Of a DNA stretch of 64,000 nucleotides, positions 1 through 64,000 are shown piece by piece. Origin of the DNA: Meloidogyne chitwoodi (Eukaryota > Nematoda > Chromadorea > Rhabditida > Meloidogynidae); contig JACZZP010000002.1 of NCBI GenBank assembly GCA_015183035.1, positions 372,001 through 436,000 of the forward strand. Reading direction: 5' to 3'. Every line of letters begins with the position of its first letter. Positions within the stretch are counted from its first letter, which is position 1. The notes under the pieces are model-generated. The model was not told the DNA's origin. It ran no database searches and saw nothing but the letters and a program-made list of their open reading frames with translations. The position numbers were made by a program, and so were the translations under genes.

Positions 1-1392
1 GTTCCCTTCACACCAGAACAGTTTCAAAAATTTCCCCAAGGGTTTAGAATGCCCTTAAATGGAAATAATTATTTTGGAGATGTTAATCAAGGCTTTGGGC
101 AATTTCCACAAAATAGATTTTCTTCTATGCCTCAAATGTCAAATAATTATGGACAGCCGGGAGGACAACAAATAAATTCAAATGGTTTTAATCCTTTTCT
201 TCACAACGTAAATAAATTAAAAATTTTAAAAAATATTTTAAAATAAAATAAATTTAGCCTTATCAAATGCCACAAATAAATAATCCCAATTTTTCTCCAC
301 ATCCTTACCTACAATTTCAGCAACGTCCATTTCATGACCAGCCATTTCAAAGTGGAGTAGAAAATGAAAATAATGGAAAAGAACAATTATTATTAAATAA
401 AAATAATAATAATAATATTAATTCAAAAATACAACAAAATAAAAATTTAATAAAAAATAATAACCCTGAAGAAGGTCAAAAAGAAAAGGAAGAGTTTGGT
501 CAAGGTACTACTAATGATAATTCTCTTCCAGAATTTATTAAAGGTGCTAAACCAGAATTTATTGAAGAGGTAATTTTTTTAAAATAATTTAAATTAATTA
601 AACTAATTAATTTTATTTTATTTTTATTCTAATAGCAAGGCACTCTCTAATAGAAAGGACAAATTTAAATTGAAAAATGTCCTTTCTATTAGAATAAAAA
701 TTATTTTAAAATATTTTAGAGTATTTTAGAGAAAATATCCCTTTTAATTTTATTCTAATATAGTAAGGCGCTCTCTAATAAAAAGGACAGAATAGCGGAA
801 ATTGAAAAATTAAAAAATGACCTTTTTATTAAATAAAAAAATTATTTATTTTTTTTAAAATTATTTTTAAATATTTTAAAGAAAATAAATCCAATTTAAA
901 AAGAGAAAAAAATTTTTTTAAGTATAAAAGGATCATTAGACAACCTAATCGTTCTTATGAAGAACAAGTTGCTTTAATTGACCAAATTGTAAAGAAAATG
1001 GAAGTAAACAGACAGGTGAAGATATTAAAATTAAATTTTGAGTAATTTTAAATTAAAAAAAATAAAAAAAAATTTTTAATTTTTTAGATTCTTTACAAAG
1101 AATTTATGAAGCAACACGACAATAAAGAGAATGAGCATAGTATTAAGGTAGATAAAACAGTTTCTGATATGAGTGAAAATGCTAAAGAGCAATTTTCTGA
1201 GGTGATAAATATTATTTTTAATAAAAAATAAAAAAATTTTTTTTTAAGATTTCTGCTTTATTAAATAATAAATCCTTACCTGATCAACAACGCTGGGAAC
1301 AAGTTTTACAAATTTATGAAACAATGGAGCCTGAATTAAAAAATGAATTTGAACAGAAATTTAAAGGATTCCAATCGGCATTTGAAAATTGA
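1..1392 (+). CDS. SXP/RAL-2 (DUF148) family protein, 5'-truncated by window edge
   Basis: Open in frame from base 1, so the start codon and any signal peptide lie outside. Exons read 1-207, 258-569, 923-1015, 1088-1201 and 1249-1392 (TGA); all joins are GT-AG and keep frame, giving about 289 residues. The first ~150 visible residues are low complexity (Gln, Asn, Pro, Phe), with an Asn/Lys run near 395-470. The C-terminal ~135 residues carry the SXP/RAL-2 pattern: a start of the type PEFIKGAKPEFIEE, a helical Lys/Glu/Gln-rich middle, then Ser-Leu-Pro-(x)-Gln-Gln-Arg-Trp-Glu-Gln and a final Glu/Lys helix. Known family members are nematode-specific secreted antigens, some reported to bind cations; exact function is unknown. 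The long Gln/Asn-rich N-terminal extension is unlike the compact classical members. It is tail to tail with the BPI-like gene. Family call confident, function open. Confidence 0.8.
627..838. repeat. two related hairpin repeats in intron 3 of the SXP/RAL-2 gene
   Basis: Two diverged copies (about 627-695 and 750-838) share the order TAAGGC/CAAGGC, CTCTCTAATA, a poly-purine arm ending GGAC, an AT spacer, then the inverse arm. In the first copy TCTAATAGAAAGGACA pairs with TGTCCTTTCTATTAGA downstream. They look like short MITE-type or foldback repeats inside a 353-base intron. Confidence 0.55.
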
Positions 1393-2050
1393 ATTTTTTT
1401 ATTTTTTATTAAATTTTTTTTATTTTTTTAATCTCAAAAATTGTAAAATACACCTATTAAAAATACTTTTTTAAATTATAAAAATAATTTAAAATTAATC
1501 CTTTCAAATTTCATGAGTTCAATCAAAAATAAAAATTTTAATATAAAATAAAAATAATAATAAAATCAATTTTATAAAAAAATTAAATTTTTGGAGCATT
1601 TTTTGGCAAGAAAATAAAAAAAATAATTAACAATTATTTTTATAAAGAAATGTTTAAAAATAAATTCAACCGGATTAAATAGAAACATTAATAAAACAGA
1701 AACATTTATAAAAATACCTATTAACCTTAAAAACAAAAATCAGAATTTTTAAAATCAGAATTATTACTTCATAAAATCAGAAAATTCTGATAAGGTAGAT
1801 TAAAAAGGAATTTAATTTGAAAAAAATATAAAACACATTTCTGTTTTTTAAAAAATAAAATTAACAAATTCTGATAACTTAAAATAATTCAGAAATAAAA
1901 AATACAAAAGAAAATACAAAAATCAGAAAAGATTACAACGCTAATAAAATAATATATACATACCTAATTATATAAGTGAACAAAAGTTTACAACTTAAGT
2001 TTGGAAAATTATTTAAAAAAGCCTAAATAATAAATCTACTAAATATATTT
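1393..2050. other. intergenic spacer, convergent 3' ends
   Basis: AT-rich spacer between the stop codons of the SXP/RAL-2 gene and the BPI-like gene on the opposite strand. No ORF or RNA gene recognised. It contains scattered AAATCAGAA-type words related to the window's intron repeats (about 1740-1930). Confidence 0.6.
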
Positions 2051-5000
2051 TCAGCAACAAGTTTTAGTAGCAGGACAAGGTTCATATCCACCTAATGCAT
2101 TTGGATCTAATGTAAAATCTGTTTGCACAAGGAGGGCGTGTTCAAGAAATCGTATGCTTGGATGAACGATTGTCTATAAAATTTTTTAAAGAGAAAATAA
2201 TTATAAAATATTTCTAAACACTTACAATAGGCAGTCCTTCAATGTTGCTAGGTATATTTAATTCTGTGCCCTTCTCTAATGCATCATTAGCAGACTTAAT
2301 ATTTAGTACAATGATAAATAGTTTATTTCTTTTTAATTTATTTTTTTAAATGATATTTTTCTTTTATCCTACAATACCTTAAGAAGAATATCTTTCCCCA
2401 ATGTTCCAAGGTTGTCGAGAGCATCTTGAGGTAGTCCTAATTGATTTCCAACATCCTGTAGATTTAATCTGGAAATATTCGCATGTCCAGATATTCTATT
2501 TCCTTGGCCATTAATTGTAATAATTAAAGAAGTATCAATTCGAATTGTTCCAGCCACTACGTTTGTTGATTCTATATGAAACTCTGCGTTGAGTTTAGCA
2601 TTAATTAATGCAGTTCCTATTAAAATTATTTTTGTTATCAAAAATTATTTATTGCTAGGAATTGAAAAAAAATATTGTTGAAGTAAAAATACCTCCATTA
2701 GCACCACTAATTTGTACAGATGGTGCACGTTCTGTGGAAATAATGATATAAACACGTTGATTTGGATACTTCTCACGAACAGACTTAAGTTGTTATTTAT
2801 ATTAAGAAATTCTGATTTTAAATTTATCTTAAAATTCTGATTTTAAATTTATTCTTAAATTCTGATTTTAAATTTATTCTTAAAATTCTGATTTTAAATT
2901 AATTCTTAAAATTCTGATTTTAAATTTATTCTTAAAATTCTGATTTTAAGTTTTCTTAAGTTACCGGCAAAATATCGCCCAAACAAATTCCCAGGCTTGT
3001 CAAATCTCCAGCATCTTGTCTTTTTAAACGCTTCAATATTTTCAATGCTTTAGCTGCAGCCTTTTTCTTCTTCGCTTCAACATTTATTGTAGCGGTCGTA
3101 GTAGATCCATCAGCTTCTTCAGTCTCAACTCCATGATCTTCTAATTCAGTATCACCTCCTTCATCCTCACTATCTCCACAAGTCGTTTTTAGTAAATCAC
3201 CAAATTTTGGAGTTTCTGGTCCTATTCGAATTCGAATGAAACCAGTGCTGTTAAATAGATTGTTTTAAATTAATTTTATAAAATGTCTGATTATGATTTA
3301 ATAAATTTATTAAAAAATATTACTTGTGTAGATGATAAAGTAATGAATTTATTGAATAATCGCTGATTAATACTTCAACCATTTTACAATTAACACAGGA
3401 TGGAAATTGCATTGGAAAAGGGCCGAATGGGGTACACCCTCTTCCACAAACACTAAATCCTCCTAAAATAATTTTAAAAATTAATTTTAAAAATTAATTA
3501 CCGTTGACTTCAATTGTAAAATCTCTAGTTGAAGCATAAGTTTGAAGAAGTTGAATGTTTAAATAAATGTTGTTAAGTTTACGCTTAAAATATTAAATAA
3601 ATTTTTAAATTAAAAAATAAATAGAAAATATTAAAAAATAAACCAACCAAATCCATTGATTGCAATATTGTAGTTAAAAAAGCTAAAGGATTTTCATCTG
3701 TTCCAGTGTTGGTACAATTTTCACACAACTTTTCTCCAGGGTCTACAAATGATACTCTTCCAGAATCTGAAGGAGTAGCACGATCATCACGTGTTTTAGC
3801 TAAATCGGAGTTAACGTTTCGTACAGGACGTTGTGCACGGGGAGGGATAGGTTCAACTGTTGGAGGATTCTGAAAATTCTGATTTAATTATTTCAAGTTT
3901 ATTTTTATTAAAAATTCTGATTTAGTTATTTCAAGTTTATTTTTATTAAAAATTCTGATTTAATTATTTCATTTTTATTAAAAATTCTGATTTAAGTTTA
4001 TTTTATCAGAATTTAATTAAAATTTACAATTTTGGTATTCATTGTATCAGCAACATTAATGGTAACAATTTTAGGCATACTTCCCCTTCCAATAGTTTTT
4101 GGTTTAATAGGTTGTAATAAATGTGGATGAGCATGTTGTTGATTATTATTTGAAAAAGGTCTAGCCAAAATTTGTTTATTTTGAGAATTTAAAGTTGCTC
4201 CACTAATTAATTTTAACGAAGGATCTTCATTATTTTTTATAACACGTCCACCATCTTTTGTTGGAATTAATTTATCATGTGAAAAATGTGGAGGTAATAC
4301 AAGCACTGTTGAATTTTTAGAAGATGTAGCAGCATGGGCAGCTGCTGATTTTCGATTTTTGCAAGAAGCTGGACAACTACGTTTTGTCTTAAAAAAGGAA
4401 AAAATGAATAAGTTTTATTATTAAACATACATTTCCTCCACCTAATATATTTTCTAAACCAAAGGCATTTAAAGCTATTTTCAATAATTGTGAAAGAGGA
4501 ATATTTCGAGGAATTAATGTTGAAATTTTTGAGTTAACTTCAGTATCTAATATTCCTGGCAATCTTTGGCAGAGCTGTCCTGGAATTTGTTGTCTGACTA
4601 ATTCACTAATTTTGCCCTTAAATTGAAAAAATAGAGTTTTAAATAATTATTGTTAAATATGAATTTCAATTTTAAAAATTAAAAAATTAAAACTTACCCT
4701 AAAATGACTGTTTGCAATATCCCCAACTAGACCTCCATTTTGAATGTAAACATCAAGAAACCCGACACTAGCAGCACCTAAAAATAATTTTTAATTAGAA
4801 ATATTTAAATAATTAATAAGTATTTTTCTAAAATAATTTTAAACTTACAGCTAACCATTCGAATTACAGGCCCTCCATCAGCACCTGTGGCTATTGTCAC
4901 ACCGACACGTACACTAACCTAAAAAAATTTTTTTAAAAAAGATTCATTTTTATTTTAAATTACCTGATGGGCATTTACTTGAATAATTCCAAACAAGGCA

Positions 5001-6485
5001 ATTGGTATAAGAATGACTATTTGTCCACCTAAGTTGCCTGTTACCCTAAAGAATTTGTTTATTAATTTTTTAAATAAATAAAAAAAATTACAAAATTACC
5101 CAATATCAAGATTATGCACATCTAGAACAATTTGATTTGGAGGAGCAGGATAAACTAGCACTCCTTAAAAAATAAAATTATTATTAAGGTCTTTAATTCT
5201 ACAACTCACGTTCAGGACATCGAAAACGAGACACATATAAATTGTAAACATTAATACACCCTGAGAACTGTAAAAAAATTTTTTAAGATTATCAAGTTTG
5301 TGAATACTTAAGTTTAATAGTTGCTTAAGTTCTCAATAAACATTTAAAATAATCAGAATATGAAAACAAATAACATCAGAATAATAAAATTCTGATTCTA
5401 TTATTTCAAGTTTATTTATCAACAAAATTCTGATTTCCAAGTTTATTAAAAAAAATAATGCTTCAGAAAGAATTAAAAATTATTGTAACATTTTACCTGT
5501 GGAATGCATTGTTGAATGTTTGGCAGCCTTGCTCTTTTTATATAGTAATCTGTTATAAATATTTTTATAATTAAATTCTTTCCATAATGTAATTATTATG
5601 GTAAAAATCTTACTAAGAATGCCTGAAGCAATAGTAGAAAGATATTGGAATGCCCTTTGGTTCAGTCTTGCTTTAATGCCAGCACCTCCAGTGATTCCAC
5701 CGGCCAATACAGGATCAAAATAAGAACTAAAAAATTTTCTTATAGAAAAAATTATCAACTAACGGTGGAGGACATCTTCCATCCCATGGAGCATTACAGT
5801 TAATTTCACCGGTTTGTGTTTGTCGTAATACCCTCCTATCAGTTGATGGCAAATCATTTCTCTGAAAAATAAATCTAAAATATAATATTTTTTTTCCATC
5901 ATTTTTTAAAGAAAAATTAAAATTAAATACATACCAAATGTGTTTCAAGAAGGACACTTCTCCTTGGATGACTAACAATTAAAGAAGTGCTATCGCCGCT
6001 ACTAAATTCATCGATCCAATGTTGCTGTGGTAGTTGGGGTTGTGCAAGAGGAAAAAGCAAACAGAAAAACCATAAAAATAACTAAAAGTAAAAATTAAAA
6101 AATTAAAATTCTGATTTCAAGTTTATTTTTTTTAGATAAAATTCTGATTTCAAGTTTATTTTTTTTAGATAAAATTCTGATTTCAAGTTTATTTTTTTTT
6201 AGATAAAATTCTGATTTCAAGTTTATTTTTTTTTAATTAAAATTCTGATTTCAAGTTTATTTTTTTAAATAAAATTCTGATTTAAAGTTTATTTTTTTAG
6301 ATAAAATTCTGATTTCAAGTTTATTTTTTTAAATTAAAATTCTGATTTCAAATTTATTTATTAAATTAATTCTTGTCTCAAGTTTATTTTTTAATTAAAA
6401 TTCTGATTTCAAGTTTATTTCCAAAATATTATAGTAAATATATTTAAAAATAATTATAATTTCTGACCTTTCGTCGCCACCACAT
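2051..6485 (-). CDS. BPI/LBP/CETP-family lipid-binding protein
   Basis: Twenty in-frame exons, on the minus strand at 6485-6468, 6081-5935, 5861-5764, 5726-5614, 5549-5497, 5267-5210, 5163-5100, 5045-4964, 4918-4849, 4777-4698, 4616-4431, 4387-4028, 3869-3648, 3583-3502, 3462-3324, 3247-2965, 2783-2693, 2616-2378, 2294-2226 and 2173-2051, encode about 858 residues. The start chosen gives MWWRRK spliced to LFLWFFCLLFPLAQPQ, a textbook signal peptide; an upstream in-frame ATG (6536) would add 17 residues. The family signature GIKARLNQRAFQYLS follows at about residues 108-122. Later parts also fit the BPI fold: LYVSRFRCPE, a Cys-containing helix near residues 263-320, and the C-terminal start ISDYSINSLLYHLH. 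It is much longer than vertebrate BPI (~480), with a ~190-residue low-complexity linker (exons 12-13) and an acidic then Lys-rich insert (exon 16). Expected to be secreted and to bind lipid or LPS-like ligands; the ligand is unknown. Confidence 0.8.
2805..2950. repeat. AATTCTGATTTTAAATTTATT tandem array (intron 16 of BPI-like gene)
   Basis: About six copies of a 22-24 base unit with core AATTCTGATTTTAAAT, inside the intron between 2784 and 2964. The same core recurs in at least six other arrays in the window. Confidence 0.8.
3868..4016. repeat. AATTCTGATTT array (intron 12 of BPI-like gene)
   Basis: Four units with core AAAATTCTGATTTAATTATTTC, some carrying TCAAGTTTATTTTTATT. It fills most of the intron between exons 12 and 13. 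Confidence 0.75.
6108..6425. repeat. AATTCTGATTTCAAGTTTATTTTTT array (intron 1 of BPI-like gene)
   Basis: About ten units of 28-32 bases with core AAAATTCTGATTTCAAGT followed by a T-rich tail of variable length. This makes up nearly all of intron 1, between the two halves of the signal peptide. Confidence 0.85.
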
Positions 6486-9400
6486 TCTCTGATGAATTGA
6501 GAATGTGGGAAAAAAACATCGCAAGAGCGACGTCATCAAAAATTTTTTTGTTTTAATTAAAAATAATGCAGAAAAAATTATTATTTACTTGAAATCATTT
6601 TTTTTATTTATTTTTCTAAAAATAAGAAAAATATTTAATAAATAAATTTAAATTAATTTAAATTAATTTTATTAAGTACATTTAGGCATATTAAATGGAT
6701 TAGTTATAAAATATTTGGGAAAAACAATATAATTAGCACGAAGGATTTATCTCTGCGCGAACTGAAAAAATCGCTTCCTTGTTTTTTGTGTTATGGATCG
6801 GCCTGAATTCTCTAATATATCTTCTTTTTTATTTTTCTTTTACTTCTCGGAAGTGATCTTCGGGTGAATCTGTATTCTAAACGAATGCATATACATACAA
6901 ATGTTTATTTAAAAATATAGGTATTTTATTATAATGCCTTGAGGGCATTAAGAGTGGAAAATGAGTAATGAATGTATGCGCAGAAAATGACCGCGGCGTG
7001 ACCATACAATAAATTTAAAATTTAAATTTCTCTCTAAATTTTCAAAAACTATTTTTATCTATTATTAATTAAAGTCAAAAATATTTTTTTATTTTGAAAT
7101 AAAACAAAGCTAAAATTTTGATATAGACCAGCCTAAGCAAACCCTAATAATTGTCCCAAGAGGATTCCTTATCCCAAAATAAATTCTTAAAGATTTTGTC
7201 ACAAAAATACTATGTTTAGTGTTAATCAAATAAATATCTTCCCTAAGCAAAAATTAAAATTTTTGTTGAAAATTTTGGTTGATAATAAAAGTAAATATCG
7301 GCAGTTACAATATTACCCTTAAATAATAGTAATATTGTCCAAACAATGGAATAAAAGATCAAAAATCTTAAATTAAATAATAAGAAATAAATTAGCCTGT
7401 TTATATGGTTAAAAATAATTAATGCTTTTCAGAACGCATTAAAAAGGGGAGGGACGGTCGCGAGACGAAAAAAACAACTTATGTATACAAGGACATTTTT
7501 GTTTTGATTAAAGTTGTTTTTTGCGGAAATGGATAATATAATTATGATAAATAGGTAAATGTTTCAGCAACGTAAAAAAGATATTAATTAGAAAAATTAA
7601 TGCGAACAGTGCTAGATAAAGTTTCTAAAAAACTACATAAAAACGCCTATTAAAAAGTGCTACTTTTGAGAAGTAGAAAAAAATACACGCTTGGATCCAA
7701 AATAAAAAATCCGCCTGCTTCATAAAAAATCGCATGCTTTATCATAATAAAAAAAATCCGCCTGCTTCTTGAAAAATAAAAATATTTGAGATTGCGCCTG
7801 CTTCATTCATTAAATACGCATCTAAATGCATTACAATGTTTTAACAAATATATATGTTTTTATATCTTATCATCATAAAACTATTTAATATTCTAAGGTA
7901 ATAAGAAGCAAACATTTACAATAAATTGTTCACTGTAATAAAAATTAATTTTGGAAGCAAAAACCGTTCATCATTCTCAAAATGAGAAAAAAATAAAAAG
8001 GTAAAATTAATTTTTTATTATAGGCCATTTACAAGTTGTTTTTGTTGTTTTGTTGTGTCCGCGAAATTTTATGCTATAGAGGTGAAGGTCTTTTGGAGTT
8101 GCGCGCACCCATTATGGGGAAGGAAAGTAAATTGAGTTAGTTGGTTGTAGGAGAGAAAGTATGTATTTGTATTTGAAACAAAGACGATTTTTTTTTACAA
8201 AAATATGTATACGTTTAATGATAAAAATCAGAAAATAATTTTAATTTTCATAAAATTTAGAAAATTAAATAAAAAAAACCAGAAACGAAACGAGAAACAA
8301 ATGTTTTATTGCAATTTATTGAATTAATAAACTTGAAACATTGTAATTAAATAAATAAACTTGAAATCAGAATTAATAAACTTAAGTTAAAATTCTGATT
8401 TCAAGATTGTTTAAAAATTTGGTTCAAGTTTATCTATAAAATAAACTTGAAATCAGAATTTCATATGAAAGTTATTAAATTCTGATTTAAAGTTTATTTT
8501 ATTGAAAAGAATAAAAACATATAATTTACAATTAACACATGTTTTTATTGCTAGCAAATATTTCAAGGTGAAAAGTGAAGAGTGCAAAAATGAAGAGAAA
8601 AAGTTTTAGCAAAAAAGAAACGATGTCGCCTTCAAACCACTTCACTTTTTTAAAAGGAATTTTTTAATTTTTTTTTAGTTTTCATTGATATATTACCCTA
8701 AAACAAAATATAATTTTAAATACATGATGGCGTTCAATGCTTATTTTTTCTTCATTTCATGGCCGCGCGAAGCGCGTGAAACTTTTGCGTATGAAAGAGC
8801 AATATTAAAACCTGCTTGTTTAGTGGAAAAATAAACAAATATGAGTATTATAAAGAAATTTGTCAATAAAACTTTTAAAATATTTTAAAAAATGTTTGGG
8901 AGGAAAATATTAAATTAAATTGACTCTAAAATATAGTTTTGATATTTATAGATTTTTTGAATTATTAATTCTCTTTTTAAGTAATATTGAAATTTTGTGA
9001 AATTATTATATTTATTTCTAAATTATAAAATTTAAAAAAGCAATATTTTATTTAAAAAAATAATCTTATTTCTAAACGTTGAACGCATTAAGCCAAAAGT
9101 TATTTTGTTTGTGGTGTTTTCAGCACATTCAATGATGCTGCTAATATTAAAAGTAATAAACAAAAGCTAAATCTCTCAAAGTTTTCGATAGCAAATATGC
9201 GTGAATATATTTTATTTTATTTCATTTTTATTCACTCCGCGCAAATTCTCTTTCTTTCATGACATTTGTTTTTTATTGAACATAAATAAACCTGAAGGTT
9301 AGACTAGAACAAAGTTTATATTTTGTTCATGTTTTTTCCTTTAAGTTTAATCTTCAAGTTTGAATTCTTATTTTTCATTTTTACTGTTTTAAGTTTAATC

Positions 9401-10953
9401 TTAAACTCTAAAGTTTATTAATTAGGTTTGTATACGTCTATGTTTTTTAAACTTAAGATTGTAATTTAAACTTGAAAAAGGAACAAGTTTGAAGTTTTAT
9501 CTTAAATTCCTAATTGTAACTTAATATATTTATTATTTTTAATTTAAACTTGTTTCAAGTTTAAATTATATTTTAGTTCACACCCTTCATCTTTAATTTT
9601 TTGCTATTTGTTCAAAACTGCGGATGTTGAAGCAATGGACAATAACAAAAATTTTTTTAAAGGGATATGAAAAATGCTTAATAACTTATATTTTGTCCGA
9701 TAATTTTAATAAAGTTTACATACGAGGTTTGATGAAAATAATATTTTGATAATTTCTAGTTCAATTAAATAAACTTTTACAAGCTGCTTCAATAAATTGT
9801 TGAACTAAACGTAAACCAAATAAAAAACCAAAAAATTAGCTGATCAAAATCCAGCTTAAAAATCTAACAATATAAAAACATAAAAAACATAAATCATTAC
9901 AATTCATTTATTTTTAGGCAACAATTTCCTGTGCAATTTTTTGTGATCTGCGCTTTTAAGAAATGATTTGTGTCGTTCATAAGCGTGAAAGCTATGATAT
10001 ATAAAACTGGTATATAATAAACTTTTTTTAAAAGCTATGTGTAATATGTTAAACTTTTATGCTTAAAAAATATTGTTGCGTTTTATAGACAAATTAAAAC
10101 AAAATAAACAAAAAAATAAATATATAAAAAATGAACATATTTCAGTTTGTAAGACAACTTTTAATTCTGAAAATTAATTTGTAAAATGAATACAGAAAAC
10201 ACAATTCAAAAGTTCGGAATAGTACTTGTTTATTTTACAAATTGTAATTATAGTTGTAAATTATTCTGATTTTTCCGGAATACTTGTTTATTTTACAAAT
10301 TGTAATTATAGTTGTAAATTATTCTGATTTTTCCGGAATACTTGTTTATTTTACAAATTGTAATTATAATTGTTAATATAAAATTATTTATTCTAAACTC
10401 AATCTTAATAAATAATTAAATAAAAAAATCTAATTTAATAAAATGTCACAAGCCATAAAGGCTTAATTGACATTTTCTTATAAATACTTCCATATTATAA
10501 ATGAATAATAAATTTGTTTTATTTATATATTTAATTTGTTACACTTTGAAAAATTTTTTATTAATTTTTATTTTATTATTTATTAAGTTTTATTTTATTT
10601 TCTCTTTTTATTGGAATTTTGTCTAAATTTAATTTAATATTTATTTATTTTATTTTATTTAATTTATTTTCTTCTAATAAAATTTTAAATTGGGAACATA
10701 AAATAGAGATAAAAAATTGAAAATTAAATTTAAATTAATTTCTAAATTGTTTCTTAATTTTAAAGTAAAGTACCTTTTTATTTTAAATTAATTAAATAAT
10801 AAAATATTATTTAATAAAATATTTTTTTTATTTTTTCTTAACATTTGCTATATTTTATTAAATATAAAATATTATTTTTAAATTAAATAAATTTTATTTT
10901 GCGTCATTTAAAAATTAAATTATGATAAATTTAAGTAAGTGTTCTCCTTAAAG
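6486..10953. other. long AT-rich intergenic region, presumed upstream region of the BPI-like gene
   Basis: No supportable gene, tRNA or rRNA seen on either strand. It contains small features: three CCGCCTGCTTC-type words (7700-7800), an AATTCTGATTT/AAACTTGAAA repeat patch (8330-8510), AAGTTTAATCTT-type words (9330-9570) and a 58-base tandem repeat (10216-10375). The promoter of the minus-strand BPI-like gene should lie just right of 6485, but no clear core motif stands out. Confidence 0.5.
10216..10375. repeat. 58-bp tandem repeat, about 2.7 copies
   Basis: Unit begins GGAATACTTGTTTATTTTAC and ends TTATTCTGATTTTTCC. Two full copies are near-identical and the third decays after TTGTAATTATAATTGTT. 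It carries the TTCTGATTT word common to the intron arrays. Confidence 0.85.
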
Positions 10954-10974
10954 GTGCCTATCAGGGATCGCGCC

Positions 10975-11190
10975 GACAAAAAATCAATTCCCGATTTTCG
11001 GGAATCGGGAATTCCCGAAATTTTTTAATTACCGATTTTCGTGAATCGGGAATTCCCGAAATTTTTTAATTACCGATTTTCGTGAATCGGGAATTCCCGA
11101 AAATTTTCAATTACCGATTTTCGTGAATCGGGAATTCACGACCCAAAAATCGTCGGGAATTCCCGATTTTCGGGAATCGGGAACGTTAAT
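10975..11190. repeat. subterminal repeats, 3' end of outer hAT
   Basis: About four units of roughly 46 bases, each with ACCGATTTTCGTGAATCGG followed by GAATTCCCGAAATTTT. The same block, inverted, is at 14056-14271 in the inner copy. Subterminal repeats of this kind bind transposase in known hAT elements; that role is inferred here. Confidence 0.8.
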
Positions 11191-11371
11191 ATACTTTAAT
11201 AAAAATAGGCTACAAAATAAATTATTTTTAAAAAAGAGTTAAAATAAGTGAGATATAATTAATATTCAAAATCAATTATTGGTAAATTAGATGAAATAAA
11301 CAATAATTTTCTGATATTTTCTTCACTTAACCTGTTTCTAAGATCAGTACAAATCAGGGATCGCGCCGACC

Positions 11372-11565
11372 CGATTCCCGATTCCCGAAAATCGGGAATT
11401 CCCGACGATTTTTGGGTCGTGAATTCCCGATTCCCGAAAATCGGGAATAGAAAAATTTCGGGAATTCCCGATTCACGAAAATCGGGAATGCAAAATTTTC
11501 GGGATTCCCGTTCCCGATTCCCGATTTTTTTTTTGAAAAATCGGGAAAAAATCGGGAATTTGATG
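11372..11565. repeat. subterminal repeats, 5' end of inner hAT
   Basis: Palindromic TTCCCGATTCCCGAAAATC words repeated about five times between the terminal repeat and the transposase. The mirrored block in the outer copy is at 16619-16812. The two ends of the element have different repeat spacing. Confidence 0.75.
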
Positions 11566-11711
11566 TCTATTTGCATTATGTTTATTTGTTTCTCTATTCA
11601 TAATACTATTTTTTATTTTGTGCGTTTTATTTTTTTGTTTGTTTCTTTATTAATATTATGATATATTTCTTTATTTTAGAGCTTGTTTATATTTTATTTG
11701 ATTTCAACAAA

Positions 11712-13987
11712 ATGAATAAAAATGAAAAGAGTACCTGGTGGTATTACTTCACAAAAAATGGAGATTTAGTAAAATGTAACAATTGTATTTGGGAGGGAAA
11801 ATATAGTTCAAAACAGGGAACAAATGGATTAAAATCTCATTTGGAAAAAAACCACAAAGAATTGTATATACAAAAAGTACAGGCAGCTCAACAACACGAA
11901 AAACTCCAGATTCAGCAACAAAGCAAAATTCACTTAAAAAATACTTTTCCTCATCTTTCCCCCTGGATTCGACTGAACCACAGAGTAAGTGGTCAAAAAT
12001 TGAGTCAACATCAAGGATATATTCAATGTTTGGTAAGCTAAATATTCATAATAACCTTTTTACTATTGTTCAGGAAAATGGGAAGAAGGATCTGATAGTG
12101 CTGTACTTTTAGAAACACGTATTGGAGAGATGATTGCACTTGATTTCCAACCTTTTATAGTGACTGAAGATATAGGTTTTCGACGTGTTTTACAATTACT
12201 TGCGCCAACATATAAGCCAAGGTTTTTCTTTAATTCTTTACCTACCTTTTTAATAAATATCATCTAAGGAGCGCTAAATATTACAGTGAAACAGTGGTGC
12301 CTAAAATATATTGTTCAATCCTAAAAAAAGTTAAAAAATCATTATCATCCGAATATTTTTCTTTCACTATTGATGCTTGGACTTCAAAAAATCAATTACA
12401 TTCGCTTTTAGCATTAACTATTCATTACCTGGACGACAAATTTTTACCAAAATATTTCGTTTTGGATGTTCAACCAATCGTAGGACCACACAAAGCAGAA
12501 AATTATGTGGAATTATTACAAGTATAATTAAATTATAACACATATAAAATTTATATTAAGGAATCACTTAGACTTTTTGAAATACCGTTGGAAAAAATTC
12601 ACTTGTGCTTGAGGGATGCCGCTAGTGCTATGCGTAAAACTACTAAACTTATGAATATTCAAAGTTTTGATTGTCTGGCACATAAAATTCAACTAGTATT
12701 GATTTAATTTATTATCTGTTAAAATTTTTTAAAATAGTCTATTCGAGATGGATTTAATAGCATTGATAGTTTTGAAACGATGCAAGAAAAAGCTAAAAAA
12801 ATCATTCGTAAGATTAGGAAGAGTCAACTTGCAAGAGAAAAGCTGAAAGAAATCCAAAAAATTATGGATTTACCACAAAGAGAATTAATCAAAGATTGTG
12901 ATGTTCGTTGGAACTCCACATTCTTAATGTTTAAATCAATCTTGAACAATCGTCGTGCATTAGCTTATATTAGTCAAACTGAAAGTTCGTTTCCTAAATT
13001 TGAGGAGAGTGAATGGGATTTAATGAATGAATTGGTTAAGATTTTAGAACCGGTTAAAACAACCATTCTAATATTTTTAATTTATAATTTAGATGTATCT
13101 TGCAACAAAAGAAATAGAAAACAGAAATTGCTCAATTTCTTCATATATTCCAATTGTTAAAACACTTATAAATTGTTTAACAGAACCTAATTTACGTTTG
13201 AATAATTTTTGTAAATCTATCATCCTAGGGTTAAAAAAAAGAATGGCTGATGCTGAATGGGAAGAGTGGTGGACTGCAAAATCGTCGGAGTGTATTCCTG
13301 GATTTAAAAGAAACAAGTTAAATTAATAATTATTTTAAATTTTATTTTTTACAGGAACCTTTCCTTGGCTACAATTCTCGACCCTAGATATAAATGTTAT
13401 TTTTTTGAAGAAGATTTTATTACATGTTGCAAAGATCAGTTGAAAGAAGAAGCAATTAATTCACGTATTAAATATAAAATTATTAAGTTAGCTTATATTT
13501 TAGTGTCAGATGATCAAATTGATAATCTGTCTGATACATGTTTTCCAGACGATTCGCCTGAATTATTAAGTGGATTTTATGCAATTATGACACAACAAAG
13601 AGGTTTAATCAATTTTTTAAAATTTAGTAATTATTTTTAGTAGGAAATGAAATAGAGGATGTGCCTAGGCCAAATTCTGCCGGATTGCCAGATATACAGT
13701 TACAAACGACAGTTCAAATTGCTGAATACCTTGCAGAACCAGTAAAGTCATTCAAAATCTGTCCCTATGAGTATTGGTCAAACATTCAATCGTTAGGAAA
13801 GTGGCCTTTACTTGTTAAACTCGCTCGAAAGTTTCTATCAGCTCCTTGTGGATCTGTCGAAAGTGAAAGAGTTTTTTCTAAAGCTGGCCTCATTTGTACT
13901 GATCTTAGAAACAGGTTAAGTGAAGAAAATATCAGAAAATTATTGTTTATTTCATCTAATTTACCAATAATTGATTTTGAATATTAA
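11712..13987 (+). CDS. hAT transposase (BED zinc finger plus hAT dimerisation domain), inner copy
   Basis: Starts at the ATG of MNKNEKSTWW. Approximate exons are 11712-12032, 12074-12221, 12269-12521, 12561-12695, 12738-13049, 13092-13313, 13356-13604 and 13649-13987. A BED finger uses Cys22, Cys25, His43 and His48. The RNase-H-like core shows FTIDAWTS (first catalytic Asp), a LRDAAS motif (probable second Asp) and DVRWNSTFLM. The C-terminus has the dimerisation signature CGSVESERVFSKAG, then LRNRLSEENIRKLLF. A one-base change of frame is needed between about 11870 and 11905 (A-runs) to join the BED segment to the downstream TKQNSLKKYFSSSF-type reading; a 23-base GT-AG gap would also do it but is very short for an intron. 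The same lesion is in both copies. Product would cut and paste the 2930-bp element; current activity is uncertain. Confidence 0.85.
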
Positions 13988-16837
13988 TTATATCTCACTT
14001 ATTTTAACTCTTTTTTAAAAATAATTTATTTTGTAGCCTATTTTTATTAAAGTATATTAACGTTCCCGATTCCCGAAAATCGGGAATTCCCGACGATTTT
14101 TGGGTCGTGAATTCCCGATTCACGAAAATCGGTAATTGAAAATTTTCGGGAATTCCCGATTCACGAAAATCGGTAATTAAAAAATTTCGGGAATTCCCGA
14201 TTCACGAAAATCGGTAATTAAAAAATTTCGGGAATTCCCGATTCCCGAAAATCGGGAATTGATTTTTTGTCGGCGCGATCCCTGGTACAAATGAGGCCAG
14301 CTTTAGAAAAAACTCTTTCACTTTCGACAGATCCACAAGGAGCTGATAGAAACTTTCGAGCGAGTTTAACAAGTAAAGGCCACTTTCCTAACGATTGAAT
14401 GTTTGACCAATACTCATAGGGACAGATTTTGAATGACTTTACTGGTTCTGCAAGGTATTCAGCAATTTGAACTGTCGTTTGTAACTGTATATCTGGCAAT
14501 CCGGCAGAATTTGGCCTAGGCACATCCTCTATTTCATTTCCTACTAAAAATAATTACTAAATTTTAAAAAATTGATTAAACCTCTTTGTTGTGTCATAAT
14601 TGCATAAAATCCACTTAATAATTCAGGCGAATCGTCTGGAAAACATGTATCAGACAGATTATCAATTTGATCATCTGACACTAAAATATAAGCTAACTTA
14701 ATAATTTTATATTTAATACGTGAATTAATTGCTTCTTCTTTCAACTGATCTTTGCAACATGTAATAAAATCTTCTTCAAAAAAATAACATTTATATCTAG
14801 GGTCGAGAATTGTAGCCAAGGAAAGGTTCCTGTAAAAAATAAAATTTAAAATAATTATTAATTTAACTTGTTTCTTTTAAATCCAGGAATACACTCCGAC
14901 GATTTTGCAGTCCACCACTCTTCCCATTCAGCATCAGCCATTCTTTTTTTTAACCCTAGGATGATAGATTTACAAAAATTATTCAAACGTAAATTAGGTT
15001 CTGTTAAACAATTTATAAGTGTTTTAACAATTGGAATATATGAAGAAATTGAGCAATTTCTGTTTTCTATTTCTTTTGTTGCAAGATACATCTAAATTAT
15101 AAATTAAAAATATTAGAATGGTTGTTTTAACCGGTTCTAAAATCTTAACCAATTCATTCATTAAATCCCATTCACTCTCCTCAAATTTAGGAAATGAACT
15201 TTCAGTTTGACTAATATAAGCTAATGCACGACGATTGTTCAAGATTGATTTAAACATTAAGAATGTGGAGTTCCAACGAACATCACAATCTTTGATTAAT
15301 TCTCTTTGTGGTAAATCCATAATTTTTTGGATTTCTTTCAGCTTTTCTCTTGCAAGTTGACTCTTCCTAATCTTACGAATGATTTTTTTAGCTTTTTCTT
15401 GCATCGTTTCAAAACTATCAATGCTATTAAATCCATCTCGAATAGACTATTTTAAAAAATTTTAACAGATAATAAATTAAATCAATACTAGTTGAATTTT
15501 ATGTGCCAGACAATCAAAACTTTGAATATTCATAAGTTTAGTAGTTTTACGCATAGCACTAGCGGCATCCCTCAAGCACAAGTGAATTTTTTCCAACGGT
15601 ATTTCAAAAAGTCTAAGTGATTCCTTAATATAAATTTTATATGTGTTATAATTTAATTATACTTGTAATAATTCCACATAATTTTCTGCTTTGTGTGGTC
15701 CTACGATTGGTTGAACATCCAAAACGAAATATTTTGGTAAAAATTTGTCGTCCAGGTAATGAATAGTTAATGCTAAAAGCGAATGTAATTGATTTTTTGA
15801 AGTCCAAGCATCAATAGTGAAAGAAAAATATTCGGATGATAATGATTTTTTAACTTTTTTTAGGATTGAACAATATATTTTAGGCACCACTGTTTCACTG
15901 TAATATTTAGCGCTCCTTAGATGATATTTATTAAAAAGGTAGGTAAAGAATTAAAGAAAAACCTTGGCTTATATGTTGGCGCAAGTAATTGTAAAACACG
16001 TCGAAAACCTATATCTTCAGTCACTATAAAAGGTTGGAAATCAAGTGCAATCATCTCTCCAATACGTGTTTCTAAAAGTACAGCACTATCAGATCCTTCT
16101 TCCCATTTTCCTGAACAATAGTAAAAAGGTTATTATGAATATTTAGCTTACCAAACATTGAATATATCCTTGATGTTGACTCAATTTTTGACCACTTACT
16201 CTGTGGTTCAGTCGAATCCAGGGGGAAAGATGAGGAAAAGTATTTTTTAAGTGAATTTTGCTTTGTTGCTGAATCTGGAGTTTTTCGTGTTGTTGAGCTG
16301 CCTGTACTTTTTGTATATACAATTCTTTGTGGTTTTTTTCCAAATGAGATTTTAATCCATTTGTTCCCTGTTTTGAACTATATTTTCCCTCCCAAATACA
16401 ATTGTTACATTTTACTAAATCTCCATTTTTTGTGAAGTAATACCACCAGGTACTCTTTTCATTTTTATTCATTTTGTTGAAATCAAATAAAATATAAACA
16501 AGCTCTAAAATAAAGAAATATATCATAATATTAATAAAGAAACAAACAAAAAAATAAAACGCACAAAATAAAAAATAGTATTATGAATAGAGAAACAAAT
16601 AAACATAATGCAAATAGACATCAAATTCCCGATTTTTTCCCGATTTTTCAAAAAAAAAATCGGGAATCGGGAACGGGAATCCCGAAAATTTTGCATTCCC
16701 GATTTTCGTGAATCGGGAATTCCCGAAATTTTTCTATTCCCGATTTTCGGGAATCGGGAATTCACGACCCAAAAATCGTCGGGAATTCCCGATTTTCGGG
16801 AATCGGGAATCGGGTCGGCGCGATCCCTGGTGCCTAT

Positions 16838-18688
16838 CCCTACTAATTATTTTACTTAAAAAATAAATTTTTAAATTTTTTTTAAATTATTTTTTTAAAA
16901 TTATTTAAAAATTAATTTTTTAATTTATTTTAAATAAAAGTTTTATTTATTTTTTTAATACAAATTTTTAAAATAAATTTAAATATTAGCAAATTAAAAA
17001 AGAATAATTTTATGACATCTGTTTGCTATAAAATTAATAAAATTAAATAAAATACAAAAAATAATGAATTAAAATTTTTATTCAAAATTTAGGGGATGTC
17101 GGAAATAAGAAAAATTTAGCTTTTTGGAAATTATTTTAATTTTTTTATTTTTTAATTTTAAAAAAACATTTTTTTAATAATGAATTAATAATTAAATAAA
17201 TAAATTTATTTAAAAAAAATAAAAATATAATTAAAATAATTTTATTTTTGTTTATTTTAGAAAATACAAATTTCACATTTTTTCAGCATTTTTAATTATT
17301 TAAAAAATATTATTCATTATTTTTATTTATTTATTTGTTTAATTTTTACAATTACAATTATTGCATTAATTAATTTTAAGTTTTAAGTTTGTGCCTCACG
17401 CAACCATTTTATTTTTAATTTATTTTTAATTTTAATTTATACAAAAAAATTATTTTTTTTGTTTTGACATTTTTAATAAATTAAAAAAAAATTTTTAAAA
17501 ATTAATTTAATTAAATAATGCATATTTAAGCATTTTTATTTAATTAATAATAAGAAAAACAGCCTTTTTTCCTTATAAATAATTAAAAATAATTATTACT
17601 TAAAATAGATATATTTTTTTAAATTAAGGTTAAGATTTGTAAAATTAATTTAAATAAATTTTATTTTATTAATTTTTACCTATCCTCTACTTTGGGGTTT
17701 TTTAGATGGAGATTAGTAGTAGATTTTGAGTTAAGTAAATGAGGATTTGTGTGATAAAGAAAGGATTTTTTAATTTTTTTTGATATTTTAAATTCTTTAT
17801 TTTTTTTAAATTAATTTTTAATTTTTTTCTCTAAATTTTAGGTAATTAAAATTTAATTAGCAAAAATATATTTAAATAAAAATATTTAATAATAAATTTA
17901 ATAATAAATTTAATAAGAAAAACTAAAAATAAAACTACCTACATATACCTATTTTTAAAATAAATAAATAAATTAATTAATTTAAAATTAAATGCTTGTG
18001 TAATAAAAAATAAATAAGCAGTTACGCAGTTACGCAGTTTTTAAGCAAGCAAATATATTTATAGGTATTATTTTATAAATTTTAAAATATTTAATTTTAA
18101 TTTAGTTTAGCAAGTTCCTACCCTAAAATAATAAAATAATTATTTTAATATTAATTCTGAAATATTATTTTTATTTTTGAAGCAAGTTTTATTTTTTATT
18201 TTTGAAGCAAGTTTATTTTTCTGTACTTGAAGCGTTTTATTTTTTTTGTTTTTGAAGCAAGTTTTAATTTTTTGTATTTATATTTTTCTGATTTTAGGCC
18301 ACAAAAAATTAAATAAATTAAATAAAAATAAAGCAAATATTATGTATAAAAATCATTAAAAAATTTAACAAATGCGTGAAAATAAATATTATTAAAAAAA
18401 GACTAAACACTAAAGGTATTATTGTTCAAAATTTTTTTTAATTAAAGATTGAATACCAACTCTTTTTTTTTATTTTATAATAGCTAACAAACATATTTTT
18501 TCCTAAAACAAAAAATAATCTTATTAATTTTTTGACATTTTAATTTTATTAGCCATTTATTTGTTAGCAAGCTGCATAAAAAGCATTCTTATTTATTTTA
18601 AAATGTCGTATAATATTCTTTAGCTTTTAAAAATTAAAATAAAAAGATTATTTTAAAGCATTAAAATTGTCTAAAAATATTTTAAAAA
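16838..18688. other. AT-rich intergenic region upstream of first Srt receptor
   Basis: No gene seen. It contains short T-rich words GAAGCAAGTTTTATTTTT repeated about four times near 18178-18270 and otherwise simple AT sequence. It should include the promoter of the plus-strand receptor at 18689. Confidence 0.5.
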
Positions 18689-20770
18689 ATGACTGTCACA
18701 GGAGAGAATGCAAAAGAGTGGACAAGGGATGATGCTCCTCTTGAAGAACGCTTAATTATTGGTTTATTATATTTATGTTCTGCTATAGTTTTTATTATTC
18801 TTCAATTTTCTGTTATTTTTGTAAGTTTTTTTGAAATTTTAAGATAAATAAAATATTAATTAATTTAATGATTTGAAGCAAGTTTTTTTTATAATAAACT
18901 AAAACTTGATTTTTGTAATAAACTTAAAACTTGATTTTTGCAATAAACTTAAAACATGATTTTTATAATAAACTTAAAACTTGATTTTTATAATAAACTT
19001 AAAACTTGATTTTTATAATAAACTTAAAACTTGATTTTTATAATAAACTTAAAACATGATTTTTATAATAAATTTAAAACTTGATTTTTATAATAAACTT
19101 AAAACTTGATTTTTGTATTATTACAAAAGCAGGTTTAATTTTATAAAATATGAAGCATGTTATATTTTTAAAAAATTTCAGAAAATTAATAACAAATATT
19201 TTCAAAGCACTAAATTTATAAATTTAACATATTAAAAAATTTACTTTTTATTTAGATATTTTACACTTATAAAGATTTTTATGGACATCTGTGTTATAGA
19301 ATAATGTTATTTATTTCAATTGCTGATTTAATTCAGCTTATTGTTCATCTTTATGGTTCATTTTTTGAAAAATAAATTCTAAAAATAAAAATAAAATTTT
19401 AAAAATAAAAAAATGTTTGGACAAATTAAAAATAAATTTTTTTTAGGCGGGATCATTTGTCTGCTGGACAATTCATTAAATATATATTTTGAGAAGGTAT
19501 AATATTTTTTAATTTTTTTAAAATTTGTTTTATTATTATTTCTCAGGCAGCTGGGGGTCTAGCAAATGCAATTTCAATGGCTTCCTGGCCCATTTGTTTT
19601 GTTCTGGGATTAAATCGACTTTTAGTCTTTATTCCCTCAAAATTAGATGAAAGAAAAGAAAAACTCCTATTTAATTGGTTAATTGGCCTTTCTCTTCTAC
19701 ATGGCCTACCTTTTTTTATTATTTATTTGACTCCACATTCGACAATAGCTTTTCGTTATTATAATTGGGATTATGTTAGAATGGATTATAATTCTTCAAT
19801 AACTTGGAAGTGGGTCGAAACTGCTACTGGAATTTTACCCTTACCTTATATTATACTAACACTTGCTGTATATTTAGCAATCTTTGTTGTTCTGATTTTA
19901 CAGGTAAAGTTTTTACACTTGAGTTTTTAAACTTGATATTTGTAATAAACTTTAAGTTTGTAATAAACTTGAAATTTTGTAATAAACTTCAAATTTTGTA
20001 ATAAACTTCAGTTTTTAATAAACTTGAATTTTGCAATAATCTTTAAGTTTGTAATTTTTGTAGATGTGAAAAGTTTAATCCTTAATAAATTAGTTTAATT
20101 TTTTAGCGTCGAAAATTGACAATTACAAAACCTAAAAAAATTGTAGCTCCAACACCAACTGTATCAATGCATGTAAATAATCCACATCTTCCTTTTAATA
20201 AAAATAAGATTAATCAAACTAATGTGATTCCAGTTGAATGGAGTAAACCTACTTCAACTTATGTTTCACCAAATCCTATACAACATTTAATTCAACATGA
20301 AAGACGTCTCCTTCTTCAAGCTATTGTTCAATTTTTTGTTGAATTCTCTCTTTGTTCTATTTGGTTTTTTCAAATGATTGGTGGTTCGTATGTTCCAGAT
20401 GGAGTTGTGTTCAATGCTTTTATTAATTGGTATTGGATATTTTACAATGGTTTTAGACCACTAGTCTATTTGGCAATGAACAAGTAATTTTTAATTTTAA
20501 TTAGTTCTGTCTTTTGTATTTTTTAAACTTGATGCAAGTTTATTTTTAACATGATTTTTGTAAAAACTTAGGAAAAATTATAGGTATTTAATTTTTAAAT
20601 TTTTCAGAACAGTTCGTAAGCGTCTTTTGGCACTTTGGCTAAACCGACCTCCTGTTACTCTTATGGATTTTGGACAACTCCAAAGAGTGGGTGCACAACA
20701 AGGGATTCGTGCTTCACCTCGACTTATCTCATTAAATAAACCTCAACAGAACAGTGGGCGAATGAGTTGA
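18689..20770 (+). CDS. Srt-class 7TM chemoreceptor, copy 1
   Basis: Six in-frame exons (18689-18820, 19256-19355, 19447-19496, 19547-19903, 20107-20483, 20608-20770) encode about 392 residues. Hydrophobic segments are spread over the length as expected for seven helices, starting with IIGLLYLCSAIVFIILQFSVI. Features that match the nematode Srt family: CYRIMLFISIADLIQL near helix 2, LGLNRLLVFIPSKLDERKEKL after helix 3, FNWLIGLSLLHGLPFFIIY, and near the end FYNGFRPLVYLAMNK-TVRKRLLALWL, the usual IYL-LN-TIR-type motif. The third intracellular loop is long and polar. Known relatives are nematode-specific G-protein-coupled receptors expressed mainly in sensory neurons; the ligand is unknown. Tail to tail with its paralogue, 146 bases apart. 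Confidence 0.78.
18885..19125. repeat. AATAAACTTAAAACTTGATTTTT tandem array (intron 1, Srt copy 1)
   Basis: About eight units of 28-29 bases with core TAATAAACTTAAAACTTGAT. Related AAACTT-bearing patches lie in intron 4 (19920-20065) and in introns of the paralogue (21060-21235, 21700-21890). Confidence 0.85.
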
Positions 20771-20916
20771 AATTAAAAGAAGATAATATTGTTCTACTTT
20801 TTTCTTGATATAATTTGTTAATAAATTTTGAAATATTTATTAAATTTATTTTGAATATATCATAAATATATACAATAAAATTTATAATGTGAAATTTAAA
20901 ATTCATATTTTTTTCT

Positions 20917-22782
20917 TCATATTGGTTGATTTACCAGAGGCATTGGGCGAGCTAATTGTTGTATATTTGAAACACGTCGAGGTATTTTTGCAGATTCAGC
21001 AGTGCTCTCTAATTGTTTGTTAAGCCAGAGGGATAGAAGACGTTGTCGGATAGTTCTGAAAATATTAATATAAACAATATACAGTAAACTTAAGTTTTGT
21101 TGCATTAAACTTAAGATTCCTATTATTATGTTTTACAAAAGTTAATTTTTTCAAACTTAAGAAAATCATTTAAATTACAAACTTAAGTTCTTATATAAAT
21201 TAAATATGCTTCAAGTTTGCAAAATGTTAATATTTACTTGTTCATTGCCAGATAGACAAGAGGTCTGAAACCATTGTAAAATATCCAATACAAATTTGCT
21301 AAAACATTAGTCAATAATCCATCTGGAAGGCAGTCAATCATTTGTAAAAACCAAATTGAAGAAAGAGAGAATTCAATAAAAAATTGAACAACAGCTTGAA
21401 GTAGGAGACGTCTTTCATGTTGAATTAAAGACTGTTTTGGTGTTATTCCATCATTTTGGATTGAAATTCTTGACTGAATTGATAAACGTTGTTGTTGAAT
21501 CTTTTCGCTGAGCATTATTTGTTGCTGTATTTGTTGTTGATTATATAGTTGAAGGTTATTACATTGAGGAGAATAAACATGAACTACAGAAGATATTCGT
21601 CTAATTACTTGTTCTGGTTTTTGCATTGTATAATTAAAAGACATTTTTCGACGCTAAAATATATTAAATTTTGTATTATTTTTTATATAATGTTTTAGTT
21701 ATAATAATTAAACTTGCTTCAAGTTTAATATACAAATTATAATTCAAGTAAAAAAAATTAAACTTGAGTACTTAATTCGTTTTCATCTCTAAACATTATT
21801 AAACTTGTTTTAAGTTTATCAGAACTAATAAATAATTTAACTTTCTCAAGTTTGTAAACTTAAGTTTTTATTAAGTTTATATTTTATATAACTCACTTGA
21901 TACATTAATATTGAGAATATACACAAATAAACAATAAACGTGAGAACGACATAAGGTAATGGTAATGTTTCTGTCGTATATTCAATAAATACTAAATTGT
22001 ATGATTCATAAACATCCAATCTAACATAATCCCAATTATAGTCTCGAAATGCGAGTGTAGAATAAGGAGTTAAGTATAAAATAAAAAATGGAATGCCTTG
22101 AATAATAGAAAGGGCAATTAACCAATTAAAGAGACGTTCAATTTTCCAATCTTCTAGTTTAGTGGGAATAAAGACTAAAAGTCGATTTAATGCCAAAACA
22201 AAGCAAATAGGCCAAGTAATTAAGGAAAAGGAATTTGCTATGCCTCCAGCTATCTGAGAAAAATTTAAAATTTAATTTAATTTAAATTTTATTATTTTCT
22301 ACCTTTTCTAAATAAAAATTGAGTGAGTTGTCAAGCAAACATATTATTCCGCCTGTAAAAAATTAAATTATAATTCAAGTTTGTTTCAAGTTTAATTTTA
22401 AGTTTGCACTAATAATATAACTTGTATTTCAAGCGTGCAAAAAATAACTTGTTTCAAGTTTATTATAAAAATAAACTTGAATCACTTTAAACAATTAAAA
22501 ATATACCATATGCGTGAACTAAAAGTTGTAAGCAGTCAGCTATTGAAATAAAAAGCATAATTCGATAGCATTGATGATTACGCAAGTCTTTGTAATTACA
22601 GAAAACCTTAAATTATTAAATAAATTTTTAAATAAAAAATTAATTTTTACATAAATAACGGAGATCTGAAGAATTAAAAAAATAACGGAAGAACACAAAT
22701 ATAATAAACCAATACTGAGACGTTCTTGGAAAGTTGCCCCTTCTCTAGTCCAATAAAGGGCATTATTTCCTTCTACTGTCAT
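20917..22782 (-). CDS. Srt-class 7TM chemoreceptor, copy 2
   Basis: Six exons on the minus strand (22782-22651, 22606-22507, 22352-22303, 22253-21897, 21653-21238, 21055-20917) give about 397 residues. The first four exons have exactly the same lengths as in copy 1 (132, 100, 50 and 357 bases). Protein landmarks are conserved: CYRIMLFISIADCLQLL, LALNRLLVFIPTKLEDWKIE, HERRLLLQAVVQFFIEFSLSS and FYNGFRPLVYLAMNK-TIRQRLLSLWL. The loop before helix 6 is longer and Gln-rich here. The two genes are an inverted, convergent duplicate that has diverged clearly in the loops and tail but kept the intron plan. Putative chemosensory receptor; ligand unknown. Confidence 0.78.
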
Positions 22783-22857
22783 TTCTAAAATCTAAAATTA
22801 TTTAATAATTAAAAATTTATATTTTAAAAATTTTTTGTTTGGAAATAACAAGAAAAA

Positions 22858-23065
22858 ATAAATTCTGATTTTTAAAACATAAATTCTGATTTTTAAAACA
22901 TAAATTCTGATTTTTAAAAATAAATTCTGATTTTTAAAACTTAAATTCTGATTTTAAAAAATAAATTCTGATTTTCAAAACATAAATTCTGATTTTAAAA
23001 AATAAATTCTGATTTTTAAAACATAAATTCTGATTCATATATTTATATAATAGAAATTCTGATTT
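22858..23065. repeat. AAATTCTGATTTTTAAAACAT array upstream of Srt copy 2
   Basis: About nine units of 20-22 bases with core ATAAATTCTGATTTTTAAAA, starting roughly 75 bases upstream of the start codon of the minus-strand receptor, so within its likely promoter or 5' leader. Confidence 0.85.
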
Positions 23066-23938
23066 TATCTTAAATAACAATAGGATACTTAACAATAAAT
23101 ATAAAGTTAAAAATCAGAATTTCTTTAAGAATAATTAAAATACAAAATACGAAAGAATAAAAATGTGTTAAATAAAATTAATATTTATTAGTTAAATATT
23201 ATTTAATAAGTTTTTTATATTTTCTTTGAAAAGTTTTTTATAATAAATTTTATTAGAATTTTTATTGAAAATTCTATTTATTTGTTACTATTTTTAATTT
23301 TATAAATTAAATTTAAATTAAGTTTAAAATAAAAAAAATAATCTAAAATATTTAAATATATCTGGTTAAAAAATGGAATTAATTTATTTAAAAAAATTAT
23401 TAATATTTATTTAGGTAATTTATTTTTTTACACGAGGGAGTGTTTAAAAAACATTTTTAATTATTTATTTACTAAAAACTAAATTTAGAATATATAATTA
23501 AATTATATTTATTAATTTTTGTTTTTATAAGATTAAAACTATCCCTTATAATTATTTTATTGTAAATTATTAGTTTAGTAATTAATTAATTAATTTTTTA
23601 TTTCTTTTTAAAGTAAATTAGAAGAAAAATCAAAAAAATAATTATTTATTTTTTTAATAATTTTATTTAAACAATTTTAAATACAAAATAATATTTAAAA
23701 ATATTATTTCCAAATTTATTAAATTAATATTGATTTTATAAATATGCATGCAACAACATGCGTTAAACTGCACCTTCCTTGACCCAATTAAAATAAAATA
23801 AAAATTAATTAATTATATCGCAGAGAAAATTTAAATATTATTTTATTTTTAAATGTTTTAGATTAAATTAAAAGATTAAATATTTATTTATTTGAATATC
23901 TTTATTTTTTTATTTAATTTAAATAATTTAAAATTAAT
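23066..23938. other. intergenic region between divergent receptor and dehydratase genes
   Basis: Simple AT-rich sequence between two divergent genes. It must contain the promoter of the plus-strand gene at 23939. A small island at 23741-23790 (ATGCATGCAACAACATGCG) stands out by composition, but no function can be assigned. Confidence 0.45.
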
Positions 23939-28111
<4,173 letters not shown>

Positions 28112-30140
28112 TAAAAAAAATAAAATTAATTTATTTATTTATTTCTACTAAAATCTAAAATACATTTTTTAATATATTATAAGTATATTTGAATTTTTTT
28201 AAAATATTTGTGGTGAGAAAAATTAAATTTTGGAAAAATAAAGGCAGATAGAAAGAGTTAAAGGAAAGATAAGAATAAAAATAATTAATTAATTTTAATT
28301 GCAAAAATTAATTAAATAAGTCAACTCTCTAATATTAGTGAATATCTATTAAAAATACTGTATAACAACAATCTCTTTATATAATAAACATTTATTTAAA
28401 ATCAGTTTCCGGAAGTGAAATATTTCCAGAAGTGACTATTTATCGTTTTCTAATTGTTTCCTATATTTCCGGAAATTAAAATGTTTAAGAAATTTTTCCG
28501 TTTTTTGTTTTTACAAAACAACCGGATATCAATTTTAAGCCCGAACATTGCTAAAAACATTTGTTTTAAGTATGTTTCTTAGAGTTCATTTAACTGTAGA
28601 AAACAAGCGCACCCTTTCCTATAGTCCCTTAGTTTTATTAGAAAGTTGACTAAATAAAATAATTAATTAAAATTAGGGATTCTAACATTGTAAACTAAGA
28701 GTAATAACAAAAATTTAAAGAAAAAAAATAAAAAAATATATTTGTAAAATTTAATAATACATATTTAATACCTTTAATGGATTCTCTAAAATTTGGGAAA
28801 AGAAGAAAGTTTTCATTTAAAAAATTAATTTTTGATTAATTGTTTTAATAAAATAAAATATTTAAAAATTATGTACAAATAAAGGAATCGAAATTCATCA
28901 GTAAAATTTAAAAAAATAGATTTTTAATCAAAGTAATTACCGTATTATTTTAAATAAAGCCTCACTAAATTAGAACATTACAAAAATAAGGTCATTTGTT
29001 GAAAAAAATTCTTAAGCTCTATTTTAGCTAATACGGCATTTAAATAATTATATTTAAATTAAATTTGGGTAATAAAATGAATATATATTTTAAATCAAAC
29101 GAATCGAAAGAACGGAGTATTGAATGAATATAAGGGCGAGGTAAAAATTTACATAGGCAGTGTAATTTAAATTTTGTGTAAAAAACACAAAATAGTCAAT
29201 TAAAAATTAAAAAAAAATCACAAATTGGCGAAAATTATAAAATATTAATGTAAGCTAAAGGATTGGGATTAAATAATATTTTTAATTAATTAAAATTATT
29301 TTGCTAACAAAATTTATAAAGAGAGAGTCTCAACTGCAATTTTCAACCTTTATTAAATCCCAATCCTAAAAAAATTTTTTTTTAATAAAATATAAAAATG
29401 TAAGGAATGGGAAACCCAAATAGTTTATTCTGAGACAAATCCATTATTTTCTAACCAAAATATTTTGGTGCAAAGCCCAAAAAGGCTAAGAGCACAATAT
29501 TTTGGGGATATTTCTCACTGAAACTAAGTGATCTTTAAAAATTAAAAAAAAATTAAAAGATAGATAAAGGCTTTAAAAAATAAATTTTTTGAAAGAATCA
29601 GAGGTAAGAGGGGAACAAGTAAAAAATTTTAATTTAGTGAAAGACATTAAAAAAATTTTTCAATTGAATTTATAATTATAAATAATATGAAGTTTGTGTA
29701 GTAGATTTTGCGTTGTTTTTGTTGTAAGAAAATAAATTCTGAAAATTCTTAATATGTACATAAAATAGTTTAATTTCCGGAAACAATTAAAATTAATAAG
29801 TTATTTCCAAAAAAACATAAACAATTCTGTTTCCTGAAAAACAAAACATATAAATGTTTCCGTAAAAAACATTAATAAATGTTTCCGGAAAAAACATTAA
29901 TAAATGTTTCCGGAAAAAACATTTATAAATGATTCCGGAAAAAACATTTATAAATGATTCCGGAAAACAAACAATTATTTTTTCTGAAAAACAAAACATT
30001 TATATTTTCCGGAAACAATTCAAATTAATAAATTATTTCCCGAAAAAAACAAACATTTATAAGTTTTTCTGGAAATAATTAAAGTAAACAAACAAACCTT
30101 AATAAAATACTAATAAAAAATATTACATTTCCCTCATATT
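28112..30140. other. intergenic region between convergent genes
   Basis: Separates the 3' ends of the RmlB/RmlD-like gene (+) and the zinc-finger gene (-). No gene recognised. It holds TTTCCGGAAA words near 28405-28500 and an array at 29770-30065. Short conserved-looking stretches such as 29430-29520 have no reading frame or RNA fold that can be assigned by eye. Confidence 0.5.
29770..30065. repeat. TTTCCGGAAAAAACATTTATAAATG array
   Basis: About ten units of 24-26 bases, each with the palindrome TTCCGGAA or a close variant followed by AAACATTTATAAAT. It lies just downstream of the zinc-finger gene's stop codon. Confidence 0.85.
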
Positions 30141-33100
30141 TTATTTTCTGCAATTTTCCATTTTGTCTATATTATTATAATCCTCAGAATAAACATTTTT
30201 AATTTCAAAATTACTCAAATCATTTTTAACTGATGATTTTTGATTTTGTTCAAAAGAAAAACCAGAGGAGTAATCATCTATTGGGGAATGACTTCTAAAA
30301 AATATAAATAATAAATTTTTGAAAAAAAAATTAAATTTCCCTCACCCAGCAGGACTCTGTGTGTCCGATCCGTGATAACCAGAATCTTGGGTAGTTTTTC
30401 TTGACAAAAGTTCAGAAGGTATAATTGTTTGTGAAGATTGTGATGACTTAAAATGTGAAGATTCCTCATTTTGATAATTTTCAACAATTTCTTCTTCTTC
30501 TTCTTTATCACTATTTCCGTTCAAATCACTCCCCACAAAAGAAAATTGATCTATTGGATTGACAAAAAAAGGAAGATGCTAAATAATTATTTTTTTAATA
30601 ATTTTAAATATTTTCTAATAATTTAAAAAAAATAAAAAACCATTCCAACAGGAGGAGAATGGCATTGTGGCCAATTGTCTTTGTGTCGTCTCAAGGCTAA
30701 TGCAGACCTAATTTTTATTTAAATATTTTAAAAAATTAATTTTAATAAAATTAATTTAAAATTTTAATTATTTTAAAACATATTACCTAAATATTCCATT
30801 ACAATTTTTACAATTATGAGGGGAGTAATCCGCATGTTGTAGGTGATGTGTCTGAAGGTTCTGCTCAGTTAAAAAACGTTCAGGACAACTAAATAAATAA
30901 AAATAAATTTTAAAAAAGGTAGAAAAAAGAAGCAATCACCTTTCACAATGAAATTTAAAAGTATCCAATTCATTGTGATAAGCCATATGACGGCCAAAAT
31001 ATTCACGGCTAGGGAAGTATAGCTTGCACTTACGACAATTAAACACCTAAATAAATAAATAAATAATTTTAAAAATAAATAAGAGATAATTAAGAGAATT
31101 ATGAGGAAAATAAAATTGTTTTTCAAAATAAAATTTGACAAAAATAAAAAAAATAAAATAATAAAATTGGAAATAAAAACGACACTGTAGAGCTAATGTG
31201 TCTCCTTATATAAAGGTAGTGGCGATTTTATTTTTAAAAAAATTTTAAAAAATTAAAGGAAAAAAAACAAAAGAAATAAAAACTGTCTCTCCCACCAGCC
31301 CAAACATTTTAAAAATTTTTTTAAAAATTTTTAAATAATAAACTTTACCCTATGTCTATTTTTATGTAAATACTCTTCCAAAACTTGTGATGATAAAGGT
31401 TGTTGATTCTCCCTTATATTTTCTTCATTTTTATTTAAAAAATTACTTTCTTCCCCCTTATTTTCAATATGATAATAACCATTAAATTCTCCAGTTATTG
31501 TAGTTAATTTATTTGAAAATAAAGTGTTAGTAGTAGAGGGAGAGGAACATTGATTTTTAAATATTTCATTTTGATTTGCTCCTTTTTCATTTTTTAAATG
31601 ATTATCCATTATTAAAAGACCTCCTCTTTGTGTTGTTGAATATATTTGTTGATGATCAAAATTAGAATATTGGGGAGAATTATTAAATTCTTGTTGAGTG
31701 CCATAAATTGGTGTTGTTGTATTTATGGAAATTGAACAAGGAGATTGATGATTAACTTTTATTTTTTTAATTAATTAAATTAAAAATATTGAGATGAAAT
31801 AAGTAAAATTAATAAATAAAGAAAAAATTGAATAAGTTCACAAATAAATAAAAATTATTCAATTACGACTATATTTCCAAAAGTGATCAAAATAAATAAA
31901 ATTTGATTCGCCTCGTCGAGATTAATTGAATGGTACCACTTTTAATACGATAAAATGCATAAGAACAAAGAAATAATCTTTTTAAAATCATAAAGCCACA
32001 GGGGGGACCAAGCTCATTTAAGTGATTACCGAGGCTGCTCTTTATTTTTTAAATTTACCTCCATTAGAAGATTTTTGATCATCACTTGCTTTTTGATTTT
32101 CCAAAATTTTTTGTTGTTCTTTCATTTTTTTCTTGTCTGCCGATCTGGTATATGCACGACGACGATATCTAAATATTTTTTACTTTTTATTTGAAAATTA
32201 TTAATTTATTTAAATTACGGATGCCCAATCAAATTAAACTCTCCAGCAACCAAAAGGCGATTACGTTCAGGACATTTATGTTGATAAAGGTTAGAGCGAA
32301 ATTTATATGTCTAAAAATAAATGGATTAAAATATAATTGACTCTCTTTATAAATACACTAAACGTTAATATAAGGCCTAAAAGTAGCCACTATATCCATT
32401 ATAAATGGGAGTCTACGGAAAATATTTATTAAATTAAATACCTTCATACAAAAACGACATTTAAAAGGTCTATCATTGCTATGTTTAACTGCATGCTTAA
32501 AAAATAAAATTAATGTTTTTTCCGGAAAAAATAAGTTTTTCCGGAATAAATGTTCAGTTAAAAATTAATATTTGACGGAAGACATGTTTTCCGGAAGAAA
32601 TTTTCAGTTAAAATTAATATTTTCCGGAAGAAATGTTTTTCCGGAAGAAATGTTCAGTTAAAAATTAATATTTTCCGGAAGACATGTTTTTCTGGAAGAA
32701 ATGTTCAGTTAAAAATAAGTTTTTCAGGAAAGAATATTTATTTAAATAATTTTTCATAAACAACTTTCAATGTTTTCTAATATTTAACTTTCCGTAAATA
32801 ATGTTTAATGAAACAATTAAATTTAATTATTTATTTGGTATATTTAGGTTTTCCGGAAAATAAAAAAATTTACTATAATATTTATTTATTTATTTACCTG
32901 TTTTAAATACCAAACAGAATTAAAAAGTTTTCCACAATCAGCACACGCGCATTGTTGATTTTTTTCTAAGGTAATAGTTATGTGGTCAACCTTTGAAGGT
33001 GAAATAATTATTGGGGGTGGTGGTGGAGCTAAAGGAGATTTGTCAGGAATATTTAAAAATGATGGAGATGATGTTGTTGATTTAATATTAGAGTTATTAA

Positions 33101-33994
33101 TGTGTTGATTAATTAAATCACTAAAATATCAAAAAATTGGGGTGATTTGTTTTAAAAAATATTTTTGATCCTTTGAATTAAATTTAAAAAATATTTTAAT
33201 AATAAATTAGAAAGCCAATAAAATTTGCTACAAAAAAAATAATTTGAGTGATTCAAAGAAAATTTAAAAATTGAGGAAAAAAATTTTTCATTCAGAAAAT
33301 TATTCTTCTGTTGAATTTAGGTTAATTTTCAGTAATTTTTTTTCATAGTGAAAAAAATTTTTTTTAATTAGTCCAATTTTGTCATAGCAAATTTTATTGG
33401 CTTTCTAACCCACTATTCAATTTTTTTTTATTTTTTTCAAAACGGTCGAAAATATTTTTTAAACAAATTACTCGTATTTTACCTTTCATCATCTCTGTTC
33501 TGATCAATTTTAAAATTGTTTGAATTATTCGAATAAAAATTTTCAAATTTATTAAGATTCCCAAAGCTCTCATTTTTAATAATTTCATCATTAAATCCAT
33601 TCCAGTCACTCACAGAAATATTTCTTTCAAATAAATTGGGTTTATCCTCCTTCTCTTCCACATCACTAAATTCTTCTTCTTCTTCTTCCTCTTCTTCATT
33701 TACTTCTTTTGAAGACTCCAAACTCTTCTCTTCTTCATTTTCTTCATTTAAATTATTTATTTCATTTTGTAAACCAATAGTTTCCGCCAATTGCCTACTC
33801 ATACACAAATCCCCATCACTCAAAGCCCCCCACTCATTTAAATCTACAAATTGGTCAGTTATTAAATTATTTGTATTATATTCTTGTGAAGAAGGAGATG
33901 ATGAAAATTTATTATAATTATTAGAAAATGTTGTAAAAGATGAAGATGGTTTAATTAGAGTTAAATGATCATCACAAGAACTCTCCTCTTCCAT
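30141..33994 (-). CDS. C2H2-type zinc-finger protein with five fingers
   Basis: Eleven in-frame exons (33994-33483, 33120-32898, 32495-32442, 32310-32219, 32168-32059, 31755-31349, 31046-30940, 30888-30787, 30707-30641, 30578-30346, 30294-30141) give about 686 residues. Fingers in order: CADC...HAVKH (C-x2-C-x12-H-x3-H); CRFC...HKC (variant ending His-x-Cys); CRKC...HMAYH; CESC...HHLQH; and CKNC...H-x6-C. Two groups of fingers are separated by a ~170-residue Asn/Ser/Gln-rich linker. The N-terminus is acidic (a run of nine or so Glu around residue 115) and there is a proline run before finger 1. The C-terminal tail is Ser- and acid-rich. Likely a nuclear DNA- or RNA-binding regulator. I do not recognise a specific named orthologue. 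Confidence 0.8.
31860..32045. repeat. diverged partial copy of the 46.9-kb foldback element (intron 5 of zinc-finger gene)
   Basis: Shares, in the same order, AATTACG(A/G)CT, GATTC.CCTCGTCGAG, CCA(C/T)AGGGGGGA, AAGCTC and GTGATTACCG.GGCTGC with 46903-47100. The middle is diverged and the right arm is missing. It occupies most of the intron between 31756 and 32058. Confidence 0.65.
32515..32760. repeat. TTTTCCGGAAGAAATGTTCAGTTAAAAATTAATA-type array (intron 2 of zinc-finger gene)
   Basis: About five units of 55-60 bases, each carrying TTTTCCGGAA(G/A) words and GTTCAGTTAAAA. Same TTCCGGAA core as the arrays at 29.8, 37.6, 42.6 and 54.4 kb. Confidence 0.8.
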
Positions 33995-36900
33995 TCAAAA
34001 AAATAAAAAAAACCTTTTCTCATACATAGATAAACCTATAAAAATTTAAAAAAATTTAAAAAATTAAAAATTAATTTCAGGTGTCAATTTTTTAATTTAT
34101 TTTTGTCTTCTAAAAATAAATTAGCGTTAAAATGACGTACTTTTATTAGGGGAAATTAATAAATCTTTTGGTTTTATTTATTAATTCTAAAAAATTTTTT
34201 TAATCAAAAAACTCAATTTAAATTAATTTAAATTAATTAAAAAATTGTAAATTAAATTCAATTTTTAATTGAAATAATTTAAAAATAAGGGTTAAGCATG
34301 ATAAAATCCCGAATAGAAAAAGAGTGTTAATAAATTAAATAAATATCCTAATTTATTAAAAATCAAATAAAATGATGAAAAACAGTTCTAAATAAATTTT
34401 AAAAAAATTATAAAAATTAAAGGAACAAAAAGATTGCCATTAAAAATTTAAAAACATGCAAAACGGGGAGTCTAAAAATGTGAAAAAAATCAAAGTAATT
34501 TTTACAAAATTTTAAAGAAAGAATAAATGGTCAAATAAAATTATAAAAATATTATTTAAACACCTGAAAATGAAAAAATAAAAAATATAAATAAATAGGC
34601 AATAATGAGTTAACAACAAAATTAGGGGGCAGCTGCAACAATTAGTAAAAAAAATTTTTAAATAATTATATTTTTTAAATAATTATATTTTTTAATATTT
34701 ATATTATTTTTCAATGCTAAAAAAATAATAAAAAAAAAAAAATTTTTTTTATGATCGAGTAATGTAAAATTCTAACGAAAAAGGAGCCATTTAGTAGCAA
34801 TGGTCTTATTTTCAGTTTTATTAATTTTATAAATATTAAAAAAAAAGTTTTTAAGCGTTAAATATTTATTAATCTCTTATTGTTAAATAAACCTAAAAAA
34901 CAAAATTTTAAACATTTCTAAAAAAAACATTTTTGCTTTAAAAGAACGTCCAATACTCTGAGGTATTTTTAGTACTCTACCCACAAGAAAAATAAAATAA
35001 AATTTCATCGCTTGTGTCCCCTAAAACTTAAGTTTCTATTAAATGCCTAAGACCATGCCTCTCGTTTTTAGACACTTTTTTATTTTTTAGCTAACATTGT
35101 ACCCCCCATTTTACCCTACGGACTTTGAAGCGCTACAAGTCGCAATTATTTTCTATCGCTGGGCAGCTGCTGGTCATGAGAAGAGAGAAATAAATAAAAA
35201 AACGAGAAAAAAGCTTAAAAAACTAAAAAATGAAAAAAAAGATAAGAGAATGTCATGGCAATATTTTTTTATTTATTTAATTTCGACCTGAAAAAAATTT
35301 AAAAAATAAAAAATTATTTTTTTATTTAAATAGTAAATATATAAAAAAGGTTAATTGTTTTAAATAATTATGGTAGTATATTCAGGTTTTTAATTTAGAT
35401 AAATATAAAAAAATTCTGATTTAATTTGAAAAATATTTATTAAAATTAAAATGACCTTATTTAATTTATTTTAATTTTTTAATTATTTTTTTTAATTAAA
35501 AAAATTTTTTTTTTAATTTCAAGATCAACAGATCCTGAACTTAATAAAAATATTACTCAAATTTTTATCTCTCTCAAACTTAAATTGAAAAGAAAAATAT
35601 AAACCTCGCAAGGTGTGTTAGTTTACTTGAAACAACTTAATTATTTAATTCTGAATAATTAAATTTAAATTTTATTTTTATTAAACTATATTTACCCTAA
35701 TTTATTTAATTTTTAATTTATTTAATTTTTTAATTACAAAATTTATGAAAAAAATAAATAAAGATAGGACGTTTTGACGGCGATTTTGCGGTATAAGGGA
35801 GAGGTTTTATTTTACAAAAAAGGAAAAAGAGTGTAAAACAGAGCAGAATGACTGTTTAAAAATAAAAAAAAGTCCAGCAAACATTTTTTCTATTTCTTTC
35901 TATTTTTTCCTGTCCAGCCGGTAGAGAGAGATGACTGAGACTATGGCCTAAAGTCCACCAACTATTCTCACTCTCTTTTTTATTTTTTTTAAATTTTTCC
36001 ATTCCCGTTATATTCGTGGACGTGTATTAAGAAAATGGTCGTTGGGCAGACTATTTTTTTTATTTTTTATTTTCCCGTTAAAGCCACCAAATAAGGGCAA
36101 TGGAACGAGAGAAGAGCAGAGAGCTATGAGAGACAAAAAGAGGAAATTGAAAAAAAGTAAAGCAAAAAATAAAATAAAAAAGGATAGTCATCTAAAGGAG
36201 GACACAGAGTCCAAGCAACCGGACACTATAACAAACAAAAAAAAATTTTTTTTTTAGTCTCGGGACGGCCAATGGCTTTTTTGCGACTGGCAATGAGTTT
36301 AAAAGAGAAAAAGAATTTTTTTATTTTTTCTAAAAAAGGAAAAGAGGCAAAATAATTGAGGTAAAGAGAGAGAGAAAAATTAATTTAATTAAAAAAAAAT
36401 TTTAACTTTTAAAAGTTATTTAATTTTGAAAATTAAATATTCTGAAATTAATTATATTGAGATTAGAGAAAAAAAATTTCAAATTTTATAAAATAAAAGC
36501 CCTGAGCTTCTATTTTTTAAATAAAGTTGGATAGATGGGCGTTTATTAGAGAGTAATATTTTTTTTAATTAACTTGGGAAAATGTTATAATATTTTTTTT
36601 TTTTCGAAAATGTTAAAATGTAAAAATAAAATATCAAAAAATGCCATTTAGAAAAAAAGAATTTAAAATATAATATACAAGAATCGCGGGAAATTTTCAA
36701 AAAAAACAAAAAAAAAATGAGAAAGACATATTAAATGTTTATTTTTTTTAATTTTTTTTAGTGTCTAATGGGCATTAAAAAGGTTTATTTATTTATAAAG
36801 ACACATAAATGCGCATGGAAGAGGCAAAATAATAAATAGCAGAAAAGTTGAAGAAAAATAATTAAATTTTATTTAATTTTGAACTTTTGGTATTTTTAAA

Positions 36901-37584
36901 AGTTGGAATTTTTAAATATTTTTTTAATTAAATTATTTAAATAAATATTTATTTTATTTTTTTTAACTAAAAAATTAGTACAAATAATTTAAAAAATTCA
37001 ACAAAAATCAGGCCATAAAAAATAATATTTATATAGAGCTAAAAAAGATTATAAAAATAAGAGGAAGGCATTAAAAAATATATGACGGAAAAAACTTTTG
37101 AATTTTATGAACATTTTCTATTAGTCAGTCATTGCAACGTGGGATTTGTGTGTGAGAGTTAATATTGCGCCAAAACTTGAATATTTTTTGGTAGAAAATA
37201 ATCTGCAGAACAACAAAAAACAAAAATAAATAAAAATATAGTCCAAAAAAGTAATTGAAAATTTTAAAAAATAAATAAATAAAAAACGAATTTAAAAAAG
37301 AATTAAAAAATTAGAGAAAAAGCTTTTCTTAAATAAATAATTAAATTAATTAATTTTATTTATTTGTATAATTTTGTGACAGTTAAAAAATATTAAAAAA
37401 TATTTATTTTTATTTATTTAGTTGGCTAAAGAACAGTTTATACAATTAACAGTAATAATATACATTAGGAAAATAAGGATAGAGAATTTTTAAGGAAAGG
37501 AAGAAATATACCTTTAAAATTTGAGCTTAAGCTTAAAACTTTACTAAATTAAAGTTTAATTGACCAACTTTGCTTATACATTGC

Positions 37585-37697
37585 TATTATTTTCCGGAAA
37601 GTTAGAATAAACTTTCCGGAATGTTAAATATTTATTTTCCGGTTGATTTTATTTTCCGGAAAGTTTGAGAATACTTTCCGGAATTTTTTGTTTATAT
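37585..37697. repeat. TTTTCCGGAAAGTTTGAGAATACTTTCCGGAAT inverted words
   Basis: Four TTCCGGAA palindromes, or near copies, in about 110 bases, spaced by AGTTTGAATAAACT-type sequence so that adjacent units could pair. Intergenic. Confidence 0.7.
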
Positions 37698-39890
37698 TTC
37701 CAGTATATCAATCAAATAGCTCATCATTTTTATTGAAAAAACTTAAGTAAAAAATAGAATTAAATATTGAAATTGTTGCTATTGGTCAACAAATTGTTTT
37801 TAGATGTTTAAAAAATAAAAAAAGGTAATTATTACAATTTGACTTAAAAAAATTCTAAAAATATTTAATTATTTTTTAAATAATTAAAAAAAATAAAATT
37901 AAAAAAATCACCAAAAATAGCAAGAAAAAATATCAAAAATAGGCAATAATTATAAGTACTATTATTATTTTTCTTTTTTTCTTATATTTTTAAAAAAGGC
38001 TTATATTTGCAGTTTTTTTCTAATGTCCATTCACCCTCTAGAGGCCAAAAACATTTATATTTATTTTTTTTTCTTTTTTTTTGCCTCTTCCGCCTACATA
38101 AATTTCTCACATATTGGACAGCATTTCTGCCTAATAAGCTGTTCCAAAAATAGATTCAAGCTCTTGAAAAAAATAAAATAAAGAAAAAAAAATAATAAAA
38201 TGCCTATGGTCATTTGCCCAACGAAATAAAAAGGTAAAAGGGAGAAAAGCTAAAAAATATATTTTTATTTATTTATTGCAAAATAAAATGTAGTATTATT
38301 TAAGCGGTCGAGAGAAAAAAGAAGACAGCCGTTTGAAGAAAAATTAGCTCAAGAAGTTTTTTTTAAAAAACGTGAATACACCTATATTGAAAGAAATAGA
38401 AAATAAAGGGTTAGAAAAAATAATTATTGAGATAGATAAGAATATTAAGGGATATTTTTTTAAATTTAAATTTATATATAAAGCGTTTGAACAGGCGTCA
38501 AAACGGCCTAAATCAGTTTAAACTCGAATAATTCAAGCAAATTAGGGGGACCTAAACTAGAATATGTAGAAATTATTAAAAATAATTACAATAAATAAAA
38601 TTAAAAAAATCTCCTATTTTTGGCTCTCTTGTTTTTGCTTATTTTCACTCTTTTATTTTTATTTTTTTTATTTTTGCGTTAAAATATTTATTTAAAAACG
38701 GAAACTCGAATGGAACGCTAAAATAGAAAAAGAGAAAAATAAAAAAATTAATTTAATTTAATTTAAAAAAATACAAAATAAAAATGCGCAAAATTAGAAC
38801 GATCATTTTGCTGTTTGCTAAGGAAAAATAGGGGCAAAAGGGAGAGAAAATGTAAATAAAGAAGAAGTTAACCCCCAAACCCTACGGCAAATTCACACAA
38901 AATTTTTTAAACTTTTTTGCTGTTTATTTATTTTCTATTAAAGCAAAAAAATTGTTTTTTTTAAGGAATATTTGTTTTTATTTTTTTTTTAAAATTTATT
39001 TAATTTTAGGGAAAGAAAAGAAATGTTTTTTTTTTGAGAAATTAAAGAGGGAAAATAAATAAAAAATTAATAAATAATAAGAAAAATAATTAATTAATAT
39101 TGTAAATAAGCAAATTAAATATTTAAATAAAGCCACCGGTTGCTGTAAAAATAAATTTTTAATTTTATTAATTTTCCAATTTTTGGGGAAATTCAAATTG
39201 GGGAAGGATTTATTTTTTAGAGCAACCGGAAGGGTTTATTTTCAATCATTTTTTCAAATAATAATTTAAGTAAAAAAATAATATATGTAGAATATTATAA
39301 AAATTAAAAAAAAAATTTAAAAAAAAATTGTACATTTTTTAGTGGAAAATTAAATAAAAATTTGGGCATTTAAAAGGAAGAAAATGCCCAAAAATGCTCT
39401 CAACTTTAAAAAAAATTTTAATTTATTCCCAAACAATTTTATTTATTTTTGATCATTTTAAGTGTGCAAAAAAAAATAAAAAAAATAAAAAATTTTTTTC
39501 TTCAAATATTTGATGTAAATCAAGCTGAAAAGTAGTAGTTAAATTGTCCGTTATAATCGGCCCAGTATTTTAGCGGCAAATAAAAAGAGGGGAAAAAAGA
39601 AAAATAAAGTTTATTAAGTGGGACAGTTTGATCAAAGGGAAAAAATAAAAATAAATTTTTTTGAAGGTCTGAGTGGGAGAGATTAAATAAAAATAATAAA
39701 TAATCCTTTCCTTATCACATTCTGATAACTGAAAGAAAAATTTGAGTATTTTTGGATATATTTTTTTTTAATTTTAATAAATACCTTCTCTTTTTAATAT
39801 AAAGCTAAATAAAATAAAATTTAAAAATAAAATTTAAAAATAAAATTAAATACACAGAAAAAATTAAACGAAGAGAGGGTTGGTTTACTC

Positions 39891-40141
39891 CGTGCTAGGA
39901 AAATCTGTCAGTGGAAAATCGGTCAGTGAAGAAACAGTACATAAAATCACTAAAATACATGTAAAACACAAAAATACATTAAAATTTTTTTGTTTTTTGT
40001 TTTTTGTGTTTTAGTGTTTTATTTGTTTTTTTGTGTTTTAATATATTTTTGTGTTTTAGCGTTTTATTTGTTTTTTTGTGTTTTACATGTATTTTAGTGA
40101 TTTTATGTACTGTTTCTTCACTGACCGATTTTCCGGGAGCC
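39891..40141. mobile_element. MITE with 9-bp target-site duplication (MULE-like)
   Basis: A 251-base element whose halves are inverted repeats: the arm beginning AAAATCGGTCAGTGAAGAAA (about 39915-39975) is matched base for base on the other strand at about 40073-40133. The arms are separated by a TTTTTGTGTTTTA-rich loop. Perfect 9-bp direct repeats GGTTTACTC flank it (39882-39890 and 40142-40150). No coding capacity. A 9-bp duplication plus long inverted repeats suggests Mutator-like mobilisation; that class is inferred. Confidence 0.82.
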
Positions 40142-43121
40142 GGTTTACTCTTCTACTTTTTACCAGAAAAATTAAAAAAAATAAATTATTTAAATAAATA
40201 AAAATATTTAATTATTTAGAAAAAGGTCAATTTTATTGCAGTAAAAATGTAACAACTTTTCTTTTTTTTTTAATAATTACCTAAAGGATTTATTAAAAGA
40301 TTGTTATCTAGGCAACTTTAACAACTTGAATGCCCTTCAAACTTTTTTTTTACCACAATTTTCTACTCTTTTTTTTATTTATTGGCGGAATTCTTTATAA
40401 AAATTTTTTTTATTTTTTTTATGATTATTTGATTAATGCCCCCTTTTTAATCTAAAAAATAAAATATTAAAATGGAAAAGGTCAATGACCAGAAATATAA
40501 GAGATTTAAATATTTTTGGGAATGTTATAGTCTAAAAAATATTTTTTTTTAAGTGATGATTAATTTAAAAAATTAATTTAGTGAAAGATGTAGTTAAGCT
40601 CTTTAGGGAAGCTTTTCTGAACTTTTCCTTATAAATTTTTCCTTCAAAAATTTTTTTATTGTTCAATTATTTGTCTTTTTTCTGATAGTTTAAGAAAGCA
40701 TTTCGCTTTTTTTATTAGAGTTTTAATGATGTTTGTCTTTAAAAAAAGCAAAAGACCTGAAAGAGCAGTTACGCGCAAATGGTTGGACAAACAAACAAAT
40801 TAAAAACAAAAATTAAAATATTTTTGTAAAGAAATAAAATTAAATAAAAGGGAAATAGGGGTCATTAAAATGCTAAATTTTAAATAATATTATTTATTTT
40901 TTTTAATATTTAAAAAATTTTTGCTTGCGCAGAACCACAAGTTTGTTTGTCCTTTTATATAAGACTTGATTTGGAATAAGATAAAATGAGTGCTTTTATA
41001 ATAAAATTTTGCAAACTTGAAAATAAACTTGAAAACTTGAAAGTTTGTTTAAGCTTAATCTTAAAAACATGAGCGCTATAAAGTATGTTTTAATTGTTTT
41101 GTTTTGAATATGTTCTAGTGTTTTGAGATGTTTTAATGTTTTGAATAGGTTTCAGTGTTTTTAATATTTTAAACATTAAAATATGTTTTGTTTAATGTTG
41201 TTTTTGTTCTCTCAAAGAGCGCAAACTTAAATATTTTGCTAGTAAAATTATAAAATAAATAAATATTATGAAGTAAATCAAAAAATGGGCAAACTTTCAT
41301 TTTAGCCTTATAGCAAACAAAGAAAGATTTAAAGAGATAATAATGTATGGAATATATAAGTGAAAAATGTTTTTAAAGAAAAATAATAATTAATAAAAAT
41401 AAATTGACTTTAATAATAAATAAATTATTTTTAACCAATTAATTATTTTTTAAGAAAAAATTATTTATTTTTAATAATGAAAACTTTCACTATTTTTTAA
41501 AAATAATTTAAAAAAAACTTAAGAGAACGATGGATTGTGAAATATAGCCGAGAGCGGTGGTAGGTGCGGAAAGGAATGGCCAAGAGAAGAAATAGAAATA
41601 TTATTAAGTGCCAGCAGGTACAAGAAGGCTAAACTTGAAAAATATGAGTTGATGTTTGGGCTTTAATTTAAGATGTTTAAATAAATAAATTATTTTTAAT
41701 TAAATTTTTATAAAATTATAGCCGACTAGCTTTAAGGTGTGCTCACAGTATGATGGCCTACTCTGACAAAATTAATAATAACGGGAAAAGTCAAAAAGAT
41801 GATGATGACTGAAAATTAAGAAAAGCTATCAAAAAGACGCACCTTTGTAAATAAATAAAATAAAAATTTATATGGACAGTCAAATGCTTATTTAAGAGGC
41901 TGGCGAGAGTATAAAAGCGATGAAAAAATTTAAAAAGTAAGGGAAGAAAAGAAGAAAAATATTAAAGCAATCAAAAAGCCGCTGACTGACCGATGATTAT
42001 TTATTTTATTTAAATATATTTGTGGTCTTTTTTAATAAAAAAAAAAAGTATTTTTATTTGAAAATTAAATTTTTATTTTTTCCCGATTTGGACAGTGAAA
42101 AGTATAAATTTAAATATTTTTTTGTATGACCAAGCGACGCTAAAAATAATATATTTATTGATAAAAAAATATGTACTTTGGAAGTATTTAGGATTTATGA
42201 TTATTTATAATAAAATATTTAAAAAAAATAAATTTAATAACTGGCAAAAAATGGTTTTGTTGAAGCAAAATGTGTAGTATATTATTAAATATTTAGGCTA
42301 GTTTTTACTTATTTTTCTTCAACTCAAGATTTTTTTGGTTTTTTACTTTGTTTTTATATTATTTAAAGAGTTGATTGTTTCACGCATCTCATTACTTGTT
42401 TTCTTCTGTTCTTCCTCACGTTTCCAGCTTTTTCTACTAAATAAATATAAAATAAAAATAACGTTCTTTAAAAGTGGCTTTGGAACAATAATAAAGAAAA
42501 AATAGCCTAAGATGTTTCACTTATTGTTGTATTCAATGAGAATAAAAATACAAAAAATATACTTCTCATATTTCATTAAACATTAATTTTTGAAAGTTGA
42601 TAGGCTAAAAACAGAAAAAAATATAAAAAGTTGTTTTTAAACGTTACCGGAATTTTTATTCGTTTCCGGATTTTTTTAAATTCCAGAACGTTTTAAAACA
42701 TTTAATAAAAATTCCGGAACTTTCTTTTAAATTTATTTTCTGATCAGAAATAACTTCAAAAATCAGAATCTCAAAATTGAAAATCAGAGTCTTAAAAAAA
42801 ATAAAGTACAAACTATTAATTGTAATTTCCTAGTTGGAACAACAACAGAAGAATTACATTTTATTTATAAAGGAATCGATTAACTGATTACAACAAATAT
42901 GTATTATTCTTAAACAGTTATTAATAAAATGCTTTGCATTTTATTAAATAAATATTTATTGAATATGTTTTAGTTATATATATAACTCAGTTTTTTGACT
43001 TTATTTTGTTTTATTTAAAAAAAAAATTATTCAAAAAATAACGCAATAAAATAATTATTTTTTTCATTTTAAATCTTTTGCATAATATTGAGAATTTTAT
43101 TTATTTGTAAATTTTTATTTA

Positions 43122-44876
43122 ATGGAAAATTCTGACACTATTATAAATGAAAATATTATTAAAAAATGTGATGAAGGAAAGAAAGGCTTTAAATGCAAGG
43201 TATATTTAAAAAAATTTTTTACAATAGACTTAATTAATAATTTTAAATTTTAAGTTATTTTGGTCTATTATAACAATACTTTCTGTAGCAATATCTACAG
43301 GTTATGGATCACAAGTAAAATATTCTCTTTTAAATGATAATCCAAAACACTTTTTTCCTCCATATACAATGATGTGGTTTAATAATTGTTGTTTGGTAAG
43401 ATTTAAAAAAGTTTAAAAAAGAAATTAAAATTTTTATTATTTTTTTAGATTATATGTTTTCCTGTTTACTTATTGTATGAAAAATTTATTAAGAAAACTC
43501 AGCATTCTCTAGGTCAGATTACTCGAAAATCGGCTCAGATATTTTCCGGTGAAGATGGATTTAAATTTAGGTTTATATTTACATACATATATCTTAATTT
43601 AAATAAAAATTCTGATTTTAAAAATACAAATTCTGATTTTAAAGATATTTATTCTGATTTTAAAATAACAAATTCTGATTTTAAAGATATTTATTCTGAT
43701 TTAAAAATACAAATTCTGATTTTAAAATAACAAATTCTGATTTTAAAGATATTTATTCTGATTTAAAAATACAAATTCTGATTTAATATTTTTAAAAATT
43801 AATATTATTTTTTCAGTTCAAGTATTATAAAAGAACTCTTTTTTCTTTTACTCTACGTTTGTGGTAATTATTCATATGCACTTGCATTAGGAAAGATAAC
43901 TTCTTCAGCAGCCCTAGTTGTTAGAAGTTTTGAGGTTTCAGTTGTCTATATTTTCGGAAGAATTGTTTTGAAAGATAAATTTAATATTTTTAAGGTTCGA
44001 ATATTTTTATTTAATTAATAAAAAATAAAATAATTTTTAAAAAATATTAAATTAAGACAGTAGCTGTATTTTTGGCAATTATTGGTGTAATTTTTATTGC
44101 TTTGGATAAGGAATTTGCAGCAAATATTTTTGGATTTTTATTAGTTGTATTTTCTTGTGTTTCTGACAGTGTTTACAAGGCAAAAAATTTTTAATTTAAA
44201 AAAAAATCGAAAAATTATTTAATTTAAATACAAAACATACCAATAAAATTTTTTTTAATTTTTATTTAGATTTCCTTCAAATTTGTTGCAGGGGAAAATG
44301 CTTCATTAGGGGAAGGGATGCTCTTCCTTTCAGGTAATGGTAAATTAAATTTATTTAAATTAAAACAAAATAATTGATAAAAAATGAAAAAAAAAATATT
44401 CAGGAATGGCAGTGGTTAATTTACTTTTTAATTTTTTGCCAACAGCAATTTTGGTATATTTTGGTTATGATATTTGGCAATGGGAACATGTTCCATGGGG
44501 AAATTTTCTAAACTTTGTATTTTTAACTTTTGGTAAGAGTCAATTATTATTTTGTAATTTAATTAAAAATCAAGTTTTCAATATTGCAACAATATTTGGA
44601 GTTGCAGCATTAGGCCCATTAGCAATTGTAATTGGAATTCTTTGTGGCATTCCTATAAGCATATGTTAATTAATTAATTTTATTTATTAATTTTTTAAAT
44701 AATAAATAAATTAAGGCATTGATATAATTTTTCGTGGAAGACATTTAACACCAACTTTTGTGTTTGGAGCTATCTCATTAATAATTTCAGCAATTTTAGC
44801 TAATTTTCATAAACAAATAGGAAATTTGCTTTTGAAAAAGGGAGAGGAGAAAGAAGAAAATGTTAGGGAAATTTAA
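43122..44876 (+). CDS. SLC35F3/F4-like drug/metabolite-superfamily transporter (putative thiamine-type)
   Basis: Nine in-frame exons (43122-43199, 43255-43395, 43449-43570, 43817-43994, 44057-44179, 44270-44333, 44404-44532, 44575-44664, 44716-44876) encode about 361 residues with roughly ten hydrophobic segments. A polar N-terminus is followed by LFWSIITILSVAISTGYGSQ and a TSSAALVVRSFEVSVVYIFG segment. The second half fits SLC35F3/F4: AVFLAIIGVIFIALD, SDSVYKISFKFVAGENASLG, W-x-x-VPWGNFLNFVF, FNIATIFGVAALGPLAIVIG and GIPISICIDIIF. The tail is Lys/Glu-rich. Human SLC35F3 has been linked to thiamine uptake; substrate here is inferred only. The intron after exon 5 starts GC (AAG|GCAAAA). Other SLC35F subfamilies remain possible. 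Confidence 0.7.
43600..43795. repeat. AAATTCTGATTTTAAAGATATTTATTC array (intron 3 of transporter gene)
   Basis: About nine AATTCTGATTTTAAA words alternating with AGATATTTATTCTGATT, roughly 40 bases per double unit. It keeps the upstream reading frame open for about 50 codons by chance, but conserved protein resumes only at 43817. Confidence 0.85.
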
Positions 44877-45204
44877 TAAAAATATTTTTTTAATTTTATA
44901 TAAATTTAATTATTTTATTTTATTTTTAATTAATTTAATAATACTTAATAATTTAATTTTTTTAATTTTACATCTCTTAAAAAATATTCTTATAAATAGA
45001 TATATAATTCTTAGATTTTTCAAAATAATTTTTTTAATTTTAAAAGCAATTATAAATATTGAAAGTCCAACAAATCCATTCATTTTAGTAATAAACTTGC
45101 TTTAAGTAAAAAGAATTTTTTGCAAATTTCCTATTTAAGGAATTGATAATCCTTTACTTAAATATAATTAAAATTAATTCCGGAAATTATTTATTAACCT
45201 TTAA

Positions 45205-45365
45205 GTTTTAATTTTTAAAATAATTCCGGATAAATATTGTTGAATTTTAAGCTTGATCTTAAGTTTTTAAAATAATTCCGGATAAATATTGTTGAATTTT
45301 AAGCTTGATCTTAAGTTTTTAAAATAATTCCGGATAAATATTGTTGACTTTTAAGTTTGATCTTA
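45205..45365. repeat. 52-bp tandem repeat, about 3 copies, downstream of the transporter gene
   Basis: Unit order: TTAAGTTTTTAAAATAATTC, then CGGATAAATATTGTTGA, then TTTTAAGCTTGATC. Copies differ by one or two bases. Confidence 0.85.
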
Positions 45366-46916
45366 AAACTTGAAGCACGTGTTGTTTTATTTTTGTGTAA
45401 CTTTTAAGATCTTTAATTATTAATTAAATAAAATCAATTTTCACTAAGTCTTAGGTATCATATTGTTGTAATTTTGCAACACATACATATACTTAAATGT
45501 GACGCATGAGAAATTAATATATTAATCTATGAATTATATATATTTTTTTTTTAATGTATTAAAAATCCTCTAAAAGTAATTTATAAAATTAATTTTAAAA
45601 TAATTTTTTTTATTTTTTCTCATTTTTTTTCTTTTAAGCCTCTCACCTTTTTTGGCCTAATGCCAAGAAACGCGCCTTAGAAAAAAATTAAAAGTGTTTT
45701 ATGAATTAAAAGTGTTATCTGACTAAGCTATACCTTTATAATTTTAAAAATAAGTTTAAGAGTGCGTGTTAAGCCTTTCGATATTTTTTAATATATTTTT
45801 AGTAAGTACGCGCATTATTATTATTTTATTTTCCTCACCACGTGTTTATTTTAAATGAATGAGTCAACTTTTTAAATTAAAAAAAATAGTTTATCTTTTT
45901 ATTATTATTTTTCATTGTTTTTATATTTTTTTTTAATATTAGCAAAATTAGGATTAATTAATTAGCGACGAGACGTCCACATTATTTAAAAATTTATAGC
46001 ACATTAAATTTTGGACCAAAAATTTTAAACATTTTTTAGAAAGTAGATAATTCATTTTTTTTGTGTCTTAGCAAATTTTATGGCTCTATGTTTAAATTGG
46101 GCAAAGATATGAATTTACGAGTACAAACAACTAACTCCTATAATAATAATAATTATTTATTTATTTTTTATTTTTAAAATATATTTATGAAATCATATTT
46201 TTAAATAATTAAATTTCATATTTATTCAACATTTTTACACTTTTATTTAATTAATAAAAATTAATTTAATTTTAAAAACGTTGAAAACAACTAAATTTTA
46301 AATAATACATATTATCTCCCACGTTATTAATTTAAAAATTATTATTAAATAAAATTTTATTTTTATTTAAAAAGTAAAAAATAATTTGTAACATTTTCGA
46401 ACATTTTTTTAATAATTTTATTTTTTTTTTTAAATTTTTTTTTGGCATTTAAAGAATTTTATAATTTTGAGTGTATGTAAATAAATATTTTAATTTGAAA
46501 AAAAATTTTTTATTTTTTTTTTATTTTTTTAATAATTTTCTTAAAATTAGGGGTCTAAAAAATCTCAATTTACCTTTTCTGAATTTTTATTTCCATTACT
46601 AACAATTTTTATTTGATGTTTTAAATAATTATTTATGTTTAATAACAGGGTTGGGGATAAAAATGATGTGATAATAAAAAAAATTATTTTTATTTTTTTT
46701 TTCAATTTTTTTTAAATTTGAATATATAATTATAGAGCTATAAATTATTTATTTATTTACAAAAAAAATATTAAAAACAAAATATTTTAAATGTTCAAAA
46801 ATTAAATTATTTCACATTGTTAAGCAGAATATTTAAATTTTATTTTATAAATTTATTTTAAAGATTAAATAACATTATAAAATATTTTTGAATAGTAAAT
46901 TTTAATTACGGCTGTT

Positions 46917-47529
46917 CTTTAGTATATGGGGTCCGAGCTCGAAATATGTAATACATGCCATTCGATTCCTCTCGTCGAGCTGAGTTCGAATATATAAGAA
47001 TTTCTTGCCGGAGACTAATACTCGCTGAGATACAGGTCCCTGAAAATTGAAAAACCATAGGGGGGAGTAAGCTCTTCAAAGTGATTACCGCGGCTGCACT
47101 TAAATTATTTTCACTGAATTAATTATTTTGTTGTAATTTGCGCCGTAGAATGACGCATGTACCAAAAAGCCAACGAGAGATGGGCTCCCAAATGAAGAAG
47201 TCATAAAACACTCCCAATAGGTCCAAGTTTGGCGTGTTTCCAGCAATTTCGATCTTTCATAACTTTGTTCAAAATCGTCCAATCTCGACAATTTTGGTCT
47301 CATTCGATAGGTCTCGAAGAGCTCTTTCGAATGAGCTATCATACTCATATTCGAATTTTTCACCCTGAAAAGAGCTTGGCCCCCCCTATGGTTTTTCAAG
47401 TTTCAGGTACCTGTATCTCAGCGAGTATTAGTCTCCGGCAAGAAATTCTTATATATTCGAACTCAGCTCGACGAGGGGAATCGATTGATATATAGTACAT
47501 GTTTCTAGCTCGGACCCCATATACTAAAG
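46917..47529. mobile_element. foldback/MITE-like element with about 149-bp terminal inverted repeats
   Basis: Left arm 46917-47065 begins CTTTAGTATATGGGGTCCGA and ends CCATAGGGGGG. The right arm, 47381-47529, is its inverse with a few mismatches near the tip. Weaker inverted similarity continues outward to TAATTA on both sides (46903 and 47541), so the true ends and target duplication (TA or TAATTA) are unsettled. The 315-base interior is far less AT-rich than its surroundings and has no convincing protein. A second, truncated relative lies at 31860-32045. Confidence 0.8.
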
Positions 47530-48189
47530 CGACCCCTTAATTACTTTTAAATAAAAATTAAAAATGAAATTTAATATTTTATTCAAATTTTGTAAAAACA
47601 TCATTAGAAGAACACCCACAGGCTTCCCCACCTTATAACGGGAATACCTTTTTGTAACGAAATTTTTCCTTAAACTTTTTTTCTTTTTTGAATTATAATT
47701 AAACTAGTAACTCTTTTTATAGAGGGAGTCCCTCTTTATAAATTATGTTCAAGTGAGTATTTTATTTAATTAAACACCAGGGTATATTATTTTAATTTCT
47801 AGTACTTTCTTTTCCTAAAAAAATTTTTTTTATTCCATTTTTGATAAAAAATGGAAATATTAAAATTCTAAAAATATCTAAAATTCATTAATAGTCTTTA
47901 AAATGCTTTTATGAATTTAAACTAAAATTTTTTATTTCAAAATGTAGGTGTATTAAATATAAACTTTTAATTATTATACTAAAATAATTTTTTTATCTCG
48001 TCACTTTTCCTTAAAAAAATTATTTCATTTTTAGAATTTTTTTAAAAGTTTAATTCTATTTATAAAAAAATTTTTTAATTTTTTTAGAATAATATTCTGA
48101 ATTTTATGAAAGAATTTGAAATTATTTAAAATTTTAATTATTTTTTAAGTATTATTTAAAATAAAAAACCAAATTATTTAAAAAAAGTT

Positions 48190-48560
48190 ATTTTAAAAAT
48201 ATTAAAACAATGTCTAAAAAATAATTTAACCATTTTAAAACATTATAAAAATGTTTTAATTATTTAAAACATTATAAACATATTTTAATTATAAACATGT
48301 TTTAATTAGTTAACACATTATAAACATATTTTAATTATTTTAAACATTTTAAAATGTTTTAGAAATGTTTATTAATTTTTAAAAATAATTAAACCATTTC
48401 TCAAACATTAACAAACTTGTTTTAATTATTCCAAACATAAACAAGTTTTAGCAATTCAAAACATTATTTGCATGTTTTTAAGAATGTTTTAAAAATTTAA
48501 AAAATTGTTTGAAATTTTAAAACATTAAAAACATGTTTTAATTATTCCAAAAAATGTTTA
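48190..48560. repeat. AAACATTATAAACATGTTTTAATTA dispersed repeats
   Basis: About eight imperfect units with the palindromic core AAACATGTTT or AAACATATTT, spaced 25-45 bases apart. A similar patch is at 49230-49490. Confidence 0.65.
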
Positions 48561-51365
48561 ACTTTTAATCCTTCAAATCGTTGTAAATTATCAAATTTTC
48601 TCCTTTTTTCAATAATATTGAAGGTATGATTTAGTTGGTTATTTCTGGCTATAAATTTTTAATTTTTTCAGATCTAATTAATTTTTCATTAATCGTAAGC
48701 TATTGATTAAATTTTATTATAAATTTGACAATCCAAACCATTACCGAAAATTTACAGATTATTAAATGTAGAAAATAGAGGTACCTATTTTCTTATTTTT
48801 TCGGGTGTTAATTTGAAGTGAAATTATCTGATCGGTCAATATATTTAAAAGAATCTACTTTTCGAGCTCTTTCGAGTGATATAAAAAAGTTTATGTTTAT
48901 ATTTTTTAATATTTATTTAAATTTATTACGAAAAATTTATAAAAAAGTGTAATTTTTAAAATTTATAAAACTAGCAATTTTAGTTTATATTTAGTAATTT
49001 TAAAATTTACCTAACAATTTATTTTATTTTTTTCAAGTTCCGTATAAAAATACCAAAAATAAAATTAAAAATAAATTTAATATCAGCTGTGCTTACGCAA
49101 ATTTTATTTTTATTTATTTTTAGTTTGAAAGGTAGTAATTATTATTTTTTTTTAAATTTTAAATGAGTAATGCTGTATAATAATTATAATTTTAATTAAA
49201 AATTAAAAAAAACATATATTACGTAAGTGTTTATTAGCATTGAAAAATTAAAAAACATCTAAACATGTTTAGATAAACATTTTTAAGAATGTTTTTGAAT
49301 ATTTAAACATCTTCAGCAAAATTTAATATAAATTTAAAAATTATATAGAAATTAAAAACATTAGCAAACAAGTTTTAATTATTCCAAACATTATTTGCAT
49401 GTTTTTAGAAATGTTTTGAATTTTAAAAAATAATTAAATATTCTACAGTATAATTTGCTAATCTTCAACAACATTTAAAACATATTTTTTTCTATTATTT
49501 TTTTGCAGACTTAAGCTTAATCTTCATAAATTCTTTATAAAAATAAAAGAAAAAATTAAATGCTATCCATTAACTTAAAGGTATGGGGATTCCTCTAAGC
49601 ATTTAATCCCCACATTTTTTCACTGACAGTTGACGACTTTATTTTTCTTTTTTTCTCTGGCACCCACAATTAGCTATTTTTAATATAAAAAATTTAAGCC
49701 CCGCCCCTTTTTAAAGGCGGTGAATAAACTTTTTTTAAGCAATTATTAATTTATATAGTAAGATAAAATTTCTTAGTTGATTCATTCTGACATTTTTATT
49801 AAAATGTTTATTTAATTTAAGCAAAAGCATATATAAATGCTATTTAAATAATTTTATTTTTAAAATTTTTTATTATTAAAAATATATGAGATACAGAGTC
49901 TAATCAAGTTACTTTAAAATTGAAAAAAACATAAAATAATGGTTATTTTTAAAGTTTCTTTATAACATTAGATAGGCCAGAAAATTTGCTACAAAATACT
50001 AAAAAAATTAATTTTTGATAAAAAATATAAAATAAGTTAGATTGAAAAAACTACGAGTTGTCGCAACATAAGGTTTTTTAACTATAACATTTTTTTAGTT
50101 TTACTAAAAATTCTGATTTTATGGTATTATGTAGCAAATTTTCTACTCTATCCATCGGTATCATAAACACCTTAAATGATAAAACAGTTGATTTGTTATA
50201 ATTACTGGAACTCAAACGACCCAGTGTTTAGCTAATTCAACAAATAAGTATTCAATTTTTAATGCATAGTTAAATAAAAATTAGGGATTATTTACTATAT
50301 ATTTATTTGGATTAAATAAGATAAAAAAAATTTATTTTTCAAGAAAAATTTTTTTGACGACAAAAAAGAAATAAACAAAATATTAAAAAAAAATTTTTTT
50401 TAATATTTATTTTCTTAAATTATTTTTTTTTTATGTAAATTATAATCTCTTTTTTTTTAATTGAAAAAAATAAATACACTACTTAAATTAATTAACAACA
50501 AGCGATTAAATATTTTTATTTTTTTTCGCTGCAACTTTTTTGTTGTTTACTTAATATTAATAATTAAGCAATTTTTTTTTAATTTATAAATATTATTTTT
50601 TAATTGCTTTTATAAGAGGCTTTAAAGCATTTAGTGAAACATAAATATTATTAAATGTTTTTTAATTTTTCAGAAACAAAAAAATGCTTCAGATTTAAGA
50701 ATTATTTTTAAAAATTAATAAATTTCTGAAACTGCTTCACAACTTATAAATAAAGTTTCAGAATTTTTTAGAGAATTTTAAATTATTTTTCAATTTTTGA
50801 AACAAATTTTAAAATATTATTAGCAATTTAAGCACCAAAAATTTGATTTAAAAGGTTTAAAATTATTGAAGCATGTTTCAGAATCTCAAATGTTTCATTT
50901 AATTTTTTAAAGCATGTTTTTGATTAAAATAAAAGTAAAAAAAAATTATTTTAAATTAATTTAAATTTATTAAAATTAATTTTATAATTAAAAATAAAAT
51001 TAGTCATATCCGTTTTGTCTCTTCTATATATAAAATTATTAAAATATATACTTACGCCTCCGCTTATTTTTAATTTTAAATAAAAAATATAAGACAGGAT
51101 TTAAAATGTTTTTTTAAAATTATTAGTATTATTTTCTATATTTGTAAATATTAAATAAAAATATAAATTTACTACTGCTAATATATATTACTAATTAATA
51201 AGTCTTTTTTATTTAAACTCATTAATTTAAAATTATTTTTTCTGTTTGACTATTGTAGTACACTCAATTATTTCCGTTTCCGTTAACTACACCTTAAAGT
51301 TTTTAAAAAGTATGACAAAACATTAATAATTTTAAACCTTTTTGTGCTTCTATATTTAATTTAAT

Positions 51366-51465
51366 TTGTTTTAAAACTTGTGTTTAAATAAAATGTTTTA
51401 AAACTTGCGTTTAAATAAAATGTTTTAAAACTTGTGTTTAAATAAAATGTTTTAAAACTTGCTTA
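51366..51465. repeat. 27-bp tandem repeat upstream of the orphan secreted-protein gene
   Basis: Four units reading TTTTAAAACTTG(T/C)G followed by TTTAAATAAAATG, ending about 90 bases before the start codon at 51552. It lies in the likely promoter. Confidence 0.88.
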
Positions 51466-51551
51466 TTTTTATCAGACATTGCTTACTGTAATAATTCTAT
51501 TTATTTTTTCAGATTATTAAAATATTAAGTTAACTTTTATATAATAATAAA

Positions 51552-52926
51552 ATGAAGCAAAATCATCAACTTAAAGATTATTTATTGTTTAATATTCATA
51601 AAAATAATAATATTACTAATTTATTAAAAATTGGAAGAAATAATATTTTTATTAATTTAAACAACAACTTAAAGGCTATAATTATTGGATATTTATTTTG
51701 CTTACAAATTTTAACAAATTCTGCAGCTCCGATACAATCAAAAAGAAGTAGATATAACTACCCTGGACTTGATTTAAAAGTTTGTTCATTTATTTATTTT
51801 TTTAAATTTAATTTTAAAGGATCTTGAATGGCCAGAAGCACAGCCAATACCAACAATCGACAAAAATAACGAAAATATTGTTAATATTGTTGAGTGCTAC
51901 ACTGAAATTGATTCTTCTTTAATAAATTCAAATGTTCAATATAGAATAAACAATAGTGGCGAACATATTGAAAGAGCTTGTGTTTTACGCATTCCGACGC
52001 ATTTACGTATTTCTATTATAAATATGAACACTTTTGATAATAATGTGAGAAAATAATTAATTAAATATAATTTAATTTATTTTTTTTTAAATTTTTTAGG
52101 AATTATTTTAATTTATTTTATCTATTTTTTTTAATTTTAAAATTAATTTTAAAATTAGAAATTAATTTTAAAAATTATATATTAATTTTTGTGTACCTTG
52201 TATATTTTAGTTAAACACTCTATTTATTCATAAATATAAAAAATAATTTTTTTTAAATGATAAAATATGAATTAATTAAAAAATTCCTTTTTTGTGAATA
52301 AATGGGTGTTTACCACTGAATTAAATTTATTTAAAATTCCAAATTTTAAATATTAATTTTTTTAAATTCGTAAAATTTAAATATAATTAATTTAACATTT
52401 TTAAAATTTAATTTAATTATTTTTTTATTTAGAGTTATGTAACAATAATGGCTGGTTCATCAGACAGTTATATGCCCTTATCTGTTAAACGAATAGTTTA
52501 TTCTGGTAAATTTTAAAATTAATTTAATTAAATTTTAAAAAATATTTTTTTAATGGAGAATTTCCTTCAAAATCACAAAATAATTTTATTAAATTAATTA
52601 AATTTTATTAAATTAATTAAATTTTATTAAATTAATTAAATTTTATTAAATTAATTAAATTTTATTAAATTAATTAAATTTTATTAAATTAATTAAATTT
52701 TATTAAATTAATTAAAATTTTATTAAATTAATTTTAAGCTGAAAAACAACGTTATGGACCTTATCATATACCCTGTAATAAATCTTATCTTGTCTTCAAC
52801 ACAAATAAAAAAATGTTAGAATGGGTAGATTTTAAATTAGAAAAAGAACAAATTGAAGATATAGAAGACGATGAAGAACAATTTTGTAAAGCTAATGATA
52901 ATACTGTGAAAATTGAATATATTTAG
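51552..52926 (+). CDS. orphan protein with probable signal sequence
   Basis: Four in-frame exons (51552-51779, 51820-52044, 52433-52505, 52739-52926) encode about 237 residues. A hydrophobic stretch AIIIGYLFCLQILTNSAAP (about residues 41-59) ends in a plausible signal-peptidase site, but it is preceded by an unusually long polar Asn-rich segment; an internal start or signal anchor is possible. The mature part has a Lys/Arg pair (QSKRSRYNYPG), five or so cysteines including ECYTEID, ACVLRIP, IPCNKSYL and FCKAND, and an acidic patch EDIEDDEEQ near the C-terminus. The cysteine spacing suggests a disulfide-bonded extracellular domain. I do not recognise a family. Codon use is strongly AT-biased like its neighbours. 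Confidence 0.6.
52570..52736. repeat. 19-bp tandem repeat (intron 3 of orphan gene)
   Basis: About eight head-to-tail units AATTTTATTAAATTAATTA, nearly perfect, ending two bases before the acceptor AG at 52737-52738. The array therefore supplies the polypyrimidine region of this intron. Confidence 0.9.
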
Positions 52927-55138
52927 AATTAATTAAATTAATTAAATTAATTAAATTTAAATTAATTAATTCTACTGTTAAACGATTAAAAATAATTTTT
53001 AAATTTTTTTTAATTTTTTTAATTTATGTTAGCCAATTAATTTAAACAAATCTCATATTTATTTAAAAAAAAAAATATTATTTTTTATCAAAAATAATTA
53101 CATATTTGTTAACAATTTTTAATTATTTTTAATTAAAAATAAAAGAGATTAGATAAACAATATTTTTATTTATGTTTTTAAATATATTTAATTTAATAAT
53201 TAGAAAGCCCATAGGAATTTCCAATTTTCACGCTTCTCGATAATTTATTTTTTTTAATTTTTTTTCCCGAATTTTTAACTTCAGAGGTTACCAGTTAAAT
53301 TAATTATAATTCAAATTTATTTAAAATTTAAACTTAGGTATTTTTAATTTTTTTGAATATAAAAAATAAATAAATAAAAAATATATTTTTCAAGAATTTT
53401 TTAAATTTTTTATTTTTTTTCAAATAAAAAAAAGAAGGAAAAAGGATGCCGTCAATTGCACATAAAATAACACAAAAAACAATAGAGGAGATATTCTCTG
53501 TTTTTTCTTTTTTCATTGCTTTGATGAATATTTCCTTATATACCTTAAGGTTCTGTTTATTGACTTTTTTCATTTTTTACTTTTTTAAGTGTTTTACATT
53601 TTTTATTATTTTTAAAATTTTACAATTTTTTTAAATTCACAATTTTATTTATTTTTTCTGAAAAATAAATTAATCTCCATAATATTTGCTAACAACTTAA
53701 AAATAAAAATATAGGTATTTTTATTTTTTTAAATAATAAATTAAATTTAAATAAATTAATTTTAAATAAATTAATTTTAAATTTTTAAACAAAAAAAAAT
53801 TTTTTTGTTTAATAATAAATTGTTTGCCCCCAATCTAATAATTATTATAATAAATATTTAAAAAAAAAATTTTTTACTATTAAATATCTGCTTTATTGCT
53901 ACAATTAAATATTTCCTTTGTTAGGTGGTAAATAAATATATTTAAAAATATAAAGTGTTTTTTTACAAGAAAATTATTTTTTTTATTTTTATGATATTTT
54001 TTAAATAAAAATTACAAATATTAATATAATAAATAGGAGGTATGCTTCAAATGGACACGATAGCTTTTTGAAGTTTACTGACCTTCCATTTAACAAAAGT
54101 TTCTCTAAATATTGTATTTCTTGTTATTATTCACTTTTGAATTTACTGAAGGATTATAACAATTGAAATTAACTGTGATTAAAGAAAATAAATAAACATT
54201 AAAAGTTTTCCGGAATTCCTGAAAGAATAGTAAATAATAAATTTATGGATGCTATTATATAACGGAAAATAATTTTATTTCAAAATTTCCGGAAAGAAAA
54301 TATATTTTACGGAAAGTTTTTTCCTGAATTTCAGTGAAGAATATATCTTCCGGAAAAGTAATTTATTCTCCGGAATTCCTGAAAAATTATTATCCTACAT
54401 TTCCGGAAAATATTTTTTAATTCCGGAAAATATTTTCTGAATTTCTGGAAAATATTTTCTGAATTTCCGGAAAATATTTTCTGAATTTCCGGAAAATATT
54501 TTTTAATTCCGGAAAAGAAAATGTATTTTCCGGAAAATATTATACTATTTTTTCTCATTTCATAAAAAGTGTTAGATCTAAATATAATTTGAACCAAAAG
54601 ACATTATTTTGTATTTTTTTAATTTATTCCATTCCAGGCTTTATTTTTCAAGGAAAAAAATAAATAAAAATATTTTTAGTGACATTTTCACCTTTTTTGT
54701 TTATTTAATATAGTTTGTCTCGTCTTTTCCCTATGGTCAACCCTCCTATTTTTTAATTTAGCCACTGAAGGACGTAATGAGTCGAAGAATGCTTTAAATA
54801 AAGGAATGCCCCATTTTACATTTTTATTTTTTATTTTCTATCTTCTTAGGCCACAAAAACAAGATTATTTTGTTATAAGGGATAAGGGACAAGATGTGCG
54901 TGTCCCTTACCCTCTTCTACTCCTTCCCATCTCTTCCCCCTTCTTCTTCTACTTTTTTTAGGCTTTTCCCTCTTTAATTTAAGCAGTCGACAAGAGCTCA
55001 TCATTTCATTTTGTAAATGAAGAAAATACTACTTTTAGGCTTTTAGTATTTTTTTCCAAATTTATTTATTTTAGTAAATAAAATACCCCAATTTTATAAA
55101 TATATTTTTATATAAAAATTTTATAAAAAAAACTCAAA
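52927..55138. other. intergenic region upstream of unc-79
   Basis: Contains no recognisable gene. ORFs at 53334-53634 on both strands are low-complexity Phe/Ile/Lys sequence. A TTCCGGAA array is at 54200-54540. A less AT-rich patch at 54710-55000 (with CCTCTTCTACTCCTTCCC) precedes the unc-79 start and may be its promoter or leader. Confidence 0.5.
54200..54540. repeat. TTTCCGGAAAATATTTTCTGAA array
   Basis: About thirteen TTCCGGAA or TTCCTGAA words at 20-25 base spacing, most regular at 54400-54540 with unit TTTCCGGAAAATATTTTCTG. Confidence 0.85.
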
Positions 55139-58100
55139 ATGAATCCAGCTCCCAGCTGGAAGCCTCCAGGTGTAAAATCAACTAAAAAAACAGGTGGTTA
55201 AAATATTTTTTATTAAATATTTTACTTTTTTAAAAACTAAAACTTAAAAATATCATATATTTATTTTAATAAAATATTCCGCTCTAATAATTATTAAAAA
55301 AAATAAAAATTTTAGGAAGCGTCCATTCTGCTGCAGTGATGACTACTCGTGCAGCTACTTGTAAGTATTATTTTATTTTTTTAAGAAAAATAGCTTAAAA
55401 TTTTTATTAAATATTTTCAAAAAAATGAAGATTGTTAATCATCATTTTTTAAAAAATAAAAACAAATTTTGAGGCTTTTGTTTGCAAAAATATAAAAATT
55501 CTCTTTTCGGCATTTTGCAGTGCCACACTCTTTTTAGTTCTTTTTTTTTTTACTTGAAAATTGATATGTCAAAATTTGCTTTTATTTTATTATTTTTAAA
55601 AAGAAAAATTTTAATTTTAAATTCTTCCATTTTTAAAAATAAAATTTTCTCATATTTTAATTAAAACTAGAAAATAAGATTAGAGAATAAACTTAAAAGC
55701 ATAATTTAAAATTAACTTAACTTAACAGAAGAATAAAAAGCAAACTTGAAAATTATAGACTTAAAAAAGTTCAAACTTAAAAATAAACTTTAAAATAAAA
55801 CATTGAACAAACTCAAATTAAAATTAAAAAATGAAGTTTGAACTTAAATTAAATTTAAAATTAATAAATAGATAAATATGTAGAAATAATACAATTAAAA
55901 TTATTTAATTATTATTTTTTATTTTTAACAAAATAATAATTTTTAAATATTTTTTGTTTTTCTTTTTATATTTTTATTTTTCCTCTTCTTTTTTAAAATT
56001 TTATTTTTTTTATTTTATTTTTTTGTTGAATAATTGAAAGAGTTTATGAGTTTGGGAGACCCTTGCAAATCGTTAAGGCTGCCGTTTGCGCCTTTTTCTT
56101 AAATATGCGAGAAAAGTAAAAAAATAAATATAAAAAAAGGAAAAGGACACATCTGCAAACTCTTTTTTAAAAAAATGAAAGCTACTGCATTTACTATTAT
56201 TCACTTAGATAAATGACGAGCATTTGAATAATTTTTTTATTTTAAAGTCTATTTTGACCCTAAATATTTTGATTTTATTTTTTAATTTTAAAATTAGATA
56301 GAATTAAAAAAATTTTATTTTGAGGAATATTTTTGATAATTTAAGTGGTCCATGATTTTTGGTTTTATTATTTTTTTTAATATTAAAAAAATTTTTTTTC
56401 TAATGTAAAAATATCTGCTTCCATTTAATTGACAAATTTATATGTTTATTGGAATAGATATTTAAAAAAAAATAAAAAAATATTTACTTCTAAATAAAAA
56501 TGATAGATAGCACGAAAACGTGCAATATGTCATTTTCACAAATTTATTTTATTTATATTTAAGCGTAAATCTCAAAAACTAAAATTTTTTTTAATTCTTA
56601 AGTTTAGATTATTTTTTTCTATTAAATTATTAATTTTAAACCTAAAAATAAGCACTGATGCCAATGGCTTATCTTCTCAAATATTATACTTGTTAGTCAT
56701 CAAAATCTACAGATTAAAAAGACATAAATATTTCTTAAGCTTAAACTTGAAAATAAACAAAAAAAATAAAATTAAGCTTGAATTTAAACTTCATAAACTT
56801 GTTTTAATTAAACCTGAACTTAAGTTTATAATTAATTAAATTAAATTTAACTTGTCTGAGCAGACTTGAAAATTAAACAAGTTTTTAAGTCTAAGCGCAA
56901 ACTTGTTAATTTTATTTACTTTAATTACAAGCTTAATTTTTATTTTCATTTAAAAGTTTATAAAGAAAATTTAAAATTTTATTTTTTTCTAGTTTCTGCC
57001 AAAATTCGAACTCTCAGCGATTTCCATAATAGAATAATAAATCAACAGCAAACCCCAAGTAGTGCTGAAATTATAACAACATTGCGTTATTTTCAGCAAA
57101 CTTTGGTCAGGTTGGTGGCTTTGAAAAATTAAAGAAATATCTTTACATTAATTAATTATTAAGCTTTCTGAAAGATATTCCTTCGGAAAGAAGTTCACTT
57201 TTCAAAAAATACAGTATCGAGAATGTCGCTATCCGCAGTGGATTATATCCAAATCTTAATTATTCAGGCTTATTTTATGGCATTTTTAATTTACTTGATG
57301 CTTTCCCAATTATTAGTAGTGCTCAATCAAGTTAGTTTTTTTAACTTTATATTTTTATTTAATAAAAATAATTTTAGTTATCGCAGAAGCAATTATTGAT
57401 ACACTTAAGGCTCTTTATTTCTTTTTGGATAGAGAATGTATAGGTAAATTAAAAAAATGAAATTTAAGATTAAGTTTAAACTTGAAACTCGTCTTAAGAT
57501 TAAACTTAAAATTAAACTTTTCAGAACAACTTCCTTTATTGCTTGCTTCACAACTTGGTGTATTTCCTTCAGAAGTTGATCGCCGCCTTGTGCACTTGCT
57601 GTGTGATTGTATTTTTCCTTATTCTTTTGGCGATGGAGTAAATGGTCAAGTTTCAGTTCCAGCTGTTCTAATTCTTGTTCTTCACCATTCTGTTGATAAT
57701 TGTAAAATTTTATTTTTTTCTAATTTTATAAAAAATTCTTAGCACTGCATTCGTTAATAATTGAACGCCTGGCCTACCGTCTCTCCGATTTATACAATGA
57801 TTTGCTAAAAGTAATCGCTTCTGGAACAAGTGAATCACGTATTGCTGCAGTTAATCTACTTTTCCATTATTGGCCTTTATTAAATCCCGGAATTATGTTG
57901 AGAAAAACAGTTCAATATCGAGTACAGGCTTGGTCTTCACCACCTTGCCAAAATACTCAATGTGTGGAAAAAGGACCGAGGCTTGATATTTAATTTTAGT
58001 TTAACAAAACACATCTTTTTTTTAATGGTTTTTAATTCACTTAAAGAAGATTGAACTTAAAAGTTTTAAATTAAGCAAAACCTTTTAGGTTGAAATTAAA

Positions 58101-61100
58101 CATAAACTTAAGTTGAAAATAAAATTAAGCATATTAACTTAAGTTTGAAAATAAACTTAAGCGTTTGAAAATAGAATTAAGCTTAAACTTAAGTTTGAAA
58201 CATAAACTTAAGTTGAAAATAAAATTAAGCATAAACTTAAACTTTAAGTGTTAAGTATAAACTTAAAAATAAACCTGAACTTAAGGAATTGTCTGATTTT
58301 ATTTAATTTTTCAGTACTCGTCTCACATATGAACCATCAATCTGTGCAACTTTGGGTGACACAGCCCCTCCAATGTTTATTTGCAATAATTGCGAAAAGT
58401 CAATTTCAACTACAGAACATATGCCCTATCTAAGTCAGCCTCTTCCGGCATTAATAAGCTCTACCTGTCAAAATAAGGTTTAAATATTTAATTTTATAGA
58501 ATTAAAATTAAATTTTTTTTCAATTTAGGGTTGTAGTTCTTCAAATCGTATAGCTTTTGGAACTTGTTTTGATGAAGATTGTATTCGATCACATGGATAT
58601 ATACCTTTAAGACTTTGTGAAGTAACTCCTTATTTTATTATTTTTGTTAATAATAATTTTTAATTAATTTAAATAAATTTATTTTTTTAAAGGAATGCTT
58701 TAATGCCCTTCACCCAATAGAAAATAAACGTGAGCACATTCGACATAGTGGTCATTCCTCTGTTTGGGGTACTCAATTTGAAAGGGTAATGGTTGAAGCT
58801 GTAAGTCAAAAAATTAAAAAAATTAAAAAAAAAATATTTAAGATCGTAAAGCTGTTAAGGGAAACCTCCTCAAAGCTTACTGAGCTCTCCGCAGATGGGG
58901 AATCTGCCAAAAGACCAAAATGGCTAAGACAGTTGGAAGGTGGTAGAGAACTTGGCCGTGAAATTGATCCTTTAAGCGATGAAAGGAGAATGCTTAGCCG
59001 TTTTGGAATTTGGTTAATGGTAGCTCATTGTCCACCTGTGCCTGAGGCAACATCGGTAAAAATAGAATTTAAATTAAAAAAAGATTAATTAATTAAGTTA
59101 TTTTAGAGTTCTGTCGGTTATTTACTTGGCGCTTTATTTCAATGGTTTTCTACCACTGCTTTATTGCCTAATGATACAATGGGTCAAACATTAGAACAAC
59201 TAAAAGCTGATGTATGTAGTTGATAATAAGACATAAAAGGGTATTTGATTGTTGGGAATTTTTTAGGAGAGATCATCGGGGTAGACATCTTTGGGATTGG
59301 GGAAGAGAAGCATAATGGGTGTAATTTAATTTAAAAAAAAATAAATTTATTTATAATTATTTAAGTTTGGATGTGAATGGCTAAACCAAGCATTATTAAA
59401 CCACTACGAAGTCTTTATTTATGAACTTTTACCGCCACATTTGGAACCAATTTATGAAAATATTGAAGATACAATTTGGGATGAGCGTTTTGTTCGTAAA
59501 GAAATTATGCGTGAAGGATTGAGCAAATTACTTGCTTTGGCCCCTTATGATATTATTTCTATAGATACATGGTCTAGAGTTATGCCTTATTGGTTGCACT
59601 CTTTAAATACTGATTTAGTTGCAGAAGAAGATTTATTAGAATTGAAAGTGCCTATTAGCAAATTATTTGAGCCTGATTTATGTGCTCTGCCTTTTGAGGT
59701 AATTTAAGTTTGCTAGAAAGTAAACTATAAACTTAAGTTTGCTAAAAAATAGATTATAAACTTAAGTTTGCTAAAAAGTAGAGTATAAATTTAAGTTTGC
59801 TAAAAGTAGATTATAAACTTAAGTTTCTAAAAAGTAGATTATAAACTTAAGTTTCTAAAAAGTAGATTATAAACTTAAGTTTGCTAAAAAGTAGATTATA
59901 AACTTAAGTTTCTAAAAAGTAGATTATAAACTTAAGTTTGCTAAAAAGTAGATTATAAACTTAAATTTGTTAGAAAGTGCCTAATTTTAATTCCTTTTCT
60001 ATCAACAAAAAAGTTTTTTTTAATTTTTTCAGCCTCAACGTCTTTATGAATTTTTAGCAGTAAGATTACAATCAAATTCCTACAATGAAATACTTAAAGC
60101 ACTTGACTGGCTTCATGTTTGTTTTATTTTCTTATAAAAGAGTGTATTTATTATTTCAGAATTCAAAAAATATTAATTAAAAAAATAATATTTTAATTAT
60201 TTTTAAAGTTACTCTCTCGAATTGACATAAGAATATCTTTAAAACTTCTTTTAAATATGTTTTCAAACTCTTTATTAAAAATTCCATTACCAACATGTGG
60301 AGAACTACTAATCCAAAACAAAGATTATGAAAAATTTGAAAATGAATCAAAAGAAGTAATATTAAATGGATCTGAATTGGCTAGTTCTGTTAGTAGAGAA
60401 AATAAATTAATAGAAGAAGAAGAAGAAAAAATTGATGAAAATATTCAACAAACACTTGAAGGACCAATGTCAGCACAATTAGTTATGACTGACATTCTTG
60501 CTCAACAGGTTGGGTTACTGTAATTTTTTAAAATAAGTGAACTATTTTCTCTTTTTCTAACCGTCTATTATTTCCGGAAGACACTTTCTGTTTTTAAGAT
60601 ATTTCGGATAATTCTTAAATAACTCTCTCCTTTAAAATTTAAATATTATATCAGTCCTCCTCCATGGTTATTGCAAAAATAGCCGTTGGTGGAAAATATT
60701 TTTTGAATTTTTGTTTTTTAAAGTTAGATTGTTGAGATAAGCAAGAGTTAGTCTATACTCTAAACTTTTTTTTAATAAATCTCTTCTTTAAAACAGATAA
60801 AATTAGCTGGTGGTGCAAGTGTTATGACTTGCGAAACTTTATTGGAACACCTTTTCTCTGTTATAGCATCTCTTCTAGAATATCAACCTGAAGAGAATTT
60901 TATCAAAAATGGATGGCCACATTCTTGTCGTAATCCTGAGGGTGATCAATTTGCTGATTGTCTTCGTTGTCAGCAGGCTCTCTTTTTGTATCAGGTAGAG
61001 CTTACTTTTTTTGTTAATTCTCGCCCTTATCTCTTTTTCCAAAAATTAATTAAATTAAAAAAAATATTTTTTCAGGTGCTTCTCCAAGTTCTTGAACAAT

Positions 61101-64000
61101 TTTGTCCTAAAGAGGAATCTCGCATTGACGCTCTCACTTATGGCGATGAAACGGCGCGTGATTTTGCTGATTGGCTTAGCGAGGCTAGCAGCTCATTACA
61201 TCAACAACAGACAACACAGGGTATTGTTGCTGGAAGCAATTCACCTAGGCCTTCACTTTCTCCTCATGCATTATCCACTTCTAGTCCGCATACATTTTTT
61301 GGTTCGCCCATTACTCAAAAACGGCAACAACAACAATCTGTCCAGAAAACTTCAACACCTTTGATTAAAGCAAAACAAGAGGTTTAAAAATTTTAAGAGG
61401 AAAAAAATTTTTTATTTATAAAGGTAAGCACACCTAGTGCAGAAATGGTCGGTGCTTTACCTACCGATGACGTTGACCCAGCAAATACTCAAGTTGCAGC
61501 CTTCTCCTTTGCTGAACAAAGTCCTTTAGGAATGGCTTGTGTCAGTGCTACAGTTATTGGACTTTTACAACAACAAGAAGCTATTCTAGCAGGAAGAAAT
61601 AATTCAGAGACAGTTGAGGGAGAAGATAAACAAAAATCTTTAAAAATTGAACAAAAGGAGGAACAGCGCTTATTTTGGGAAACATCAGTAGGGCGGTTTC
61701 GTTTTTCTTTGGAACAATTACCGGCACAACTAAGACTGACTTTTGTGCTTTTAACGGTGCGTATAGCATATGTTCCCTCCACACTATAAATAGTGTGGAG
61801 GGAACATAAAATTTTTTAAAAATTTTAAGAATATTGAAAGAGAGCCAGATCCAGATGTACAATTCTTTCTTTTGAGTATGCTTAAATACTTGTTTTTGCA
61901 CAGAGAATGTCTTTTAAATGCAAGAAAAGAACAAGGTTTTAACTTAAATATTATGTTCCTTCCACACCATAAAGTAATGTGGAAGGAACATTTGTTTTCA
62001 AATATTTATAATTTTTTATTTTTACAGAACATCGTGGTTTTCTTGTATGGATACAGGAGAATTTATTAATTCCTCGACTTTGGAGTTTGCTACGTTCGGA
62101 CTATTCACATGTTTAAAATTTAAAAATAACTTTTTATAAAATTTACTAAGGTTGGACAAATGGCAACTCCACTAATTTTGCACGCAATAACGCTTCCACT
62201 TGGTGATGATGTGTTTTGGGAAACTGTTAACGTGGAATTTACTTCTTCGGAATGGGAACGGCGTTTAAAAGCTGGTAAATTTGTTAATTGTAATTATAAA
62301 ATTAAATTTTAGTTTAATAAATATGTAGTAATAAAATATTAAAATTAATCTAAAATGATTAAAATTTATTTTTTTATAAAGCTTATATTTTTTCACCCTA
62401 AGGAATTTTTCCCTTTTGTTCTCCTTTATGTTCCCTTCACTCTATAAGTAGGCTGAAGGGAACATTTGTTTTTAATTTAATCAAATAAAATATTAATTTT
62501 TCTTTTTTTTAAGTTGATAGAGTACTTGTACTTGCCCATTTTGTACCTCCAAATGCTGTTCGAAACAATATAACACTTTTGACGTCTCTAAGTTGCGCCT
62601 TCTCCCATTTAATCGTTTCTATGCACGATCCAAACCCTGCAGTTGCTCAGAAGGCCCTTCTATTGCTTGAAGCATTACCTCGAAGTTCATTGACGGTAAT
62701 TAAACAAAAATATATATTTTTTAATTTCCATCATTCTCTAGTTGATTTGTCATTGCTTAGAAGCCCAATTTGATTCATGCATACTTGACAGACCACTTAT
62801 TATTGCCCGTATTCATTTACTTAGTGTAATTCTTCCCGATGAAAGTCTTTTCTCTTGGGACTTTTTTATTCAAAGATTTGAAACATTAGCATTAGAAGCT
62901 CATCTTAAATCGCAACAGAATGCGGGCGCTGATGCTAGTATGCATTTTATGCAAGGTGAGACGGACTAAACTTTGGGTTAATTTTGGAGTGAATATTACG
63001 TAATTTTTGCTCTAATAAAGTGAAAGGATTTGTTAAAAATAGGATGGATAGAATATTCACTCATTGGGGTTGGAGGAACATTAAATTATAGGGTGGAAGG
63101 AACTTTCCCGCATTGACTTAAGTATAATTTAGAGAGAGGTCAACTGATGGAATAAATTACATATATATCTATTCATTTTCCATTTTTTAAAATTTATTAT
63201 AAAGATCTCTTACATTCTGACCCAATGAGCGATGTTTATCAACGCAAAGTTACAAGAGCACGACAATCACTTAACGAAGCAGACAACGTGCGTTCGATTG
63301 TACGTTCCCTGCGTGAAAACTCATTGCGTCATCAACTTAATCCTGGAGTTCGTGGTGACCAGGGTGAGTTTCCAAAAAGGAAATTTAAAAAAATCGTTTT
63401 TGCTCCTCATATTTGCCGTGTTTTGCTAATCAAGATTGATGTTGCTTTTATTTTTTAATAGCTAACACGCTTTGTTATTTGCCATAATCCTTCAATCAAT
63501 AAGTGTTTGAAGGAAAATTAAATTTTAGAGGAGAACATTCAACTATAGGGTGGAGAGAACATTCACGTATGGTGTGAAAGGAACATTAAAAAAAAATTTT
63601 TAATATTTGATCCATTTTCTAAAAATCGCAGAACGCCGAGATGCTGCACAACAAGTTCTACGTGTATGCCTTCGTCGTGGAGCAGTTGCTGGAACCACAG
63701 AACGTAGCTATGGACGTTCAGCTGGAGACATGGCACGTCTCCGGTTACGTAAAGTTTTGGTTTTAGTTCGTGTAGTGAGTGCATGGCGTGAAATGGCTGG
63801 ACGTTTACTTTTGCCATCTTCGCGTCGTTCTTCCAAAATGTCACATCAAAGTGGCGGAAAAGATGAAGGAGAAATAATTGATGAACAACAACAACTTTTA
63901 TTACCATTTTGTCAACTCAAACAGCATCAAAATTTTTTGGAATTGGCAGATCAAGGCTTAGAAGACTTTGGATTTTGCAGATCTGAACGTTCAACAATTG
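55139..64000 (+). CDS. unc-79: UNC-79, NALCN/NCA sodium-leak channel auxiliary protein, N-terminal ~1446 residues
   Basis: Twenty-five in-frame exons begin at 55139 (MNPAPSWKPPG), with later ones at 55316, 56993, 57164, 57378, 57525, 57743, 58315, 58529, 58693, 58843, 59107, 59366, 60033, 60209, 60797, 61076, 61424, 61830, 62028, 62151, 62514, 62742, 63205 and 63632 to the window edge. Landmarks that follow UNC-79 in order: SAKIRTLSDFHNRI and TTLRYFQQTL, a KDIPSERSSL segment, LLFHYWPLLNPG, the Cys-rich block CNNC...CQNKGCSSS...CFDEDC...CEECF, LSRFGIWLMVAHCPP, LPYDII-like ALAPYDIISIDTW, and LQVLEQFCPKEESR. UNC-79 is a large helical-repeat protein that with UNC-80 supports the NCA/NALCN leak channel in neurons. 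Intron 7 uses a GC donor (57981). The first two tiny exons are the least certain. The C-terminal part lies outside. Confidence 0.87.
58030..58295. repeat. AAACTTAAGTTGAAAATAAAATTAAGCAT array (intron 7 of unc-79)
   Basis: Units of 28-36 bases built on AAACTTAAGTTTGAAAATA, about seven copies, in the long intron that begins with a GC donor. Confidence 0.8.
59700..59985. repeat. ATAAACTTAAGTTTGCTAAAAAGTAGATT array (intron 13 of unc-79)
   Basis: About ten units of 25-30 bases with the palindromic core AAACTTAAGTTT and the tail GCTAAAAAGTAGATTAT. It starts immediately after the donor site at 59699. Confidence 0.9.
61769..61808. repeat. perfect 40-bp palindrome in unc-79 intron 18
   Basis: Arm TATGTTCCCTCCACACTAT, two-base loop AA, then the exact inverse arm. 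It occupies more than half of a 73-base intron and would form a 19-bp stem in the pre-mRNA. Confidence 0.92.
61953..61991. repeat. related palindrome in unc-79 intron 19
   Basis: Arms ATGTTCCTTCCACA and TGTGGAAGGAACAT around CCATAAAGTAA, in a 92-base intron. Same family as the palindrome at 61769. Confidence 0.9.
62428..62465. repeat. related palindrome in unc-79 intron 21
   Basis: Arms ATGTTCCCTTCA and TGAAGGGAACAT around CTCTATAAGTAGGC. The loop keeps the TATAA word seen in the other copies. Confidence 0.88.
63070..63110. repeat. diverged relative of the TGTTCC palindrome in unc-79 intron 23
   Basis: Reads TTGGAGGAACATTAAATTAT then AGGGTGGAAGGAACTT. It keeps two GGAAC-type half-arms and the TATAGGGTGGA word in direct, not inverted, order. 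Confidence 0.55.
63530..63592. repeat. diverged relative of the TGTTCC palindrome in unc-79 intron 24
   Basis: Contains GGAGAACATTCAACTATAGG, then GTGGAGAGAACATTC and GTGTGAAAGGAACATT: three half-arms in direct order. Lies between the donor at 63364 and the acceptor at 63631. Confidence 0.55.

What the first reader, a model, noticed from the sequence alone, without database searches (positions are those of the whole stretch)
10962..16829. A hAT transposon inserted into a full-length copy of itself, in opposite orientation
Seen directly: two pairs of CAGGGATCGCGCCGAC ends, each pair with its own perfect 8-bp duplication (GTGCCTAT outside, GTACAAAT inside). The inner element is 2930 bases; the outer reassembles to exactly 2930. 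Inner target lies in the outer transposase's last coding block. Equal length with no indels implies both copies moved very recently, so the family is, or was until lately, mobile in this genome. I know of no description of this element, though I cannot search.
Basis: partly seen in the sequence, partly recalled or inferred. Interest (0 to 1): 0.85.

Follow-up and report, generated by a model that had tools for sequence, protein, structure and literature searches.

The report
Jumping gene inserted into itself, backwards
In the genome of a root-knot nematode, a hAT-type jumping gene has landed, in reverse orientation, inside a virtually identical copy of itself, which resembles a rare arrangement known from maize to break chromosomes and suggests the family moved recently.

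Summary
Window 10962-16829 (5868 bp = 2 x 2930 + 8) is one 2930-bp hAT element (11355-14284, + strand, TSD GTACAAAT) inside a second 2930-bp copy (- strand, TSD GTGCCTAT). They differ at 1 of 2930 bases, no indel. The host is a Meloidogyne (species inferred, probably M. chitwoodi). The element has 16-bp TIRs, 41-bp subterminal repeats and a 9-exon transposase with BED finger and hAT dimerisation region, related to Hermes: an Ac/Hermes-like hAT. I found two other full-length copies (95% identical, 37.7 kb apart, no substitution between them) and many short derivatives, three nearly identical: recent mobility is supported. Two corrections: near-identity dates the split of the two copies, not the outer insertion; and all four full-length copies found break frame in A-runs of exon 1 as assembled, so autonomy is unproven. 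No third full-length copy with these ends was found, so the simplest origin is transposition from one chromatid into the same element on its sister. The arrangement is that of maize double Ds, a chromosome breaker; here both halves are full-length, in a probably holocentric animal. New member of a known kind.

The parts
10954..10961 (.). outer target-site duplication, left copy (GTGCCTAT)
10962..11346 (-). outer element, R-end arm (385 bp), begins with TIR 10962-10977
10986..11141 (-). 41-bp subterminal repeat array of the outer R end (3.8 copies)
11259..11346 (-). severed 3' end of the outer transposase's last exon (88 nt)
   Evidence: coordinates mirrored by arithmetic from the inner gene model
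11347..11354 (.). inner target-site duplication, left copy (GTACAAAT)
11355..14284 (+). inner full-length hAT element, 2930 bp; L TIR 11355-11370, R TIR 14269-14284
11417..11517 (+). subterminal repeats of the inner L end (2.5 copies)
11712..12032 (+). inner transposase exon 1 (zf-BED; frame changes in an A-run near 11900)
12074..12221 (+). exon 2
12269..12521 (+). exon 3 (presumed first catalytic Asp, FTIDAWT)
12561..12695 (+). exon 4 (presumed second catalytic Asp; CxxH)
12738..13052 (+). exon 5 (RWNST motif)
13093..13316 (+). exon 6
13355..13464 (+). exon 7 (LDPRYK)
13504..13602 (+). exon 8
13641..13987 (+). exon 9: presumed catalytic Glu and hAT dimerisation region; holds the 8-mer (13892-13899) that is the target in the outer copy
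14105..14260 (+). 41-bp subterminal repeat array of the inner R end (3.8 copies)
14285..14292 (.). inner target-site duplication, right copy (GTACAAAT)
14293..16829 (-). outer element, L-end arm with exons 1-8 and most of exon 9 of its transposase; ends with TIR 16814-16829
16667..16767 (-). subterminal repeats of the outer L end (2.5 copies)
16830..16837 (.). outer target-site duplication, right copy (GTGCCTAT)

Best explanation
An Ac/Hermes-like hAT cut-and-paste transposon of a root-knot nematode inserted, in opposite orientation, into the last transposase exon of a virtually identical copy. Shown: ends, TSDs, target 8-mer, orientation, near-identity. Inferred (about 0.6): the donor was the same locus on the sister or homologous chromatid, so one local transposition after replication made the pair. 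Also inferred: while transposase was available the result would behave as a compound locus. The inner element could leave alone, the whole 5868 bp could move by its outer ends, and unlike ends in direct orientation (R 10962 with L 11355; R 14284 with L 16829) could react as in maize double Ds and break the chromosome.
For: Two perfect TSD pairs and 1/2930 mismatch. No other full-length copy with this end-type found: exact ends pair at full length only here; DNA search (40 of 52 candidates scored) and exon-9 protein search (66 of 66 scored) show only these two and the C28 pair. The C28 pair lies 37.7 kb apart; by arithmetic about 0.16% for random placement. TSDs fit nTnnnnAn in 13 of 16 complete elements against 14% of window positions, the Hermes pattern (passages of PMC10368747, and PMC2803484). 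zf-BED E 1.4e-5 and Dimer_Tnp_hAT E 1.2e-15 (1.2e-4 and 1.5e-14 on the read-through). Hermes E 3.4e-18 in PDB. D, D, E, CxxH and RW columns invariant or nearly so among 10 aligned sequences. dN/dS 0.18 between the two subfamilies over exons 2-9.
Against: No raw reads seen. 4 of 4 full-length copies break frame in exon 1 as assembled. Of 8 separate reading-frame pieces only 2 reached a Pfam cut-off for hAT-type domains; hAT-like_RNase-H stayed below its cut-off (17.6 of 27 bits). Same-locus origin rests on not finding a third copy, which a lost or unassembled donor would also give. Chromosome breakage is by analogy only.
Confidence: 0.9

Rival explanations
1. Same nested insertion, but the inner copy came from another full-length copy elsewhere that has since been lost or is not assembled. 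(A rival only to the same-locus origin, inside the 0.9.)
For: Cut-and-paste can empty its donor site (general knowledge); the assembly of 30 contigs may lack copies.
Against: No other full-length copy with this end-type found; a random hit into one given 2930-bp stretch is about 6e-5 per insertion (arithmetic, 2930 of 47,477,280).
Confidence: 0.3
2. The nest is older and its arms were made alike afterwards by gene conversion or repair between inverted copies.
For: Close inverted repeats can convert one another (general knowledge).
Against: Other pairs of the family, at different sites, are just as alike, so recent copying suffices; TSDs perfect.
Confidence: 0.06
3. Assembly artefact: two haplotypes or a fold-back read joined head to head.
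For: Perfect inverted repeats are a classic artefact; no reads were available; flanks share weak AT-rich similarity.
Against: The inverted repeat ends at the outer TSDs, adjacent flanks 46/100 identical, arms are asymmetric (385 and 2545), a second perfect TSD lies inside, one base differs between copies.
Confidence: 0.03
4. The family can no longer move itself: the exon-1 frame breaks are real and no copy makes a full transposase. (Compatible with the best explanation of the structure.)
For: 4 of 4 full-length copies break frame in exon 1.
Against: Exons 2-9 carry one in-frame 3-nt indel and no out-of-frame one between the window copy and C28a, with dN/dS 0.18; the breaks lie in A-runs, and copies of the 1-kb derivatives also differ in run lengths, as sequencing error could give.
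Confidence: 0.4

Closest known systems
Maize double Ds (sh-m5933 type), Ac/Ds family
   Same: hAT element with 8-bp TSDs inserted into a copy of itself in opposite orientation (details of double Ds recalled; passages of PMC3260210 say that all chromosome breakers have multiple ends, that nested Ds are rare, and that no chromosome-breaking double Ds was detected in B73).
   Different: Double Ds halves are deletion derivatives (recalled); here both are full-length with transposase genes. Animal host, probably holocentric. Breakage not shown here.
Hermes / Ac group of hAT transposons
   Same: 8-bp nTnnnnAn TSDs, short TIRs, subterminal repeats, BED finger, D-D-E core, C-terminal dimerisation region.
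   Different: Distant in sequence from Hermes; nine exons; 41-bp palindrome-rich subterminal repeats. No tree was built.
hAT transposase-like proteins P0001/P0002 of Heterodera trifolii
   Same: Closest proteins found, 46-50% identical.
   Different: Only protein records seen; no ends or TSDs examined.

Membership tests
hAT superfamily | 8-bp target-site duplication | tested here: met
   16 complete elements with perfect 8-bp TSD (outer, inner, two on C28, 12 shorter); 3 shorter ones have imperfect TSDs, 6-7 of 8
hAT superfamily | short TIRs (10-25 bp), 2.5-5 kb length (passage of PMC3942097) | tested here: met
   16-bp perfect TIR, 2930 bp
hAT superfamily | transposase with BED finger and hAT C-terminal dimerisation region | tested here: met
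   zf-BED 1.4e-5 and Dimer_Tnp_hAT 1.2e-15, both above curated cut-off, on separate reading-frame pieces
hAT superfamily | D-D-E catalytic core related to Hermes | tested here: met
   Hermes E 3.4e-18; D192, D260, E611 nearly invariant in A2; which residues are catalytic is recalled
Ac group of hAT | nTnnnnAn targets rather than nnnTAnnn | tested here: met
   13 of 16 have T2 and A7; TA at 4-5 in 6 of 16; no tree was built; the Buster pattern is recalled
autonomous hAT element | unbroken transposase gene | tested here: not met
   4 of 4 full-length copies break frame in exon 1 as assembled; sequencing error not excluded
double Ds-like compound element | two near-identical copies, one inside the other, opposite orientation, each with its TSD | tested here: met
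double Ds-like compound element | breaks chromosomes when transposase is present | not testable with these tools
   needs reads or cytology

The most novel reading that the evidence does not exclude
A natural animal counterpart of double Ds built from two full-length elements: a chromosome-breaking locus that persists because root-knot nematode chromosomes are holocentric, so that broken pieces are not lost as they would be in maize.
Probability: 0.1. Interest if true: 0.7.

Novelty: new member of a known kind. Interest (0 to 1): 0.36.

Why it matters
Nested Ds elements are rare in maize, and it has been argued that this is because they break chromosomes and are selected against (PMC3260210, passage). 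A nearly fresh self-nested hAT in a probably holocentric animal allows a test of that idea: does the nest rearrange its surroundings, and is it tolerated? It also marks a recently moving DNA transposon family in a root-knot nematode, with transposase-bearing copies, short derivatives and a clear target preference.

Tried and rejected
Assembly artefact: weighed and largely rejected. Captured tRNA gene in the 1-kb derivatives: ARAGORN found none in 11 loci, so only a tRNA-like stretch is claimed, by eye. Rfam on three derivative loci gave 9 matches up to E 0.1, all below gathering score (7 miRNA families' matches, one antisense RNA, one sRNA), most over the palindromic ends; taken as chance. Rfam on the window: none. 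An alternative splice donor in exon 1 was looked at by eye only and did not reconcile the frames. The outer R arm folds more strongly as single-stranded DNA than 100 shuffles (z -6.6), as its palindromic repeats would make it; no function is claimed. Like ends in direct orientation 100-130 bp apart elsewhere: none; this pattern cannot find the 393-bp spacing of the nest itself, so it is a weak test. Empty outer site elsewhere in the assembly: none at full length. Literature: searches found no paper; some searches gave listings. No paper describing this family was seen in the listings (4 of 4 papers; 12 of 178), of which I saw titles and starts of abstracts; that does not prove there is none. 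No structure prediction was run.
Full report
What is there. The window lies at C12:372001-436000 of a 47.48-Mb, 30-contig assembly, 23% GC in the window. The host is a root-knot nematode: a chemoreceptor read from two frames within 19493-20484 has 9 hits, all named Meloidogyne, best 81% to M. graminicola. Genome size, GC and contig number suggest M. chitwoodi; that species name is recalled and inferred, not shown. The passages of PMC12614787 that I saw gave no assembly figures.

Check of the observation. The outer arms sum to 385 + 2545 = 2930 bases, the inner element is 2930, and they differ at one base, element position 1635. The two other full-length copies in the genome carry the outer copy's base there, so the change probably happened in the inner copy or its immediate source. 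The inner copy holds the target 8-mer once, at element 2538-2545. The inverted repeat ends at the outer TSDs; the flanks share only weak AT-rich similarity. With the asymmetric arms and the inner TSD this makes a fold-back artefact very unlikely.

What it is. The transposase gene model has nine exons and eight introns of 38-47 nt that begin with GT and end with AG, from 11712 to 13987 in the inner copy; it was made by eye from reading frames and homology, without transcripts. Exon 1 carries a BED finger, exon 9 the hAT dimerisation region. Search of solved structures finds four distinct sequences, two named Hermes transposase and two named only 'transposase' (2bw3 and 4d1q, recalled as Hermes), best E 3.4e-18. 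In an alignment of the query with 9 of its 19 hits, the positions expected for D, D and E and the CxxH and RW motifs are invariant or nearly so (which residues are catalytic is recalled from Hermes). The closest proteins are two from Heterodera trifolii. Of the 19 hits 8 bear a name, none of them Meloidogyne, although Meloidogyne proteins are in that database; repeat masking before annotation could explain this. The TSDs fit nTnnnnAn in 13 of 16 complete elements (14% of window positions do). The 16 are the 4 full-length copies plus 12 shorter ones with perfect TSDs; 3 shorter ones with imperfect TSDs (C4, C12, C4) and one end without a partner (C4:1645031) were left out. Both ends carry 41-bp repeats. 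GGGAATTCCC occurs six times in the inner element, all within about 205 bp of an end, and nowhere in the window outside 10962-16829. The repeats are likely binding sites for the BED fingers, by analogy with Hermes (PMC10368747, passages).

The family in the genome. A DNA search with the inner element gave 79 matching pieces, a lower bound (40 of 52 candidates scored). Full-length copies found: the two here, and two at C28:728828-731770 and 766528-769471 with a variant end (CAGGGATCCTGCCGAC), 95% identical to the window copies and differing from each other by one A of a run. A search with the exon-9 protein (66 of 66 candidates scored) finds no further copy above 54% identity apart from the severed end of the outer gene. 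The C28 copies have different TSDs (ATATATAC, GTGCACAC), so they are separate insertions. Exact ends of the first type occur at 17 places, of the second at 21. Six derivatives of about 1 kb keep roughly the outer 200 bp at each side (one lacks about 90 bp of one side) around some 600 bp of foreign filler; three of them, on C8, C23 and C27, differ pairwise by 0-1 substitution in about 1050, while the other pairs differ by 3 to 41. Short forms of 141-243 bp also occur. Thus both subfamilies and some derivatives moved recently. Between subfamilies dS is 0.083 and dN/dS 0.18 over exons 2-9; the nest's 1/2930 (95% interval 9e-6 to 1.9e-3 per site) is a small fraction of that.

A result against easy autonomy. 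All four full-length copies as assembled lose the reading frame within A-runs of exon 1: from ATG to the same donor the exon is 321, 321, 323 and 324 nt long. In the window copies exon 1 stays open, but the BED finger and the rest of the protein lie in different frames. Exons 2-9 show one in-frame 3-nt indel and no out-of-frame one between the window copy and C28a. I cannot tell sequencing error in homopolymers from real damage. If real, the nest was made before or in spite of the break, with transposase from a copy now gone.

How the nest arose. Only two full-length copies with this end-type were found, and both are here. Cut-and-paste after replication, from one chromatid into the copy on its sister or homologue, makes such a pair in one step. 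The C28 pair, 37.7 kb apart, also speaks for local movement; two pairs are few. I give the same-locus origin about 0.6 and a lost distant donor about 0.3; both sit inside the 0.9 for the nested insertion itself.

What it would do. Read along the + strand the ends are R(outer) 10962, L(inner) 11355, R(inner) 14284, L(outer) 16829. The first two are unlike ends in direct orientation, 393 bp apart; so are the last two, 2545 bp apart. [quoted passage not shown] Chromosome-breaking Ds elements all have multiple ends; nested Ds are rare, and no chromosome-breaking double Ds was detected in B73 (PMC3260210, passages). PMC10844300 speaks of the holocentric nature of the polyploid root-knot nematodes (passage); that the present host shares it is inferred. 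On such chromosomes breakage might cost less. None of this is shown for the present locus. The outer copy's gene is cut 259 nt into its 347-nt last exon and would lack the end of the dimerisation region.

Novelty. The arrangement is known from maize (details recalled); the element family was not seen described in my searches (listings only). It is a new member of a known kind, of moderate interest because it is so fresh, because both halves are full-length, and because of its probably holocentric host.

Noticed in passing
C8:657504-658554, C23:1175126-1176176, C27:524327-525377, C28:1883113-1884165, C2:863250-864210, C2:1198293-1199348 (L004, L016, L015, L014, L001, L020): 1-kb derivatives of the element in which the transposase is replaced by about 600 bp of filler with a tRNA-like stretch (A-box- and B-box-like, read by eye) and pieces about 70% similar to many other places in the genome.
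   Followed up: partly
19493-20484 (+) and 21237-22271 (-): Two 7TM chemoreceptor-like genes on opposite strands, alike by eye. The first matches Meloidogyne proteins, most bearing PF10321; Pfam found no domain in the single pieces tested.
   Followed up: partly
23927-26633 (+): Pieces of a sugar-nucleotide epimerase/dehydratase-like gene (GDP_Man_Dehyd, Epimerase), with an AAAATGTC-type tandem repeat at 26495-26584.
   Followed up: no
2807-2953, 3873-4043, 6104-6420, 22853-23035, 24218-24445, 43601-43784: Minisatellite arrays of different period share the core ATTCTGATTT or its complement; others (10223-10377, 29843-29967, 32505-32736, 54399-54541) share TTTCCGGAA. A dispersed motif of unknown nature.
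   Followed up: no
59357-59704 (+): UNC-79 cation-channel complex subunit (Pfam E 9.5e-21).
   Followed up: no
C28:620631-769471: Five matches to the hAT C-terminal region within 150 kb, including the two full-length copies of the second subfamily; possible hAT-rich stretch.
   Followed up: no
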